The position numbers and the translations under genes were made by a program. The notes beneath the pieces were generated by a model that did no database searches, was not told where the DNA came from, and saw only the letters and a program-made list of their open reading frames with translations. From NCBI RefSeq assembly GCF_003675325.1, contig NZ_CP033073.1:6882001-6946000 (forward strand): DNA of 64,000 bases. Reading direction: 5' to 3'. This DNA is from Streptomyces dangxiongensis (GTDB taxonomy: Bacteria; Actinomycetota; Actinomycetes; Streptomycetales; Streptomycetaceae). Of the stretch, positions 1-64,000 are shown one piece after another. The stretch's first letter is position 1, and every line of letters begins with the position of its first letter.

Positions 1-1
1 G

Positions 2-64
2 GACCGGGTACAGGCCGCGGTCGCCGCGTACGACCACCGGATCGTACGACCACGCGACCTCTGA
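2..64 (+). CDS. C-terminal end of a gene entering from the left
   Basis: A reading frame open from the window edge ends at a TGA at 62-64 and leaves about 20 residues (ending in RPRDL). Codon use has GC-rich third positions, as in the neighbours. Too little is present to recognise a family. It is followed by about 130 bases before the next gene, which reads in the same direction. Confidence 0.45.
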   Translation, partial: DRVQAAVAAYDHRIVRPRDL

Positions 65-196
65 CACCCGGCACCGCACAGGTCCGCCCGGCTCATCCTT
101 CAGGATGAGTGTCCGGCCCGCTCATCCCTTGTACCCAGGGGAGTTCCACCCGCTGGACGGATCACGCCCGGTCGTGATCACCGTAGCGTCGCCGTC

Positions 197-841
197 ATGA
201 CGCAGCCTCTGTACTGCCGGATGTACCTCACGGCCTACGACACCTCCGCCGACGACCTCTACGACCGCACCCGAACCGGATTCCTGCTCCGGGCCGCCGT
301 CCTGGCCGAGCTGGCGATCCGGGGGAACCTCGTCGACTCCGACGGCGATGCGCTGGTCGCGTCGCCGGGGCCGGCCGGAGACCCGGTCCTCGACCTGACG
401 CTCGACCGCGTCGCGAGCGACCGGCGCGACTGGATCTCCTGGATCAGGCACGACCGCAAGGAGACGCTGCACGCGGTAGAGGACCGGCTCGTCGCCCAGG
501 GCGTGCTGACCGTCGAGGAGAAGAGGTCCCTCGGCCGGTCCCGGCGCGCGGTCACGGTCACGGACATCTCGGCCGTCACCGCGCTCCGGGCCACGGTGAC
601 CGGGCTGCTGCACGGCACCGGGGCCACCGCGCGGATCGCGCCCGCCGACGCCGCGCTGGTGGCCCTGGCCGCGGCCGGCGGCATCCGGTCCGTCGTCTCC
701 CGCTCGGACGCCCGCGTCCGCAAGGACCGCATCGAGGAGCTGACGGGACGCCTCGGTGCCGTGGCCCCCGGTCTCGGCAAGGCGGTCGGCGGCCTCGGTA
801 TGACGCTGGTGGCCGCGCGGGGCGGGATGGGCGGAGGCTGA
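197..841 (+). CDS. GPP34 (GOLPH3/VPS74-like) family protein
   Basis: The 214-residue protein matches the bacterial GPP34 pattern. An N-terminal stretch with LYDRTRTGFLLRAAVLAEL is followed by a segment defining the protein's 'property' (RGNLVDSDGDAL), a helical region with LVAQGVLTVEE, and a C-terminal part with DAALVALAAAGG and RIEELTGRL. Eukaryotic relatives bind phosphatidylinositol-4-phosphate and sort Golgi proteins. Streptomycetes carry many copies whose role is unknown. The annotated ATG at 197 gives the usual length; an internal ATG at 221 is also possible, and neither has a strong ribosome binding site. The stop lies one base before the start of the next gene, so the two are probably co-transcribed. 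Confidence 0.85.
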   Translation: MTQPLYCRMYLTAYDTSADDLYDRTRTGFLLRAAVLAELAIRGNLVDSDGDALVASPGPAGDPVLDLTLDRVASDRRDWISWIRHDRKETLHAVEDRLVAQGVLTVEEKRSLGRSRRAVTVTDISAVTALRATVTGLLHGTGATARIAPADAALVALAAAGGIRSVVSRSDARVRKDRIEELTGRLGAVAPGLGKAVGGLGMTLVAARGGMGGG

Positions 842-842
842 C

Positions 843-2378
843 ATGCGCTCTCTGGCGGTGGTCCTCACGAGCGCGCTGGCCGTGTTCGCCCCCCTGCCCG
901 TGACGGCGGCACCGACCGCGCCGGCGGTGGTGCACACCCGGGACGGCGCCGTACGCGGCAGCGTCCGCGACGGCTACCGGACCTTCGAAGGCATCCCGTA
1001 CGCGGCGCCGCCGGTGGGCGCGCTGCGCTGGACCGCGCCCCGGCCGCCGTCGCCCTGGACGGGAGTACGGGACGCACGGCACCCGGCGCCCGCGTGCGCC
1101 CAGCCCGACGGCGAGGTCCGCGGCGGCAGCACGGCCGAGGACTGTCTGTACCTCGACGTGACCGTACCGGACACCGCCACCGTCGCCCGTCCCCAGCCGG
1201 TCGTCGTGTGGCTGCACGGCGGCGGCTTCACCACCGGGGCCGGCAGCTCCTACGACGCCCACCGGATGGCCGTACGCGGCCACGTCGTGGTCGTCACCGT
1301 CGACTACCGCCTCGGAGCACTGGGGTTCCTCGCCCGGCCGGGCCTCGCCGGTTCCGGCACGTTCGGCCTCGCCGACCAGCAGGCGGCGCTCCGCTACGTC
1401 CGGGCCGGGATCGCGGCCTTCGGCGGCGATCCCGGCAACGTCACCCTGGCGGGCCAGTCCGCAGGGGCCTACAGCGTCTGCGCCCAGCTCGCCTCTCCGT
1501 CGGCGGCGGGGCTCTTCCACCGGGCGGTCATCGAGAGCGGACCGTGTTCCGGGCGGCCCGAGCAGCCCTTCGCGCCCTCCGCGTACCCGCGCGCCACGGC
1601 CGAGGAAGCCGGTGCCGAACTCACCGCGGACGTGGGCTGCGCCGAGGTGGCGCATCCGCTCGCCTGCCTGCGCGAGGTGTCGCCCTCGCAGTTGCTCGCG
1701 CACCAGGGGATCGACCAGCACCCCGCCCATGGCACGCCCTTGCTGCCGCGTGATCCCGCCGCCGCGCTCGCCACGGGGGACATGCGGCGGATGCCGGTCC
1801 TGCTCGGCAGCAACCACGACGAGGGGAACATCTGGGCCGCGGGCATCATGCGGGCGGGCACCGTCATCACTCCTACGACCTGGCCGGACGTCGTCGGCAG
1901 CTACCTCCCCGACCCGGCACGCACCCCGGAGGTCGTCCACGCCTACCCCGTCACGGCCGACAGCGCGGGTCCGGTGTTCGGCGCCGTCATCGGCGACTCG
2001 AACTACGCCTGCCCGACCGCGAGCACGGCCCGGCGCCTCGCCGGCCGGATGCCCGTGTGGCGCTACGAGTTCTCCGATCCGGACGCGCCGCGCCCCACGA
2101 CGACCGAGCCGCCGTTCCCGCTCGCCGCCACCCACACCACCGAACTCCCGTACCTGTTCGACCTGGGCGGCAGACCCCGCGCCCTGACGGAACCCCAAAG
2201 ACGTCTGTCCGACACGATGACCGGCTACTGGACGCGCTTCGCCCGCTCGGGCGACCCCAACGGCGACGGTGCGCCCCGCTGGCCACGGACCGGCGTACAG
2301 ACCCTGCTGCCGGACCACACCGGCCCGACCCGGCCGGACACGGGCCACCACTGCGACATCTGGTCCGAACGGCCCTGA
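843..2378 (+). CDS. Secreted carboxylesterase, type B (COesterase family)
   Basis: The 511-residue protein is a serine hydrolase of the type B carboxylesterase family, which hydrolyses carboxylic esters. A signal peptide covers about residues 1-22, ending near AAPTAPA. Family marks in order are FEGIPYAAPPVG, the AEDCLYLDV segment, the oxyanion loop HGGG near residue 125, the nucleophile elbow GQSAGA (Ser near 206), an acidic residue in NHDEGN, and a histidine-containing stretch THTTELPYLF. A disulfide probably pairs the Cys in EDCLYL with an upstream Cys, as in the family. The start is one base past the GPP34 stop, which suggests translational coupling. The substrate cannot be read from the sequence. 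Confidence 0.93.
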   Translation: MRSLAVVLTSALAVFAPLPVTAAPTAPAVVHTRDGAVRGSVRDGYRTFEGIPYAAPPVGALRWTAPRPPSPWTGVRDARHPAPACAQPDGEVRGGSTAEDCLYLDVTVPDTATVARPQPVVVWLHGGGFTTGAGSSYDAHRMAVRGHVVVVTVDYRLGALGFLARPGLAGSGTFGLADQQAALRYVRAGIAAFGGDPGNVTLAGQSAGAYSVCAQLASPSAAGLFHRAVIESGPCSGRPEQPFAPSAYPRATAEEAGAELTADVGCAEVAHPLACLREVSPSQLLAHQGIDQHPAHGTPLLPRDPAAALATGDMRRMPVLLGSNHDEGNIWAAGIMRAGTVITPTTWPDVVGSYLPDPARTPEVVHAYPVTADSAGPVFGAVIGDSNYACPTASTARRLAGRMPVWRYEFSDPDAPRPTTTEPPFPLAATHTTELPYLFDLGGRPRALTEPQRRLSDTMTGYWTRFARSGDPNGDGAPRWPRTGVQTLLPDHTGPTRPDTGHHCDIWSERP

Positions 2379-2518
2379 CGGCACCGAGGAACGCCACCCC
2401 ACGCCGCCGCGCGGGGCTCCGCCGTCGGCGTCAGGACCCGAACGGTGGGTCCGTGCGCCATGCGATCCGTGGTGCAGCCCCGTCGTAGGCGTGATCCGCA
2501 CCGGTAGGGCCGGGGAGG

Positions 2519-3256
2519 TCAGCTCTGGGCCGTGGGCCGTACGACGATCTCGCTGACGTCGACCTCGGCGGGTTGCTCGATCGCGAAGGCGATGGCCCGG
2601 GCGATCGCGTCGGGCCGGATCGCGATGTGGTCCCGCATCCTTGTGATCTCGGCTCTGACCTGGCTGTTGGTCGACGCCTCGGCGAAATCGGTCACCGTCG
2701 GCCCGGGGGAGACGGTGGTCACCCGCAGCGAGCGGCCGGCTTCCTGGCGCAGCCCCTCGCAGATCGCCCGGACCGCGAACTTGGTGCCGGCGTAGACCGC
2801 CATCGCCGGCACGATGCGAAACGCGGCCGTGGAGGCGATGGTGATGAACTGCCCGGCGCCCTGTGCCCGGAAGACCGGCAGCGCCGCGCCGATCGCGTGC
2901 AGCAGACCCTTCACGTTGACGTCGACCATGTGATCCCACTCTTCGACGCGCAGATCGTCGAGCGGCGAGATCGTGCCGACTCCCGCGTTGCTGACGAGCA
3001 CGTCCAGCCGGCCGAACCGCTCACCGGCCAGCGCGACCAGAGCGTGCAGGTCGTCCCGCCGGGTCACGTCGGTACGGATCTGTACGGCTGTGCCACCCGC
3101 CCTCTCGATCCGGGTCACCAGTTCCGCCAGCCGCTCGGACCGGCGCGCGCCCAGGACGAGCCGCGCGCCGCGTTCGGCGAGCAGCAACGCGGTCGCCTCA
3201 CCGATGCCGCTGCCGGCTCCCGTGACAGCCACCACTTTGCCCTTGATCCCGGACAT
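2519..3256 (-). CDS. Short-chain dehydrogenase/reductase (classical SDR)
   Basis: The 245-residue protein is a cytoplasmic NAD(P)-dependent oxidoreductase. It shows the Rossmann motif TGAGSGIG near residues 12-19, the NAG motif in VSNAGVG, the catalytic Ser in IASTAAF and the YAGTK catalytic pair. The start was placed at 3256 because an AAAGAGG ribosome binding site lies about 8 bases upstream; a longer frame to 3343 has no such support. It is transcribed divergently from an MmyB-type regulator, and its 3' end faces the esterase. The arrangement suggests that the regulator controls this gene. The substrate is unknown. Confidence 0.9.
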   Translation of the reverse strand: MSGIKGKVVAVTGAGSGIGEATALLLAERGARLVLGARRSERLAELVTRIERAGGTAVQIRTDVTRRDDLHALVALAGERFGRLDVLVSNAGVGTISPLDDLRVEEWDHMVDVNVKGLLHAIGAALPVFRAQGAGQFITIASTAAFRIVPAMAVYAGTKFAVRAICEGLRQEAGRSLRVTTVSPGPTVTDFAEASTNSQVRAEITRMRDHIAIRPDAIARAIAFAIEQPAEVDVSEIVVRPTAQS

Positions 3257-3429
3257 GAAGTCGTCCTCTTTCCTCCTCGGCACCGGGCCTGGGGTAGGGG
3301 GCGGCAGCGGCTCCGAGTGGAGCGTGCGCAAGTCGCCGCGCACTGGACGGCCGGGTGCCGGTGCGACCCTGAGAGGCCGTCGGCGGCGCCGTGGCCTTGT
3401 GCTCGCTCGCCAGTCTTCAGGAGCCGTAG

Positions 3430-3464
3430 CCTGGTATCCAGACCGTACTTATCCTGGAACCAGG
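3430..3464. promoter_or_regulatory. Paired CTGG...CCAG inverted motifs, candidate operator
   Basis: CCTGGTATCCAG (3430-3441) and CCTGGAACCAGG (3453-3464) form a near-palindromic pair directly upstream of the regulator start. Each half is itself a small palindrome, and the TACTTAT between them resembles a -10 box. The position in the gap between the SDR and the HTH regulator fits an operator for that regulator; no binding data are visible. Confidence 0.45.
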
Positions 3465-3477
3465 GGTGCTATCCGAC

Positions 3478-4293
3478 ATGCCCACGCAGCCGGGCCGAAG
3501 CGACCGACACCGTCAGCTCGGTGCGTTTCTGCGCAGCCGGAGAGAGCGCCTGACCCCGGACGAGGTGGGCCTGCCCCGGACCGGCCGCCGCCGGACCCCG
3601 GGGCTTCGCCGGGAGGAGCTGGCGCTGCTGGCCGGAATCAGCGCCACCTGGTACACGTACCTGGAGCAGGGGCGGGAGATCCGCGCCTCCGAACAGGTGC
3701 TGAACGCACTCGCCACGGCGCTGCGGCTCGACCGTCACGAGCGTGACCATCTCCTCCGGCTCGCCGGTCACGCGCCTGCGGCCGAAGCCGGGGAACGCGA
3801 GCCACTGACGGCCGGGGCCGGAGCCGTCCCCCTGTTGCTCCAGCCGCACCCGGCCTACATCATCGACGGCACCTACGACGTCCTCGGCCACAACCAGGCG
3901 GCCCGCGAACTGTTCCCGAAGCTCATCACCGGGGCGGACCGGCCGGCCAACTTCGTCCGCTGGGTGTTCCTCGAACCGGTGGCCCGGGAGGTGCTGCTCG
4001 ACTGGGAACCCGAGGCCCGCGGCCTGCTCGCCCGGCTACGGACGCTGGCCGCACGCCACACCGGCGACGCGCGGTACACCCGGCTGATCGAGGAGCTGAA
4101 CGAGGGCAGCCCGGAGGTGCGGGACTGGTGGCCCCGGTACGAGGTGCAGGCCCGGCACAGCGGTCGGAAACGGCTGCGGCATCCGCGGCGGGGAGCGATC
4201 GACTACGTGTACACCGCGTTCCACCTGGCCGAGCAGCCGGAACGGACGCTGGTGGTCTATTTCGACAGCGGCGGACTGCCCGACGGGGCGTAG
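3478..4293 (+). CDS. Helix-turn-helix regulator with MmyB-like ligand-binding domain
   Basis: The 271-residue protein is a DNA-binding regulator. An Xre-type HTH covers about residues 5-75, with ALLAGISATWYTYLEQGR as the recognition region. The family's RTPGLRREELALLAG signature precedes an MmyB-like domain from about 95 to the end, which in relatives binds a fatty-acid-like ligand. An in-frame GTG at 3466 would add four residues; the ATG at 3478 is preferred. It is divergent from the SDR gene with a paired inverted motif between them, so autoregulation and control of the SDR are likely. A hairpin just past the stop separates it from the convergent MFS gene. Confidence 0.88.
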   Translation: MPTQPGRSDRHRQLGAFLRSRRERLTPDEVGLPRTGRRRTPGLRREELALLAGISATWYTYLEQGREIRASEQVLNALATALRLDRHERDHLLRLAGHAPAAEAGEREPLTAGAGAVPLLLQPHPAYIIDGTYDVLGHNQAARELFPKLITGADRPANFVRWVFLEPVAREVLLDWEPEARGLLARLRTLAARHTGDARYTRLIEELNEGSPEVRDWWPRYEVQARHSGRKRLRHPRRGAIDYVYTAFHLAEQPERTLVVYFDSGGLPDGA

Positions 4294-4344
4294 CCGTGAC
4301 CGGCCCGGTCGATCCCGACCCCACGTCCGCGCCTGCTGACCGAC

Positions 4345-4369
4345 GCCCGCCTCGGCTCGGCCGGCGGGC
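4345..4369. terminator. Bidirectional hairpin between convergent genes
   Basis: GCCCGCC (4345-4351) and GGCGGGC (4363-4369) are perfect 7-base inverted arms separated by 11 bases. They sit between the stops of the MmyB-type regulator (4293) and the MFS gene (4384), which converge. There is no T-run, as is common in streptomycete terminators. Confidence 0.55.
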
Positions 4370-4383
4370 AGGAGCCCGACCTC

Positions 4384-5721
4384 TCAGGGGTGCGCGCGCC
4401 GAGCACGTGCCGGGGCGTGCGCCGGTGCCGGCTCCGGTTCGGCGGGAGGCGCTGCCGTGCGGCGGGGGAGCAGCAGCGGGGTCGCCAGCAGGAGCACGCC
4501 GGCCAGGCCGATGGCCGTACGCGGACCGAGCAGGCCGCCCAGCACACCCCAGACGGCCGTCAGCAGCGCGGTCGAGGCCTTGGTCGTCACCGCCCAGGCG
4601 GACAGTGTGCGGGCGGCCCGGTCGGTCGGGGTGCGTTCGAGGCGGTAGGTGGCGTACACGGGGTTGAAGACCCCGCAGCAGAAGATGAGCCCGAGTTCGA
4701 CGCCCATCACCAGCAGCAGCCCGCCGGTGCCCGGCCCCAGGAAGGCCAGGCCTACGGGCCAGAGCGCGCGCAGGGCCCCGACCAGGACCAGGATCCGGTG
4801 CTGCCCGAACCGGGTGACGAGCGGCCGGGCCAGCCGAGAACCGAGCAGTCCGCCGACCGAGGGCGCGGCGAAGGCGAGACCGTACTGCCACGGCGCGAAA
4901 CCGAGCCGGCCGATCATCAGGACGGCCAGCAACGGCTGGGTGGCCATCAACAGGCCATTGAACAGCGCGGTGTTGAAGAACAGCGGACGCAGCGTCGCGT
5001 CGGTGAGGATGTACCGCCAGCCGTCGAGCAGGTCTCCGGCCCGCATGCGCGCGGCCTCCCGGCGCTCGGGCGGCGGCTCCTCCCCGCCCGTCGCGCGGAT
5101 GCCCAGGGCCGAGAGCAGGTAGCTGACCGCGTCGGCCACCACCGTCGCCAGCGGACCGAGGAGCCCGATCGCCGCGCCGCCCAGTGGTGGTCCGATGATC
5201 GTGGTCGTCCAGGCCGTGGATTCGAAGCGGACGTTGGCGACGAGCAGGTCCTCGGCCGGCAGCAGCGTCTTCAGGTACGCGCCGGAGGCGGCGCGGAAGG
5301 TGATGTCGGCCGCCGCGACGACGACCGAGACCAGCAGGAGCTGAAGGAAGGTGAGCACACCGAGCGCGTACGCGGCGGGGATGGTGAGCAGCGCCACGAA
5401 CCGCGACAGGTCCATCGTGATCAGCACCGGCCGCTTGCGGCGGAACTCCACCCACGGGCCGAGCGGCACCGCCACGGCAGCGCCCACCGCGGCTGCCACG
5501 GAGGAGAGCGCGGCGACCTCGGCCGGTCCGGCGTGCAGCACCCGGATGGCGATCAGCGGGAACGCGCCGAAGGCGAGCCACGTGCCGAGCGCGCTGGTTC
5601 CGTACGCCCCCCAGAGCCATCCGAACCGTCGCCCCAGCCGATGTCCCGTCCGGTACCCGCTTCTCACGCTCGGCGCCCCTAGCCACTCGTCGCACAACCG
5701 TTTCGTGATCGGAAGCATCAA
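4384..5721 (-). CDS. MFS transporter (drug/siderophore exporter-like)
   Basis: The 445-residue protein is a major facilitator with about 12 membrane segments, of the MFS_3 / EntS-like exporter type. The loop after TM2 carries the family arginine-rich motif (EFRRKRPVL), and a second cytoplasmic stretch (TGGEEPPPERREAARM) marks the mid-loop. The N-terminus begins MMLPITKR, so starts at 5721 and 5718 are equivalent. The C-terminus is Pro/Ala-rich. It is divergent from a LysR-type gene with a perfect inverted repeat between them, so LysR control of this exporter is likely. The substrate is not visible. Confidence 0.88.
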   Translation of the reverse strand: MMLPITKRLCDEWLGAPSVRSGYRTGHRLGRRFGWLWGAYGTSALGTWLAFGAFPLIAIRVLHAGPAEVAALSSVAAAVGAAVAVPLGPWVEFRRKRPVLITMDLSRFVALLTIPAAYALGVLTFLQLLLVSVVVAAADITFRAASGAYLKTLLPAEDLLVANVRFESTAWTTTIIGPPLGGAAIGLLGPLATVVADAVSYLLSALGIRATGGEEPPPERREAARMRAGDLLDGWRYILTDATLRPLFFNTALFNGLLMATQPLLAVLMIGRLGFAPWQYGLAFAAPSVGGLLGSRLARPLVTRFGQHRILVLVGALRALWPVGLAFLGPGTGGLLLVMGVELGLIFCCGVFNPVYATYRLERTPTDRAARTLSAWAVTTKASTALLTAVWGVLGGLLGPRTAIGLAGVLLLATPLLLPRRTAAPPAEPEPAPAHAPARARRAHP

Positions 5722-5747
5722 AGCGACCGCCGTGGCCTGCGATCAAA

Positions 5748-5783
5748 CAACCACACAGCCGTCGGTCACAACCAGTGGTTGTG
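5748..5783. promoter_or_regulatory. LysR-type operator candidate between MFS and LysR genes
   Basis: CACAACCA (5767-5774) and TGGTTGTG (5776-5783) form a perfect 8-base inverted repeat around one central G. A third partial copy, CAACCACA, lies upstream at 5748-5755. The repeat ends 16 bases before the LysR ATG. A dyad plus an extra half-site in a divergent gap is the usual layout for LysR regulators, which repress themselves and activate the neighbour. Confidence 0.65.
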
Positions 5784-5799
5784 GCCCTAGGGTGTCGGT

Positions 5800-6735
5800 A
5801 TGGACCTCGACACCGTCCGGACCTTCGTCGCCGCCGCCGACGCGGGACAGTTCCAGGAGGCCGCCGTCGAGCTGGCGGTCACCCAGCAGGCCGTCTCCAA
5901 GCGCATCGCCGCGCTGGAACGCGACCTCGGGGTGCGGCTGTTCACCCGCACCCCGCGCGGCGCCGAGCTGACCATCGACGGGCAGGCGTTCCTGCCCCAC
6001 GCGCGCGAGCTGCTGCGCGTCGCCGAACGCGCGGTCGCGTCCGTGCGCACCGGCCACCGCCCGTTGCGCGTCGACGTGATCGCCTCGCGCGTCGCGGCGT
6101 CGGGCCTGATGCGCGGCTTCCACCGCGCGCACCCCGCCATCGACCTCGACGTGATGATGCTGTTCGACATCGAGACGGCCGTCGCCGCCATCCGCTCCGG
6201 TGCGATCGACGCCTCCTTCCGCGCCGTCGCCGTGCCCGGCCGGCCCCTGCCCGAGGACATCGAGTCCGTCCGGGTGCTCGACGAGCCGCTCCAGCTCCTC
6301 ACCGGCCCCGCCCACGCGCTGGCGGACGCCCGGTCGGTCACCGTCGCCCAGCTCGTCGGCCACCGCATCTGGATGCCCGGCATCGTCCCCGGCACCGAGT
6401 GGGCGGCCTACTACGACGACCTCGTCGCCGAGTTCGGTCTCACCATCGAGGCCACCGGCCCCAACTTCGGCTCCGACGCGCTCCTCGACACCATCGCCGA
6501 CACCCCCGCCCTCGCCACCTTCATGGGTGAGCAGACCCGCCTCGTCTGGCCCGCGGGCCACGGCCTGCGCCGCATCCCGGTGACCGACCCGACGCCCGTC
6601 TACCCGCACTCGCTCCTCTGGCACCGCGACAACCCCCACCCGGCGCTGGCCACCCTCCGCGCCCACCTCGCCGCCGCGACGCCCGGCCGCGACGCCGCCG
6701 GGACCTGGATGCCGAACTGGGTGATTCCGCGTTGA
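5800..6735 (+). CDS. LysR-family transcriptional regulator
   Basis: The 311-residue protein has an N-terminal winged HTH (residues about 1-60, with AVTQQAVSKRIAALERDLG as the recognition region and the TPRGAELTIDG wing). A type-2 periplasmic-binding-fold effector domain follows from about residue 85. It is divergent from the MFS exporter at 5721 with a 78-base gap containing a perfect dyad. It probably controls the exporter in response to a ligand that cannot be identified here. Confidence 0.93.
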   Translation: MDLDTVRTFVAAADAGQFQEAAVELAVTQQAVSKRIAALERDLGVRLFTRTPRGAELTIDGQAFLPHARELLRVAERAVASVRTGHRPLRVDVIASRVAASGLMRGFHRAHPAIDLDVMMLFDIETAVAAIRSGAIDASFRAVAVPGRPLPEDIESVRVLDEPLQLLTGPAHALADARSVTVAQLVGHRIWMPGIVPGTEWAAYYDDLVAEFGLTIEATGPNFGSDALLDTIADTPALATFMGEQTRLVWPAGHGLRRIPVTDPTPVYPHSLLWHRDNPHPALATLRAHLAAATPGRDAAGTWMPNWVIPR

Positions 6736-6902
6736 CGCCGCCGCGTCGACCGATGCGCCGGAGGGACCACTTCATCGAACCGTCGCCGCCGCCGTCCGGG
6801 CCGAGGCCGTCGGTGACGTGGGTCGGGGGGCGAGCAGTGGCGTAGGGCGCTGCCGGCCGTCCGGAATCAAATGGACGTTCGACTCCGATCCGTCGGAACG
6901 CT

Positions 6903-8030
6903 ATGTCCCTATTGCCCGGATATTCTATGAAAGTGATCGAGTCTGGATGGCCACGTCTCCTCGGCAGCTACGGCCGGGGAAGCTTTGTGCGGCTGTCGCC
7001 GGTCATCCTGACCGTCGTCATCGCCAGCCTGGCATACGCCACACCCCCGCAAATGGCCTTCAGCCGCCTCCTGCCCGCGGCTCCGGCCCTCGCCGCCGCG
7101 ATGTGGCCGGTGCTCCCCACCGTCCTGCTGGGGACGGTCTGCCTTTTCCTGATGATCGGCCTCAGCCTCGTGTTCCCCGGCCTGGGGACGTGGTGGACGG
7201 CCGGGGGGATCATCGCGGTCACCGTGGCGGCCGCGTACGGAAGTCACATCCGGCTCCAGCGGGAGCGGACCCTCTTCCAGGTGCGCCTCGTCGCCGACGC
7301 GGCGCAGCAGGTGGTGCTGAGTCCCCTGCCGCGCCGCTTCGGGAGCGTCGAGATCGAGTCGCTGTATCTCGCGGCCGCGGCGGAGGCCCGTATCGGCGGG
7401 GACTTCTACGAGGTGGTCGACACGCGCTGGGGGGTCAGGCTGCTCATCGGTGATGTGCGGGGCAAGGGCCTGCCGGCCGTGGGGGCAGCCGCGGCGATCG
7501 TCAACGCCTTCCGGGAGGCGGCCCACGACGAGGCTGACATGGTCAGCGTCGCGCGACGGCTGGACGCCGGCAGCACCCGTTACAACGCCTCGTTTCCCCC
7601 CGAGGGGCCGATGGAGCGCTTCGCCACCGCCCTTCTCGTCGAGATCCCGCACGGGGGCAGGCATATCGAGATCCTCAACTGCGGACACCCCCCGCCGCTG
7701 TTCCTGAACCACGGGGAAGTCCGTGCCCTCGAGCCCACCACCCCCTCGCCACTGCTCAATCTCGCTGAGCTGATCGGCGACCACTACACCGTCGACACCT
7801 TCGACTTCGCCCCCGGCGACCTGCTGCTTCTCTATACCGACGGGGTCGCCGAGGCCCGCGCCCACGACGGTGAGTTCTTCCCGCTGACGGCCTGGTTGCG
7901 CCGACAGCCCCCGGCGCCGCCCCAAGAGCTGCTCACGGCTCTCCATCGCGACCTCCTCCGCTACAGCAGGGGACGCCTCGACGACGACATCGCCGCGCTC
8001 GCCGTGCGCCTGTGCGAAACGTCGCGATAA
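6903..8030 (+). CDS. Membrane-anchored SpoIIE-type PP2C serine phosphatase
   Basis: The 375-residue protein has three predicted membrane segments (about residues 27-49, 64-91 and 97-115) and then a cytoplasmic PP2C/SpoIIE phosphatase domain (about 145-372). Metal-binding and core motifs are visible: ARIGGDFYEV, IGDVRGKG, NCGHPPPL, LLLYTDGVAEAR and a final DDDIAALAV. Relatives dephosphorylate anti-anti-sigma factors, so this one probably links a membrane signal to a partner-switching module. No anti-sigma or STAS gene lies next to it, so the partner must be elsewhere. The ATG at 6903 is used; an ATG at 6927 is an equal alternative because neither has a clear ribosome binding site. Confidence 0.92.
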   Translation: MSLLPGYSMKVIESGWPRLLGSYGRGSFVRLSPVILTVVIASLAYATPPQMAFSRLLPAAPALAAAMWPVLPTVLLGTVCLFLMIGLSLVFPGLGTWWTAGGIIAVTVAAAYGSHIRLQRERTLFQVRLVADAAQQVVLSPLPRRFGSVEIESLYLAAAAEARIGGDFYEVVDTRWGVRLLIGDVRGKGLPAVGAAAAIVNAFREAAHDEADMVSVARRLDAGSTRYNASFPPEGPMERFATALLVEIPHGGRHIEILNCGHPPPLFLNHGEVRALEPTTPSPLLNLAELIGDHYTVDTFDFAPGDLLLLYTDGVAEARAHDGEFFPLTAWLRRQPPAPPQELLTALHRDLLRYSRGRLDDDIAALAVRLCETSR

Positions 8031-8054
8031 GCCGCCGCCAGGCTCGGTAGGGAA

Positions 8055-8432
8055 GTGCGTGAAGGCTACATGGGACGGCCGGCCAAGCAGCCGGCGCCCG
8101 CACCCAAGCCCGCGAGCAGGCGCAGCCCGTCCTCGGCGGGGCTGCCGGGGGCCGCGGACGACCTGCTGTTCCCGATCCACCACGGCATCCTCTACTACCC
8201 GGGCATCGAGGTGGTGCCACCGTTCGTGCTGTACGGCGCCGACCGGATGACCGGCGAGGACTTCCCGGACGCCGCCAAGGCTTGGGAGCAGCGCCTGCTC
8301 ACCCGGGAGTCGACCGAGCCGATCGCGTTCCGGCGGCAGAACTTCGGCGACTACGAGATCCCCTCGCTGCACCTGAAGGAGGGACTGGAGCCCGCGGGCC
8401 GTACGGGTTTCGGGCTGCACATATGCGGCTGA
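8055..8432 (+). pseudogene. C-terminal fragment of a flavodoxin-fold NAD(P)H:quinone oxidoreductase
   Basis: From about 8160 the frame reads FPIHHGILYYPGIEVVPPF and then VLYGADRM, typical of the C-terminal third of Flavodoxin_2 family NAD(P)H oxidoreductases. It continues with ALxx-like TTEPIAF equivalents (STEPIAFRRQNFGDY). The N-terminal flavin-binding part is missing. The 35 residues before the homologous part are Pro/Ala/Arg-rich and look like non-homologous sequence, and the phosphatase gene ends only 25 bases upstream. It is best read as a truncated remnant. If translated, it would lack the FMN site. Confidence 0.6.
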
Positions 8433-8633
8433 CCGCCGGAACGACCGCCGCCCGGGGTGACTCGGAAGTGGCGCGCATCCGCTGTCCGGCCCCGTGGACG
8501 CCGATCGGGAGCCCGGCGGACGGAAACAGGGTCTCCGGCACACCGAACCATTCCCGGGCGGTGCGCGTCTCCAGATGTGTAAGCGCGCAGTGACCTCGCG
8601 CGCCGGTTCGTATTCGAGGGGAACCCGAACTTC

Positions 8634-9176
8634 ATGAAGAGCAAGCTGACCGCCGTGGCCCTTGCCGCCGTCGTCGTCGCCGGCACTGCCGCCGCGGCCG
8701 TCCCGGCCTCGGCCGCCCCCGCCAAGGCCGAGCCGACCCGCTGCCACACCACCGACCTGAAGGCCGGCTTCGCCACGGGGGAGGACGCGAAGCCGGAGAT
8801 GGGGCAGACCGAGAAGCAGACCCAGGCGTACGTCTGGTTCACCAACCGGAGCAAGCGCACCTGCACCCTGTCCGGCTTCGCCGGCGTCGACATGACCGGC
8901 GCTCAGCAGACCGACGGCACCTGGTCGCTGGCGCGCTCCTCCAAGAAGCCCGTAAAGATGACCCTGCAGCAGGGGGACACGGTGGACTTCAGCATCACCC
9001 TGCTCCCGGTGGCCAAGTCCACGCCGCGGAACGAGAAGTTCGTTCCGGCCACATTCCTGGTCACCCCGCCGAGCGAGACGGAGCACTTCACCCTGCAGTG
9101 GCCGTTCGGCGGCCAGATCCTCAAGCAGGACGGCGCCACCCACCCGGCCACCTACCTCGATCCGGTCGGGCTGTAA
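8634..9176 (+). CDS. Secreted DUF4232 protein
   Basis: The 180-residue protein has a Sec signal peptide (MKSK charged start, hydrophobic core, cleavage near SAAPAKA) and one DUF4232 domain. Marks are an early Cys in TRCHTTDL, the AYVWFTNRSKRTCTLSGFAGV strand region whose second Cys probably pairs with the first, and an immunoglobulin-like remainder rich in strands. Such proteins are abundant extracellular proteins of streptomycetes with unknown function. The start is supported by GAGGGGAACCC upstream of the ATG. It appears to be transcribed alone. Confidence 0.88.
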   Translation: MKSKLTAVALAAVVVAGTAAAAVPASAAPAKAEPTRCHTTDLKAGFATGEDAKPEMGQTEKQTQAYVWFTNRSKRTCTLSGFAGVDMTGAQQTDGTWSLARSSKKPVKMTLQQGDTVDFSITLLPVAKSTPRNEKFVPATFLVTPPSETEHFTLQWPFGGQILKQDGATHPATYLDPVGL

Positions 9177-9423
9177 CCAACGGACAGCCCCTGAGCTTCC
9201 CTTCAGTGTCCCTGGCGGCCGCCACCGCTGGGACGAGAACGCACGGGGCGGCCAGGGGCTCGTCCCAGGTTCGCACGATGACGATGCGGTCGCTCGGCCG
9301 GTCCAACGACACGGCCTCGTCGGCGAACCGGCCACTGCCCGGGCCCGGACCCTCGATGACAACCGGCTCGGGGAACCGTCACACGTTGGCGCTGAGGCGG
9401 CGAAAGTGGTGTCCCGTCACCGG
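9177..9423. other. Stretch without a recognisable gene
   Basis: On the minus strand a frame between about 9190 and 9360 reads like coding sequence (IVIVRTWDEPL is one part) with good third-position GC, but it has no start and no family I recognise. It may be another eroded fragment next to the kynureninase remnant. Nothing else is seen. Confidence 0.35.
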
Positions 9424-9690
9424 TCACGGCCTCCGCGGCGTCGGGTCGTACGCGGCCCCGGCGGCGATGCCCCGAAGGCGCCGCGCCGCGGTGAGCAGTT
9501 CCCCGTGGGTGGTGCAGAGCGAGTTGAAGCCGAAGCGCAGCAGGTCGGGGCGCGCATGTCAGCGATCACGCCGTGGTCGGCGAGCGCGCGTGCCAGGGCG
9601 TGGGGGTGGCGCAGGGAGCCCTGGCTGCCGCGGCGGCCGGGGCCGGACGGGGTGACGGAGGTGAACCGAAGGGGGTGAGAAGTCCGTCGG
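9424..9690 (-). pseudogene. kynU: Kynureninase C-terminal remnant with a frameshift
   Basis: Read on the minus strand, the sequence gives LRFTSVTP, then GRRGSQGSLRHPHALARAL and DHGVIADMRAP. These are the substrate-binding and C-terminal segments of kynureninase, the PLP enzyme that cleaves kynurenine to anthranilate and alanine. After MRAP the frame is lost: skipping to the next frame restores DLLRFGFNSLCTTHGELLTA to a stop at 9424-9426. One base is therefore missing near 9553. The PLP-lysine region and all N-terminal parts are absent, and no other tryptophan-degradation gene is nearby. Confidence 0.75.
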
Positions 9691-9794
9691 CGCAGCGCGG
9701 GAAGACCACCGCCATCGGTATACGTCATCCTCCCGGCATAGCGCAGCCCACGACGGCCGTCACGACACGACACAGCCCGCGCCGCCGGAGACTC

Positions 9795-10792
9795 CTAACC
9801 CACGAGCGGGATGACGGACAGGATGAGGCCGAGGATCCCGATGACCAGGCCGACCGCCTCCCACGGTCTGTCCCGGACCACGTCGCGCAGCGATCTGCGC
9901 TGGACGTCCGGCAGACTCCACGGCAGGCCGCGGAGGCCCCCGGGGAGCGACTGGTCGAGTCGCTCCAGGGCGGTGACGTTCAGGGTGGTGCCGTCGAGTG
10001 AGGTCGCCCGGTCGAGCAGGGCATCCTCGGGCACCCAGCGTCCGCCAGGGCCCACTGGTATCGACCGGGCCTTCGACTCGAGTCGGAAGAGTACGACCTG
10101 GTACTCCGTAACCGCGCCGAACGTCCGGGGAGAGTTGGACAACGGAGACCGTACCGAGTTCCTTCAGCTCGTCCCGACCCGCAGTGTGGTCATAGCCCGG
10201 CAGCTCCTCCTCCAGTTCCCGGACGGCCGCGGCACGGGCATCAGTGTCCGAGGCACGGATGTGGCCGCCCGGCAATTGGTACTGCCGGGCTCGATCGTCG
10301 TACAGCAGCAGGTACTGGGCCCGGCCACCGCGGCCCCGGAGGCGGCACTTGACCACCACCTGGACGACCTCGGTGCGGCGTAGCGGTGCGGCGTCGGGAT
10401 CGAGGGCCAGCCGCCGCTCCTCCACCAGGTGGAGGAACTGCGGTCCGGACAGCACCTGGCGGCTGGTGTACGGCGGCTCGGCCGTTCCCGGCCGTTCCCA
10501 GTTGGTCCAGGATGGAACGGCCCGTCCGCACATAGGAGGCAAGGCTGTGCAGGAAATAGCGCGCTTGCGGGCTGACCGCGACCACGCCGTCCTGACCGCC
10601 CGCCGATTCGTGCTCGGACCGCAGGACGCCGAACGCACGCAGCAGCACCAGCACCATCGGCGGTGCGGTCTCGGCAGCCGGTCCGCTCAGGCCCGCCCGT
10701 CGACAGAGCTCGGACAGCGGGACCGGAGGCCCGGCATGTTCGGCCACGGCCTCCAGGAGCGCGGCGACCGCAGTCGCCTCGTCGTCCGCCAC
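9795..10792 (-). pseudogene. NUDIX hydrolase with N-terminal HTH-like domain, broken by two frameshifts
   Basis: Three minus-strand frames join into one gene of about 328 codons. Frame 1 (from GTG 10792) has a winged-helix-like N-terminus ending SILDQLGTA. Frame 2 continues AEPPYTSRQVLSG and carries the NUDIX box (GGHIRASD, then REXXEE as RELEEE). Frame 3 continues FGAVTEYQVVLFRLE to the stop at 9795, with a C-terminal membrane helix (GLVIGILGLILSVIPLVG). The first break is an exact 10-base tandem duplication at 10480-10499; removing one copy restores the frame. The second is one extra C in a CCCC run near 10128. The start lies 3 bases after the stop of the giant upstream gene, so the two were an operon. 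The glutamate normally six residues after the NUDIX glycine is not conserved. Confidence 0.8.
10480..10499. repeat. 10-bp tandem duplication GGCCGTTCCC x2
   Basis: GGCCGTTCCC occurs at 10480-10489 and again at 10490-10499 with no gap. Ten is not a multiple of three, so the extra copy shifts the NUDIX reading frame by one. With one copy the protein reads continuously as DQLGTAEPPYTS. Slipped-strand loss could restore the frame. Confidence 0.9.
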
Positions 10793-10795
10793 AGC

Positions 10796-13700
10796 TCATC
10801 CCTCCCCGTCGGAGGGCTGGGCGTCGCGGGCACGCAGAGCCCAGGTGTCCGGCCTCGGGCAGTAGGCCTCCCAGCCGTACGCCTCGGCCAACCGACGGAG
10901 CGTGCGGCCGACGGTCACCGCCTGGTAGGTCTCAGGTCCCCACCGCTCCCGCAACGCGTTCCCGAGGTCGGTGAGACGAGCCTCGCCGTCACGCGTCAGC
11001 AACTCTCCGATCAGGGTGTTCAGGTCCGCCGCGACATCCACCTCCGCCGCCGGGCGCTGCGCCGTCCCGGGAGCGCCGGCTCGATGGGCCAGGTGCACGC
11101 CGGGACGGATCTCCTCCAACCACCAACCGGGTTCACGTTCGATCCGCTTCTTCAACGAGGAGCCGACGACGTTCGCGTACGCGTCGCCGAGTCGTGATCG
11201 AAGGTTCGACCCGATCGTCTGGAGGTTGGGGGGCTTTCCCTGCCCGGCGAGTTCGTCCACGATGTGGGCGAGCGCGGTGGTGAAGGGCTCCGACGTGTTG
11301 GCGGGCGGCGCGGGAGCACTGGCTCGGTGGACCAACTGCACACCCGGCTTGAGTTCCCGCAGTTCCCACCCCGGTTGCCGTTCTATCCGCCTCTGCAGGG
11401 AACCGCCGACTACGGCGTCGTACCTGCTCTTCAAATGCTTCACGAGCCCGTTCTTCACCCTGTAGAACGTGGGCGCCTTGCCCTTGTCGACTTGTTGGAG
11501 CGCGGCGACCACGGAATCCAACGCCGTGCCGAAGTCGTCCCGCTCATCGGCGCGTCTGTCCTGCCCCGCATCCTTCGCACGGCCGTCCGGGATGCGCCCG
11601 AACACCCTCCCGCTGGTCAGGCTCAGCATCCTGTTGCCGGGGGGCCCGCTCTGCTTCAGCCAGTCCAGCTCGGCCCACAACCGCTCCAGGGACGGCAGCC
11701 CGAGACGGCGCGCGAGCGGCTGGCAGCCCTTGAACCTTTCCTCCAGCCAATCCTCGAGTTCCCGCGTCGGCACCGCGCGCACGCTCTGCGCAAGCCGCTC
11801 CTCGACCTCGTACCGCAGGTCGGTCTCGACGCGCCCGCGGAGCTGCTCCGCGTCCACCACCTCGGTGCCCACCAGCGTGGCCGTAAGGGGCAACAGCTCC
11901 AGGCCCCGCGCGTTGCGCCCACCGTTGCGGTCCATCTCCACCATGACCGCCCGTACGATCTGGCCGCGGACCGGACCGTCCACAAGCGGCGTCCGGACAT
12001 CGCCGGTCGTGAAGCGCGCCCACCCGTGGTTCACCAGTTCAACGATGCCGTGCCCCTGGGTCGCATTGACGAAAGTGATGCGGCCCAGCTCCTGCCGGCC
12101 GTCGGAGGACTGCCCATGGCCGGCCGGTGTCGACCCGACCGGTTGGCCCGGGCCGCGGAGCATTTGGACGAGAGGATCGTTGTCGTCGGCGTCGAAGTAG
12201 ACCCGGCCCGACTCGGCGAGGAGTTCGGCGGCGTCCGCGCCGTCGTACCGGAAGCGGGCGCTGACCCGCTGGGTGAGCCGGGACAGCCGGGGTGTGTCGC
12301 CGACCGTCTGCCATGCCTCCAGCAGGGAGATGCAGAAATCAAGCTTGCGCTGCCGGGTGAGCGTGGCAGCCTGCGCCGCGACTTGGGCGGGCGCCAGGTA
12401 CACGGGCTGCCGGGCGGCGAGCGTGCGAACCGGGCCTGTCGACACCGTCTGCCGTGCCCGCAGGGCGTGATCGACGTGCCCCCGTCTGACGTCCCACGCG
12501 CGGGGCCCCTCGGGGCTGAGGCCGAGGAAGAAGTTGACCGGGGTGTTCTCGTCGCTCTCCGGAAGGAACTTGCCCCGGGAGGGGACGAAGAAGGCGGTGA
12601 CCGCGCCTTCGAGTTGGATGGTGCCCGCCTGGGGCCCGCGGATGAGGTCGATGACGCCGTTCACCCGCTGCAGATGCGTGGTGTTCGTCCAGAACATGTC
12701 CCGGCGGCTCCATTCGCCCAGGTCGCTGTCGGCGATCAGCGGATACCACTCGGGGCCGGCGGACAGCCACAGATAGGAGCGGTTGGAGCGGCCCACCACG
12801 TACTTCTCGGCCTGCTGCTGCTCCACGCGGAAAGCCTCCACGTCGTTGCTGCGCCCCGTGAACCAGAGGTGGAAGAAGAGGCAGTACCGGTAGTAGTGGG
12901 CGCGCCACGAGGGGAACCGGTCCGCCCAGAGTTGGAGCTGGGAGAGCGCCTCGTCGATGTCGAACTCTGGCAGGAGCTTGTACGCTTCGAACCAGAGCCG
13001 GTAGTCCTCCTCCTTGCAGCCCGTTCTGGAGAGGTTCTGCCGGGCCAGCTCCACGATACGGGCCAGCTCGGCGGCGTCCAGTTCCCGCCAGCTACGGCCG
13101 CCGCGTACGTAGTACGCCTGAGCGAGCGCCCGCTGCATCATGGGTGTGCTGCGGTCGCCGGCGACGGCGAGCTCCCACAGCTCGACCACCGAGTCGAGGT
13201 CTCCGTACAGCCGCTTGATGTCCGCCTGGCACCGCACCAAGTAGTCGTCGTGCTGGTCCAGAGTCCCGTACAGTTGGGCGGCCTCGTTCAGCAGGAAGTT
13301 GGCCTCGGCCACGTTCTCCGCGACCCACTCGCTCGCGTCGGAGCTGAGTTCCGCGATGGACGAGACCCGTGCCGCGTCCTTGATGGCCTTGGCGACGTCG
13401 ACGATGGCCTGCACATGGGTGACGTAACCATAGATGTTCTCCGGATTGAGTTTCCGGGTGGTGGCGAAGCACTCGACGGTCTGCGCGAACCATCGGTCGG
13501 CGACGGCCATCACCGACTGAACCCCGCGCCGCTTGGCGCCGCGCAGCGCTTGGCGCATCCGGCTGCGGCGCGCGAGACCGAGGGTGTGGTGATGCAGGAA
13601 ATCCCACTCCGCCAGGTCCACCGCCCGCGTGACGTACTCCTCTGCTTTGTCGAGCTCCCGGTTGAGGCGGTACATCTGGTGTCGGCCCAGGTGGTTCCAG

Positions 13701-16700
13701 AAGTGCGGCTCGTCGGGCACGTGCTCGGTGAGGGACTTGAGCACCTGGTGGGCGGAGTTGAGATCAAGCTGCTCGATCAACGGGGCGAACTTCCGCCGAT
13801 CCTCGATCCCGTCCGCAGTGCCGCCCTGCCGGTCCACGAACATCTGGCGGAGCAGCACCCGCACCGGGTCCGCGGCCACGTCGGTGGTGATCGCCAGAGC
13901 CTGGATGAAGTCGATCGACACCTCCTTGAGATGCTGCTTCCACCGGTCGTCGTTGAGGAGTTCGGCCAGTACCTGTTCGGCCAGGAGCTGATGCTGGAGG
14001 CGTACCCGGCCGTTGCGCACCGCCACCAGCCGTGCCGCTTCCGGGCCCAGCACATCGGAGAGGTCGAGCTCTGCCGACGGTGTGGAGACGTGCATCAGCT
14101 TCTGCACCAGCTCCCGCTGCAACCCGGTGTTGGAGTAGATGGTGGCCAGGGCGAGGTACTGCATGACCTCGCGCGCTCGGCCGCGTACATGGTCGAGATG
14201 GGTGCGCACGTAGGTGGAGAGCTTGGTGAACTCCCGCTCGAAGGTGACGAGGCCGTAGAAGAAGGGCGTGCGGTAGTGCTCGTAGTGCTTGGTGCCCAGC
14301 AGCCGCAGCTCGTCGATCCGATGCTGGTCGTTCGTCAGCGCGGAGTAGCGGCCGAAGAACTCGGCGGTCTCCGCCGGTTCCAGCGGCTCCGACACTTGAA
14401 GGGCGGTCCGGTTTGACTGAGCGACCCCCCGCCTGACGTAGAGAATGGTCAGCGGGGTGTTGCGCCTGGCCGACTCGCGGTACAGCACCTCCCGGTAGGA
14501 CTCGCTCAGGTCGCCCGCCTCAGCGACCAGCAGCACCGGCAACTGCGTGATGGTGTACAGCAGATGCAGTCGGTCGGCGACGAGCGGGACGCGCGACGGC
14601 CCGATCGGTGCGCCGTGCGGGAGCACCGCCACCGGATACTCCTGGTGCAGGTCCCAGGCGGCGCGCAGGGCCGCGGTGGTGCCGCCGGCGCCCGGCCGGT
14701 GCTCGACCACGACGGTACGGGTGCGATGCTGCCTCAGACTGTCACGGAGGGCGGCCACGATGCCGTCGTTGACGGCGCGCACCACGTCCCGACCAGCGTC
14801 CAGATCATCCCAGCCGATGAGGCCGCCGCGCCAGAAAGCGTCATTGTCGCTCTTGTCGCCGGGCGGAGTGGCGGCATCGATCCCGTCATGCAGGATCACC
14901 AGGTGCTCGTGCAGCTTCTGCATGGTCTCCGGCGAGATCGCCACCGTGCCGTTGTCGAGGGCGGGCACCGTGTAGTCGAGGTACTCGGCGCTGCTGCCCA
15001 GTGTCGCGGTGAGGCGGTCCAGCAGGTCGCGCACGGGCAGCGGCACCTGGACCACGGGAACGTAGGGCTGTAGGTCGGCCAGTCCCACGTGCAGGAAGAT
15101 CGCCTGCCCCTGGAACATCTCGTCCATGGTCTCGATGACCCGCGGCAGTCTGTTCCGGCCCCCTTCCGGCGCGGACTCGGTGCCGCCCTCGAGCACCAGG
15201 ACGTACACCGGCGTATCGCCGACGAACTGGTGGAATGAGGAGGTGAGCCGACGCACGGTGTCCAGGCGACGGAGCACCCACTCGCGTCCCTCCAGGGCGG
15301 GCTCCCGGCGGAGCACGGAACCGGCGGCCAGCAGCCAGGCCGTGCCGCGCGCATAGTCGATCACCGGGCGCTCCTCGGTGAAGAGATGCACCGCGCGCTG
15401 CGCGTTGAGGACCGGGCTCGCCCAGTGGTGAAGTCCGTCGCCGTCCGAGGCCGGGTCGAGGTCGACGATCAACGACCAGGGGATGCGGCCGAGCGCCGAG
15501 ATGGATGATGTGCGGGGGAGTTGCTCCGCGACGAGGACGTACCGGGCCGCGTGCGGGGAGAACCCGGAGACGGTCCCCCAGAATGACTCCCACAGGTCCT
15601 CGCGGACCCGCTCCACCTCCCCCGGCGGGGTGTGGGCCACGGGAACGCTCGGCTGCGGCGGCTGCTGCCGCGCGGCGTCGGCGAAGGTCCTGCGGTACCG
15701 CAGGGCGTACCAGCCGGCATAGGCGAGGCAGAGCCGGGTGCGTTCGTCGTCATGGGGGAAGCGCCGGGCCCACACCAGTGCGGTCGCCATGCGTACCAGC
15801 GTGAACTGCTGGTACAGGCGGTCCACCCGCCCGGTCTGCCCGGAGACCCATTCCGAGATGCCGGCGCGTGACCGCTGCAGGAAGTCCACGAGCCACTGGC
15901 AGTCGTCCGGAACCGGCTTGACCGGGACGTCCTCAGCGGCCTCCAGGCACCGGGCGAGCACGGGGCGGCGGATGGCCGGCAGTATGTTCACCAGGACGCT
16001 GACCTCGAGGTAGGCCAGGTCGAACCCGGCGACGGACCGGCGCGCCTGGTCCAGATCGACGATCCAGTAGGAGTTGTCGTCGGCAGTCACCTCGTCCCGA
16101 GGCACGAGCACGTTGCTGGTGTTGAGGTCCCCGTGGCAGATGCCCCCCATGATCGGCAGCTCGCCGCCGTCGGCCTCGCCGAGGACGGCGAGGGGATTGA
16201 GGAACGCGTGCCCGTCCTCGTGGTGGACCTCGCCCCGGAAGAAGGACGGTACAACGGCCAGGCACTCGGCGAGTCTGGCCGTTCCGGTGACCGCCGGCAG
16301 CAGGTCGTGCGGCCTCATCTGCGTCATGTCGCTCGGGTCCGCCCAGGCGTTCAGCACGTCGTGGGAAATGGAGTGCGCGCAGCGCAGCAGCCCCGTCGAA
16401 CCACTGCGCGGCGGGCTGTACCGGCTGAGGCTGCCGCCGGCGAGTTGGTGCAGCGACACCACCAGCCGGACGTCGCCGTGGCGACGTTGGTCGATGCGCA
16501 GCAGACGAGGGATGTGCCGCTCGGCGAAGTCCGGGTCGGCGTCGCGGATCAGGTGATGGGCCGCCCGTTCGTTGGCCTGGGCGAGGTCCTCCTCCGCCGG
16601 GCCGACGCGTAGGACGTAGGTGCCTGACCGGAAGCCTCCGGTGTCGCCGCTGATGTCCACGCTCACCAGCTCGGCACCCGAGCGGCCCCTTGGCATCGGC

Positions 16701-16795
16701 TCGAAGAGAAACCGCGCGGAGGGTAACCAGAGGTTCAGGGCCTCAGTCGCCATTTCCTGATATGCGGCATCGGTGAGACGCAGCCCCTTGTCCAA
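10796..16795 (-). CDS. Giant kinase-like / STAND-like NTPase / TPR / cold-shock-like / winged-helix-repeat protein
   Basis: The protein has 1999 residues. Residues 20-290 resemble an aminoglycoside-phosphotransferase/protein-kinase fold, with the catalytic loop HGDLNTSN (221-228) and metal-binding DLD (247-249). Residues 400-640 form a Rossmann-like region with GRIPWSLIVDLDPASDGDGL (436-455). Residues 690-800 hold a P-loop, RPGAGGTT (700-707), which lacks the usual lysine, and a Walker B-like PVLLVAEA (753-760). Residues 850-1000 look like a winged-helix/arm region and 1010-1340 like TPR helices. Two cold-shock-like OB segments lie near 1378-1436 and 1570-1636. Three C-terminal repeats (1754-1825, 1838-1906, 1922-1988) resemble winged helices of the OST-HTH/LOTUS kind; the first two share R-I-E-R-x-P-G-W and P-G-V-x-L-x-H-R. 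The start is TTG 16795 behind GGGGGGAA. It leads the operon with the NUDIX gene. No signal or membrane segment is seen, so it is probably cytoplasmic. The function is not established. Confidence 0.75.
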   Translation of the reverse strand: MDKGLRLTDAAYQEMATEALNLWLPSARFLFEPMPRGRSGAELVSVDISGDTGGFRSGTYVLRVGPAEEDLAQANERAAHHLIRDADPDFAERHIPRLLRIDQRRHGDVRLVVSLHQLAGGSLSRYSPPRSGSTGLLRCAHSISHDVLNAWADPSDMTQMRPHDLLPAVTGTARLAECLAVVPSFFRGEVHHEDGHAFLNPLAVLGEADGGELPIMGGICHGDLNTSNVLVPRDEVTADDNSYWIVDLDQARRSVAGFDLAYLEVSVLVNILPAIRRPVLARCLEAAEDVPVKPVPDDCQWLVDFLQRSRAGISEWVSGQTGRVDRLYQQFTLVRMATALVWARRFPHDDERTRLCLAYAGWYALRYRRTFADAARQQPPQPSVPVAHTPPGEVERVREDLWESFWGTVSGFSPHAARYVLVAEQLPRTSSISALGRIPWSLIVDLDPASDGDGLHHWASPVLNAQRAVHLFTEERPVIDYARGTAWLLAAGSVLRREPALEGREWVLRRLDTVRRLTSSFHQFVGDTPVYVLVLEGGTESAPEGGRNRLPRVIETMDEMFQGQAIFLHVGLADLQPYVPVVQVPLPVRDLLDRLTATLGSSAEYLDYTVPALDNGTVAISPETMQKLHEHLVILHDGIDAATPPGDKSDNDAFWRGGLIGWDDLDAGRDVVRAVNDGIVAALRDSLRQHRTRTVVVEHRPGAGGTTAALRAAWDLHQEYPVAVLPHGAPIGPSRVPLVADRLHLLYTITQLPVLLVAEAGDLSESYREVLYRESARRNTPLTILYVRRGVAQSNRTALQVSEPLEPAETAEFFGRYSALTNDQHRIDELRLLGTKHYEHYRTPFFYGLVTFEREFTKLSTYVRTHLDHVRGRAREVMQYLALATIYSNTGLQRELVQKLMHVSTPSAELDLSDVLGPEAARLVAVRNGRVRLQHQLLAEQVLAELLNDDRWKQHLKEVSIDFIQALAITTDVAADPVRVLLRQMFVDRQGGTADGIEDRRKFAPLIEQLDLNSAHQVLKSLTEHVPDEPHFWNHLGRHQMYRLNRELDKAEEYVTRAVDLAEWDFLHHHTLGLARRSRMRQALRGAKRRGVQSVMAVADRWFAQTVECFATTRKLNPENIYGYVTHVQAIVDVAKAIKDAARVSSIAELSSDASEWVAENVAEANFLLNEAAQLYGTLDQHDDYLVRCQADIKRLYGDLDSVVELWELAVAGDRSTPMMQRALAQAYYVRGGRSWRELDAAELARIVELARQNLSRTGCKEEDYRLWFEAYKLLPEFDIDEALSQLQLWADRFPSWRAHYYRYCLFFHLWFTGRSNDVEAFRVEQQQAEKYVVGRSNRSYLWLSAGPEWYPLIADSDLGEWSRRDMFWTNTTHLQRVNGVIDLIRGPQAGTIQLEGAVTAFFVPSRGKFLPESDENTPVNFFLGLSPEGPRAWDVRRGHVDHALRARQTVSTGPVRTLAARQPVYLAPAQVAAQAATLTRQRKLDFCISLLEAWQTVGDTPRLSRLTQRVSARFRYDGADAAELLAESGRVYFDADDNDPLVQMLRGPGQPVGSTPAGHGQSSDGRQELGRITFVNATQGHGIVELVNHGWARFTTGDVRTPLVDGPVRGQIVRAVMVEMDRNGGRNARGLELLPLTATLVGTEVVDAEQLRGRVETDLRYEVEERLAQSVRAVPTRELEDWLEERFKGCQPLARRLGLPSLERLWAELDWLKQSGPPGNRMLSLTSGRVFGRIPDGRAKDAGQDRRADERDDFGTALDSVVAALQQVDKGKAPTFYRVKNGLVKHLKSRYDAVVGGSLQRRIERQPGWELRELKPGVQLVHRASAPAPPANTSEPFTTALAHIVDELAGQGKPPNLQTIGSNLRSRLGDAYANVVGSSLKKRIEREPGWWLEEIRPGVHLAHRAGAPGTAQRPAAEVDVAADLNTLIGELLTRDGEARLTDLGNALRERWGPETYQAVTVGRTLRRLAEAYGWEAYCPRPDTWALRARDAQPSDGEG

Positions 16796-17188
16796 CGGTT
16801 CCCCCCAGCCTCAGCTGGTCGGTCACATCCTGCCATGCCCCGACCACTCAAATGGTTGTACCACCCCACATGGGTGACCAGTGGACGGATTCGTGAGTGG
16901 GCGGCGACCGATCCCGCGGACTCCCTCACTGGCCATGCGTGGATGCCTTCTCCGCCGCCCGCACCGCACGCAGGGGCTCCACAACGCCCCGCGCCTGGGA
17001 GGCGGGGACGTGCGGCAGTGGGCTCGCCCCGGCGTCTGTCCCTGCGGGGCCGGGGACGATGACCGAGGAACTCCTGATCGATCCGATTGGGCCGCGTCGT
17101 CAAGTACGCGCACCTGAACGTGCTTGGCGCACCCCTCTGGAGCTGCCTGGAGGGAAAACAACCCCTCCAGGCAGCCGACTCGATACTC
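16796..17188. other. Gene-free stretch upstream of the giant gene
   Basis: This 393-base gap lies between the start of the giant gene and the 3' end of the aldehyde dehydrogenase. It holds the strong dehydrogenase terminator near its right end. It must also hold the promoter for the giant operon on the minus strand, but I could not pick a convincing -35/-10 pair. Frames inside it have no family resemblance. Confidence 0.5.
17142..17175 (-). terminator. Rho-independent-like hairpin after aldehyde dehydrogenase
   Basis: GCTGCCTGGAGGG (17142-17154) pairs perfectly with CCCTCCAGGCAGC (17163-17175) around the 8-base loop AAAACAAC. It lies 14 bases past the dehydrogenase stop on the minus strand. 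Confidence 0.85.
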
Positions 17189-18712
17189 CTAGAAGAACCC
17201 AAGCTTCTTGGGTGAGTAACTGACCAGCAGGTTCTTGGTCTGCTGGTAGTGCTCCAACATCATCTTGTGTGTCTCGCGGCCGATCCCGGACTGCTTGTAG
17301 CCGCCGAAGGCCGCGTGCGCGGGGTAGGCGTGGTAGCAGTTGGTCCACACCCGGCCCGCCTGGATCGCGCGGCCCGCGCGGTAGGCGGTGTTGAGGTCCC
17401 TGGTCCACACGCCGGCCCCCAGGCCGTACAACGTGTCGTTGGCAATCTTGATCGCGTCGTCGAAGTCGTCGAACGAGGCCACCGACACGACCGGGCCGAA
17501 GATCTCCTCCTGGAAGATCCGCATCCGGTTGTCGCCCTCGAAGATGGTCGGCTGGACGTAGTATCCGCCCGCCAACTCGCCGTCGTACCGCACCCGCTCG
17601 CCGCCCGTCAGGACTTTCGCGCCCTCCTGCCGGCCGATGTCCAGATAGGAGAGGATCTTCTCCAGTTGGTCGTTGGACGCCTGGGCGCCGATCATCGTCT
17701 CGGTGTCGAGCGGGTGCCCGGGTGTGATCCGCCCGGTGCGCTCGACCGCCGCCTCCAGGAACTCCGCGTAGTGGCCGCGCTGGACCAGGGCCCTGGACGG
17801 GCAGGTGCAGACCTCGCCCTGGTTCAGGGCGAACATGGTGAAGCCTTCGAGTGCCTTGTCCCTGAAGTCGTCGTCGTGCGCCCACACGTCGTCGAAGAAG
17901 ATGTTCGGCGACTTCCCGCCGAGTTCGAGGGTGACCGGCCTGATGTTCTCGGAGGCGTACTGCATGATCAGCCGCCCGGTCGTGGTCTCCCCGGTGAACG
18001 CGATCTTCGCCACCCGCGGGCTCGAGGCCAGCGGCTTGCCCGCCTCCACACCGAAGCCGTTGACGATGTTCAGTACGCCCGGTGGCAACAGGTCCGCGAC
18101 CAGGCTCAGCCAGTAGTGGATGGAGGCCGGGGTCTGCTCGGCCGGCTTGAGGACGACCGCGTTCCCCGCCGCCAGTGCCGGCGCGAGTTTCCACGTCGCC
18201 ATCAGGATGGGGAAGTTCCACGGGATGATCTGCGCGACGACCCCGAGCGGCTCGTGGAAGTGGTACGCCACCGTGTCGTCGTCGATCTCGCCCAACGACC
18301 CCTCCTGCGCCCGGATCGCCCCGGCGAAGTAGCGGAAGTGGTCGATCGCGAGCGGGATGTCCGCGGCCAGCGTCTCCCGCACCGGCTTGCCGTTCTCCCA
18401 GCTCTCGGCCACCGCCAACGGCTCCAGGTACGCCTCCATCCGGTCGGCGATCTTCAACAGGATGTCGGAACGCTCCGCCACCGGCGTACGGCCCCACCCG
18501 GGTGCCGCCGCGTGCGCCGCGTCCAGAGCCCGCTCGACGTCCTCCGCGGTACCACGCGCGATCTCGGTGAAGGGCTGCCCGTTGACCGGCGACGGATTCT
18601 CGAAGTACCGCCCATGCGACGGCGGCACATAGGCACCGCCGATGAAGTGGTCGTACCGTGCCTGGAAAGAGACGATCGCACCCTCGGTGCCAGGCGCCGC
18701 GTATCGAGTCAT
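17189..18712 (-). CDS. Aldehyde dehydrogenase, ExaC/AldA type
   Basis: The 507-residue protein is an NAD-dependent aldehyde dehydrogenase; its length and motifs fit the ExaC/AcoD acetaldehyde dehydrogenase group. Visible marks are PWNFP, the KPAEQTP stretch, the Rossmann region [11 protein letters not shown], the glutamate motif LELGGKSPN and the catalytic cysteine in [11 protein letters not shown]. The C-terminal [13 protein letters not shown] segment is also present. The start at 18712 was chosen for length and for an AGGGA just upstream; the frame extends further but without family residues. A GAF-domain regulator lies immediately upstream in the same direction. The pair probably serves alcohol or acetaldehyde oxidation. 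A strong hairpin ends the transcript. Confidence 0.94.
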
Positions 18713-18765
18713 CTGGTCCCTGCTTCCCGCCGCGCTGCCCGCCGTCGGACAGCTCCGGCGCGAGG

Positions 18766-20070
18766 CTAGGCAGGGGGACGTTGCAAGTACGTTGCGCCGC
18801 GGGTCCGCCCCGATGCCCGGACGACCGGTGCCGTCAGCTCGGTCTCCAACGCCGCGAGCCGGGCACGCACCGGGGCCGTGGGGCGCACCGCGGCGAGAGC
18901 CCGCCATACCTCTACGTCGTCCTCACCCCACGGCGCGTGCGCCCACCGCGCCAGCAGGTCCGGGTCGCGGTGCGCGATCAGCGCCGCACGCAGCGCGCCG
19001 GCGAACCGCTCCCGCAGCCGGACGATCGCCGGGGCCTGCGAGCCGGGCAGCAAGGGGCCGGTATACGCCTCCGCCGCCGCGGTGAGCGCACCCGCCTCCA
19101 GCCGCCGCTCGACCACGGTGACGTCCGACTCGACCGCTGCCGTCAGCCGGTACGGCCGCGAGGCGAGTATCTGTAGGCCCAACAGCCGCCGCAGCCGCGC
19201 CAGTTCGGCGCGCAGGGTCACCGGCGTCACCGACTCGTCCGCGTACAGCGCGCACAGCAGCTCGTCACCGCTCAGCCCTGCCGGATACCGGGAGAGCAGC
19301 ACGAGTATCTCGCTGTGCCGGCGGCTGAGCCTGATCCGCCGGCCGTCCAGGACGAGTCCGGCCTCGTCCCGCCCCAGGGCGGTCAGCAGCGCTGTCTCCC
19401 CGGGACATGCCGGGGTGAGCAGCGTGAGCTGTGCCTCGGCGGCCCGCGCCACCGCCTGCACGAAACCGAGACTGTGGGGATGGGCGAGCCCGTCCCCGCC
19501 GGTGATGTCCACCGCGCCCAGAACCCGTCCGGTGCGCGGATCGTGCACCGGAGCGGCCGCGCACGTCCACGGCTGCACCCGCCGGATGAAGTGCTCCGCC
19601 GCGAAGACCTGCACCGGCCGGTCGACGGCCACCGCGGTGCCCGGCGCGTTGGTGCCGACCGCGCTCTCCGACCACCGCGCCCCCGGCACGAAGTTCATCG
19701 CGTCCGCCCGGCGCCGGGTCGCCGGATGCCCCTCCACCCACAGCAGTCGGCCGTGCGCGTCGCACACCGCCAGCAGATGCTCTCCGTCGGCCGCGAACGT
19801 GCCCATCAGCTCCCGGAACAGGGGCATCACCCGGGCCAGGGGATGCTCCGCGCGGTACGCGCCGAGGTCGCCGCCGGTCAGCTCCACACCGGCGGTGCCG
19901 TCCGGCCCGACGCCGGCCCGTGCGCTGCGCCGCCACGACTCCGCCACCACCGGCCGCACCGGACGCGGCACCGTGCCCACCGAGGTGAACGTCTCGTGCG
20001 CCCGGCGCAGCGCCCGGACGCGCTCGGCGGGATCGGCCCCCGGTTCCAGGGCCACCCACGGATCGGTCAC
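18766..20070 (-). CDS. GAF-domain regulator of AcoR type, lacking the AAA+ domain
   Basis: The 434-residue protein starts with the region seen in acetoin/alcohol regulators ([14 protein letters not shown]), followed by a GAF sensor domain at about 80-220 ([33 protein letters not shown]). The sigma-54-interacting AAA+ domain of true AcoR proteins is absent. Instead the C-terminal half has a winged-helix-like region ([25 protein letters not shown] split by one turn, then [14 protein letters not shown]). The start GTG 20070 follows GGGGAGG. Its stop lies 53 bases before the aldehyde dehydrogenase start. It very likely controls that gene. This form, with a GAF domain and wHTH, is typical of actinobacteria. 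Confidence 0.85.
18778..18795. promoter_or_regulatory. Direct repeat ACGTTGC x2 upstream of aldehyde dehydrogenase
   Basis: ACGTTGC occurs at 18778-18784 and 18789-18795, one helical turn apart. It overlaps the last codons of the GAF regulator and lies about 70 bases upstream of the dehydrogenase start. It is a candidate activator site; the coincidence with coding sequence makes this uncertain. Confidence 0.3.
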
Positions 20071-20151
20071 TCGGCCTCCCCGGTCGGTGAACGGTGAATC
20101 GGCGATGATGCGGCGTACGCAGACCACTGTGCGACGGCCGCCGGGTGTCGG

Positions 20152-20757
20152 CTAGGCGAAATTGACCATTCTGATGTAGCGCACCCAGTCCCAGTTCGGC
20201 CCCGGGTCGGTGTGGTCGGTGCCGGGCACCTGGTAGTGGCCGATGATGTGCTGCCTGTCCCGGGGGATGCCGTACTTCGCGCAGATCGCCGCCGTGAGCT
20301 TCGCCGATTCCGCGTAGAGCGCGTTGGTGAAGTACCCGGGCTGGTCCACCCAGCCCTCGTGCTCGATGCCGATGCTGCGTGTGTTGTAGGTCCAGTTGCC
20401 CGCGTGCCAGGCGACATCGGCCTCGCGCACACACTGGGCGACGTGCCCGTCCACCGAGCGCACCAGGTAGTGCGCGGAGACCTGCTTCTGCGGATCATTG
20501 AAGATCGCCAGCGTGTCGTTGTACGTCTCCTGGGTGACGTGGATGATCACACGGTCGATGGCGTAACTGGCGGGGCGGCCGGACAGTGTGTAGTTCGAAG
20601 TGGTGGCCGGCTGCCATTCTGCGGGCGGGTAGTCGACCGCCGCGGTCTGCGCACCCGCGAGCGGGTCGGGAAGCAGCGCGTAGGGGACGGCGGCGAGTGC
20701 CGCGCCCTTCAGCAGCCGGCGCCGGCTGAGCCGGGGTCTGACTCGGTCCATGTCCAT
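20152..20757 (-). CDS. Tat-exported N-acetylmuramoyl-L-alanine amidase (Amidase_2)
   Basis: The 201-residue protein starts with a twin-arginine signal (SRRRLLKGAALAAVPYALL, about residues 10-28). A zinc-dependent amidase_2 (PGRP-like) domain follows. Candidate zinc ligands and core motifs are VIIHVTQ, WHAGNWTYNTRSIGIEHEG and HIIGHYQVPGTDHTDPGP. It would cleave the bond between muramic acid and L-Ala in the cell wall. The start at 20757 (a second Met follows two codons later) places the RR motif correctly. It follows the broken acetamidase gene by 41 bases. It is about one third the length of the other amidase in this window (45471-47480), with which it shares these motifs. Confidence 0.9.
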   Translation of the reverse strand: MDMDRVRPRLSRRRLLKGAALAAVPYALLPDPLAGAQTAAVDYPPAEWQPATTSNYTLSGRPASYAIDRVIIHVTQETYNDTLAIFNDPQKQVSAHYLVRSVDGHVAQCVREADVAWHAGNWTYNTRSIGIEHEGWVDQPGYFTNALYAESAKLTAAICAKYGIPRDRQHIIGHYQVPGTDHTDPGPNWDWVRYIRMVNFA

Positions 20758-20798
20758 CGCGGAAAGCCTTTCGGAGGTCCGGGGGTACGACGGAGACG

Positions 20799-21781
20799 TC
20801 AGAGGTGCAGGGCCCGCGCGGTGTCCCGCAGCCGTGCGTGCACGCCGCGGTACGTCGTGCGCGCGGGCAGCCACTCCTTGCGCAGCTTGGCCACACACGT
20901 GTAGTTCGTGTCGCACACGTTGGCCGACGGTGACTCGACCGTCTGTGTGGCGAATCGGTACGCGTCCAGCTCACTGAACCCGTAGTCGCGCATGAGCCAC
21001 TGCACCAGGTCGAGCTGCGATATCCGGAACGCGTCCTCCGACGGGCGGGCGGATCCGGTCGAGATGATGTGCGTGTCGGACTCCAGCCGGGGCCACGGTG
21101 TGGCGACGTCCTTGAGGAGGTCCACGACCACCACCGTGTTCATCGCGCACTCCACGGCGACGCCGCAGGTTTCGCCCTGGCCCTGCCGGGCGCGCCCGTC
21201 GCCCAGACTGAGCAGGGCCCCTTCGACATTGACCCCCAGGTAACAGGTGACGCCGGCCCGCATCTCGGGCGTGTCCATGTTCCCGCCGTGGGCGTCCGGA
21301 CCAGGGCCGGGCGCACCTCCAGGTTGGCGGGGGCCACACCCGCCGTGCCGTGCACGGGGTCCAGGGGCAGCTCCGGGCGGATGTCGCTGTCCTGGGCCTG
21401 GAACAGGGCGGTGCGCTTGTCCCGGAGCGGAGGCTGGAGTGTGGCTGTGGCGTGCGTGGAGGTGAGCGCGCCGAAGAGAAGTACGGTCGTCGCCGCCGCC
21501 CAGTCGCGGGCCGGTTCGGTCGACATGAAGTGCACGGCCACGGTGTCGCCGGGCTCGGCGCCCTCGATATGGAAGGGACCCGTCTGCGGTTTGAGGTAGG
21601 GGAACTCGCACGCCTTCGTCACGAGGTCCTTCTCGGAGCGGACGCGGCCGGCGAAGCAGTCCTCCGTGTACAGGTCGAGAACCGTGCCGGGGGCGATCCG
21701 CGCCACGGGCGCAGCTCCACCGAAGTTCCAGGCGCATTGGTCCGGTTCCGGGCGCACGGTCAGGATCCGGGGGTCGGTCAT
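20799..21781 (-). pseudogene. fmdA: Acetamidase/formamidase, frameshifted
   Basis: The first part (from ATG 21781, behind AAGGGAG) reads FGGAAPVARIAPGTVLDLYT and continues to VAPANLEVRPAL, the N-terminal half of the FmdA/AmdA family. The frame then breaks near 21300. A one-base shift restores PDAHGGNMDTPEMRAGVTCY, NVEGALLSLGDGRARQGQGE and a normal C-terminus to the stop at 20799. Both halves keep family residues, so a single deleted base explains the break. An intact enzyme would hydrolyse formamide or acetamide to the acid and ammonia. The collapsed permease gene upstream supports a decayed uptake-and-hydrolysis operon. A sequencing error cannot be excluded. Confidence 0.85.
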
Positions 21782-21911
21782 CGTGGCTTGGCTCCCTTCT
21801 CGAGGGTGGTCGTCAGGCTCGGGGCCGGGTGGCCGCAGCCGCGATGCTTCGGCCCGCTGGAGGGGCGGAATCGTCACGGCCGGGTGCCGCCGTCCCTGGC
21901 GTGACGGGACG

Positions 21912-22382
21912 TCAGCGGGGCACGGTGCCGACCTGCCGGTGGGCGATCGGGTCGTACTCGTCGAGATGCACCCGCGCGGTCTCGGCTATCCGCTCGGGGT
22001 GGCGCCGTACCAGGATGAGCAGCACCAGCACACCCACTGCCATCCACACGCCGACGACCGGACCGGCGTAGGACACCGGGGCCGTCAGTTGGGTCACGAC
22101 GAGGAAGCCGACGGCTGGACGCAGACCGCGCGCCGCGTAGGTCGCCACCGAGCGGGCCGCGGGCAGTTCCCGAGCCAGCTCCGCCACGCACGACGCGGTG
22201 AACAGACAGGCGACCAAGGAGACCAGCACCGCCAGCGGCAGGCTTCCGCCCGCGAAGGCGGCGCCGGACGGGATCGACGCGGCCACCGCGGCGGCCGGCG
22301 CCATCGCCGTGACGCTCTGGAACAGGACCTCGCGCAGGCCGACGGCGTCGCGCCGCGGCGTCCCGGTCGTCTCCCCGTGCAT
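21912..22382 (-). pseudogene. APC-family amino acid permease with a large internal deletion
   Basis: The 156-residue frame begins like an amino acid permease (GLREVLFQSVTAMAPAAAVA, the glycine-containing first membrane segment; then VAELARELPAARSVATYAAR). It then passes straight to a C-terminal tail typical of the family (LVRRHPERIAETARVHLDE). Full-length relatives have about 450-500 residues and 12 membrane segments, so roughly 300 residues are missing in frame. It cannot form the usual transporter. It lies upstream of the broken acetamidase in the same direction. Confidence 0.75.
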
Positions 22383-22529
22383 GTGTCCCCCGATACGTGT
22401 CGGTCCGCTGCCACCTGCTGCCCGCGTGTTCTTCTCGTCGCCCATGCGCCCGACGGGACGTGACGGTCCGTCGGCTGCGCCTCGCGTGAATTCACGGTAC
22501 GGCGCGGGTCGGTCCCGCAGAAGGGTCCG

Positions 22530-22543
22530 CCACGGTTCCGTGG
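22530..22543. promoter_or_regulatory. Palindrome CCACGGTTCCGTGG
   Basis: A perfect 6-base dyad with a two-base centre lies about 150 bases upstream of the permease remnant start. The centre is too short for a terminator loop. It could be an operator of the decayed operon; no linked regulator is evident. Confidence 0.35.
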
Positions 22544-22761
22544 ACAACCCGTGGCATGTGGAAAACTCAAGCACTCGATCGGGTGATGACGGGGCGTCCG
22601 AGGGGCGCGGCGCTGTTGGTCCCAGCCGTACGTCAGGGTGGCCCCGGGCCGTACCGTGGCAGCGGAACGCACTCCCGCCGTGCAGCATCGGCACGCATCA
22701 GGCAGGTAGCGTCGGTGCCTGCGGCCTGACCTGTTCCTCGCGCAGCACCCAGTCCGTCATC

Positions 22762-22866
22762 GGTCCGTCGTCCGGCCTGCGCGGTAACTGGTCCCTCGTC
22801 CGGCCTGCGCGGCGCCCGGTCCCTCGTCCGGCCCCTGCGGCACCCCGGGTCTGTAGTCCGGCCTCC
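22762..22866. repeat. 28-bp imperfect tandem repeats, about 3.7 copies
   Basis: Copies start at 22762, 22790 and 22818, each exactly 28 bases apart, with a degenerate fourth from about 22847. The shared core is TCGTCCGGCCTGCGCGG. Copies two and three begin GGTCCCTCGTCCGGCC. They lie just beyond the 3' end of the ROK regulator gene and are not separated by spacers. Confidence 0.85.
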
Positions 22867-22889
22867 CGGAGTCGCCGTTCCGAGCAGCG

Positions 22890-24098
22890 TCAGGCTCGCT
22901 GCGCCACCACCGCCGGATCGTCCAGCACCGCCCGCACGACCGAGTGCGCGGCACCCAGCAGCGGACCCTGCGGGCCGAGCCGGGAAACCTTCACCGGGCA
23001 GGCCGGCCCCGCCGTCCGGCCCGACAGCTCCGTCTCCAGTGACGGCAGCAGCCAGGGCGACAGTCCGGCCAGGGCGCCGCCCATGACCACGGTCTCGGGG
23101 TCGAGCAGGTTGACCGCCCCCGTCAGGGCGATCCCGAGGGCCGTACCCGCCTCCCGCAGTGCGGCCCGTACCCCTTCGTCGCCCTCCTCGGCGCGCTCCG
23201 CGAGCAGCCCCACCAGATCCTCGCGGGGCTCCAGCCCGGCCGCGCGCCGTACCGCCTCCTCGCCCGCGTACTGCTCCAGGCAGCCCCGGCCACCACACGG
23301 ACAGGGGGGACCGTCCGGCCGGACGGGCATGTGGCCCAGTTCGCCCGCGAATCCCCGGGTTCCGCGCAGCAGCCGGCCGTCCACGACGACCGCGGCACCG
23401 ATGCCGATCTCCGCCGACACGTGGAGGAAGTCCCCGGGTGTGCCGGCTCCGAGCCACAGTTCGGCCAGGGCGCCGAAGTTGGCCTCGTTGTCCACGGTCA
23501 GCGGCCATCTGCCCGGCATCAGCGGGCCGAGGTCGGTGTCGTGCCAGTCGAGGTTGGGGGCTCGTACGACGGTGTGTCCGTCCCTCGCCACCAGTCCTGG
23601 AACGGCGACCGCGAGACCGGCGGGCCAGAGCCCCGCCCGTTCGGCCTCCGCGACGACCTGGCGGATCAGCGCCGTCAGCTCCTGGGTCACCGGTTCGGGC
23701 GCCCGGCCCCGGTTGGTGCCGCGCCGGACCGCCCGCGCGCGGACCTCGCCGCGCAGGTCGACCGCGCACACCGCGAGATGGTCGACGCCGATCTCGGCAC
23801 CTATGCCGGCCGGGCCCCGGGCGCTCACCGCGAGCGCCGACCCGGGCCGGCCCACCCGGCCCGGCCGCTCCGGGCCCAGTTCCTCCAGCAGCCCCCAGCG
23901 GATCAGATCGTCTACCAGGGTCGACACCGCCGCCCGCGTCAGACCGATCCGCGAGGCGACCGCCGCCCGGGACAGCGAACCCGCCGCGCTGACGGCGTGC
24001 ATCACCCGGGCGAGATTGCGCCGGCGCATGCCCTGCTGGGTGTCCGGCAGGGTGCGACCGGCGCCCGGGGGGCGCGCCTCGTGCAGCGGTTCGGTCAT
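22890..24098 (-). CDS. xylR: ROK-family repressor, XylR-like
   Basis: The 402-residue protein has an N-terminal winged HTH (about residues 25-85, with RAAVASRIGLTRAAVSTLVD) and a ROK sugar-kinase-like domain. The ROK zinc motif CPCGGRGCLEQY is intact, as are the nucleotide-fold segments AEIGVDHLAVCAVDLRG and MGGALAG. ROK regulators of this form repress xylose operons and are relieved by xylose. It sits directly downstream of the xylulokinase gene (51-base gap) and near the divergent xylose isomerase, which makes XylR the best name. Confidence 0.88.
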   Translation of the reverse strand: MTEPLHEARPPGAGRTLPDTQQGMRRRNLARVMHAVSAAGSLSRAAVASRIGLTRAAVSTLVDDLIRWGLLEELGPERPGRVGRPGSALAVSARGPAGIGAEIGVDHLAVCAVDLRGEVRARAVRRGTNRGRAPEPVTQELTALIRQVVAEAERAGLWPAGLAVAVPGLVARDGHTVVRAPNLDWHDTDLGPLMPGRWPLTVDNEANFGALAELWLGAGTPGDFLHVSAEIGIGAAVVVDGRLLRGTRGFAGELGHMPVRPDGPPCPCGGRGCLEQYAGEEAVRRAAGLEPREDLVGLLAERAEEGDEGVRAALREAGTALGIALTGAVNLLDPETVVMGGALAGLSPWLLPSLETELSGRTAGPACPVKVSRLGPQGPLLGAAHSVVRAVLDDPAVVAQRA

Positions 24099-24149
24099 GC
24101 CTCCGTCAATCCTCGGTGTCCGCGGCCCGGCTCCGCGCGGGCGGCCGGG

Positions 24150-25595
24150 TCACTGGGTCTGGGTTCCCCGCTCCAGCAGCGGGGCCGCGTCGGAGAGTAC
24201 CCCGGTGATCCGGTCCAGCGTCGTCCGGTCCTGCTCCACGGCGTCCAGGACCGGACCCGCCGCGGTGTTCCAGCGGCGGGCCACCGCCGCGGGATCCTCC
24301 CCGGTCAGCAGTCCGGCCGCCTGCGCCGCCGCACCCAGGGCGACCAGTTCCCTGGCCTCCGGCACCTGCACGGGCCGCCCCGACAGCCGGCGCACGGTCT
24401 GCTGCCAGGCCGTTCCCCGGGCTCCGCCGCCGATCAACAGCAACGGAACGCCGCGGTCCGCGTCCGCGTCGAGGACCAGGTCGAGAGCTTCCAGCAGCGC
24501 GTGCACGGCGCCGTCGTAGGCGGCCTGGAGTAGCTGGCCCGCGGTCGTGTCGTGCCGCAGTCCGTGCAGCAGACCGGACGCGTGCGGCAGGTCCGGGGTG
24601 CGCTCGCCGTCCAGGTAGGGCAGCAGCGTCACCGAGCCGCCGGGCTCCACGGCCTCCCGGTCCCGGCCCAGCAGGGCCGCGACGCGGTCCACGGCGAGCG
24701 TGCAGTTCAGGGTGCAGGCCAGGGGCAGCCAGTCCCCGCGGGCGTCGGCGAAGCCCGCCACCGTGCCGGTCGGATCGGCCGGGCGGTGCCGGGAGACGGC
24801 GTACACCGTGCCGGACGTGCCGAGGCTCAGCACCGGAGTGCCGGGACGCAGGCCGAGGCCCAGCGCGGCGGCAGCGTTGTCACCGGTGCCCGGGGCCACC
24901 AGAGTGCCCTTGGAGAACGGCAGGTCGTGGCCGTGGCGCACGGTGCCGGCCACCTCGCCGGGCCGCACCACCCGGGGCAGCAGCGCCGGGTCGAGGCCGA
25001 CATGCGCGAGGGTGTCCTCGTCGTACGCCTCCGTCCCGGACGCCCACCAGCCGGTGCCCGAGACGTCGCCGCGGTCGGTCGTGCCCTGCCCGGTCAGGCG
25101 CTCGGTCAGGTAGTCGTGGGGGAGTCGTACCGCTTTGGTCGCGCGGACCGCCTCGGGCTCGTGCTCGGCGAGCCACGCCCACTTGGTGATCGTGAAGGAC
25201 ACCCCGGGCACGCTGCCGGTGCGCTCCGCCCACGCCTTCGGCCCGCCCAGCTCCGCCACCAGACGGCGGGCCTGCGGCGCCGAGCGGACGTCGTTCCACA
25301 GCAGCGCCGGCCGCACCGGTTCACCGTGCCCGTCCAGCGTGACCAGACCGTGCTGCTGGCCCCCGATCGACACCGCCGCCGCCTCGTGCGCCGCGTCGCC
25401 GCACTGGCGCAACGCCACGCACAGCGCGTCCCACCACTGGCGCGGATCGCTCTCCCGGCCCGCCCCGGCGGTCACGGTGTGCGGTGCCTGACCGCTCGCC
25501 ACGACCTGGCCGGTGGCCGCGTCGACGACCAGCGCCTTCGTGGACTGGGTGGACGTGTCCACGCCGACGACGAGCGGACCCTCGGCTGCTGACAT
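24150..25595 (-). CDS. xylB: Xylulokinase
   Basis: The 481-residue protein belongs to the FGGY carbohydrate kinases and phosphorylates D-xylulose to xylulose 5-phosphate. Visible are the N-terminal GVDTSTQSTKALVVD phosphate-binding loop, GGQQHGLVTLD, the substrate region LLWNDVRSAPQA, the mid-domain TGDNAAAALGLG and the C-terminal GGGARGTAWQQ. The start at 25595 follows GAGGGAG and gives the usual family length. It faces xylA across a 154-base shared promoter region and is followed by the ROK regulator. Confidence 0.95.
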   Translation of the reverse strand: MSAAEGPLVVGVDTSTQSTKALVVDAATGQVVASGQAPHTVTAGAGRESDPRQWWDALCVALRQCGDAAHEAAAVSIGGQQHGLVTLDGHGEPVRPALLWNDVRSAPQARRLVAELGGPKAWAERTGSVPGVSFTITKWAWLAEHEPEAVRATKAVRLPHDYLTERLTGQGTTDRGDVSGTGWWASGTEAYDEDTLAHVGLDPALLPRVVRPGEVAGTVRHGHDLPFSKGTLVAPGTGDNAAAALGLGLRPGTPVLSLGTSGTVYAVSRHRPADPTGTVAGFADARGDWLPLACTLNCTLAVDRVAALLGRDREAVEPGGSVTLLPYLDGERTPDLPHASGLLHGLRHDTTAGQLLQAAYDGAVHALLEALDLVLDADADRGVPLLLIGGGARGTAWQQTVRRLSGRPVQVPEARELVALGAAAQAAGLLTGEDPAAVARRWNTAAGPVLDAVEQDRTTLDRITGVLSDAAPLLERGTQTQ

Positions 25596-26916
<1,321 letters not shown>

Positions 26917-26921
26917 AACGG

Positions 26922-26961
26922 GGGCGGGCCGGTACGAGCAGCAGCTCGCCCCGGCCCGCCC
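26922..26961 (+). terminator. Long hairpin terminator after xylA
   Basis: GGGCGGGCCGG (26922-26932) pairs with CCGGCCCGCCC (26951-26961). After a two-base bulge on each side, CGAGC (26935-26939) pairs with GCTCG (26944-26948) around AGCA. The stem starts 5 bases after the xylA stop. Confidence 0.9.
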
Positions 26962-26974
26962 GGTCCCGAGGCGG

Positions 26975-27800
26975 GTGTCAGTGCCCCGGGGCAGCCGAAC
27001 GTACGTCACGGTCGTCCTGATTCCGCTGTCGACCGGGCGGCCCTCGGCGTCGGAATGCACCCGGCCCGTCGGTCATCCCGAAGTCGTTGTCGTTGACGAG
27101 CGCGAGCGTGTCGTCGTCCACGCGCGCGATGTCCTCGATCTTCCCCGGCACCCCGTCGACCGCGCGTAGATCCACGACGAGCCGCTTGGACGGCACCGGC
27201 ACACCCGCGGTCGCAGGGTCGTCCAACTGCTCCAGCGACGGAGAGGTCCCGGCGTCCACGGGCCACCGAGAATGTCCGACGTGCGCCGCAGCCGGACGCG
27301 TTGCAGACGAGCCGCCCGGTCCGTGTGCTCCTCGACCAGCAGCCGGTCGCGACCCACCGCCACCACCGATGAGATCTTCAGCTCGGAGTGTCGTCCTGGC
27401 CCGGGTCGACCACGCCGACCGGGTCGGACCGGTAGGCGTACTCGGCGGTCACGGCCTTCTTGTGCGGCGAGCAACGCAACAGGCGGGTGGTGCGCGACGC
27501 GTCCCCGGCACGCGCGTCCGGGAGCGAGAGCGAGCTCTGCAGCGCCAGCACCAGGTCACCGTCGGCAAGCTGGGCCAGCCCCTCGAAGCCACCGTTGACC
27601 TTGCAGTAGTGCAGTAGGACCGACGGCAACGCCTCCACCACCGGATAGTCGGCACCGTCCAGACCGAGCCGTGGAGCCCGTTGCCACGTCGGGCGGGAAT
27701 TGCACCGTCCGCTCGCCAGAACGCGATCCGGCCCGCCCGCGCGGGATCGGACGGAAGAAGCAGGGCACAGCAGCGGGCCGGCGGAGGGATCGGACGCGGG
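26975..27800 (-). pseudogene. Phytase-like/esterase-like secreted protein, broken by several frameshifts
   Basis: Fragments in successive minus-strand frames match the phytase-like (esterase-like activity) domain in order. They are ALLLPSDPARAGRIAFWRAD near 27750; VNGGFEGLAQLADGDLVLAL and DASRTTRLLR in the next frame; ELKISSVVAVGRDRLLVEEH and RTSDILGG in another; and then SPSLEQLDD, KRLVVDLRAVDGVPGKIEDI and TLALVNDNDFGMTDGPGAF in a fourth. At least three frameshifts are needed, and the signal peptide region and C-terminus are missing. Intact relatives are secreted and calcium-dependent. It lies between the xylA terminator and a small membrane protein gene. Confidence 0.78.
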
Positions 27801-27967
27801 TGCCTAGGGGAGGGTCTCCGCGACTCTGCCCGCCTCCTCAAGCTTGACTACTCGACCCGGAGGGGGTGGGTCTCAGGGATGTCTCAGGGTTCGCGGCCGG
27901 AACCGGGGGGAGCGGGCAGCCGTTCTCAGAGCAGAGAGCGGCAGTGGCCGCGAAGGAGGCGACGTAC

Positions 27968-28150
27968 ATGTCCAAGAACGCGAAGATCGCCGCAGGGGGC
28001 GTGGCGGTCGGGCTGATCCTGCTGATGTGGCTGCCCTGGTGGGTGGCGTTCCTGATCGTGGTGGGCGTTCCGGTCGCCGCGTACCTGACGCTGGACCCGT
28101 CCCAGCGGCGCAGACTGCGCCGGGTCACCCGCAAGGAGATCGGCCGCTGA
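27968..28150 (+). CDS. Small membrane protein
   Basis: The 60-residue protein starts with MSKNAKIA and has two closely spaced hydrophobic segments (GVAVGLILLMWLPWW and VAFLIVVGVPVAAYLTL) and a basic tail (SQRRRLRRVTRKEIGR). AAGGAGG lies 8 bases upstream of the ATG, which decides this start over an upstream frame. The shape predicts an inner-membrane hairpin with a cytoplasmic basic tail. No function is known to me. Confidence 0.75.
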   Translation: MSKNAKIAAGGVAVGLILLMWLPWWVAFLIVVGVPVAAYLTLDPSQRRRLRRVTRKEIGR

Positions 28151-28280
28151 CGCACCGACGTGCCGCCGGGGAACGCTCGCGCGTGTGTCTGCCCGGACGC
28201 GCCGGGCCGCCAGGGGTCGCGTCAGCTCGCGCGGCGCGGTTCCCGGCGGCACACGACGGTCACCGTCCGTGCGGCCCGGC

Positions 28281-29168
28281 TCACAGGGGTCGTACCGCCA
28301 TCTTGTCCAGCGCTTCCAGCAGACCCGGTAGCTCCGGGCCCCGGCCCACCGGCAGGACCCCGCCGGGTTCGTCGTCCAGCAGGACGAACGCGATGTCGTC
28401 GGTGCGGGCCACGATCGACCAGCCGGGACCGTCGGCGCGCAGCGTACGGGCGTCACCCGGAGCGAACGACGAGCGTACCCGGCCGAGGGGTGGCGGCGAG
28501 TCGACGTAGGCGCGCGCCTGCGCGAGTACCCGGCGGACTCCCGCGTGACCGCCCGCCGAAGCGCCCGCGCCACCTTTCGTACCCGGTGTGCCCTTCGCGT
28601 CCGGTGTGCCCTCCTCGCCCTCCGGCGAGGATCCGGTGGCCTCCGCGCGCTCAGCGGGAGCGGAGAAGTCGGCGTCGTTGATCTGCCCCCGCCAGGCCGC
28701 CCACTGGAGCGCGATCTCATCGGCACCGAGACGTCGCTGTGCCGACCCCCAGACACGGGTGTCCGGTGGGCGCAGCGCCGGCCCGCCCGCCGTCTCGGGA
28801 GGCGGGTCGTGCGGAGCCGGCACGCCGGGTGCCGCGACTGCCACCGCCAGCGGCCACCCCGGCAGGGCGGTCACGACCGCGCGCTCGTCCGGTGACAACT
28901 CGTACTCCATGCCGCAGTCCCAGGACGCGATCGCCACGGCGACCAGCGAGACGTCGTCGATGACTACCGTCCAGCGGGCGCCGTCCCCGTCCTGGCCCAG
29001 CACCAGGCCGTACCCGTCGGCGCGCGGCGCCAGACCCAGGGCCGCGCAGGCCTCCGGGTAGTCGTCGCCCAGCACGCTCGGGAACTGCGCCGGCGTCAGC
29101 AGCACCGCCGTCAGCACGTACAGCGCGTCGTCCGCGGCGGCGACGGCCTCATCGTCCGTCCCGGCCAT
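28281..29168 (-). CDS. Conserved hypothetical protein
   Basis: The 295-residue soluble protein has an acidic N-terminal half (MAGTDDEAVAAADDALYVL start) with alternating strands (RWTVVIDDVSLVAVAIAS). A low-complexity linker rich in Gly, Ser, Thr and Glu covers about residues 190-215, and a C-terminal part has strand-rich segments (SIVARTDDIAFVLLDDEPGG). The start at 29168 is chosen over 29204 because the first Met begins the acidic segment. I recognise no family. Its only near neighbour in the same direction is a small frameshifted gene 145 bases upstream. Confidence 0.65.
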   Translation of the reverse strand: MAGTDDEAVAAADDALYVLTAVLLTPAQFPSVLGDDYPEACAALGLAPRADGYGLVLGQDGDGARWTVVIDDVSLVAVAIASWDCGMEYELSPDERAVVTALPGWPLAVAVAAPGVPAPHDPPPETAGGPALRPPDTRVWGSAQRRLGADEIALQWAAWRGQINDADFSAPAERAEATGSSPEGEEGTPDAKGTPGTKGGAGASAGGHAGVRRVLAQARAYVDSPPPLGRVRSSFAPGDARTLRADGPGWSIVARTDDIAFVLLDDEPGGVLPVGRGPELPGLLEALDKMAVRPL

Positions 29169-29312
29169 CCCAGCCTCCCCAGTGGTTCGTCCATCGGCGC
29201 GCACCCTAGTGCGAGCGGAAGCCGCTTGTCACGGGTCCGCACACCACGCGGAGCAGCAGGTTCCCACCTGGACAGGGGCGAAACGACCACCCTTGGGGAA
29301 GTGGTGTTCCCC

Positions 29313-29617
29313 TCAGGCCGCGGGCAGCCCGAGCAGGTCGCGGGCCACCGCACCGGGCGGCTCGTCGCACTCCCGGGCCAGCGCGCGACCGCCCGGCAGG
29401 CCAGCTCGCTCACGCCGAACGACAGCGCCTCGGGCGACACCCAGGCCGCTGCCTCCTCGACCCCGTCCTCGTCGTCCAGCGCACGAGCCACCACATAGAC
29501 GGCCGCAGCTTCGAACAAGTTGTGCGCGCGCCGCTCCTGGCCACCCGCCGGCCGCGCGTGCGTGGAGGTGCGGAGCCTGGCGGCGTACCTGCGGACCATG
29601 GCGAACACGTGGACCAC
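29313..29617 (-). pseudogene. Small conserved protein with a one-base deletion
   Basis: The first frame reads MVRRYAARLRTSTHARPAG, then AHNLFEAAAVYVVARALDDE and SFGVSELACRAV. It then shifts, and the next frame continues ALARECDEPPGAVARDLLGL to a stop near 29313. One G missing in GCGCGCTGG (expected GCGGCGCTGG) explains the break. The intact product would be about 95-100 residues and helical. A GGGGAGAGG sequence precedes GTG/ATG starts near 29600-29617. The family is not recognised; a sequencing error is possible. Confidence 0.5.
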
Positions 29618-29706
29618 CCTCTCCCCGTAGCAGGATCAGTTCCATCACTCATCTGCTGCTCTTCAACGTAGAGTTGCGGTTTCGACGGCATAAGGGGGAC
29701 GACGCG

Positions 29707-30612
29707 GTGAAGCGGTTCGAGCGGCTGGGCCGGATCCGCCGGCTGGACCCGGTGACGGACGCATCGGAGATCTACCGGATCAGTGTCACCCTCGAGCTCC
29801 CCTGGGACTACACGCGTGCCCTCGAGCTGGCCCTTTACCGCACCTACGCGGTGCCGAGCATCGGTCGGCTGCTCGCACGGACGGCGGAGCTGACCGACCG
29901 CACGCAGAAGCGGTACGACGACACCTCGCTGCTCCTCGACACCATCGTGGAACACGGCTTCACCGCGGAGCAGGGACGTACCGCGATCCGCCGCATCAAC
30001 CAGATGCACCGCAGCTTCGACATCAGCGACGACGACATGCGGTACGTGCTGAGCACCTTCGTGGTGGTGCCCCGGCGCTGGATCGACACCTACGGCTGGC
30101 GCCGGCTGTCCCGGCACGAGGTCGTCGCCACCACGGAGTACTACCGCACCCTCGGCCGGCTGATGGGCATCCCGGGAATCCCTGAGACCTACGAGGAGTT
30201 CGAAGCCCTGCTCGACGGCTACGAGGCAGCCCACTTCGGCTGGGACGAGGAAGCCCGCCGTGTCTCCGACGCCACCCTCGGCCTGATGGCGTCCTGGTAC
30301 CCGCGGCCCATGGCGCCGCTGCTGCGCACGGCGACGCTCGCCCTGCTCGACGAGCCGCTGCTGCGCGCCTTCCGCTACCCGCGACCCGGCGCGGCCACCA
30401 CCGCGCTGGTGCGCCGCGCCGTACGGACGCGTGGCCGGCTGGTCCGGCTGCTGCCGCCGCGCCGCGTTCCGCACTTCGCACGCCAGAACCGGGAGATCAA
30501 GGGATATCCGAACGGTTACCGCGTGGCCGACCTCGGCACCTGCCCGGTCCCCGGGCTGCGTGGCTGCCCGGTGCGGTACCGGGACGGTTCAGCGGCCGAC
30601 ACCGTCGAGTGA
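29707..30612 (+). CDS. MpaB-type oxygenase domain protein (DUF2236)
   Basis: The 301-residue protein belongs to the MpaB/latex-clearing-protein-like family of haem-binding oxygenases. Family marks are RINQMHRSFDISDDDMRYVL, with the conserved His, followed by STFVVVPRRWIDTYGWRRLS. A C-terminal half contains YPRPMAPLLRTATLALLDEP. The GTG start follows AGGGGGA. It overlaps tail-to-tail by 24 bases with the PadR gene. The oxidised substrate is unknown. Confidence 0.82.
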   Translation: MKRFERLGRIRRLDPVTDASEIYRISVTLELPWDYTRALELALYRTYAVPSIGRLLARTAELTDRTQKRYDDTSLLLDTIVEHGFTAEQGRTAIRRINQMHRSFDISDDDMRYVLSTFVVVPRRWIDTYGWRRLSRHEVVATTEYYRTLGRLMGIPGIPETYEEFEALLDGYEAAHFGWDEEARRVSDATLGLMASWYPRPMAPLLRTATLALLDEPLLRAFRYPRPGAATTALVRRAVRTRGRLVRLLPPRRVPHFARQNREIKGYPNGYRVADLGTCPVPGLRGCPVRYRDGSAADTVE

Positions 30613-31122
30613 CGCCAGCGTGTCGCGCAGCCAGGCCAGTTCGGCCCGGCTCGTGGCCCGGGCGATGGTGAGCACACCCCGCCGGAACGGGTCGTCCAGT
30701 TCCTCGGCGCGCAACGGCCGGTCGCCCTCGTAGAAGAAGCTCGCCGGCTCCTCCAGGAAGTCCAGCCGGCGGCGCAGTACGGCTGCCTGCGCGGCGGGAT
30801 CCGCCAGGTGCCGGAGGAACGCCAGCAGTGTGAACCAGTGGTTCTCGTCGGTGATCTCGCGCTGCGTGGGCTCGGCGAGCCGGCGCTTCAACTCGCGTCC
30901 GCCCTCCTCCGTCAGTCTCAGCACATGGCGCGGCGCGGCCACGGCGCCGGGCTCGGTGGCCCGCACCAGCAGGCCGGCCTTCTCCAGCCGCTTGATCGCC
31001 GGGTACAGCGTGCTCTCGGCGACGGGGCGCACATGGCCGGTGAGCGCCGCGATGTGACGGCGCAGGACGTACCCGTGCAACGGGGCGTCGTACAGGAATC
31101 CCAGGATGGCCAGTTCGAGCAT
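30589..31122 (-). CDS. PadR-family transcriptional regulator
   Basis: The 177-residue protein has the PadR N-terminal winged helix (MLELAILGFLYDAPLHGYVL, then ESTLYPAIKRLEKAGLL) and a C-terminal dimerisation helix region (about residues 90-175). PadR proteins usually repress an adjacent gene and respond to small aromatic or drug-like molecules. It is divergent from an alpha/beta hydrolase, and the gap carries an 11-base direct repeat. Its 3' end overlaps the convergent MpaB-type gene. Confidence 0.93.
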   Translation of the reverse strand: MLELAILGFLYDAPLHGYVLRRHIAALTGHVRPVAESTLYPAIKRLEKAGLLVRATEPGAVAAPRHVLRLTEEGGRELKRRLAEPTQREITDENHWFTLLAFLRHLADPAAQAAVLRRRLDFLEEPASFFYEGDRPLRAEELDDPFRRGVLTIARATSRAELAWLRDTLASLDGVGR

Positions 31123-31139
31123 GGCCGCATTCTCTCTCA

Positions 31140-31182
31140 GACATACCTCGTCCTGGCACTAGCACGTCGACGACATACCTCG
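31140..31182. promoter_or_regulatory. 11-bp direct repeat in PadR/hydrolase gap
   Basis: GACATACCTCG occurs at 31140-31150 and again at 31172-31182, 32 bases (three helical turns) apart. Both lie between the PadR start and the hydrolase start. They are good candidates for PadR operators controlling both genes. Confidence 0.55.
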
Positions 31183-31226
31183 CCATCGATGTATTCTGGG
31201 TTCTCGAAACGATGTCAGGGAGGGGC

Positions 31227-31985
31227 ATGGTGCGGCAGGCCGCGTTCGACAGCAGGGGAAGCCACATCCGGTGGACCGAGACGCCGGGATCGGAGCCCGC
31301 CCGGGTGTACCTGCACGGGCTCGGGTCGATGTCCACCGCCTACCACGCGCACATCGCGGCCAGGCCCGATCTCACGGGCCGGCGCAGTCTCTTCGTGGAC
31401 CTCCCCGGACACGGCACGAGCGACCGTCCCCAAGGCTTCGGCTACACGCTCGAGGAACACGCCGACGCGGTCGCGGCCGCCCTGGACGCGGCGGGAGCCG
31501 CCGGTGCCGAAATGATCGGGCACAGCATGGGCGGCGCCGTGGCCGTCGTGCTCGCCCACCGGCGGCCCGACCTCGTCTCCCGGCTGGTCCTCACGGAGGC
31601 CAACCTGGACGCCTTCCCACCCGCGACCGCGGGCAGCAGCGCCATCGCCTCCTACGAAGAGGACGAGTTCGTCGAGAGCGGATACGCGCGCGTGCTGGAC
31701 GCCGTCGGCCCGCTGTGGGCGGCCACCATGCGGCTGACCGACCCCCGCGCCCTGCACCGCAGTGCCGTCGGTCTGCGCCGGGGCTCGGATCCGGTGATGC
31801 GCACGCTCCTGGAGGAGTCACCCGTCGACCGCGTCTTCCTCCAGGGCGCGCACACCGGTGAACTCGAGGGACGGGACCGCCTGGAATCGGCCGGGGTGCG
31901 GGTGGTGACCGTGCCCGGAGCCGGGCACAACGTCATGTTCGACAACCCCGATGCCTTCGCGGCAGCGATCGCCCGAACCGGCTGA
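31227..31985 (+). CDS. Alpha/beta hydrolase
   Basis: The 252-residue protein shows the alpha/beta hydrolase fold. The oxyanion region LHGLGSMSTAY, DLPGHGTSDRP, the nucleophile elbow GHSMGG and the C-terminal catalytic His in GAGHNVMFDNP are all present. The start at 31227 is chosen because AGGGAGG lies 5 bases upstream; an ATG at 31212 is in frame but weaker. It is divergent from a PadR regulator. The substrate cannot be told. Confidence 0.9.
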   Translation: MVRQAAFDSRGSHIRWTETPGSEPARVYLHGLGSMSTAYHAHIAARPDLTGRRSLFVDLPGHGTSDRPQGFGYTLEEHADAVAAALDAAGAAGAEMIGHSMGGAVAVVLAHRRPDLVSRLVLTEANLDAFPPATAGSSAIASYEEDEFVESGYARVLDAVGPLWAATMRLTDPRALHRSAVGLRRGSDPVMRTLLEESPVDRVFLQGAHTGELEGRDRLESAGVRVVTVPGAGHNVMFDNPDAFAAAIARTG

Positions 31986-31999
31986 CCCCACCCCGGTCG

Positions 32000-32608
32000 T
32001 CAGTCCTCGCGGACCGCGAGCGCGAGGAACCGCGCGTCCTCGTCGGTGTACGACGTCATGCGCCATCCCGAACGTCCCAGGAGCGGACCGAGATTGCCCT
32101 CGGCGCGCAGGTCGTCGGGGGTGATCCGGCGGCCCTGACGTGCCGCCAGGGCCGCGCGACCGATGGGATGGAAGAGCGCGAGCGTGCCACCCGGCCTGAC
32201 GACGCGAGCCAGTTCCCCCAGGTTCTTCGCCGGAAGCGGCAGATGGGCGATCAGGCCGGCGGCGAACACGGCGTCCAGGCAACCCGGGCGCAGCGGCAGC
32301 GCGGCGACGTCCGCGAGCAGCAGTCGGCCGTCGCGGTCCCTGCCCGCCCGCACGGCGGTCTGGAGCATCGCCGGGGTCAGGTCGGCGCCCAGCACCACCC
32401 CGGAGGGGCCCACGGCGGCGCGCAGGGGCGGCAGGGCGCGCCCCGTGCCGCAGCCGGCGTCCAGTACGCGGTCCCCCTCCTTCAGCCCGAGACCGGTGAC
32501 GGCGGCGGCGTAGGCCGGCCCGTCGTCCGGGAACCGGTTGTCCCAGTCGGCCGCCCGCGCGGTGAAGAACTCCTGGACGTGTGTGTGGTCGACGCTCATG
32601 CTCCGCAT
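32000..32608 (-). CDS. Class I SAM-dependent methyltransferase
   Basis: The 202-residue protein has motif I VLDAGCGTGRAL near residue 48, the acidic residue in GADLTPAMLQ, DVAALPLRPGCLDAVFAAG and VVRPGGTLALFHP. The fold is that of small-molecule methyltransferases (Methyltransf_11). The start at 32608 has GAGAG close upstream; a Met three codons later is also possible. Its target is unknown. It converges on the hydrolase gene. Confidence 0.9.
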   Translation of the reverse strand: MRSMSVDHTHVQEFFTARAADWDNRFPDDGPAYAAAVTGLGLKEGDRVLDAGCGTGRALPPLRAAVGPSGVVLGADLTPAMLQTAVRAGRDRDGRLLLADVAALPLRPGCLDAVFAAGLIAHLPLPAKNLGELARVVRPGGTLALFHPIGRAALAARQGRRITPDDLRAEGNLGPLLGRSGWRMTSYTDEDARFLALAVRED

Positions 32609-32670
32609 GATCTCTCACCGCCACAAGGGGCACCGCTGCGCGCATGTCCGAGCGGGACGTGCCCCGCCGC

Positions 32671-33099
32671 TCAGGCGGCCAGGTCCCGGACGGCCACAAC
32701 GTTGTCGATGGTGACGCGGACCAGCAGTTCGCCCGGCACGCCGTTGCGGGCGCCGTACTCCTCGGCGCGCTCCTGGCCCATGTACCGGGCCGCGATCCGG
32801 GTGGCCCAAAGACGCACCTCGGCCAGGTCCTCCGACAACCGGGCCCGGCCGCTCACCACCACGAAGTGGAAGGGCGGACGGTCGTCGTCCACGCAGAGGG
32901 CAACCCGGCCGTCACGGGCCAGATTACGTCCCTTCACCGTGCCATTGCCGGTGTTGAAGACCAGTTCGTCCCCGTCCAGCACGAACCAGATCGGAGCCAC
33001 ATGCGGGCTCCCGTCTGCGCGAACGGTGGACAGCTTGCCGGTGCGGGTCCCGTCCGAGACGAACGCCCGCCACTCCTCATCGGTCATCTTCTCTGCCAT
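32671..33099 (-). CDS. PPOX-class F420/FMN-dependent oxidoreductase
   Basis: The 142-residue protein has a split-barrel flavin-reductase-like fold of the pyridoxamine 5'-phosphate oxidase group. Visible are GKLSTVRADGSPHVAPIWFV, the TGNGTVKGRNLARDGRVAL strand region and VVVSGRARLSED. The usual length for actinobacterial members is about 140. The start at 33099 (MAEKMTDEEW) is preferred. The 62-base gap to the methyltransferase could allow co-transcription. Confidence 0.85.
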   Translation of the reverse strand: MAEKMTDEEWRAFVSDGTRTGKLSTVRADGSPHVAPIWFVLDGDELVFNTGNGTVKGRNLARDGRVALCVDDDRPPFHFVVVSGRARLSEDLAEVRLWATRIAARYMGQERAEEYGARNGVPGELLVRVTIDNVVAVRDLAA

Positions 33100-33191
33100 G
33101 GGCCCATCCTGCTTGCCCGCGCGCCGGTCGTGGGGAAGGCTGGCGGAGAGGTTCCTCCAGCCAGGGGGAGACATCACACGGGGAGAGGGAC

Positions 33192-33605
33192 ATGCCGCAG
33201 AACCAGGGACTCGGCTGGCTCCTGGACGATCTGACCGAGCGGGTGGACCACGTGCGCCACGCGCTGGTCCTGTCGAACGACGGACTGGTCACGGGAGCGA
33301 GTACGGGGCTACGCCGTGAGGACGCCGAGCATCTGGCCGCCGTCGCGTCCGGACTGCACAGCCTCGCCAAGGGCTCGGGACGCCACTTCGGTGCGGGCAG
33401 GGTCCGCCAGACGATGATCGAGTACGACGACGCCGTGCTGTTCGTGACCGCGGCCGGCGCCGGCAGCTGTCTGTGCGTGCTCAGCGGGGCGGAGGCGGAC
33501 ATCGGGCAGATCGCCTATGAGATGACGCTGCTCGTCAACCGGGTCGGCGAACACCTCGGCGTCGACGCCAGACAACCCGAGAAGACGCGCATCACGGACG
33601 CCTGA
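33192..33605 (+). CDS. Roadblock/LC7 domain protein
   Basis: The 137-residue protein has a roadblock/LC7 fold (ALVLSNDGLVTGASTGLR, then the helix AEHLAAVASGLHSLAKGSG and strands MIEYDDAVLFVTAAG). It matches the second component (CvnB-like) of streptomycete conservons. The other conservon parts (sensor kinase-like, DUF742 and small GTPase) are absent here, so this is an orphan copy. The start follows GGGGAGAGG. Confidence 0.88.
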   Translation: MPQNQGLGWLLDDLTERVDHVRHALVLSNDGLVTGASTGLRREDAEHLAAVASGLHSLAKGSGRHFGAGRVRQTMIEYDDAVLFVTAAGAGSCLCVLSGAEADIGQIAYEMTLLVNRVGEHLGVDARQPEKTRITDA

Positions 33606-33731
33606 CCAGCGACTTCTCCCACTCGCCTGGAGTTATCCACAGGCCTGACACGGTCGGCGACGAAACAGCTACGGTGTGTGCACGGCGAACGCACAGGGCG
33701 TGCGCCACTCACTCCACGGGGGAGTACGACC

Positions 33732-35057
33732 ATGTCGGCAAACACCGTCGGCCCGACCCGCCCCAGCCACTGCACACCGAGTTGTGCGGCCCACGAACTG
33801 GAAGTCAAGCGAAGCGAGTTCGAACTCGCCGTCCACCTCGGCCGCATCCGGACCGTGCCCGACGACGGGGGAGGCGGAGACCGTCGGGTGGAGTGGGCGG
33901 AGATCGATCGCCTCCGTGCGCAGGACGGCTTTCCCGATGCCCTGCGCGAGCGGCTGCGGGTCATGGGCACCGCGGAGGGCGCCGCCCTCATGAACATCTC
34001 GGCCGGCCGCTTCACCCGGCTCGCCCGACTGGGCCTGCTCGTGCCCGTGAAGTTCTACCTCAACCGCTACCGCGCCGTGGTCTGGCTCTATCTGGCGGAA
34101 GAACTGCGCGAGTTCGCCGCGGACGCGAAGAACACGAGCCTCCTGAAGGGGCGTACGCCCGAGAGCCTGCGCGGCCAGCTCGCGGCCGGAGTGGATCTCC
34201 GGGCCCGCAACTGGCGCGGACGCCGTCTGGGAACCCTGCTTCGGCAGGCGGAGCACCCCTGGGCCCGCGCCGGGGCAGTGGCCGCTTTCCTCACCCCCGC
34301 CGAAGTCGTCGGCATCGTCCGGGATCCGTACGAGCGTGCGTACCTGAACCGGTTCCGCCCCGCCCCACCTGGCCCAGGCGCTCCCGGAACGCCCTCCGCG
34401 GAGTTTGCCGAGCGGATCATGACAGCCCAGGACGCGGATGAGCTCGGCTGGCTGCGCAGCGACCTGGCGCGCGCGATGGAAGAGGCCCGCACCCTCGCGC
34501 CCGCCCCGCGCCCCGCCGCCCGCCGCGCTCCGCCGGCGATCCGAGCGGCGGCGCGGCCCATCCCGCCGATGACGCGCACGGTCACCCGGCCCATGGAGGA
34601 CGCGACGAGGTTCCCGGGAACGGCGACGCGTTCCGAGCACCACGCGCCGCGACCGCCCGGACCGACAGCGCGGCCATCTGCGCCGACGACACGACCACTT
34701 GGGGTGCCCGCACACGCACGCGGGTCGGCCACCCGGCCGGCGACCCGGCCGCCCTGGCGGGCAACCCGACCGCCGCTATCGGTGACCCGGCCGCCCTGGC
34801 GGGCAACCCGACCGCCGCTATCGGTGACCCGGCCGTCACCGGCGGCGGCACGGCCCCGGCCGCGGGCGGTGCCGGTGCGACCGGCAGCCGCGCTCCTCCC
34901 GCAGGGGCACGAGACCCGACGGACCGGCCGGGCGGCGCCCCCCGCTGTACGGCGAACGCCACAGCCGGTGCCGCAGTCACTGCCGGAAGCCGCGCGGCCG
35001 TCCCGTGGTCTGCGTGCCTGGCTGCGGTGGAGAGGACCACGACCCGCACGGGCCTGA
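33732..35057 (+). CDS. DUF6397 protein with Pro/Thr/Arg-rich repeat tail
   Basis: The 441-residue protein has a structured N-terminal half (about residues 20-230) typical of the streptomycete DUF6397 family, including NISAGRFTRLARLGLL and VWLYLAEELREFAAD. The C-terminal half is rich in Pro, Thr, Ala and Arg, with many ATRP-type units. A 42-base sequence in the tail is repeated exactly in tandem. HTH-like segments suggest DNA binding, but this is not established. The start at 33732 follows GGGGGAG. The stop codon sits in the loop of a short hairpin. Confidence 0.8.
   Translation: MSANTVGPTRPSHCTPSCAAHELEVKRSEFELAVHLGRIRTVPDDGGGGDRRVEWAEIDRLRAQDGFPDALRERLRVMGTAEGAALMNISAGRFTRLARLGLLVPVKFYLNRYRAVVWLYLAEELREFAADAKNTSLLKGRTPESLRGQLAAGVDLRARNWRGRRLGTLLRQAEHPWARAGAVAAFLTPAEVVGIVRDPYERAYLNRFRPAPPGPGAPGTPSAEFAERIMTAQDADELGWLRSDLARAMEEARTLAPAPRPAARRAPPAIRAAARPIPPMTRTVTRPMEDATRFPGTATRSEHHAPRPPGPTARPSAPTTRPLGVPAHARGSATRPATRPPWRATRPPLSVTRPPWRATRPPLSVTRPSPAAARPRPRAVPVRPAAALLPQGHETRRTGRAAPPAVRRTPQPVPQSLPEAARPSRGLRAWLRWRGPRPARA
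34743..34835. repeat. 42-bp perfect tandem repeat within DUF6397 gene
   Basis: Copy one spans 34743-34784 and copy two 34785-34826, identical, with the first nine bases of a third copy following. Each copy encodes 14 residues of the TRPPWRATRPPLSV kind, so copy number changes keep the frame. Confidence 0.9.
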
Positions 35058-35089
35058 AAGGCCCGCCGCCGGCACCCGCCGTCGGGTGT
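35050..35089. terminator. Two hairpins between convergent DUF6397 and thioesterase genes
   Basis: GGGCCT (35050-35055) pairs with AGGCCC (35059-35064); the DUF6397 stop TGA is in the loop. A second stem joins GCACCC (35072-35077) with GGGTGT (35084-35089). They lie where the two genes converge and could terminate both. Confidence 0.5.
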
Positions 35090-35955
35090 CACAGGGACCG
35101 GAACAGGCCTTCCTGGACTACCGAGACGAGCAGCCGCCCCCGTACGTCGTAGATGCGACCGCGGGCCAGGCCCCGCCCACCGGTGGCGATCGGCGACTCC
35201 TGGTCGTACAGGAACCACTCGTCCGCCCGGAACGGCCGGTGGAACCACATGGCGTGGTCCAGAGACGCCAGGTCGAAGTTCCGCGGTCCCCACAGCGGCT
35301 CGACCGGGATGCGCACCGCGTCCAGGAGGGTCATGTCACTGGCGTAGGTCAGCGCGCACGTGTGCACCAGCGGATCGTCGCCGAGCGGGCCGACCGCGCG
35401 CATCCACACGGCGCTGCGCGGCTCGGCGCCCTGGATCTCGTCAGCGTTCCAGCGCAGGCGGTCGACATACCGGATGTCGAAGGGCTGGCGGCGTGCCATC
35501 CGTTCCAACTGCTCGGGCAGCGACCCGAGATGCTTGCGTATCTCCTCGGTGACCGTCGGCAGCGACTGTGGGTCCGGCACCTCACGGGCCGGCGGGAGCT
35601 GATGCTCGAACGGTCCTTCCTCAGGCTTGTGAAAGGAGGCGGTCAGATTGAAGATCGTGCGACCCTGCTGCACGGCCGTGACCCGGCGCGTGGTGAACGT
35701 GCGCCCGTCGCGGACCCGCTCCACCTGGTACACGATCGGCACGCCGGGCCGGCCCGGGCGCAGGAAGTACGCGTGCAGGGAATGCACCGGGCGCTCGCCG
35801 TCCGTGGTGCGGCCGGCGGCGACCAGTGCCTGGCCCGCCACCTGGCCGCCGAAGACCCGCTGGAGGGACTCCTGCGGGCTGCGGCCACGAAAGATGTTGA
35901 CCTCGATCTGCTCCAGGTCGAGCAGGTCGACGAGTCTCTCGGCCGGATTCGTCAT
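35089..35955 (-). CDS. tesB: Acyl-CoA thioesterase II
   Basis: The 288-residue protein has the double hot-dog fold of TesB, which hydrolyses acyl-CoA to free acid and CoA. Family marks are VFGGQVAGQALVAAGRT, PVHSLHAYFLRPG, the strand FTTRRVTAVQQG and the second hot-dog HAMWFHRPFRADEWFLY with ARGRIYDVRGRLLVSVVQEG. The start at 35955 lies 19 bases past the stop of the upstream helicase in the same direction, so the two are probably an operon. Confidence 0.94.
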   Translation of the reverse strand: MTNPAERLVDLLDLEQIEVNIFRGRSPQESLQRVFGGQVAGQALVAAGRTTDGERPVHSLHAYFLRPGRPGVPIVYQVERVRDGRTFTTRRVTAVQQGRTIFNLTASFHKPEEGPFEHQLPPAREVPDPQSLPTVTEEIRKHLGSLPEQLERMARRQPFDIRYVDRLRWNADEIQGAEPRSAVWMRAVGPLGDDPLVHTCALTYASDMTLLDAVRIPVEPLWGPRNFDLASLDHAMWFHRPFRADEWFLYDQESPIATGGRGLARGRIYDVRGRLLVSVVQEGLFRSL

Positions 35956-35974
35956 CGGTGGGTTTCTCCTGTGC

Positions 35975-38488
35975 TCAGAGCTGGCCGACATCGGTGACGC
36001 GGACGATCGCACGGCCCTCGGCGTCCGAGGCCGTGAGGTCGATCTCGGCGCTGATGCCCCAGTCGTGGTCGTCGTTCGGGTCGTCGAAGATCTGGCGGAC
36101 GCGCCACAGGGCGTTCTCCGGCTCCTCCTTGATGACGAGCAGCTTGGGGCCGCGGGCATCGGGTCCGGTGCCGAGGTCGTCGTACTCGTCCCAGTACTTG
36201 TCCATCGCCTCGCCCCAGGCGTCGGCGTCCCAGCCGGAATCGGCGTCCATCTCGCCCAGTTCCTCGACGTGGTCGAGGGCGGCCAGCTCCACGCGTCGGA
36301 ACATGGCGTTGCGGACCAGGACGCGGAAGGCGCGGGCGTTGGCGGTGACCGGCTTGACCTCGTCGGCCTTCTCCTGGGCCTCCTCGGCGGTCATCTCCTC
36401 CGGGTTGGCCAACTGCTCCCACTCGTCCAGCAGGCTGGAGTCCACCTGGCGCACCACCTCGCCCAGCCACTCGATCAGATCCTGCAGGTCCTCGGACTTC
36501 AGGTCGTCCGGGATGGTGTGGTCGAGGGTCTTGTAGGCACTGGCGAGGTAGCGCAGCACGATGCCCTCGGTGCGGGCCAGCTCGTAGTGGGACACCAGCT
36601 CGGTGAAGGACATGGCCCGCTCGTACATGTCCCGGACGACCGACTTCGGGGACAGCGGGTGGTCGCCCACCCAAGGGTGGCTCTTGCGGTAGGTGTCGTA
36701 CCCGTGGAAGAGCAGCTCCTCCAGCGGCTTCGGGTACGTGACGTCCTGGAGGCGTTCCATCCGCTCCTCGTACTCGACACCGTCGGCCTTCATGGCGGCC
36801 ACGGCCTCACCGCGCGCCTTGTTCTGCTGGGCGGCCAGGATCTGCCGCGGGTCGTCCAGGGTGGACTCGACGACGGAGACCATGTCGAGGGCGTAGGACG
36901 GCGACTCGGGATCCAGGAGCTCGAACGCGGCGAGGGCGAACGTGGACAGCGGCTGGTTAAGCGCGAAGTCCTGCTGGAGGTCGACCGTGAGCCGGACGAT
37001 GCGGCCCTCGGCGTCCGGTGTGTCCAGCTTCTCCACGATGCCGCCGCCGAGCAGCGAGCGGTAGATCGCGATCGCCCGGCGGATGTGCCGGAGCTGCTGC
37101 CTGCGCGGCTCGTGGTTGTCCTCCAGCAGATGGCGCATCGCCTCGAACGCGTTGCCCGGGCGGGCGATCACCGACAGCAGCATCGTGTGCGTCACCCGGA
37201 ACCGCGAGGTCAGCGGCTCCGGATCCGACTCGATCAGCTTCTGGAAGGTGTTCTCCGTCCAGCCGACGAAACCCTCCGGCGCCTTCTTGCGCACCACCTT
37301 GCGCCGCTTCTTCGGGTCGTCGCCCGCCTTCGCCAGCGCCTTCTCGTTCTCGACGACGTGCTCCGGCGCCTGCGCGACGACGAGCCCGGCCGTGTCGAAG
37401 CCGGCCCGGCCGGCCCGGCCCGCGATCTGGTGGAACTCCCGGGCCCGCAGCGTGCGCACGCGGTTGCCGTCGTACTTGGTCAGCGCCGTGAACAGCACCG
37501 TGCGGATGGGCACGTTGACACCCACGCCGAGCGTGTCCGTGCCGCAGATGACCTTCAGCAGGCCTGCCTGCGCGAGCTTCTCCACCAGGCGCCGGTACTT
37601 GGGCAGCATGCCGGCGTGGTGCACGCCGATACCGTGCCGGACGTAACGGGAAAGGTTGCGACCGAACTTGGTGGTGAAGCGGAAGTTGCCGATCAGCTCG
37701 GCGATCTGGTCCTTCTCCTCGCGCGAACACATGTTGATGCTCATCAGCGCCTGCGCCCGCTCGACGGCCTGCGCCTGCGTGAAGTGCACGATGTAGACCG
37801 GCGCCTGCCTGGTCTCCAGCAGCTCGGTGAGAGTCTCGGTCAGCGGGGTGAGCTGGTACTCGTAGGAGAGGGGCACCGGGCGCGTGGCCGAGCGGACCAC
37901 CGCCGTGGGGCGGCCGGTGCGACGGGTGAGGTCCTTCTCGAAGAAGGACATGTCACCCAGGGTGGCCGACATCAGAATGAACTGCGCTTGCGGCAGTTCC
38001 AGCAGGGGGATCTGCCAGGCCCAGCCGCGGTCACCCTCGGCGTAGAAGTGGAACTCGTCCATGACGACCTGGCCGACATCCGCGCCCTTGCCGTCGCGCA
38101 GCGCGATCGACGCCAGTACCTCTGCGGTGCAGCAGATCACGGGTGCGTCGGCGTTCACGGACGCGTCACCGGTGAGCATGCCGACGTTCTCGGTGCCGAA
38201 GATCTTGCACAGCTCGAAGAACTTCTCCGACACCAGCGCCTTGATGGGTGCCGTGTAGAAGGTGACCTCGTCGCGCGCCAGCGCCGCGAAGTGCGCACCC
38301 GCGGCGATCATGCTCTTACCGGAACCGGTGGGCGTCGACACGATCACGTTCGCCCCGGAGACCACCTCGATCAGCGCCTCCTCCTGATGCGGATAGAGGG
38401 TGAGGCCCCGCTCCCGCGCCCACGACTCGAAGGCTTCGTACAGGGCGTCGGGGTCGGCGGTCGGCGGCAACTGATCGATGAGGGTCAC
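35975..38488 (-). CDS. DEAD/DEAH-box RNA helicase, Ski2-like
   Basis: The 837-residue protein has two RecA-like domains. Motif I is STPTGSGKS, motif Ia TAPIKALVSEK, motif II MDEFHF, motif III SATLGD, motif IV-V region FTALTKYDG and GTDTLGVGVNVP, and motif VI HQIAGRAGRAGFD. A long C-terminal region of about 400 residues follows, with a Lys/Arg-rich insert (DDPKKRRKVVRKKAP). The layout fits actinobacterial Ski2-like helicases, thought to act in RNA turnover. The start GTG 38488 follows GGGGG. It leads the operon with tesB and is divergent from a DUF457 gene. Confidence 0.93.
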   Translation of the reverse strand: MTLIDQLPPTADPDALYEAFESWARERGLTLYPHQEEALIEVVSGANVIVSTPTGSGKSMIAAGAHFAALARDEVTFYTAPIKALVSEKFFELCKIFGTENVGMLTGDASVNADAPVICCTAEVLASIALRDGKGADVGQVVMDEFHFYAEGDRGWAWQIPLLELPQAQFILMSATLGDMSFFEKDLTRRTGRPTAVVRSATRPVPLSYEYQLTPLTETLTELLETRQAPVYIVHFTQAQAVERAQALMSINMCSREEKDQIAELIGNFRFTTKFGRNLSRYVRHGIGVHHAGMLPKYRRLVEKLAQAGLLKVICGTDTLGVGVNVPIRTVLFTALTKYDGNRVRTLRAREFHQIAGRAGRAGFDTAGLVVAQAPEHVVENEKALAKAGDDPKKRRKVVRKKAPEGFVGWTENTFQKLIESDPEPLTSRFRVTHTMLLSVIARPGNAFEAMRHLLEDNHEPRRQQLRHIRRAIAIYRSLLGGGIVEKLDTPDAEGRIVRLTVDLQQDFALNQPLSTFALAAFELLDPESPSYALDMVSVVESTLDDPRQILAAQQNKARGEAVAAMKADGVEYEERMERLQDVTYPKPLEELLFHGYDTYRKSHPWVGDHPLSPKSVVRDMYERAMSFTELVSHYELARTEGIVLRYLASAYKTLDHTIPDDLKSEDLQDLIEWLGEVVRQVDSSLLDEWEQLANPEEMTAEEAQEKADEVKPVTANARAFRVLVRNAMFRRVELAALDHVEELGEMDADSGWDADAWGEAMDKYWDEYDDLGTGPDARGPKLLVIKEEPENALWRVRQIFDDPNDDHDWGISAEIDLTASDAEGRAIVRVTDVGQL

Positions 38489-38633
38489 GCCCCCATCTTG
38501 CCTGGCCTCCCGCCTGAGCGGGGAATCGGCTGCGGCCACGAAGATCACGGCCGCTACGCTGTGTCGCCGACGCAGCGTCGGTGCACCAGGCCAACTGGAC
38601 AGCGGCACACGAGGGATGGGGCGGGAAGCGGCC

Positions 38634-39428
38634 ATGATGGGACCAGCACACTCACTGTCGGGGGCCGCGGCCTGGCTCGGCGTCGGTGCGGCCGCCGCCG
38701 CGGCCGGTCATACGATGCCCTGGCCGGTCCTCCTCACCGGCGCTCTGATCTGCGCCGGTGCCGCGCTCGCCCCGGACCTCGACCACAAGGCGGCCACCAT
38801 TTCCCGGGCCTTCGGGCCGATCTCCCGCTGGATCTGCGAGATCGTGGACAAGCTGTCGTACGCCGTCTACAAGGCGACGAGGAAGCAGGGCGACCCACGT
38901 CGCTCCGGTGGTCACCGCACACTGACCCACACCTGGCTCTGGGCGGTGCTGATAGGCGCCGGCTGCTCAGCGGCGACGATCACGGGAGGCCGTTGGGCGG
39001 TGCTGGCGATCCTGTTCGTACACATGGTGCTGGCGATCGAGGGCCTGCTGTGGCGGGCGGCGCGCGGTTCCAGCAGCGACGTCCTGGTCTGGCTGCTGGC
39101 GGCCACCAGCGCGTGGATCATCGCCGGGGTGCTGGACAAGCCGGGCAACGGTTCCGACTGGCTCTTCACCGCGCCCGGGCAGGAGTACATGTGGCTGGGG
39201 CTGCCGGTCGTGCTGGGGGCGCTGGTGCACGACATCGGGGATGCGCTGACCGTGTCCGGCTGCCCGATCCTGTGGCCCATCCCGGTGGGCCGAAAGCGCT
39301 GGTACCCGATCGGGCCGCCGAAGCCGATGCGGTTCCGGGCCGGAAGCTGGGTCGAGTTGCGCGTACTGATGCCGGTGTTCATGCTGCTCGGGGGTGTGGG
39401 CTGTGCCGCGGCTCTCAACGTGATCTGA
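38634..39428 (+). CDS. Membrane-bound metal-dependent hydrolase, DUF457/YdjM family
   Basis: The 264-residue protein has about five membrane segments and the family metal motifs: an early His in GPAHSLSG, APDLDHK, GGHRTLTHT and VHDIGDALT. The YdjM family is predicted to consist of membrane hydrolases and is often linked to the LexA regulon; no LexA box was seen here. Start 38634 (ATG-ATG) is preferred; 38616 is in frame. It is divergent from the helicase across 145 bases. Confidence 0.85.
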   Translation: MMGPAHSLSGAAAWLGVGAAAAAAGHTMPWPVLLTGALICAGAALAPDLDHKAATISRAFGPISRWICEIVDKLSYAVYKATRKQGDPRRSGGHRTLTHTWLWAVLIGAGCSAATITGGRWAVLAILFVHMVLAIEGLLWRAARGSSSDVLVWLLAATSAWIIAGVLDKPGNGSDWLFTAPGQEYMWLGLPVVLGALVHDIGDALTVSGCPILWPIPVGRKRWYPIGPPKPMRFRAGSWVELRVLMPVFMLLGGVGCAAALNVI

Positions 39429-39478
39429 GGGAGCCCACCGGACGCTGTCCTCGACGTGGTCCGCGCAACCCTGCCGGA

Positions 39479-39742
39479 TCAGCTCGCCTCATCCGTGCCC
39501 GCCCCGCCGTACCGGCGCTCGAACCGGGCGATGCGGCCCTCGGTGTCCACCGTGCGGGCCTTGCCCGTGTAGAAGGGGTGGCTCTCCGAGGAGATCTCCA
39601 CGTCGATCACCGGGTAGGTCCGGCCGTCGTCCCACTCGATGGTCTGCTCGCTCCGCGCGGTGGAACGGGTCAGGAACGCGTATCCGGCGGCCCGGTCGCG
39701 GAAGACGACCGAGTGGTAGTCGGGGTGCTTGTCCTGCTGCAT
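39479..39742 (-). CDS. rpmE2: Ribosomal protein L31, type B (cysteine-free)
   Basis: The 87-residue protein reads [22 protein letters not shown] and [14 protein letters not shown], which define the type B L31. The CxxC zinc pairs of the zinc-binding L31 are absent, so this is the zinc-independent form used under zinc limitation. In relatives it is repressed by Zur; the 42-base gap upstream shows no obvious Zur box, and the gene may be read through from the DUF5709 gene. Confidence 0.95.
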
Positions 39743-39784
39743 GGCGGCTCCTCGTGCGGGGCGGTCGGGCCGGTGGTGCGCGGG

Positions 39785-40255
39785 TCAGCCCGGGAGCGAG
39801 TCCTCGTCGACGATGTGGATCGCCGCTTCCTCCGCGGAGGCGGCGGCACCGTCGATCCCGACGTCGGTGGCGACGAGAGCGGGCTCCTCATCCTCGTGTG
39901 CACCCTCGTCGGGGGCGACCAGCCGGCCGGAGCGGAGGTTGCCGACCTCGTTGTCGAGGAGTTCCCCGTCCGTGCCGTCACAGTCACCGATGCCGTCGCC
40001 GCTCGGGGTGGCCAGGTCGGGCAGCTCCTCGGCGAGCCGCTGGTCGAGGCTCTCACCGGCCTTGCGTTCGGCAGCCGTCACACCGATGTGTTCCACCGCC
40101 CACGGTCGCTCGGGAGGGGACCAGCCGCGGTCGAGCGGTTCGGCGATGCCGTCGAAGTCCAGTGTGTCCTCGACGTCGAGCACCCCCGAATCCTCCGGGA
40201 TCTCCGATGGATCGGGTTGATAGACGTCGTCCCCCCAGCCGTCGGCGCTGTCCAC
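39785..40255 (-). CDS. DUF5709 protein
   Basis: The 156-residue acidic protein shows the streptomycete DUF5709 pattern: DDVYQPDPSE, LDVEDTLDFDGI, DRGWSPPERPWAVE and GESLDQRLAEELPDL, ending VDEDSLPG. The GTG start at 40255 follows GGAGG at 5 bases. It lies 42 bases upstream of rpmE2 in the same direction. The function is unknown. Confidence 0.8.
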   Translation of the reverse strand: MDSADGWGDDVYQPDPSEIPEDSGVLDVEDTLDFDGIAEPLDRGWSPPERPWAVEHIGVTAAERKAGESLDQRLAEELPDLATPSGDGIGDCDGTDGELLDNEVGNLRSGRLVAPDEGAHEDEEPALVATDVGIDGAAASAEEAAIHIVDEDSLPG

Positions 40256-40663
40256 GAGTACCTCCAGGTGGTGAGGACGGCCGGGTGCCGCCCCAGCGGA
40301 CGGCGGGCCGTCGGCACGCCCGGCACGGGGGTTACGCGCCGTGAATCGAGTGGTCCTCGCGCGTTCCTCCGGCCGGTGCCGCCTTCCAGCCTTCCACCCC
40401 TGCTCGGCACCGCGCAACGGCACGGACCCCGGCGAGGAGCCACGCATCCGCACCGGCGCAGGGCGCGACCTGCGGGGCACCGGTACGGGGGCTGCACCGG
40501 CACGGCCGGCCCGTCCCGCCTCGGCCGTGCCGGCCCTGGCGCCCCGGGCCGGCGTACCGCCATCGGTGCGGACACCGGCGCCGCGGGCCGGCCTGCCGCC
40601 GCCGACCCAGGCACCGGTCCCGGCACCTGTACCCGCCCGGGCATCGGTGGAACAGCCCCGCCG
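40256..40663. other. Gene-free, low-complexity GC-rich stretch
   Basis: This 408-base gap lies between the DUF5709 gene and the ABC operon end. It is rich in repeated CCGG, GGCACCGG and similar short units, and both strands have open frames dominated by Ala, Pro, Arg and Gly without family resemblance. It must hold the DUF5709/rpmE2 promoter. No clear terminator for the ABC operon was found. Confidence 0.55.
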
Positions 40664-42445
40664 TCACCCGTGCCAGGACCGCCACAGCGCCGCGTACGCC
40701 CCATCCGCGGCGACCAGCTCGTCGTGGCTGCCCAGCTCGCTGATCCGGCCGTTCTCCACCACCGCGATCACGTCGGCGTCGTGGGCGGTGTGCAGACGGT
40801 GGGCGATGGCGACGACGGTGCGGCCGTCGAGGACCCGCGCCAGCGAGCGTTCCAGATGGCGGGCCGCGCGCGGGTCGAGCAGCGAGGTCGCCTCGTCCAG
40901 GACCAGCGTGTGCGGATCGGCCAGCACCAGCCGGCCCAGCGCGATCTGCTGGGCCTGCGCCGGGGTCAGGCCGAGTCCGCCGGAGCCGACCTCGGTGTCC
41001 AGGCCGTCGTCGAGTGCCCGCGCCCAGCCGTCCGCGTCGACCGCGCCCAGCGCCGCCCACAGCTCGGCGTCCGTGGCACCGGTGCGGGCCAGCAGGAGGT
41101 TGTCACGCAGGGAGCCCACGAAGACATGGTGTTCCTGGTTGACCAGGGCGACGTGCGAGCGTACGCGTTCCGCGGGCATGCGGGACAGCTCGGCCCCGCC
41201 CAGGGTGACCCGGCCGTCCCGGGGCGCGTAGATCCCGGCGAGGAGCCGGCCCAGGGTCGACTTGCCCGCGCCGGACGGGCCCACCAGGGCCAGCCGGGTG
41301 CCCGGCGCGACCTCCAGGGAGACCGTGCGCAGGACGTCGACGCCCTCGCGGTAGCCGAAGTGGACCCGGTCGGCGCGCACGTCCCGCCCGTCGGGCACCA
41401 GTGCGGCGTCCCCCGCGTCGGGCTCGACCTCCCGTACGCCGACCAGGCGGGCCAGCGAGACCTGGGCGACCTGCACCTCGTCGTACCAGCGCAGGATCAG
41501 GTTCACCGGGTCGACGAGCATCTGCGCGATGAGCGCCCCCGTGATCAGCCGGCCCACGTCCAGCCAGCCGTGCAGGACGAGCACTCCGCCGACCATCAGG
41601 ACCGAGCCGAGCACGATGACGTGCACGGCGTTGATGACCGGGAAGAGCACCGAGCGGAGCCAGAGGGTGTAGCGCTCCCAGGCGGTCCATTCCTTGATCC
41701 GTCGCTCGGAAAGGGCGATGCGGCGGGCGCCGAGGCGGTGCGCCTCGATGGTGTGGCCGGCGTCCACGGTTTCGGCGAGCGCGGCGGCGACGGCGGCGTA
41801 CCCGGCGGCCTCGGAGCGGTAGCCGGAGGGTGCCCGCTTGAAGTACCAGCGGCAGCCGGCCACCAGTACCGGTACCGCGAGCAGCACGGCGGCGGCCAGT
41901 GGCGGGGCCGTCACCACGAGTCCGCCGAGCAGCAGCAGTGCCCACACGAAACCGATGGCCAACTGCGGTACGGCCTCGCGCATCGCGTTGGCGAGACGGT
42001 CGATGTCGGTGGTGATCCGGGAGAGGAGGTCACCGGTGCCGGCCCGTTCCAGCACGCCGGGCGGCAGCCCGACGGACCGGACGAGGAAGTCCTCGCGCAG
42101 GTCGGCCAGCATCCGCTCGCCCAGCATCGCGCCCCGCAGCCGCACCTGCCGGACGAAGGCGGCCTGCACGGCCAGTGCCAGCACGAAGAGCGTCGTGGTC
42201 AGGCCCAGGTGCAGCTCCCGGGAGCCGTCCGTCACCCGCTGGACCAGGTCACCGAGCAGGTACGGACCCACCATGGAGGCGATGACGGCCGCCGTGTTGA
42301 CGGTCACGAGCAGCAGGAAGGCCCGGCGGTGCCGGCGGAACAGCTCGCTGACATAGGCGCGCACGGTGGCGGCGGTGCCGACGGGCAGGGTCGTGGCGGT
42401 CGTCGGGGCCGCCGGGTCGTAGGCCGGTGGCGCAACGCCGATCAT
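40664..42445 (-). CDS. ABC exporter half (permease-ATPase) with intact Walker A and degenerate signature
   Basis: The 593-residue protein has six membrane segments (type IV/ABC_membrane domain, about residues 30-320) and a C-terminal nucleotide-binding domain. The Walker A is intact (GPSGAGKST), Walker B is TLVLDEATSLLD and the H-loop is AIAHRLHT. The signature is LTPAQ instead of LSGGQ. Its start overlaps the stop of the upstream half by four bases (ATGA), so the two are translationally coupled and form a heterodimer. Export of a drug, lipid or peptide is likely; the substrate is unknown. Confidence 0.93.
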   Translation of the reverse strand: MIGVAPPAYDPAAPTTATTLPVGTAATVRAYVSELFRRHRRAFLLLVTVNTAAVIASMVGPYLLGDLVQRVTDGSRELHLGLTTTLFVLALAVQAAFVRQVRLRGAMLGERMLADLREDFLVRSVGLPPGVLERAGTGDLLSRITTDIDRLANAMREAVPQLAIGFVWALLLLGGLVVTAPPLAAAVLLAVPVLVAGCRWYFKRAPSGYRSEAAGYAAVAAALAETVDAGHTIEAHRLGARRIALSERRIKEWTAWERYTLWLRSVLFPVINAVHVIVLGSVLMVGGVLVLHGWLDVGRLITGALIAQMLVDPVNLILRWYDEVQVAQVSLARLVGVREVEPDAGDAALVPDGRDVRADRVHFGYREGVDVLRTVSLEVAPGTRLALVGPSGAGKSTLGRLLAGIYAPRDGRVTLGGAELSRMPAERVRSHVALVNQEHHVFVGSLRDNLLLARTGATDAELWAALGAVDADGWARALDDGLDTEVGSGGLGLTPAQAQQIALGRLVLADPHTLVLDEATSLLDPRAARHLERSLARVLDGRTVVAIAHRLHTAHDADVIAVVENGRISELGSHDELVAADGAYAALWRSWHG

Positions 42446-44310
42446 GCGCTTTCCTCCATGTGTTCCAGTTCCATCAGCACGCCGTCGTCGGAACCGGCCG
42501 CCCTCTCGCCGGTCCCGGCCGGCTCCTCACGGGTCCCGGCCGGCTCCTCGTCGGTCTCGCGGGTCACCACGGCCCGGTACCGCGGCTCGCTGTCGACCAG
42601 TTCCCGGTGCGTGCCGACCGCGACGATCTCGCCCTCATGGACGAGGACGACCCGGTCCGCGCGGTCGAGCAGCAGCGGGGAGGAGGTGAACGCGACCGTC
42701 GTCCGCTCCGACCGCAGCCGGCGCAGACCGTCCGCGATGCGTGCCTCGGTGTGCGAGTCGACCGCGGAGGTCGGCTCGTCCAGCACCAGCACCTCCGGAT
42801 CGGTGATCAGCGATCGGGCGAGTGCGAGGCGCTGGCGCTGGCCGCCGGACAGGGAGCGCCCGCGCTCGGTGATGCGGGCGTCCATCGGGTCGGCGGTGTC
42901 GAGCGAGCCCTGTACGAGCGCGTCCAGCACGTCCCCGCACTGGGCTGCGGCCAGCGCGTCCGCGGCTCCTACGGCTCCGGAGGCGGGTACGTCGAGCAGC
43001 TCGCGCAGCGTACCGGACAGCAGCACCGGGTCCTTGTCCTGGACGAGGACGGCGGTCCGGGCGGTGTCGAGGGGCAGCTCGTCCAGGGGCTCCCCGCCGA
43101 GGAGCACCGACCGGTCCGGTTCCGTCGGGTGGCCGCCCAGCCGCTCGGCGAGTGTGCCTGCCGCGTCGGGGTCGCCGCACACCACGGCGGTGAACCGGCC
43201 GGCGGGGGCGAGCAGACCGGTCACCGGGTCGTACAGGTCACCGGCCGGCATCTCGGCCTCGGCTGCGGCCTCGGCCGAGTTCTGGTGGCCGTCCTTGTCC
43301 GTGCGGAGGGTGGTGGACCGTTCCAGCGACAGCACCCGCGCGGCCCGGCTGGCCGAGGGACGGGAGAAGGAGTACGCCATGGCGATCTCCTCGAAGTGCC
43401 GCAGCGGGTAGTTGAGGATCATGACGGCGCTGTAGACGGTGACGAGTTCGCCGACCGTGATGCGGCCCTGGCGGGCCAGGTGGATGCCGTGCCAGACGAC
43501 CGCGATGAGCAGCAGACCGGGCAGCAGCACCTGGACGGCGGAGATCAGCGACCACATACGGGCGCTGCGCACGGCGGCGTGCCGTACCTCCTGCGAGGCG
43601 CTGCGGTAGCGGTCGAGGAACAGCTCCTCGCCACCGATGCCGCGCAGCACCCGCAGCCCCGCGACGGTGTCCGAGGCCAGCTCCGTGGCACGGCCCGCCT
43701 TCGCGCGCTGCTCGTCGGCGCGGCGCGTCGCCCGGGGCAGCAGGGGAAGCACCGCGAGCGCCACGAAAGGCAGCCCGACGGCGACGACCACGCCGAGCGC
43801 CGGCTGGTAGACGAGCAGGGCGACGCAGACGATCAGGGCGGTCAGCGCGGCGGCGGTGAAACGGGAGACGGCTTCGACGAACCAGCCGATCTTCTCCACG
43901 TCACCGGTGGAGACGGCCACGACCTCACCGGCCGCGACCCGCCGGGTCAGGGCGGAGCCCAGTAGGGCGGCTCTGCGGGCCAGCAGTTGCTGGACGCGGG
44001 CGGCGGCGGTGATCCAGTTGGTGACGGCGGACCGGTGCAGGAAGGTGTCGCCGACCGCGATGGCCGTGCCGCAGACCAGCATCAGACCACCCGTCAGCGC
44101 GAGCCGGGTGCCGGAGTGGTCGATGACGGCCTGCACGGCCAGACCGACACAGAAGGGCAGCGCGGAGACGCCGACGAAGTGCAGCAGGCCCCAGGCGAGC
44201 GCCTTTAGCTGTCCGCCCAGCTGGTTGCGCCAGAGCCACCACAGGAATCGGGGACCCGAACGCGCGTCGGGAACGCCCGGATCGGAATACGGAAGGTCTT
44301 GAATCTGCAT
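42442..44310 (-). CDS. ABC exporter half (permease-ATPase) with degenerate Walker A and intact signature
   Basis: The 622-residue protein has six membrane segments (about residues 35-320) and a nucleotide-binding domain. The Walker A position reads GDPDAAGT, lacking the lysine. The signature LSGGQRQRLALARSL and Walker B VLVLDEPTSAVD are intact, but the H-loop His is replaced (AFTSSPLL). The C-terminus has a short EEPAGT repeat and an acidic end. With its partner (40664-42445) it would make one competent and one degenerate ATP site. It is the first gene of the pair. Confidence 0.92.
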   Translation of the reverse strand: MQIQDLPYSDPGVPDARSGPRFLWWLWRNQLGGQLKALAWGLLHFVGVSALPFCVGLAVQAVIDHSGTRLALTGGLMLVCGTAIAVGDTFLHRSAVTNWITAAARVQQLLARRAALLGSALTRRVAAGEVVAVSTGDVEKIGWFVEAVSRFTAAALTALIVCVALLVYQPALGVVVAVGLPFVALAVLPLLPRATRRADEQRAKAGRATELASDTVAGLRVLRGIGGEELFLDRYRSASQEVRHAAVRSARMWSLISAVQVLLPGLLLIAVVWHGIHLARQGRITVGELVTVYSAVMILNYPLRHFEEIAMAYSFSRPSASRAARVLSLERSTTLRTDKDGHQNSAEAAAEAEMPAGDLYDPVTGLLAPAGRFTAVVCGDPDAAGTLAERLGGHPTEPDRSVLLGGEPLDELPLDTARTAVLVQDKDPVLLSGTLRELLDVPASGAVGAADALAAAQCGDVLDALVQGSLDTADPMDARITERGRSLSGGQRQRLALARSLITDPEVLVLDEPTSAVDSHTEARIADGLRRLRSERTTVAFTSSPLLLDRADRVVLVHEGEIVAVGTHRELVDSEPRYRAVVTRETDEEPAGTREEPAGTGERAAGSDDGVLMELEHMEESA

Positions 44311-44552
44311 GACGTCCCAGTGGCTCGTGTCAGGGAGGGGGAGAGGGCGATGAGCGGCGGCAAGCCGTGAAAGGTTCGCGTCGCAAGGAGGTGAATTTCA
44401 ACCGGTTTTCCTGACCGGCCCCGCGGTGCCACCGGCTTCCGGCCAGGCGCCGGGAGCACATCGGTGGCGCGTTGTTCGAAGGTCCGTCACCCGACACGGT
44501 GAATGCCCGAAAGATCGCACGATCGACCGGAGTGCGATGCCACCATGGGCGG

Positions 44553-45314
44553 GTGCAGATCGACAGTGCGCGGCGCATGACGCTCGCGGCGGCGGCTTTC
44601 GGAGCCCTCCTCGCGACGCTCTCCGCCTGCGGCACGGCCACTTCCGGACCCGCCCCCGCCCGCAGCGGGCACGGCGCTCAGGGCCCGCTCGGGCGGACTC
44701 CCACCGTGTCCTCCGCCCCCTCGACCGATCCGACGCGCATCCCGGGCGTCGGCGACCACCTGTATCGGCGGATTCCCGCCGGTTCCCGACAGGTCGTGGC
44801 CGTGTACGGCGAGGACGACGACTCGGCCGAGTCCCGGCTGGTGCTGTACACGCGGCGGGCCTCCGCGTGGCGTCCGGCGGGCAGTTGGCCCGCTCACAAC
44901 GGGCGCGGTGGCTGGACCACCGAACATCACGAGGGTGACGAGCGCAGCCCGACCGGGGTGTTCACCCTGACCGACGCGGGCGGTGTGCTCCCCGACCCGG
45001 GCACCCGGCTGCCCTACGACCAGGACGAGGATGCCTACGCGCCCCCGGCCGAGTGGGACGAGGCGCATCAGCACGACTTCGACTACGTCATCGCCATCGA
45101 CTACAACCGCCTCAAGGGCACCCCGCCGCGCGACGCCACCCGCCCCCGGGGTCGGAGCAAGGGCGGCGGCATCTGGCTGCACATGGACCACGGCAGCGGC
45201 ACCTCGGCCTGCGTCAGCGTCTCCAAGGAGGCCATGGAGTACCTGCTGCGCACGCTCGACCCCGCTCGCGAACCCGTAGTGGTGATGGGGGACAGGGCGA
45301 CCCTGAGGGCCTAG
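44553..45314 (+). CDS. L,D-transpeptidase-family lipoprotein (YkuD-like)
   Basis: The 253-residue protein has a lipoprotein signal (LLATLSACG, lipobox Cys about residue 26) and then a YkuD-type domain. Marks are WTTEHHEGDERSPTGVFTLT, a catalytic His in GGGIWLHMDHG and the catalytic Cys in GTSACVSVS. Relatives form 3-3 crosslinks in peptidoglycan or act as L,D-transpeptidase-like hydrolases. The GTG start at 44553 is preferred; an ATG at 44577 is possible. It is divergent from the ABC exporter. Confidence 0.85.
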   Translation: MQIDSARRMTLAAAAFGALLATLSACGTATSGPAPARSGHGAQGPLGRTPTVSSAPSTDPTRIPGVGDHLYRRIPAGSRQVVAVYGEDDDSAESRLVLYTRRASAWRPAGSWPAHNGRGGWTTEHHEGDERSPTGVFTLTDAGGVLPDPGTRLPYDQDEDAYAPPAEWDEAHQHDFDYVIAIDYNRLKGTPPRDATRPRGRSKGGGIWLHMDHGSGTSACVSVSKEAMEYLLRTLDPAREPVVVMGDRATLRA

Positions 45315-45470
45315 CGACGGCGCCGGGCCGTATCAGCCTGGCTTTGCCGCCCGTGCCGAATCCCGCGCCGGCCGCCCCCGATGCCGTGTCGTCCGACCCG
45401 GATGCCGTGCGGGGCCGGCCGGTGCGGTCTCGTGCCGTCCCGCGCCCCGCCGGTTCCGGCTGTCGCCGCG

Positions 45471-47480
45471 TCATCGGTCCGCCGGGCTGTCCTTGCGTGC
45501 CGGTGGGCCCGCCGTGCGAGGAGTGTCCACCACGTCCACGTCGCTTGCCCGGACGTACGCGAGCCGATGGCCGAACTGGATCTCGTAGTAGCGTTCCCGG
45601 CCCCACACCACCGGGTTGGGCACGTCGGTGAAGGACGACCGGGCGGTGTAGGAGCTGCCGACGCGGGACTGGGTGACGTACCGCTGGCCCGCGAGGAGGC
45701 TGTACGGGAGCGGTGATTCGGGCTGCTCCGGCACGTCCTCCGGGTAGGCCTCCTCCTCCGGGAGGGCACGTCCGTACACCGGGATCTCGTCCCGGCCCTG
45801 CTTCGGTGTGACCATGCGCCCGGCCGCACCGACGGCGGTCGGCTGCTTCCCGGGGTTGCTGAACCACGCTTTGTGTCCCTGGTACCAGATGGCGGTCCAG
45901 TCACCGCTGCGGCCGGCGACGGCGAACGTCTGGCCGGTGGAGACGCGCGATCCAAGGTCGTTGACGTCCTCCGTGGAGTCGTCGCCGTCCGGTTTGCGGC
46001 CCGGGTCCTGGATCAGCGGGGCGTTCTCGTCCGGTTCGGTGTGCAGCCGTACGGCACTGGATCCGTGCGGCGGACACGGTGAACCGCTGTCGGCGCACCC
46101 CGTGTACCGAGGCTTGTTCTTGGCGAAGTCCGGCAGGATGGTCACCATGTCGCTGTCCGGTCCGGCCGTCGCCCGCAGCGGCGCGCCGAGGAGGTCGAAG
46201 TAGTGCCGCCAGTCCCAGAAGGGGCCGGGGTCGTCGTGCATGTCGGGGATCGAGTCGGCGGTCGGGGACGGCACGTTGTCGTGGCCGAAGATGTGCTGCC
46301 GGTCGAGCGGGATGCCGTACTTCTTCGCCAGGTACCGCACCAGGCGGGCCGAGGCCCGGTACATCGGTTCCGAGTACCAGGTGCCGGGCTGCCGGAGGAA
46401 ACCCTCGTGTTCGATGCCGATGGAGCGGGCGTTCACGAACTGGTTGCCGGAGTGCCAGGCCTCGTCCTTCGTCCTGACGTGCTGGATGACGTGACCGTCG
46501 CTGGAACGGATCGAGTAGTGCCAGGACGACTCCGTCGGGTCCTGCACGGTCTTGAGCATGTTCGGCAGCACGGCCTCGGTGTCGTGGATGACGATGTACT
46601 CGATCGACTGGTCGCGGGGCCGGTCGGCGAGGTCGTGGTTGCCGTACTCGTTGTCGTCGATCTCCTCGTACGGCGCGCCGAGCCAGTCGCAGGACAGCTC
46701 GGCGGGGCACTCGACGTTCTTCGGCTGCGGGGGGTTGTGCGGGCGGGTGTGCGGCTTCACGCCGGGGGAGGCGGGAAGGGTGACGTCCTGCCCTTCGGCG
46801 GTGGTGCGGTGTGTTCCGCGCCGGATGAGGGCGAAGACGTCGTCGGCGTACGTCGCGGCCGACGTGACGTCCCGTGTGCCCGGGAAGCGGGCCACCGCCT
46901 CCCACCAGTCCGCCGGGTCGGTGCTGAGCGGATTGCCGAGCTGGCGCTGCGTGGCCGCCAGGAGGGCCGCGCCGCCGCGCACGTTGGCGGCGGCGTCCGT
47001 GCGCAGGCGTCCGGCGGGGGACCGGATGAGCCGGGCCGCCTGTCGCAGGTCCGCGGGCCGTACGGCGCGGGTGGACGAGGCGTCCGCGGTGTTTTCGACG
47101 AGCGGGCCCGCCGCCCCCACGAGCGGCGGGGTGGGGCCGCCCTCGGGCGGCCTTGGGCTGGGTTCGCGCGCCGGGGCCCGGTCGCGTTGCGCGTCCACCA
47201 GATGCATCGGCCCGAAGCCGCCCGCGACGCTGGGCGCGCCCGGATGGGAGTCCCACCGGGACTGCATGTAGGACACGCTCATGAGCACGCTGCGCGGTAC
47301 GTGGAACTCGCGCGCGGCGTCCGTGAAGGCGTCCTGAAGACGCTGGTCCGCCGCATCGTCGGTGCCGTACATCGGAAGGATCAGCAGGGGCGACAGCACA
47401 GCCGCCGACGCGATCACGCATGCCGTCCTGCGGCACCTCCGGACGACCCTGGGCACTTGTGCAGCGACTGTTCTTCTCAT
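45471..47480 (-). CDS. Large secreted N-acetylmuramoyl-L-alanine amidase
   Basis: The 669-residue protein has a signal peptide or anchor (residues about 17-50). An N-terminal helical region resembles a goose-lysozyme-like module (AAREFHVPRSVLMSVSYMQS, GGFGPMHLVD). A central amidase_2 domain covers about 300-450 with zinc-ligand and core motifs YIVIHDTEA, EAWHSGNQFVNARSIGIEHE and HIFGHDNVP. A C-terminal region has SH3-like segments (VSTGQTFAVAGRSGDWTAIW). It would cleave MurNAc-L-Ala bonds. The start at 47480 follows GGGAG. It converges on the L,D-transpeptidase gene. Confidence 0.92.
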   Translation of the reverse strand: MRRTVAAQVPRVVRRCRRTACVIASAAVLSPLLILPMYGTDDAADQRLQDAFTDAAREFHVPRSVLMSVSYMQSRWDSHPGAPSVAGGFGPMHLVDAQRDRAPAREPSPRPPEGGPTPPLVGAAGPLVENTADASSTRAVRPADLRQAARLIRSPAGRLRTDAAANVRGGAALLAATQRQLGNPLSTDPADWWEAVARFPGTRDVTSAATYADDVFALIRRGTHRTTAEGQDVTLPASPGVKPHTRPHNPPQPKNVECPAELSCDWLGAPYEEIDDNEYGNHDLADRPRDQSIEYIVIHDTEAVLPNMLKTVQDPTESSWHYSIRSSDGHVIQHVRTKDEAWHSGNQFVNARSIGIEHEGFLRQPGTWYSEPMYRASARLVRYLAKKYGIPLDRQHIFGHDNVPSPTADSIPDMHDDPGPFWDWRHYFDLLGAPLRATAGPDSDMVTILPDFAKNKPRYTGCADSGSPCPPHGSSAVRLHTEPDENAPLIQDPGRKPDGDDSTEDVNDLGSRVSTGQTFAVAGRSGDWTAIWYQGHKAWFSNPGKQPTAVGAAGRMVTPKQGRDEIPVYGRALPEEEAYPEDVPEQPESPLPYSLLAGQRYVTQSRVGSSYTARSSFTDVPNPVVWGRERYYEIQFGHRLAYVRASDVDVVDTPRTAGPPARKDSPADR

Positions 47481-47680
47481 TGCGGAGGCTCCCAACCAGG
47501 CTCGGCACAACCAGGACAAAGGTGTTGCCCTGCCGTCACACCACCCCTCGTAGGTTTCCGTGCCCGGCGCGCCGCGTCGTGGCGAGCGTCACCGGGGTGG
47601 ACCAGCGGCCAGGCAGAGGCCACCCGGTCGGCGGCAGTGACTGCGCCTCCCGGGGCACCACGCGCGACCGCGGGCGGGCT

Positions 47681-49288
47681 TCAGTCCTCGACCGGATCCA
47701 CCTGCCAGTCGGGGTGGCCGGGCATGGGCGGGGTGTGCGCTCCGTACAGCCACGGGGTCAGGAAGGGATGCAGGTCCTCGCCCGCGATCCGGGACGCGAG
47801 CGCGATGAAGTCCCGGGTGCCGGCCGCGCGACCCCGGTACTCGGTCACCCAGGCCCGCTCGATCCTGCCGAAGGGCTGCGCGCCGACCTTCTCCCGCAGT
47901 GCGAACAGCACCAGCGCCGAGCCGTCGTACCGCATGACCTTGAAGAGTGTCGCCTCGGTGGGCTCGGCCGGCGCGCCGTCGTCGTGCCGCCACTGGTCGT
48001 GCTGTTCGTAGGCCGCCCGCATCGCGGACTCCAGGCTCACGCCGCCGTGCTCGTCGGAGTACAGACGTTCGTAGAAGCGGGCGTGTCCCTCGCTGAGCCA
48101 CAGGTCGGACCAGCGCCGGATGGCGACGCTGTCTCCCGTCCAGTGGTGCGTCAGCTCGTGGACGAGATTGCGTTCGGCGTCGACCCGGTCACCCAGCAGG
48201 TCGTCCTTCGGCAGGACGGACAGCGACTGTGTCTCCAGGGCCACGGGCAGGTCGGTGTCCCCGACCAGCACGCCGTAGCGGCGGAACGGGTACGGGCCGA
48301 GGCGCCGTTCCAGCCACGCCAGGTGTTCCGGAGTGAGCGCGCGGTGGGCCTCGGTGTCCGTGACCAGGGTGTCGGGGACAACGTCCCGGAGGGGCAGTCC
48401 GTGCGGGCCGCTGCTGTCGACGAGCGTGAACCTCCCGATCGCCATCTGGACCAGTTGTGCGGCGATCGGCTGTTCGGAGTCGTAGGTCCGTCGGACGCGG
48501 CCGTCGGACCGCCGGACGGTGCCGACGAGCCGGCCGTTGGCCACCGCGGTCAGCCCCGCGGGGGTGGTGATCCGGAAGGTGACCGGTGCCCGCAGGCTCG
48601 GGTGGTCGTTCGAGGGGAAGATCATCCTGGCGCCGTCGGGCTGTGCGCAGAGCAGGGTGCCGTCGGGCGTGGGAACCCAGCCGTAGTCCTGGATGGCGTC
48701 GTCGCGGTGCCGGCTGCGGGCCGGATCGGCGGTGTAGGTGACGCGGACGGTGAACGCGCTGCCGCGGGGGAGCGGCTTCGCGGGCGTGATGACGAGTTCG
48801 TCGGCCCTGCGTTCGGCGGTGGCCCGCGCGCCGTTGACGGTGACGTGATGCAGCGTGTTGCCCGCGAAGTCCAGGTCGAAGCGGGACAGCGCCTGGGTGG
48901 CGGTGGCGCTGATGGTGGCGCCTGCCTCGAACGGTGTCCGCGGCGCCCGCCAGTCGAAGTCGAGCGTGTAACGGCGGACGGTGTAACCGCCGTTGCCGGC
49001 CAGCGGCATCAGTGGGTCGCCGATGCCCGGCGCGCCGGGGGAGGGGACCGGGCCCGCCGAGGCGCCGGGGGCGGGAGTGCCGTGGCCCGCGTGCCGGTCT
49101 CCGTCGGTGAAGAGGCCGCCACCGGGGGGCGCCGAGGATCCGGGGAGGGCGAGGGATCCGGTCAGTGCGATCGCCACGGTGAGTGCGACGGCTCCGGTGA
49201 GGGCGAGGGCGAGCGCCCTTCGACGTGCGCGGAGGACCTGACGACGACGCGGACGCCGGGGGGCCGGGTGCGTGGGCGGCGCCTTCAC
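47681..49288 (-). CDS. Secreted M1-family metallopeptidase
   Basis: The 535-residue protein has an N-terminal signal/anchor (basic start, hydrophobic core about 27-50). The M1 fold includes the zinc site HELTHHW with the downstream Glu in WLSEGHARF. The N-terminal beta domain (YTVRRYTLDFDWR, FDLDFAGNTLHHVTVNG) is typical, and the substrate-recognition GAMEN position is replaced by ALETQSLS. The protein is shorter than aminopeptidase N because it lacks the large C-terminal helical domain. The GTG start at 49288 is the only good one. It is divergent from the PNGase A-like gene. Confidence 0.92.
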   Translation of the reverse strand: MKAPPTHPAPRRPRRRQVLRARRRALALALTGAVALTVAIALTGSLALPGSSAPPGGGLFTDGDRHAGHGTPAPGASAGPVPSPGAPGIGDPLMPLAGNGGYTVRRYTLDFDWRAPRTPFEAGATISATATQALSRFDLDFAGNTLHHVTVNGARATAERRADELVITPAKPLPRGSAFTVRVTYTADPARSRHRDDAIQDYGWVPTPDGTLLCAQPDGARMIFPSNDHPSLRAPVTFRITTPAGLTAVANGRLVGTVRRSDGRVRRTYDSEQPIAAQLVQMAIGRFTLVDSSGPHGLPLRDVVPDTLVTDTEAHRALTPEHLAWLERRLGPYPFRRYGVLVGDTDLPVALETQSLSVLPKDDLLGDRVDAERNLVHELTHHWTGDSVAIRRWSDLWLSEGHARFYERLYSDEHGGVSLESAMRAAYEQHDQWRHDDGAPAEPTEATLFKVMRYDGSALVLFALREKVGAQPFGRIERAWVTEYRGRAAGTRDFIALASRIAGEDLHPFLTPWLYGAHTPPMPGHPDWQVDPVED

Positions 49289-49520
49289 CGGCGGAGTTCG
49301 TGGACGTCGCGGCGCCGGAGGGACGGGCTCGCAGCCGTGTGCCCCGCTGGACTGGCGGCGGTCATGATCTCCATGACGGCACTATGACAGGAAGATCAGC
49401 TTATATTGCTGAATGTCCGTCAAGTGACACTCGTGCGGCGGTCAGGGGGGCCGTCCTCATCGCGCCGGTCTGCCCGAGGCGTCATTGCGGGTGCCGCCCC
49501 GGGCCCGTAGAACACCGGCC

Positions 49521-51233
49521 ATGAGAAGACGGATAGTCATGTCCATGCTCGCCGGGGCGACCCTGCTGGCGAGCACGCTCGTCGGCGCGGGAACCCCGGC
49601 CGCCCGGGCCGCCGACGTACCCGCCGAGTTCGGCACCGACTGGCACGACCCGGTGACCGCGGCCCCGCCCGTCGGCCGGCCGCACACCCCGTCCTGCCAG
49701 GTGACTCTCGCCGATGTCCGGTTCCGTGACTTCACCCCCTACCGGGGCGCGTACGCACCCCCCGACGGCTGCGGCGACCGCTGGAGCAAGGTCGTCCTGC
49801 GCCTCGACGGCAAGGTGAAGGGCCGTCAGTACGACCGTCTCGGCTATCTGCGCGTCGGCGGGGTGGAGGTGCTGCGCACCTCCACCCCGGAGCCCTCGCC
49901 CGACGGCATCGAGTGGCACGTGGAGAAGGACGTCACCCACTACAGCGACACCTTCCGCCGCGCTCGCGATGTCGAGATGCTGATCGGCAACGTCGTGGAC
50001 GACATGTACACCGGTGTCATCGACGTACACGTCACTCTGACCTTCTACGCGGGCCGCCCGGCGGCCCCGGCCCCGGACCGTGTCCTCACCCTCGCCGACA
50101 CCTCCGACGGCACGACCCTCACCACGCCGCGCAACAGCGAACGCATCGTCGCCGAGGTCTACGCGACCGGGTCGGGCGGCGGCTGCGAGGAGTTCTGGTA
50201 CCTGACCGTGGCCGACCCGGCGTCGTACTCCTGCAAGGCCGACCAGGGCCCGTACCGCGAAGTGCAGATAACGGTCGACGGCCGGCTCGCCGGGATCGCC
50301 GCGCCCTACCCGAACGTGTGGACCGGGGGCTGGTCCAATCCCTTCCTGTGGTATGTGCTCCCGGCGCCACGCGCCTTCGACGTGCGGCCGATCGAGTACG
50401 ACCTCACGCCCTTCGCCGGCCTGCTCGACGACGGCCGCCCGCACCGCGTCGAGGTCTCCGTCGTGGGCGTGCCCGCGGGCCGGTCGGGCTGGAGTACGCC
50501 CGTGAACGTACTGGTCTGGCAGGACGCGCGGCGCGCCCGGCTCAGCGGCGCGCTCACCACGGACAGGGCGACCGGTCTCACCAACTCCTCCGTCCACACG
50601 CCGGGTCCGCAGAACCGGGTGCGCACCGAGGCCGGGCACCGGCTCGCCGTCTCCGGCTACCTCGACACCTCGCACGGCCGCGTGACCACCACCGTCACCC
50701 GGACGCTCGCCGACAACTCCGTCCACCGTTGGACCGACGACGAGACCACGGACGGCCTCGACGCGACCTGGACCGACGACGAGACCGTCACCGTCACCGT
50801 CGGCGGGTCCGGGTCCGGGTCCGGGTCCGGGTTCCGCTCCGGGCCGGGGTCCGGACAAGGACGCGGTGCCGGACACGGACGCGGTGCGGGGCACGGGCCC
50901 GGACACGGAACAGTGCGGACCGCGCACACGCACCGGACGTACACCATGAACGGCGCCACGACCCTGGGCGCGGACGGCCGGCTTCGTACCGTGCTGACCC
51001 TCGGTGACCGGGCCTCGGCGACGGTCCGCGAAGGCGGCCGGCGCATCGGGTGGTGGCGGCTCGACGACACCTACAGCGGCGACGCCGCGTACACGACCGA
51101 CGTCCCGCGCGACCAGCGGCACGCGATCGGCACGTCGACGGAGCGCTACCGCCTCCTCGGCCCGGACGGCTGCCACGACCGTTCCCTGACCGCGGTCCAG
51201 GGCGTGCTGACGCAGGACCGCAGCCGCTGCTGA
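49521..51233 (+). CDS. Peptide-N-glycosidase A-like (PNGase A) secreted protein
   Basis: The 570-residue protein has a Sec signal (RRRIVMSMLAGATLLASTL, cleavage near ARAADV). It then matches the peptide-N4-asparagine amidase A family, with CQVTLADVRFRDFTPYRG, CGDRWSKVVLRLDGKVKGRQ, EWHVEKDVTHYSDTFR and ITVDGRLAGIAAPYPNVWTG. Such enzymes remove N-glycans from peptides. A low-complexity Gly/Ser/Arg/His linker covers about residues 430-465, followed by a C-terminal domain with Cys near the end. Start 49521 gives a complete signal peptide. Confidence 0.88.
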   Translation: MRRRIVMSMLAGATLLASTLVGAGTPAARAADVPAEFGTDWHDPVTAAPPVGRPHTPSCQVTLADVRFRDFTPYRGAYAPPDGCGDRWSKVVLRLDGKVKGRQYDRLGYLRVGGVEVLRTSTPEPSPDGIEWHVEKDVTHYSDTFRRARDVEMLIGNVVDDMYTGVIDVHVTLTFYAGRPAAPAPDRVLTLADTSDGTTLTTPRNSERIVAEVYATGSGGGCEEFWYLTVADPASYSCKADQGPYREVQITVDGRLAGIAAPYPNVWTGGWSNPFLWYVLPAPRAFDVRPIEYDLTPFAGLLDDGRPHRVEVSVVGVPAGRSGWSTPVNVLVWQDARRARLSGALTTDRATGLTNSSVHTPGPQNRVRTEAGHRLAVSGYLDTSHGRVTTTVTRTLADNSVHRWTDDETTDGLDATWTDDETVTVTVGGSGSGSGSGFRSGPGSGQGRGAGHGRGAGHGPGHGTVRTAHTHRTYTMNGATTLGADGRLRTVLTLGDRASATVREGGRRIGWWRLDDTYSGDAAYTTDVPRDQRHAIGTSTERYRLLGPDGCHDRSLTAVQGVLTQDRSRC

Positions 51234-51280
51234 GACGTGCGGCGCGGAGGTGACAGGCCTCGCCGAGGTCGCTGCCGGCG

Positions 51281-51305
51281 GCCCCGCCCCGTCTCCCGGG
51301 GTGGG
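51281..51305. terminator. Hairpin between PNGase A-like and MarR genes
   Basis: CCCCGCCCCG (51281-51290) pairs with CGGGGTGGGG (51296-51305), with one G-U-type pair, around TCTCC. It lies between the convergent stops at 51233 and 51317. Confidence 0.75.
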
Positions 51306-51316
51306 GTCACGGGTGG

Positions 51317-51766
51317 TCAGCAGGACTGCTGGGCGTCCCCGTCGACCAGTGTGTCGAGCAGTACCCCGAGCACCTGGCGCTCCTTCTCGGTGAGGGGGGC
51401 GAGCATCTCCGCCGCCGCCGAGCGGCGTGCGGCACGCAGCTCACCCAGGGTGCTGCGACCCTCGTCCGTCAGCTCGATCCGGGTCACGCGCCGGTTCGCC
51501 GGATCCGGCACCCGCCGCACCCGGCCGCTCGCCTCCAACCCGTCGACCAGCGTCGTCACCGCGCGGGGCACGACCTCCAGGCGCTCGGCGAGATCGGCCA
51601 TGCGTGGAGGTGAGGCGTAGTGCGCCAGGGTGCGCAGCAACCGGGACTGCGCCGGGGTGATGCCCAGGTCATGCTGTTCCAGATGACGTTTCTGGATGCG
51701 GTGCACCCGGCGGGTGAGCCGTAGCAACTGCTCGGCGAGCAGGCCGTCGGGATCGGGGGTGGTCAT
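51317..51766 (-). CDS. MarR-family transcriptional regulator
   Basis: The 149-residue protein has the MarR winged helix (LRTLAHYASPPRMADLAERL, then VVPRAVTTLVDGLEASGRV with the wing RRVPDPANRRVTRIEL) flanked by dimerisation helices. It is divergent from an ABC exporter gene. A perfect TCATTGT-N11-ACAATGA dyad in the gap is its likely operator, and it probably represses both itself and the exporter until a drug-like ligand binds. Confidence 0.94.
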   Translation of the reverse strand: MTTPDPDGLLAEQLLRLTRRVHRIQKRHLEQHDLGITPAQSRLLRTLAHYASPPRMADLAERLEVVPRAVTTLVDGLEASGRVRRVPDPANRRVTRIELTDEGRSTLGELRAARRSAAAEMLAPLTEKERQVLGVLLDTLVDGDAQQSC

Positions 51767-51772
51767 GCGGGA

Positions 51773-51815
51773 ACAATATCAGGACGCCGTTCATTGTGAG
51801 TATAGGTAACAATGA
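51773..51815. promoter_or_regulatory. MarR operator candidate with three half-sites
   Basis: TCATTGT (51791-51797) and ACAATGA (51809-51815) form a perfect dyad around GAGTATAGGTA, which includes a TATAGGT -10-like box for the ABC gene. A further ACAAT at 51773-51777 pairs with the ATTGT at 51793-51797. Repressor bound here would block the exporter promoter. Confidence 0.7.
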
Positions 51816-51880
51816 GCTACGATCCATCAGACATCGCCGGCCGACCCCTGACCGGCGCCCGCTCACCTCCGTAGGAGCCC

Positions 51881-53683
51881 ATGCACCCCGACCGTGAACC
51901 CTCCTGGACCCCACCTGCCGACGCCGGCGAACAGCCCCGGCAGGTGCGCCGCATCCTGAAGCTCTTCCGCCCCTATCGCGGGCGCCTCCTGATCGTCGGC
52001 CTGCTCGTCGGCGCCTCGTCACTGGCGTCGGTGGCCACCCCCTTCCTGCTCAGGGAGACCCTCGACGTCGCGATCCCCGAGGGCCGCACCGGACTGCTGA
52101 GCCTGCTCGCGCTCGGCATGATCCTCAGCGCCGTCCTGTCCAGCGTCTTCGGTGTGCTCCAGACGCTCATCTCCACCACGGTGGGCCAGCGGGTCATGCA
52201 CGACCTGCGCACCGCCGTCTACGGCCGGCTGCAACGCATGTCGCTGGCCTTCTTCACCCGCACCCGCACCGGCGAGGTGCAGTCCCGCATCGCCAATGAC
52301 ATCGGCGGCATGCAGGCCACCGTCACCTCCACCGCCACCTCCCTGGTCTCCAACGTCACCAGCGTGGTCGCCACGATCGTCGCGATGACCGCCCTGGACT
52401 GGCGGCTGACAACCGTCTCCCTGCTCCTGCTCCCGGCGTTCGTCTGGATCAGCCGCCGGGTCGGCAACGAACGCAAGAGAATCACCACCCAGCGGCAGAA
52501 ACAGATGGCCGCGATGGCGGCCACGGTCACGGAGTCGCTCTCGGTCAGCGGCATCCTCCTCGGCCGCACCATGGGCCGTTCCGACTCGCTCACCGCGTCC
52601 TTCGCGGAGGAGTCCGAGTGCCTCGTCGACCTGGAAGTGCGGTCGAACATGGCCGGCCGTTGGCGCATGGCCGTGATCACCGTCGTCATGGCCGCGATGC
52701 CCGCCGTCATCTACTGGACCGCGGGCCTCGCCCTCCGGTTCGGCGGCCCCGAGGTGACCCTCGGCACCATCGTCGCCTTCGTCTCGCTCCAGCAGGGCCT
52801 GTTCCGCCCGGCCGTGAGCCTGCTCGCGACCGGCGTCCAGATCCAGACCTCGCTCGCGCTCTTCCAGCGCATCTTCGAGTACCTGGACCTGCCCATCGAC
52901 ATCACCGAACGCGAGCGGCCCGTCCGGCTGGACCGGATCAAGGGCGAAGTCCGCTTCGAAAAGGTCGAGTTCCACTATGACGGCAAGGGCGGCCCCGTCC
53001 TCGACGGCGTCGACGTCACCGTCCCCGCCGGCGGCAGCCTCGCCGTCGTCGGCCCGACCGGCGCAGGCAAGTCCACGCTCGGCTGTCTGGTCCCCCGCCT
53101 GTACGACGTCACCGGTGGCCGCGTCACCGTGGACGGCGTCGACGTCCGCGACCTGGACTTCGACACCCTCGCCCGCGCGGTCGGCGTCGTCTCGCAGGAG
53201 ACGTACCTCTTCCACGCCTCCGTCGCCGACAACCTCCGCTTCGCCAAGCCGGACGCCGACGACGAGGAGCTGTACGCGGCGGCGAGGGCGGCACAGATCC
53301 ACGACCACATAGCCGCGCTGCCCGACGGCTACGACACGATCGTCGGCGAACGCGGCCACCGCTTCTCCGGCGGTGAGAAGCAGCGCCTCGCGATAGCCCG
53401 CACCATCCTGCGCGACCCGCCGGTCCTCATACTCGACGAGGCGACCAGCGCACTGGACACCCGCACGGAGGCCGCCGTACAGCAAGCCATCGACGCGCTC
53501 TCGGCCGACCGGACGACGATCACCATCGCCCACCGCCTGTCGACGGTGCGCGGTGCCGACCAGATCGTGGTGCTGGACTCGGGGCGGGTCGCCGAACGCG
53601 GCACGCACGAGGAACTGCTGGAACTGGACGGCCGGTACGCGGCCCTGGTGCGCCGGGACGCGCAACTGCAACCGACAAGCTGA
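51881..53683 (+). CDS. ABC exporter (permease-ATPase), probable homodimer
   Basis: The 600-residue protein has six membrane segments (about residues 35-320) and a complete nucleotide-binding domain: Walker A GPTGAGKST, signature FSGGEKQRLAIART, Walker B VLILDEATSALDT and H-loop TIAHRLST. All ATP-site motifs are intact and no second half gene is adjacent, so it probably works as a homodimer. It is divergent from a MarR repressor, which suggests a drug-inducible efflux pump. Confidence 0.94.
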   Translation: MHPDREPSWTPPADAGEQPRQVRRILKLFRPYRGRLLIVGLLVGASSLASVATPFLLRETLDVAIPEGRTGLLSLLALGMILSAVLSSVFGVLQTLISTTVGQRVMHDLRTAVYGRLQRMSLAFFTRTRTGEVQSRIANDIGGMQATVTSTATSLVSNVTSVVATIVAMTALDWRLTTVSLLLLPAFVWISRRVGNERKRITTQRQKQMAAMAATVTESLSVSGILLGRTMGRSDSLTASFAEESECLVDLEVRSNMAGRWRMAVITVVMAAMPAVIYWTAGLALRFGGPEVTLGTIVAFVSLQQGLFRPAVSLLATGVQIQTSLALFQRIFEYLDLPIDITERERPVRLDRIKGEVRFEKVEFHYDGKGGPVLDGVDVTVPAGGSLAVVGPTGAGKSTLGCLVPRLYDVTGGRVTVDGVDVRDLDFDTLARAVGVVSQETYLFHASVADNLRFAKPDADDEELYAAARAAQIHDHIAALPDGYDTIVGERGHRFSGGEKQRLAIARTILRDPPVLILDEATSALDTRTEAAVQQAIDALSADRTTITIAHRLSTVRGADQIVVLDSGRVAERGTHEELLELDGRYAALVRRDAQLQPTS

Positions 53684-53726
53684 ACAGATGCCAGGTTTGT
53701 GACGATATGCGTACTACCGTGCCCGC

Positions 53727-54623
53727 ATGCGCACGAAGACTCCGCCACGGAGCACGATCCGACTGACACGCCGGGGCAGACTCGCCCTCGTCGTGGCCGG
53801 CGCCGTCGTCGCCGGCACCGCCGTGGCGGTGCCGCTGCTGACACTGGTGAGCTACCACGAGGAGGCGAAGCCGGCCACGCTCGTCATCCCGGAGGGCTGG
53901 CGCGCCAACCAGGTCTACGACGCGGTCGACAAGGCACTCGAACTGCCGCCGGGAAGCACCCGCAAGTCCCTCGGCAAGGCCGCCCTGAAACTGCCGGGCG
54001 AGGCCGAGGGCAACCCCGAGGGATATCTCTTCCCGGCGACGTATCCCATCCGGAAAGGGGCGACGCCCCAATCCCTGATGCAGCTCATGGTCGACACCGC
54101 GAACAAGAAGTACGACGGCGCACCGGTCGCGGCCGGAGCCCAGCGCAGCGCGATGAACGTCTACCAGGCCGTCACCATCGCCAGCATCGTCCAGGCCGAG
54201 GCCGCGACGAAGGAGGACATGGGCAAGGTGGCCCGGGTCGTCCTCAACCGGCTGAACCGCGGGATGCCGCTCCAGATGGACTCCACCCTCAACTACGCGC
54301 TGAACCGCAGCACCCTGCGCACCAGCCAGGACGACCTCCGGATCGAGAGCCCCTACAACTCCTACCAGCGCATGGGCCTGCCGCCGACACCGATCGACAA
54401 CCCCGGCGACGACGCGATGCGCGCCGTGCTCAACCCGACACCGGGCGACTGGCTGTACTTCGTCACCGTCAAGCCCGGGGACACCCGCTTCACCGCGGAC
54501 TACGCCGCACACCTGAGCAACGTGGCGGAGTTCAACGCCCTGCACCGGCGCGTGGGGACGGCACAACCGCCCAGCGGCAGCCCGCAGCAGTCCCCGGCCT
54601 CCGCGCAGCCCCCGGTCCGCTGA
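53727..54623 (+). CDS. MltG-like endolytic transglycosylase
   Basis: The 298-residue protein has one N-terminal membrane anchor (about residues 18-42) and a YceG/MltG domain. Marks are LVIPEGWRANQVYD, EGYLFPATYPI, the catalytic glutamate in IASIVQAEA, RLNRGMPLQMDSTLNYAL and NPGDDAMRAVLNP. MltG cleaves nascent glycan strands and sets their length. It is shorter than the main MltG of the genus and lacks a long N-terminal tail, so it is likely a second paralogue. The last residues are Gln/Pro/Ser-rich. Confidence 0.92.
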   Translation: MRTKTPPRSTIRLTRRGRLALVVAGAVVAGTAVAVPLLTLVSYHEEAKPATLVIPEGWRANQVYDAVDKALELPPGSTRKSLGKAALKLPGEAEGNPEGYLFPATYPIRKGATPQSLMQLMVDTANKKYDGAPVAAGAQRSAMNVYQAVTIASIVQAEAATKEDMGKVARVVLNRLNRGMPLQMDSTLNYALNRSTLRTSQDDLRIESPYNSYQRMGLPPTPIDNPGDDAMRAVLNPTPGDWLYFVTVKPGDTRFTADYAAHLSNVAEFNALHRRVGTAQPPSGSPQQSPASAQPPVR

Positions 54624-54635
54624 GCCGGCGGGAGG

Positions 54636-55712
54636 TCACGCGGCGACCGGCTCCCCGGCCAGCAGCCCCCTGATGTCCCGGACGGCCGCGCGCCCGGCGC
54701 GGTTGGCGCCGACGGTGCTCGCCGAGGGGCCGTAACCGGTCAGATGGATCCGCGGGTCGGCGACCACCCGGGTGCCCTCGACGCGGATGCCGCCGCCCGG
54801 CTCACGCAGTCGCAGCGGAGTGAGATGGTCGAGCGCGGCCCGGAAACCGGTCGCCCACAGGATGACGTCGGCGGCCACGTGCCGGCCGTCCCGCCACTCC
54901 ACGCCGTCGGGGGTGATCCGGTCGAACATCGGCTGCCGCGCCAGCACGCCGTCGGCCAGGCCCTGCTGGACGGCGTCGGTCAGGGGCAGTCCGGTGACGG
55001 AGACCACGCTGCGCGGGGGCAGCCCCCGGCGCACCCGCTCCTCCACCAGCGCGACCGCCGCGCGACCCGCCTCCTGATCGAACGGCCCCTCCCGGAACAC
55101 CGGGGGCCGTCGGGTCACCCAGGTGGTCGCGGCGGCGTACGGGGCGATCTCCAGCAGATGCTGGGTGCCCGAGGCCCCGCCGCCCACGACCACGACCCGC
55201 CGCCCGGCGAACTCCTCGGGTCCGGCGTACTGCGCGGTGTGCAACTGCCGCCCGCGGAAGTCCTCCTGGCCGGGGTAGCGCGGCCGGAACGGACGGCTCC
55301 AGGTGCCGGTCGCGTTGATCAGCGCCCGCGTCGACCAGACGCCGTCCGAGGTCTCCACCAGCAGCCGTCCTCCGTCGCCCTCGCGTACGGCGCGTACGTC
55401 GACGGGGCGCCGCACCCGGAGGTCGAACGCCCGCTCGTACCGGCCGAAGTACTCCCCGATCACCTCCGCCGAGGGCCGCGCCGGGTCGGCGTCCGTCAGC
55501 TCCATGCCGGGCAGCGCGTGCATCCCGTGGACCTTGCCGTACGTCAGGGACGGCCACCGGTACTGCCAGGCACCGCCCGGCCGGGGGGAGCGGTCGAGGA
55601 CGACGAAGTCGCGGTCCGGCTCGAAACCGCCGCGGCGCAGATGATAGGCGCCGGCCAGACCCGCCTGACCGGCACCTGCGACGACGACCTCGACCTCGCG
55701 CGTTGCGTTCAC
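54636..55712 (-). CDS. Flavin-dependent monooxygenase (FMO/CzcO-like)
   Basis: The 358-residue protein has an FAD-binding GAGQAGLAGAYHL near its start and an NADPH-binding GGGASGTQHLLE near residue 190. The GTWSRP segment and the C-terminal ILWATGFRAALDHL complete the pattern of class B flavin monooxygenase-like proteins. The GTG start at 55712 follows GGGAGG. Its 3' end lies 12 bases from the MltG stop (convergent). The substrate is unknown. Confidence 0.9.
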   Translation of the reverse strand: MNATREVEVVVAGAGQAGLAGAYHLRRGGFEPDRDFVVLDRSPRPGGAWQYRWPSLTYGKVHGMHALPGMELTDADPARPSAEVIGEYFGRYERAFDLRVRRPVDVRAVREGDGGRLLVETSDGVWSTRALINATGTWSRPFRPRYPGQEDFRGRQLHTAQYAGPEEFAGRRVVVVGGGASGTQHLLEIAPYAAATTWVTRRPPVFREGPFDQEAGRAAVALVEERVRRGLPPRSVVSVTGLPLTDAVQQGLADGVLARQPMFDRITPDGVEWRDGRHVAADVILWATGFRAALDHLTPLRLREPGGGIRVEGTRVVADPRIHLTGYGPSASTVGANRAGRAAVRDIRGLLAGEPVAA

Positions 55713-55928
55713 GCCTCCCTCAACGGGCCGGCACACACGGATCTTCCCGGCCCGGCCCGGCCCGGCACCGGCTCACCCGGACCACCCACGCCTCGACCGT
55801 GCCGGAGGCGAACGCGGCGAGCGCGTCGGCCGGGTGCAGGCCGGTGATCCGGTCAGGCGGCTTCGGTGACACCTGAACTCGAGGCCGCCACGGCGTGTGG
55901 AAACCGGCGCATGGGTCAGGATGGGGGC

Positions 55929-56351
55929 ATGTCCGATGCTTTCACCACGCGCATGCTGAACGTCTCCACCGGTTCCCGGGAACGCGTCGTCGACCTCACC
56001 GCCGACTGCGAGGAGTTCCTGCGAGAGGCCGCCGCCGGCCGCGACGGTCTGCTCAACATCTTCGTCCCGCACGCCACCGCCGGAATCGCCGTCATGGAGA
56101 CGGGCTCCGGAAGCGACGACGACCTCCTCGCGGCCCTGCACACCCTGCTCCCCGCCGACGACCGGTGGCAGCACCGGCACGGCAGCCCCGGCCACGGCCG
56201 CGACCACGTCATGCCGGCCATCGTCCCGCCGCACGCGACCCTCCCGGTGATCGGCGGGCGTCTGGAACTGGGCACCTGGCAGTCGGTGTGCCTGGTGGAC
56301 ACCAACAAGGACAATCCCGACCGCCGGGTACGGCTGAGCTTCCTCGGCTGA
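55929..56351 (+). CDS. YjbQ/UPF0047 family protein
   Basis: The 140-residue protein has the family motif FVPHATAGIAVMETG, then HGSPGHGRDHVMPAIVPPHA and LGTWQSVCLVDTN. YjbQ proteins are compact, form trimers, bind metal through conserved His residues and can hydrolyse phosphothiamine weakly; the true role is unknown. The start at 55929 follows AGGATGGGGGC. Confidence 0.92.
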   Translation: MSDAFTTRMLNVSTGSRERVVDLTADCEEFLREAAAGRDGLLNIFVPHATAGIAVMETGSGSDDDLLAALHTLLPADDRWQHRHGSPGHGRDHVMPAIVPPHATLPVIGGRLELGTWQSVCLVDTNKDNPDRRVRLSFLG

Positions 56352-56405
56352 CCCGACCGGCTCCTTCCCGGCGCCACCCCGCGCGCCGCCACCCCGCCCC
56401 GGGTG

Positions 56406-57221
56406 TCACGTGGAGCGGGTTCGGGCGGACGCGGGTGGCCGGGGCGCCGGCACCAGGCCGAGTCGCTGGGCGCGCAGCACGGTGCCGACGCGGTCGCGGG
56501 TGCCGAGCTTCCGGTAGATGTTCTCGACGTGCTTGTGCACCGTGCGCACCGAGATGCCGAGGCGACGGCCGATGGCGTCGGCCTTCAGCGCGTCGGTGAG
56601 CAGCAGCAGGACGGACGTCTCGCGCGGGGTCAGCGCGCAGTCCGCCGCGCGCTGGTCCGGCGCCCCGGCCGCACCGAGCGCCCGCCGCCATTCCTGGAGC
56701 AACTGCCGCTGCCGCTCGACGGCGGCCAGCAGCGGCTGCGCCCGCTCGGCCATCATCAGGTGGTCGTCCGTGAAGTCCGTTCCGGCGCGGTAGACCAGGC
56801 AGCCGGTGATCGGGGCGGCGCTGCCCGGCAGCGGGACGCCCAGCACGTGGTCGACGTCGAGGGCCCCGGCGAGCAGGCGGGCGGTCGGACTGTCCGGCCA
56901 GGTTCCGCCGACCGCCCGGTACGCGGTGACCGGCGTGCGGTCGGACCGGAGCGCGTAGTGCCGGGCGAAGGGATAGCCGGCGCGCAGCAGAGCGAGGTCG
57001 GCGTCGCCGAGCCGGGCCAGCTCCGCGGCGGCGGCGTCGGGCACCGTACCGATCGTGCCCTCGCTCTCGCTCCAGTCGTCCGGTTTGTGGATGGCCGCCT
57101 CACCGCCGCACAGGTCCGCGAGCGTCCCGGTCAGCAGGGGCCACAGCCGCTCGGGCTCCCGTTCGTGCAGCGCCGCCACCGCGACCGTCGCCATGCGTTC
57201 GTAGGCCCTGTCCAGCCGCAC
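56406..57221 (-). CDS. LuxR-family transcriptional regulator
   Basis: The 271-residue protein has a C-terminal LuxR HTH (about residues 200-260: LTPRETSVLLLLTDALKADA, then ISVRTVHKHVENIYRKL). The N-terminal region (about 20-185) resembles a GAF-like sensor. No receiver Asp pattern is seen, so it is not a classic response regulator. The GTG start at 57221 follows GGAGGGG. It converges on yjbQ; its target is unknown. Confidence 0.9.
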   Translation of the reverse strand: MRLDRAYERMATVAVAALHEREPERLWPLLTGTLADLCGGEAAIHKPDDWSESEGTIGTVPDAAAAELARLGDADLALLRAGYPFARHYALRSDRTPVTAYRAVGGTWPDSPTARLLAGALDVDHVLGVPLPGSAAPITGCLVYRAGTDFTDDHLMMAERAQPLLAAVERQRQLLQEWRRALGAAGAPDQRAADCALTPRETSVLLLLTDALKADAIGRRLGISVRTVHKHVENIYRKLGTRDRVGTVLRAQRLGLVPAPRPPASARTRST

Positions 57222-57333
57222 GTGGTCCCCTCCGGTTGCCGTAGCCGCCCGTCCTCCCACCGGCGTACGCACTTGTACGTATACCCCCGCGGTCCCCGGC
57301 GGGTGCAGACTTCAACCCGGCGACACCGGCCTG

Positions 57334-57384
57334 CGGACGCACTGCGTCCGACGGGCCGCCGGCACGGGGGAACGGCGGCCCGTC
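57334..57384 (-). terminator. Two adjacent hairpins after DUF5997 gene
   Basis: CGGACGC (57334-57340) pairs with GCGTCCG (57344-57350), and GACGGGCCGCC (57350-57360) pairs with GGCGGCCCGTC (57374-57384). They lie in the gap past the DUF5997 stop, on the way to the LuxR gene in the same direction. They could separate the two transcripts. Confidence 0.65.
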
Positions 57385-57462
57385 CGGTGCCGTCGGCGAC
57401 GCGCCCGGCAACGGACGACGCCCCCCGGCAGAGCCGAAGGGCGTCGCGGACGGGCGAGCGGG

Positions 57463-57861
57463 TCAGCCGCGCTCGGCGCCGCTCTCCTTCTCCTGCTTCA
57501 GGTTCTTGATCCGCGCGGCCTCCTTGCGGACCTCGGCCTGGGTGGCGCGCTCCTTCTCCAGCCACTCGGGCTGCTCCTGCTTGAGCGCCTCGATCTGCTC
57601 GGTGGTGAGCGCCTCGGTGACCCCGCCGCGCGCCAGGCCCGCAATGGACACGCCCAGCTTGGCGGCGACCACCGGACGCGGGTGAGGACCGTTGCTCCGC
57701 AGCTCGCGCAGCCACTCCGGCGGGTTGGCCTGGAGCTCGTTCAGGTCGGCACGCGAGACCACGCCCTCCTGGAAGGAGGCGGGGGTGGCGGGGAGGTACA
57801 CACCCAGCTTCTTCGCCGCGGTCGCGGGCTTCATCGTCTGGGTGCTCTGCTGCGACTTCAT
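57463..57861 (-). CDS. DUF5997 protein
   Basis: The 132-residue soluble protein reads MKPATAAKKLGVYLPATP, EGVVSRADLNELQANPPEWL and ALKQEQPEWLEKERATQAEV. Helix-rich repeats around PEWL and a charged coiled tail are the only visible structure. The family is known from actinobacteria without a function. It is divergent from a LysR-like effector-domain gene with 89 bases between them. Confidence 0.82.
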   Translation of the reverse strand: MKSQQSTQTMKPATAAKKLGVYLPATPASFQEGVVSRADLNELQANPPEWLRELRSNGPHPRPVVAAKLGVSIAGLARGGVTEALTTEQIEALKQEQPEWLEKERATQAEVRKEAARIKNLKQEKESGAERG

Positions 57862-57950
57862 GAGGTCAAGGGTATCGGCCGCGTACGGGAGGCCCGACCA
57901 CGCCGGCGGGGGCAGGGGGGAGGAGGCCCGGTGGCGGACGGTAACCTGGC

Positions 57951-58736
57951 GTGGTGACAGGCTCGGAGGAATCACCGTCGTTCCGGCTCGCTTACGTTCC
58001 CGGAGTGACGCCCGCCAAGTGGGTGAAGGTCTGGAACGAGCGCCGGCCCGACATCCCGCTCACCCTCGTCCAGGTTCCGGCCGCCGAGGCGCCCGGGGCA
58101 CTGCGCGCGGGCGAGGCCGACGCGGGGCTGGTCCGGCTGCCCGTCGACCGTACGTACTTCAGCGCGATCCCGCTGTACACCGAGACCTCCGTGGTCGTCG
58201 TCCCCAAGGATCACGTGATCACGGCGGTGGACGAGGTGACCCTGGCCGACCTCGCCGACGAGGTGCTCTTCCATCCCCTGGACGACCTCTTCGACTGGGA
58301 CGCCCCGCCGGGCGAACCGGCCTTCGAGCGGCCCGCCACGACCGCGGACGCGATCGAGCTGGTCGCGGCCGGCGTCGGCCTCCTGATCGTCCCGCAGTCC
58401 CTGGCCCGCCTCCACCACCGCCGGGACGTGACCTACCGTCCCGTCGCCGACGCGCCGCAGTCAGGTGTCGCCCTGTCCTGGCCGGAGGACGCCACCACCG
58501 ACCTGGTGGAGGACTTCATCGGCATCGTCCGCGGCCGCACGGTCAACAGCACCCGGGGACGTACGACGGCGACCCCTCCGGCCGACCGGACGCGCAAGGG
58601 GTCCGAACAGGGCGGCAGCCGGCAGACCCCCGCGGCGAAGGCGCGGGCCAAGCCGGCGGGCGGCGCACGCGCCCGCACGGGCGCCGGCAAGCCGGCCAAG
58701 GCCGCCAAACGGGGGAAGCCGCGCCGCAGGTCCTGA
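57951..58736 (+). CDS. LysR substrate-binding-domain protein lacking the DNA-binding domain
   Basis: The 261-residue protein begins almost at once with the effector domain (FRLAYVPGVTPAKWVKVWNE, then LRAGEADAGLVRLP and AGVGLLIVPQSLARL), a type-2 periplasmic-binding fold over about residues 10-205. No N-terminal winged HTH is present, and none is readable upstream. The last 55 residues are rich in Lys, Arg and Ala (AKARAKPAGGARARTG, GKPRRRS), which resembles a nucleic-acid-binding tail. The two GTG starts at 57951 and 57954 are equivalent. It is divergent from DUF5997. Confidence 0.85.
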   Translation: MVTGSEESPSFRLAYVPGVTPAKWVKVWNERRPDIPLTLVQVPAAEAPGALRAGEADAGLVRLPVDRTYFSAIPLYTETSVVVVPKDHVITAVDEVTLADLADEVLFHPLDDLFDWDAPPGEPAFERPATTADAIELVAAGVGLLIVPQSLARLHHRRDVTYRPVADAPQSGVALSWPEDATTDLVEDFIGIVRGRTVNSTRGRTTATPPADRTRKGSEQGGSRQTPAAKARAKPAGGARARTGAGKPAKAAKRGKPRRRS

Positions 58737-58863
58737 GCCCGGCAGGCGCCTGTACCGAGCCGCACGCACGCTCGTCGAGCCGGCTGCGTACTTGCGCACC
58801 GAGCCGGTTGCCCGCCCGCGCGTCGAACCCTCTTCCCGCACTCCGCCGCGCCGCCCGGGTGTT

Positions 58864-60366
58864 TCAGGAGGCGCCCCGGACCCGTTCCTCCGTCCCGCCC
58901 TCCTGTGAGCCCCGCCGGACCGCCTCCCCGGTCCTGCCCGGCTCCGGATGCACATGGCGTTCCCGCAGGTCGGCGATTGCCAGCACGAGGGCGACGAGGA
59001 TGATCCCCACGGCGGTGAGCAGCCCGAGCTGGACCGCCGTGCCGGCGCTGCCATGGTTGGCGAGGTGAGCGAAGTACACCGCGCCCACCACGGCGATCCC
59101 GGCCGCGGAGCCGACGCGCTGGCCCGTCTGGAGGACGCCGCCGGCCGCGCCCGCACGGTGGACCGGGACGCGGGTGAGGGTGAGGGTGGTGTTCGGGGAG
59201 ACGGTCAGGCCGCTGCCGATGCCTCCGATGAGCATCGGCAGCGCGGACGCCCATCCCACGCCCCGCCCGGGCACCAGTTCCACCGCCGCGACCACACCGA
59301 GCAGCCCCAGCGCCACTCCGCTCAGACCGATCACGACCAGCGTGCGGCCGAAGCGCAGCACCAGCCGGCCGCCGATCGCGGCCCCGACCGCCGAGGCCGC
59401 CGCGAAGGGCAGCACGCTCAGGCCCGCGGCGAGCGCGCTGTATCCCACATTGTTCTGGAGATACAGGGTGTAGACGAAGAAGACCGTGGTGAAGCCCGCG
59501 AAGTACGAGAGGCTGACCAGGGCGCCGAGGGTGAAGGAGCGCAGGGAGAACAGCGCCAGGTCCACCAGCGGAGCGTGCCCGCGCAGCCCCTGCCGTCTCT
59601 CCCAGACCCAGAACGCGCCCAGCAGCACCACGGCCACCGGCATCAGCGCCCACTTCTCCCGCCCGGTCCACTGCTGCTCCTGCACCAGGGGCAGCATGAG
59701 TGCGAGAACCCCCGCGCCCAGGAGCAGTACGCCGAACGGGTCGAACTCCTCGCGCTTTCCCGCCGGTGCCGCGAAACGGGGCAGCAGCCGGAGCCCGGCG
59801 ACGAAGGCGGCCGCCCCGATCGGCAGATTGACGAAGAAGACCCAGCGCCAGCCGTCGTCGGTGCCGACGGCGTCGATCAGCAGGCCGCCCGCCAGGGGAC
59901 CCACCGCCGTCGACACGCCGATGACGCTGCCGAGCAGTCCGAAGGCCTTGGCCCTCTCGGCGCCCTGGAACATCTGCTGGATCAGCCCCGAGGTCTGCGG
60001 CGCGACCATGCCCGCCGCCGTGCCCTGGATCAGCCGGAACAGCACCAGCCAGGAGGGGCCGGGCGCCAGCCCGCACGCCGCCGAGGCCACCGTGAACAGG
60101 GCGAGCCCGAACAGGAAGGCCCGACGCCGTCCGTGCATGTCACCCAGCCGGCCCGCCGGGACCAGGGCGAGCCCGAAGGTGAGGGCGTACCCGGAGACCA
60201 CCCACGACTGGGCGGCCTGGGAGGCTCCCAGCCCGTGTTCCATCGAGGGCAGTGCCACGTTCACGATCGAGGTGTCGAGGAGCGAGATGAAACCCGCTGC
60301 GAGGCAGACCCCGAGCGCCTTCCATCGCCGGTCGTCGGGGGCGGGCCGGGCCTGAACTGTGCTCAT
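58864..60366 (-). CDS. MFS transporter, DHA2 (14-segment) drug exporter
   Basis: The 500-residue protein has about 14 membrane segments. The DHA2 signature regions are present: LLDTSIVNVALPSM in TM1, the loop GRLGDMHGRRRAFL and motif C-like GSVIGVSTAVGPLAGGLL. Such proteins export drugs by proton antiport. The C-terminus is cytoplasmic and charged. A Lrp-type gene follows upstream in the same direction (168-base gap). Confidence 0.92.
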   Translation of the reverse strand: MSTVQARPAPDDRRWKALGVCLAAGFISLLDTSIVNVALPSMEHGLGASQAAQSWVVSGYALTFGLALVPAGRLGDMHGRRRAFLFGLALFTVASAACGLAPGPSWLVLFRLIQGTAAGMVAPQTSGLIQQMFQGAERAKAFGLLGSVIGVSTAVGPLAGGLLIDAVGTDDGWRWVFFVNLPIGAAAFVAGLRLLPRFAAPAGKREEFDPFGVLLLGAGVLALMLPLVQEQQWTGREKWALMPVAVVLLGAFWVWERRQGLRGHAPLVDLALFSLRSFTLGALVSLSYFAGFTTVFFVYTLYLQNNVGYSALAAGLSVLPFAAASAVGAAIGGRLVLRFGRTLVVIGLSGVALGLLGVVAAVELVPGRGVGWASALPMLIGGIGSGLTVSPNTTLTLTRVPVHRAGAAGGVLQTGQRVGSAAGIAVVGAVYFAHLANHGSAGTAVQLGLLTAVGIILVALVLAIADLRERHVHPEPGRTGEAVRRGSQEGGTEERVRGAS

Positions 60367-60534
60367 GGGGTCACGCTATGCAGTCATGGCCCACCGCGCA
60401 CGGTGAGAATCGACGGGCCGGCCCCGCAACGGCGCCTGCCGGCAGCACCGGTTCAGCGCGCCGCGCCGGGCCTGGACGCGTTCGCCCGCCGAGGACCGCC
60501 CCGGTGGCCTCGGGGGAGTCATTGATGCCGACCG

Positions 60535-61011
60535 TCAGGCGCGCGCCGTCCGGCCGACCGACTCCACCAGCGGCAGCAGCCGGTGGGGAACGCGTTCGCG
60601 CAGCGCCACCTCCGTGCGGGTGCGCACCACGCCGGGAAGACTGATCAGTTTCTGGATCACGTCCTCCAGATGGGCGTTGTCCCGGCCCACCACGCGCGCG
60701 AGCAGGTCCCCGCCACCCGTGATCGAGAACGCCTCCACGATCTCCGGTACGGCGGCCAGCGCGTCGCCAACGTCGTCCAGGTGGCCCTGGGTGACCTCGA
60801 TGTGCACGAACGCCAGCACCGGATGGCCAAGGGCGGCGGGGGAGAGGGAAGGACCCGTACCGGTGATCACGCCGTCGCGTTCCATCCGGTCCAGCCGGGC
60901 CTGGAGCGTGCCGCGGGCGACACCGAGGATGCGGGCGTACTCGCGCACGCTGGTGCGCGGCTGCTCCAGGAGCAGTCGCAGGATGCGGGTGTCGAGTTCG
61001 TCCACGGCCAT
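60535..61011 (-). CDS. Lrp/AsnC-family transcriptional regulator
   Basis: The 158-residue protein has an N-terminal HTH (LDTRILRLLLEQPRTSVREY, then GVARGTLQARLDRM) and a C-terminal RAM/AsnC ligand domain (FVHIEVTQGHLDDVGDAL, EAFSITGGGDLLARV). The start at 61011 gives the standard length. It is divergent from the FUSC gene, and the gap carries three regularly spaced palindromic motifs. Confidence 0.94.
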   Translation of the reverse strand: MAVDELDTRILRLLLEQPRTSVREYARILGVARGTLQARLDRMERDGVITGTGPSLSPAALGHPVLAFVHIEVTQGHLDDVGDALAAVPEIVEAFSITGGGDLLARVVGRDNAHLEDVIQKLISLPGVVRTRTEVALRERVPHRLLPLVESVGRTARA

Positions 61012-61021
61012 GACGTACGAC

Positions 61022-61125
61022 TGTACCAATGGTCCAGGTCGCCGCAGGGGGCGTGACCCGCCCGACCTGGACCGTTGGCATTCCGGCGGGCGCCGCTCCC
61101 CGTTCGGCAACTGGCCAATGGCCCA
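61022..61125. promoter_or_regulatory. Three Lrp-like sites with 45-bp spacing
   Basis: TGTACCAATGGTCCA (61022-61036), TGGACCGTTGGCA (61068-61080) and TGGCCAATGGCCCA (61112-61125) share the pattern TGG-CCA-TGG-CCA. Their centres are about 45 and 44 bases apart, four helical turns. A periodic array of this kind suits a wrapping Lrp octamer that controls both divergent genes. Confidence 0.6.
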
Positions 61126-61242
61126 GTGAATCGGGCAACACTTGAGCCAGTGACCTTCCTGATGCTCTCATGGGGGTGTCGATGGCGCTGCGGATCCCCG
61201 CGGCGCCTTTTCCGTGCCGGTGTTTCCCAGGGGAGGGCAGCA

Positions 61243-62763
61243 GTGCTGAAGAGGATGTTCGTGGCTCCGGACCCGGGGCGTGGGCGGTTGCGCTTCGCCG
61301 CACGGGCGGTCCTCGGCATCGGACTGGCCGTCGTGGTCTGTTTCGGCGCCGGGCATTCCCTCGCCGGCGCGGTCACCGGCGGCCTCGCCGCGCTGCTCGC
61401 CCTGTTCACCGTGGCCGACCCGACCGTGCGCGGTCAGGCGGTCACCACCGCGCTGCTGCCCGCCGTGGGCGTGCCGGTGCTCGCCGTGGCGGCCGGGCTG
61501 CACGACGTCCCCGTCGCCCGTGACCTGGCCTTCCTCGCCGTCGTCGGCGCCGGCGTGTACGCGCGCCGCTGGGGGCCGCGCGGGCACAGCCTCGGCGTGT
61601 TCGCCTTCATGACCTTCTTCGTGGCCCAGTTCCTGCACGCCACACCGGCCCGGCTGCCCGAGCTGTACGCCGCCGTCCTGCTGTCCGTGCTCAGCGCGGC
61701 GGCGGTCCGCTTCGGCGTGTGGTGCTACGAGCGCCGGCTGCCCCCGGCCGTCGTACCCGCCCCGCCCGGTGCGACCGGGCTGGCCCGGGTGACCACGCGG
61801 CAGGCGATCCAGGCGACCGCGGGCGCCGGGTTCGCGCTCGTCGCCGGCCAGCTCCTGTCGGGACAGCGCTGGTACTGGGCCGTCGGCGCCACCTGGTGGA
61901 TCTTCGTCAACACCGCCTCGCGCGGCGAGACGCTGGTACGCGGCTTCCGCCGGGTCCTCGGCACTGTGATCGGCATCGGCCTCGGCCTCCTCGTCGCCGT
62001 CCCCCTGCACGGCGCGCCCGTCCCGACGGCCGCCCTGGTCACGGCCAGCGTCTTCGGCATCTTCTACACGGCCGCCGTCTCCTACACCTGGATGATGCTC
62101 TGGGTGACGCTGCTCGCCGAGAGCCTCTACGGCCTGCTCGGCGTCCTCAGCCCCGGACTCCTCGCCCTGCGGCTCGCCGAGACCGGTGTCGGCGCACTCG
62201 GTGCCGCGCTCGCCGTCCTGTTCGTGCTGCCGGTCACCACGCACGCCACCACCGACGCCTGGATCCAGCGGGCCCTGCGCTGCGTCCACGCCTGCACGGC
62301 CGAGGCCGCGGCACGCCTCGCCGGTTCCGCCACGGCCGACCCCGCGCCGCGCGTGGCCGAACTGGAGCGGCTGCTCGGCCGTGTCCGGCTCTCGGTGGCC
62401 CCGCTGGTGCACCCGCTGAACCCGATGCCGGCCCGCAAGGCGCGCGCCCGCCGGGTCCTGGCACTGCTCGACGACTGTGCCCGTGAGATCAGGGGCCTGG
62501 TGGCGGTCGCTGCCGACCCCGAGGCCTCCCACGACGCCCGTCTCGCCGCCGCCTGCTGGCGCGTCGAGACCGCTGTCGAGGCCCTCACCGCCGGCCGCTG
62601 GGAACCCCTCCACCGCCCCGCCGACTCGCCCGCCGAGCCCGTCCTGGCCCATCTGCACGGCCTGGAGCGCGCGCTCGCCGCCCTCGCCGAACCGCTGCGG
62701 ACACCGTTCGTAGCGAGGCCGGCGGAAGCGGAGGCCCTGGCCGGACGGCCGGACGGCTTCTGA
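61243..62763 (+). CDS. FUSC-family membrane protein
   Basis: The 506-residue protein has two blocks of membrane segments (about residues 20-150 and 185-330), typical of the FUSC/aromatic-acid exporter-like family. A soluble C-terminal part has a helical segment (AELERLLGRVRLSVAPLVHP). The block two motif WWIFVNTASRGETLVRGFRR (with WAVGAT before it) is characteristic. Relatives export organic acids or related compounds. The GTG start at 61243 follows GGGGAGGG. It is divergent from an Lrp regulator and followed by a hairpin. Confidence 0.87.
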   Translation: MLKRMFVAPDPGRGRLRFAARAVLGIGLAVVVCFGAGHSLAGAVTGGLAALLALFTVADPTVRGQAVTTALLPAVGVPVLAVAAGLHDVPVARDLAFLAVVGAGVYARRWGPRGHSLGVFAFMTFFVAQFLHATPARLPELYAAVLLSVLSAAAVRFGVWCYERRLPPAVVPAPPGATGLARVTTRQAIQATAGAGFALVAGQLLSGQRWYWAVGATWWIFVNTASRGETLVRGFRRVLGTVIGIGLGLLVAVPLHGAPVPTAALVTASVFGIFYTAAVSYTWMMLWVTLLAESLYGLLGVLSPGLLALRLAETGVGALGAALAVLFVLPVTTHATTDAWIQRALRCVHACTAEAAARLAGSATADPAPRVAELERLLGRVRLSVAPLVHPLNPMPARKARARRVLALLDDCAREIRGLVAVAADPEASHDARLAAACWRVETAVEALTAGRWEPLHRPADSPAEPVLAHLHGLERALAALAEPLRTPFVARPAEAEALAGRPDGF

Positions 62764-62769
62764 CACCGG

Positions 62770-62793
62770 CCGGCGCACCCTGGCGTGCGCCGG
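62770..62793 (+). terminator. Hairpin terminator after FUSC gene
   Basis: CCGGCGCAC (62770-62778) pairs perfectly with GTGCGCCGG (62785-62793) around CCTGGC, 7 bases after the stop. Confidence 0.8.
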
Positions 62794-62978
62794 TGGAGGG
62801 CGTCGTACGGCAGGGTGTGCGCGGGGGGCCCGTGCCGGCGACGGTGTCGATGTTCTCCCGAGGCCGTCGAGCACCGCGTCCGCGTGAACAACCGGCCAGC
62901 CGCCGCCTCTTGGTCTAGACCGCCAGTGCCGGGCTGCTACCGTCGGCCCCGGACTGGCTCGACCGAGAGGGGACAGCG

Positions 62979-64000
62979 GTGGCACAGGGCGGCAGGCCGG
63001 GCAGACGCCGGGCGTTCATCGGCTCGTTCACGGCCGCGGGCGGCCCCGGACTGGTGACCGCCGAGGTGGCACCGCACGGCGGCGCCCTCACCGTCGTCGC
63101 CGCCGCGGAAGACGTACCCGACCCGTCCTACCTGGCCCTGTCACCGGACGGCGGCACGCTCTACGCGGTCAGCGAGACGGCCGAGGGTGCCGTCGCCGCC
63201 TACCGCGTCACCGGTGACCGGCCGGAACCCGCCGGCCCGCCCGTGCCCGTGGACGGCAGCGGCCCCACCCACCTCGGCCTGTACGCCGGGCACGTGCTGA
63301 CCGCCAACTACGGTTGCGGCAGTGTCACCGCCGTGCCGCTGCGCCCCGACGGCACCCTCGCCGCCAGGCCCTCCGGCCGGCTCCAGCACACCGGCTCCGG
63401 ACCGCACGAACGGCGCCAGCGCGGCCCGCACGCCCACCAGGTGCAGGCCGATCCCAGCGGCCGGTGGGCCGTCAGCGTCGACCTCGGCACGGACTCGGTC
63501 CGCGCGTGCATCCTCGCGGACGGAACCCCCGCCGTGCACCGCGAGACCGCCCTGCGCCCGGGCTCCGGCCCACGTCACCTGGCCTTCCACCCGGACGGCG
63601 AGCACGCCTACGTCGTCAACGAGCTGACTCCCACCGTGACCGTGTGCCGCTGGGACGCCGGGACCGGCTCCCTGAAGCCGCTCACCGAGGTCCCCCTGCT
63701 GCCCGGCGCCCCCGCCGGGGACGCCTACCCGTCCGGGATCGTCGTCTCGCCCGACGGCCGCTTCGTGTGGACCGCGACCCGCGGCGAGGACGTCCTGTCG
63801 GTACTGGCCGTCGTGGCCGACGGCCTCCGGCTGACCGGCACGGTGCCCTGCGGCGGACACTGGCCGCGCGCCCTGGCCGAGCACGACGGCTACCTGTACG
63901 CCGCCAACGAACGCTCCGGCGACGTGACCTGGTTCACCGTGGACGAGGCGACGGGCCTGCCCCGCTACGACGGCTCGGTGCGGGTCGCCGCGGCCTCCTG
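62979..64000 (+). CDS. Lactonase-family (6-phosphogluconolactonase-like) beta-propeller, 3' end cut by the window
   Basis: From GTG 62979 (behind GAGAGGGGACAGCG) the frame is open to the window end, giving 340 residues. It reads RRAFIGSFTAAGGPGLVTAE, PDPSYLALSPDGGTLYAVSE, PHAHQVQADPSGRWAVSVDL-type blade motifs, RHLAFHPDGEHAYVVNELTP and FVWTATRGEDVLSV. These SPDG and HPDG blades define the seven-bladed lactonase family. Members may hydrolyse 6-phosphogluconolactone or other lactones. The C-terminal blade lies beyond the window. Confidence 0.9.
   Translation, partial: MAQGGRPGRRRAFIGSFTAAGGPGLVTAEVAPHGGALTVVAAAEDVPDPSYLALSPDGGTLYAVSETAEGAVAAYRVTGDRPEPAGPPVPVDGSGPTHLGLYAGHVLTANYGCGSVTAVPLRPDGTLAARPSGRLQHTGSGPHERRQRGPHAHQVQADPSGRWAVSVDLGTDSVRACILADGTPAVHRETALRPGSGPRHLAFHPDGEHAYVVNELTPTVTVCRWDAGTGSLKPLTEVPLLPGAPAGDAYPSGIVVSPDGRFVWTATRGEDVLSVLAVVADGLRLTGTVPCGGHWPRALAEHDGYLYAANERSGDVTWFTVDEATGLPRYDGSVRVAAAS

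Follow-up and report, generated by a model that had tools for sequence, protein, structure and literature searches.

A kinase-headed SAMD9-family protein in Streptomyces dangxiongensis and its Nudix partner gene: a probable two-gene device for immunity or stress response

What is the nature of a protein of almost two thousand residues that seems to join a kinase, an NTPase and several small repeated domains, and does it take part in immunity? We have examined this question in a window of 64,000 nucleotides of the Streptomyces dangxiongensis chromosome (the whole stretch of DNA analyzed). The gene is found at 10796..16795 of the minus strand, as are all the features of the protein given below, starts with TTG and codes for 1999 amino acids. 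A chance or antisense open reading frame was ruled out by the codon-position GC and by the existence of homologues. The multidomain protein noticed in the preliminary description was confirmed. The other giant frame of the window (35648-43411, plus strand, 2587 aa) is probably spurious, being antisense to better-scoring minus-strand ORFs. The protein was 89% identical to one homologue (P0003), and the named homologues with at least 48% identity came from Streptomyces, Amycolatopsis and Micromonospora. It had no match in PADLOC and no plasmid match.

By sequence homology this is a STAND protein of the SAMD9 family and belongs to its bacterial branch with a kinase head. SAMD9 was matched by phmmer (E 3.5e-5, spanning residues 677-1081) and in a profile search (E 3.4e-36), and the SIR2-like, P-loop, TPR/helical and OB domains follow the same order as in human SAMD9/SAMD9L (PDB 9zjr and others). 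The first of them (residues 400-640, 14876..15598, motif IPWSLIVDLDPASD) had been described as a Rossmann-like block; its identity is that of the SIR2-like domain of SAMD9. The STAND-like NTPase proposed there was borne out by Pfam, since nSTAND_NTPase5 (PF25199; residues 653-789, 14429..14839) scored 35.4 bits against a curated cut-off of 34, and the same family was matched in all 25 members searched (E up to 5). Its Walker A, HRPGAGGTT (14675-14701), carries the change of the P-loop Lys to Gly, with a His upstream, that is given as the SAMD9 signature in the available text of PMC5445408. GG(T/S) was present in 22 of 22 kinase-type rows and the His in 21 of them (rows counted without L030). 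The helical, TPR-like region that follows (approximately residues 1005-1345, 12761..13783, borders approximate) gave weak matches to TPR_14 in 14 and to TPR_2 in 9 of the 25 members, and designed-TPR and IFIT chains were among the matches of the profile search. OB fold 1 (residues ~1376-1440, 12476..12670), equivalent to the C-terminal OB fold of SAMD9 (1405-1448), is beta-rich in the AF2 model and appeared as a second, weak stretch of the profile search (i-Evalue 7).

At the N-terminus the AlbA_2/tRNase head of the family is absent and a kinase fold takes its place. The N-terminus of human SAMD9 is instead a SAM domain plus an AlbA-type tRNase (tRNase-SA), according to the available part of PMC13245274. 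The AF2 model of residues 1-375 (15671..16795) yields a kinase fold, as had been anticipated from the motifs, and small-molecule kinases (choline, methylthioribose) rank first among its structural matches, which points to the APH/choline kinase/MTR kinase type. The catalytic loop HxDxxxxN (H221-D223-N228) and the metal-binding Asp (D247) are all present in the modelled head and were invariant in 31 of 31 aligned rows. The exception is the beta3 Lys that holds ATP, which is Arg63 in the window protein, while relatives outside its clade have Lys; across the same 31 rows the position was Arg in 21 and Lys in 10. Because the ATP-anchoring residue is changed, kinase activity in the close clade may be low or lost. 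Against TCAD9 (PF19974) the head scored 36.1 bits, below the curated cut-off of 40, which the relatives P0048, L034 and L035 did pass; TCAD9 is also listed for P0003 in the precomputed Pfam column.

Human SAMD9 stops at the OB fold, whereas the window protein runs on for about 550 residues more, a tail with another OB fold and five units resembling winged helices. These are WH1 (residues 1465-1551, 12143..12403, from AF2 secondary structure), OB fold 2 of the cold-shock type (1564-1639, 11879..12106), WH2 (1645-1731, 11603..11863, from AF2 and hhalign) and the homologous repeats WH3-WH5 (1751-1829, 1833-1911 and 1916-1993, 10817..11545, from hhalign and AF2). In hhalign WH1 and WH2 gave 81%, and the comparisons among WH3-WH5 gave 99.57, 99.54 and 98.87%. 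Two OB-like segments and three C-terminal repeats had been seen before; the repeats stand, but the winged-helix-like units are five in all. The last three diverge fastest. The further idea of several RNA-binding modules went beyond the data, as only OB fold 2 has a clear nucleic-acid-binding relative. When the C-terminal model was searched with Foldseek and VIA, cold-shock matches filled both lists and left the winged-helix-like units barely covered. No clear basic character is seen in the C-terminal units, and the profile of the winged-helix repeats found no match at E 0.01 among PDB sequences. Two of 25 members matched OST-HTH/LOTUS in these units (E 4.8e-4 at best), and in L031 the match (E 1.1e-3) was under the cut-off, which does not establish the repeats as LOTUS domains.

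The domain order had been called unusual, but the combination is not without precedent: kinase-headed members of the SAMD9 family were already reported in 2017 (Mekhedov, Makarova and Koonin; PMC5445408). In its available text they have an N-terminal kinase, no AlbA_2 and the SAMD9 core, occur in actinomycetes and sometimes carry two OB folds, and such proteins are counted within the family, the AlbA_2/tRNase head having been lost in some members. The head is described there as a Ser/Thr protein kinase, while the model obtained here places small-molecule kinases first, and the words "winged", "operon" and "neighborhood" do not occur in the main text of that paper. Relative to the open PMC literature searched, the choline/APH-type fold of the head, as modelled, and the tail of a cold-shock OB fold with five winged-helix-like units are new, as are the neighbouring Nudix gene and the context of the distant relatives described below. 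Bacterial relatives with an AlbA head (P0050 and 30 other PF04326 rows) have the same core as far as OB fold 1 and in most cases about 1,200 residues, and differ in the nuclease-type head; in the two aligned, P0049 and P0050, there is no C-terminal extension. The score against TCAD9 recalls the VMAP/vWA-MoxR ternary conflict systems from which that name derives, where APH-like kinases are counted among the effectors (PMC7159879, in the part available) and to which TCAD9 is tied in a figure legend of PMC10910872. However, the STAND core of the window protein is of the SAMD9 type, and when the ten surrounding ORFs were scanned with Pfam, none was a vWA, MoxR or VMAP gene. Avs5 also joins a SIR2-like domain, STAND and a C-terminal sensor and is reported to resemble SAMD9 structurally, but its architecture, as described in the accessible sections of PMC12931631, includes neither a kinase head nor an OB/winged-helix tail. 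No experiments on bacterial members of the SAMD9 family were found in the open PMC literature.

Located 3 nt downstream, at 9795..10792 of the minus strand, is a partner gene that the preliminary description did not report. It codes for a wHTH-like N-terminal part, a divergent Nudix domain and a conserved glycine-rich hydrophobic helix at the C-terminus. In the window its frame is broken at two places, leaving three overlapping pieces (~10786-10484, 10503-10129 and 10145-9801), and unbroken copies are present in relatives. The NUDIX family of Pfam (cut-off 21.1) scored 25.4 and 25.1 bits in two intact copies and 27.4 in a piece from the window. The textbook Nudix box has Glu where this one has Asp, and the box of the partner has besides one extra residue, but its R-E-L-x-E-E was invariant in 30 of 30 rows. 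This wHTH-Nudix-transmembrane gene adjoins the kinase-SAMD9 gene in all six close loci, in four chromosomal contexts, and among 199 genus-level genomes it was found in exactly the four that have the long kinase-SAMD9. A kinase head on a relative of SAMD9, together with a Nudix gene that travels with it, indicates that the two genes probably form one device serving immunity or the response to stress.

The reading that we favor, with some reserve, is an abortive-defence system built on a SAMD9-family STAND receptor, in which a choline/APH-type kinase effector stands where animal SAMD9 and other bacterial relatives have a nuclease head of the AlbA/Schlafen type, and is accompanied by the Nudix partner. 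The resting protein would be in a closed form until the fast-diverging C-terminal array of OB fold and winged-helix-like repeats binds a cue, which would signal infection or damage to translation or nucleic acid; with its GGT P-loop, the STAND core would then open and oligomerise, and the clustered kinase heads would hit a cellular target and halt growth. The wHTH-Nudix protein, putatively anchored to the membrane, would act in the same pathway as a second effector or as the maker or remover of a signal. A more specific proposal, which we hold only tentatively, is an actinomycete immune system in which a pathway of phospho-metabolites or nucleotides would be turned on by infection, the kinase writing and the Nudix protein erasing or executing. 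In humans SAMD9 is an antiviral protein linked to disease, with an unknown trigger (PMC13245274, in its available part). If the proposal is right, this branch of immunity would have a new output chemistry, ancestral or parallel to that of the human protein, and the exchange of nuclease for kinase would mark the SAMD9 core as a general receptor platform. The bacterial relatives, with AlbA or kinase heads and an expanded tail, would be a tractable route to what this core senses and how it switches, and the conserved Nudix partner makes a concrete, testable two-gene unit.

A variant of this scheme, which we find rather unlikely, takes the head as a regulatory pseudo-enzyme (Lys63 to Arg). The actual effector would then be the Nudix-membrane protein which, once the SAMD9 receptor is triggered, would either hydrolyse a substrate of nucleotide type or act on the membrane. 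Arg63 was found in all six loci with a directly seen Nudix neighbour and Lys in 14 of 14 other kinase-type loci read (L029 and L030 not among them), 13 of which were within the searched database and gave no Nudix match; the invariant box residues and the conserved helix of the partner fit as well. However, this correlation represents one clade and so may reflect a single evolutionary event. HxDxxxxN and the metal Asp are invariant in the Arg63 clade, where a pseudokinase would not need them, and the Nudix box departs from the textbook one as described.

The genomic context bears on whether the abortive-defence reading is preferable to a role in signalling. The preliminary description suggested a conflict system, and this is supported by distant relatives, as some of their kinase-SAMD9 genes adjoin Qat, type I restriction or Lamassu genes and defence genes are near those of Magnetococcales, Desulfobacteraceae and Phaeospirillum, but PADLOC showed no defence island around the close clade. 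There it matched two families (a transporter and mads_3) among 49 neighbour ORFs, the scan covering 49 of the 64 listed. In 12 distant loci 82 hand-chosen ORFs matched 241 (overlapping) families, and in the aspS-metG interval 39 of 43 listed ORFs were scanned and three families matched, a contrast drawn between different taxa and without a matched random control; scanned singly, 11 of 20 distant-locus ORFs gave no match. In the window PADLOC was run on the nine neighbouring ORFs, three being the overlapping Nudix frames and most others doubtful frames, so that the neighbourhood there is read mainly from Pfam, by which the seven non-Nudix neighbours look housekeeping or regulatory (Aldedh, GAF, SpoIIE, LysR). 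These neighbours, the actinomycete homologues and the lack of clear defence genes in the close clade would suit a role outside immunity, in the signalling or development of multicellular actinomycetes (control of stress, sporulation or antibiotics). The kinase would phosphorylate a protein or a metabolite, and its wHTH-Nudix partner would be a nucleotide-responsive regulator, to which the architecture of NrtR-type proteins can be likened. Nudix-related regulators do exist (PMC6800001, in the part available). Nevertheless we regard this role as improbable: the long kinase-SAMD9 occurs in only four of the 199 genus-level genomes and at variable sites, unlike a developmental gene, some distant relatives lie near defence genes and the partner bears a hydrophobic C-terminal helix. 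As for the insertion point, GAF-Aldedh was kept in 28 of 29 relatives' loci (the 29 best among 100 genomes other than that of the window), and with flanks of ~1.5 kb neither the downstream genes of the window nor the stretch 16796-17188 appeared in any of the 29. A true empty site beside the aldehyde dehydrogenase was not found in these loci, and a tRNA-type integration site was discarded, since the window has no tRNA and the flanks show no convincing repeats.

It is similarly improbable, and compatible with abortive defence elsewhere, that the locus is the remnant of a once mobile system decaying in this strain, with the Nudix partner already a pseudogene. The broken Nudix frame, together with the large gene of genome G174, which is split in two with a frame of 1719 aa as one of the parts, suggests that the system may be decaying or that the assemblies are wrong, sequencing error being a possible source of such breaks. 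Against decay, the 6 kb frame is unbroken in the window and its domains are 85-97% identical to those of P0003, except WH2-WH5 at 78-83%, which suggests continued selection.

The kinase-SAMD9 gene, which the preliminary description had proposed as one protein of 1999 residues, is indeed a single open reading frame on the minus strand (10796–16795, 1999 codons, with a TTG start at 16795 and a TGA stop at 10796), and its GC content by codon position (0.72/0.46/0.89) fits a high-GC coding gene. We place it firmly in the kinase-headed bacterial branch of the SAMD9 family. Searching with the protein recovered 48 proteins; where a source is named it is chiefly Streptomyces, and Amycolatopsis, Micromonospora and Pirellulimonas appear among the others. 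The genome of the window itself (8.16 Mb, two contigs) has one match. Among 199 genomes drawn from the genus, 10 matched the query protein P0001: four with the long kinase-SAMD9 (G000, G025, G041 and G174), three with a 31–32% relative (G140, G161 and G186), one with a partial match from residue 398 (G135) and two with weak matches to the kinase region only (G024 and G094). At class level (394 genomes) the matches were the own genome, G481 (a 31% relative) and G282 (weak, kinase region). In G174 (loci L004/L011) the frame is split into a 1719-aa frame and a second piece covering residues 1540–1998.

The next gene downstream (9795–10792, minus strand) codes for a partner protein of ~330 aa with a wHTH-like N-terminus, a NUDIX domain scoring above the Pfam cut-off and a glycine-rich hydrophobic C-terminal helix; the HTH_IclR match of the N-terminus (window piece) was below cut-off. 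The textbook Nudix box has Glu at a position where the partner has Asp, and here one extra residue is also found, while R-E-L-x-E-E is kept in 30/30 rows. The partner adjoins kinase-SAMD9 in all six close loci with flanks read (the window, S. pini, ms191, G025, G174 and Amycolatopsis), which amount to four chromosomal contexts because the aspS-metG interval is common to ms191, G025 and G174. The distance from the kinase-SAMD9 stop is 3 nt in the window and 4 nt in S. pini, the genes overlap by 4 nt in ms191, and in Amycolatopsis the partner lies on the opposite strand. In the genus draw, the Nudix query matched 4/199 genomes, exactly those with the long kinase-SAMD9. In the class-level draw the sole strong match was the own genome, four others being weak (49–85 residues), and G481 and G282 had none. 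Matched by exact length of the longest contig, 17 of the 48 kinase-SAMD9 rows pair with one of 43 Nudix rows, an indirect sign of linkage. These include 0/10 of the rows keeping the ATP-gripping Lys, and this matching against the 43 found no pair for P0003, P0004, P0005 and P0007, which are among the nearest relatives.

The head appears in more than one form across the family. With the AlbA-headed relative P0050 as query, 41 rows were recovered, of which 31 carry PF04326 (AlbA_2/Schlafen) and one carries TCAD9 (PF19974) plus APH; therefore the bacterial SAMD9 core exists with an AlbA-type head and with a kinase head. Animal SAMD9 likewise has an AlbA-type head. One protein of this search (P0126, 1787 aa) carries PF05729 (NACHT) and PF12770 (CHAT) together with nSTAND_NTPase5, and may represent a third head type. 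TCAD9 was matched by the six distant relatives scanned (L031, L034, L035, L036, L038 and L039), two above cut-off, and in another (L040) the kinase motif reads HGDCHSQN.

Defence genes (Qat, type I restriction, LmuB) lie beside some of the distant homologues; in the close clade, 49 neighbour ORFs matched only two PADLOC families, a transporter model and mads_3. The 82 ORFs near 12 distant relatives matched 241 families, counted over the pooled set, and 20 scanned singly gave hits in nine. In L031 (Desulfobacteraceae), QatA, B, C and D start 328 bp after the kinase-type SAMD9-family gene (within the 9950–20570 entry); in L034 (Magnetococcales, 6526–14275 entry) the scans gave a type I MTase and an REase, and the REase gene stops 82 bp short of the kinase-SAMD9 ORF. 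The single-ORF scans also detected LmuB in L040, a partial PDC-M54A in L035 and helicase-type hits in L036, whereas none of the ORFs examined from L029, L030, L032, L033, L038 and L039 gave a PADLOC hit. The aspS-metG interval, compared in the genus over L003/L016/L017, L004/L018, L028 and L053–L069, carries the kinase-SAMD9/Nudix pair in three species (ms191, G025 and G174). In 17 further loci, including one from the window's own genome, its length could be read in 15 and ranges from 288 bp to 9.7 kb; the stretch retrieved for the other two contains no aspS. Of the 39 cargo ORFs scanned with PADLOC, no more than 3 gave matches (LeoA, LeoBC, PDC-S03). The interval is a variable cargo site with only a mild link to defence.

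SAMD9 is described as a tRNase activated by infection that shuts off translation (PMC13245274). By analogy with this, and because some distant relatives sit near defence genes, a defence role is likely. On balance we favour a STAND receptor acting in abortive defence, with the kinase as its effector and the Nudix protein as its partner. It is unlikely, and would be a variant of the same reading, that Arg63 marks a weakened kinase whose output was taken over by the Nudix-membrane protein. Quite unlikely is a decaying defence system, which would concern the window's strain only and is in that sense also partly compatible with abortive defence; there two breaks interrupt the reading frame of the partner, one of them close to a short tandem repeat, which may mean either a pseudogene or an assembly error.

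The other window neighbours scanned against Pfam comprise an aldehyde dehydrogenase, a GAF protein, a DUF4232 protein, a SpoIIE phosphatase, a LysR regulator, an acetamidase-type protein and a flavodoxin-like fragment. The latter (8055–8432, plus strand, 125 aa), near the pair, matches Flavodoxin_2 over the final third of the domain alone, with a score under the cut-off, and looks like a truncated remnant. A second giant ORF (35648–43411, plus strand, 2587 aa) is antisense to better-scoring minus-strand ORFs (35975–38635, 40664–42445 and 42442–44310) and is probably spurious, a probable trap of high-GC sequence.
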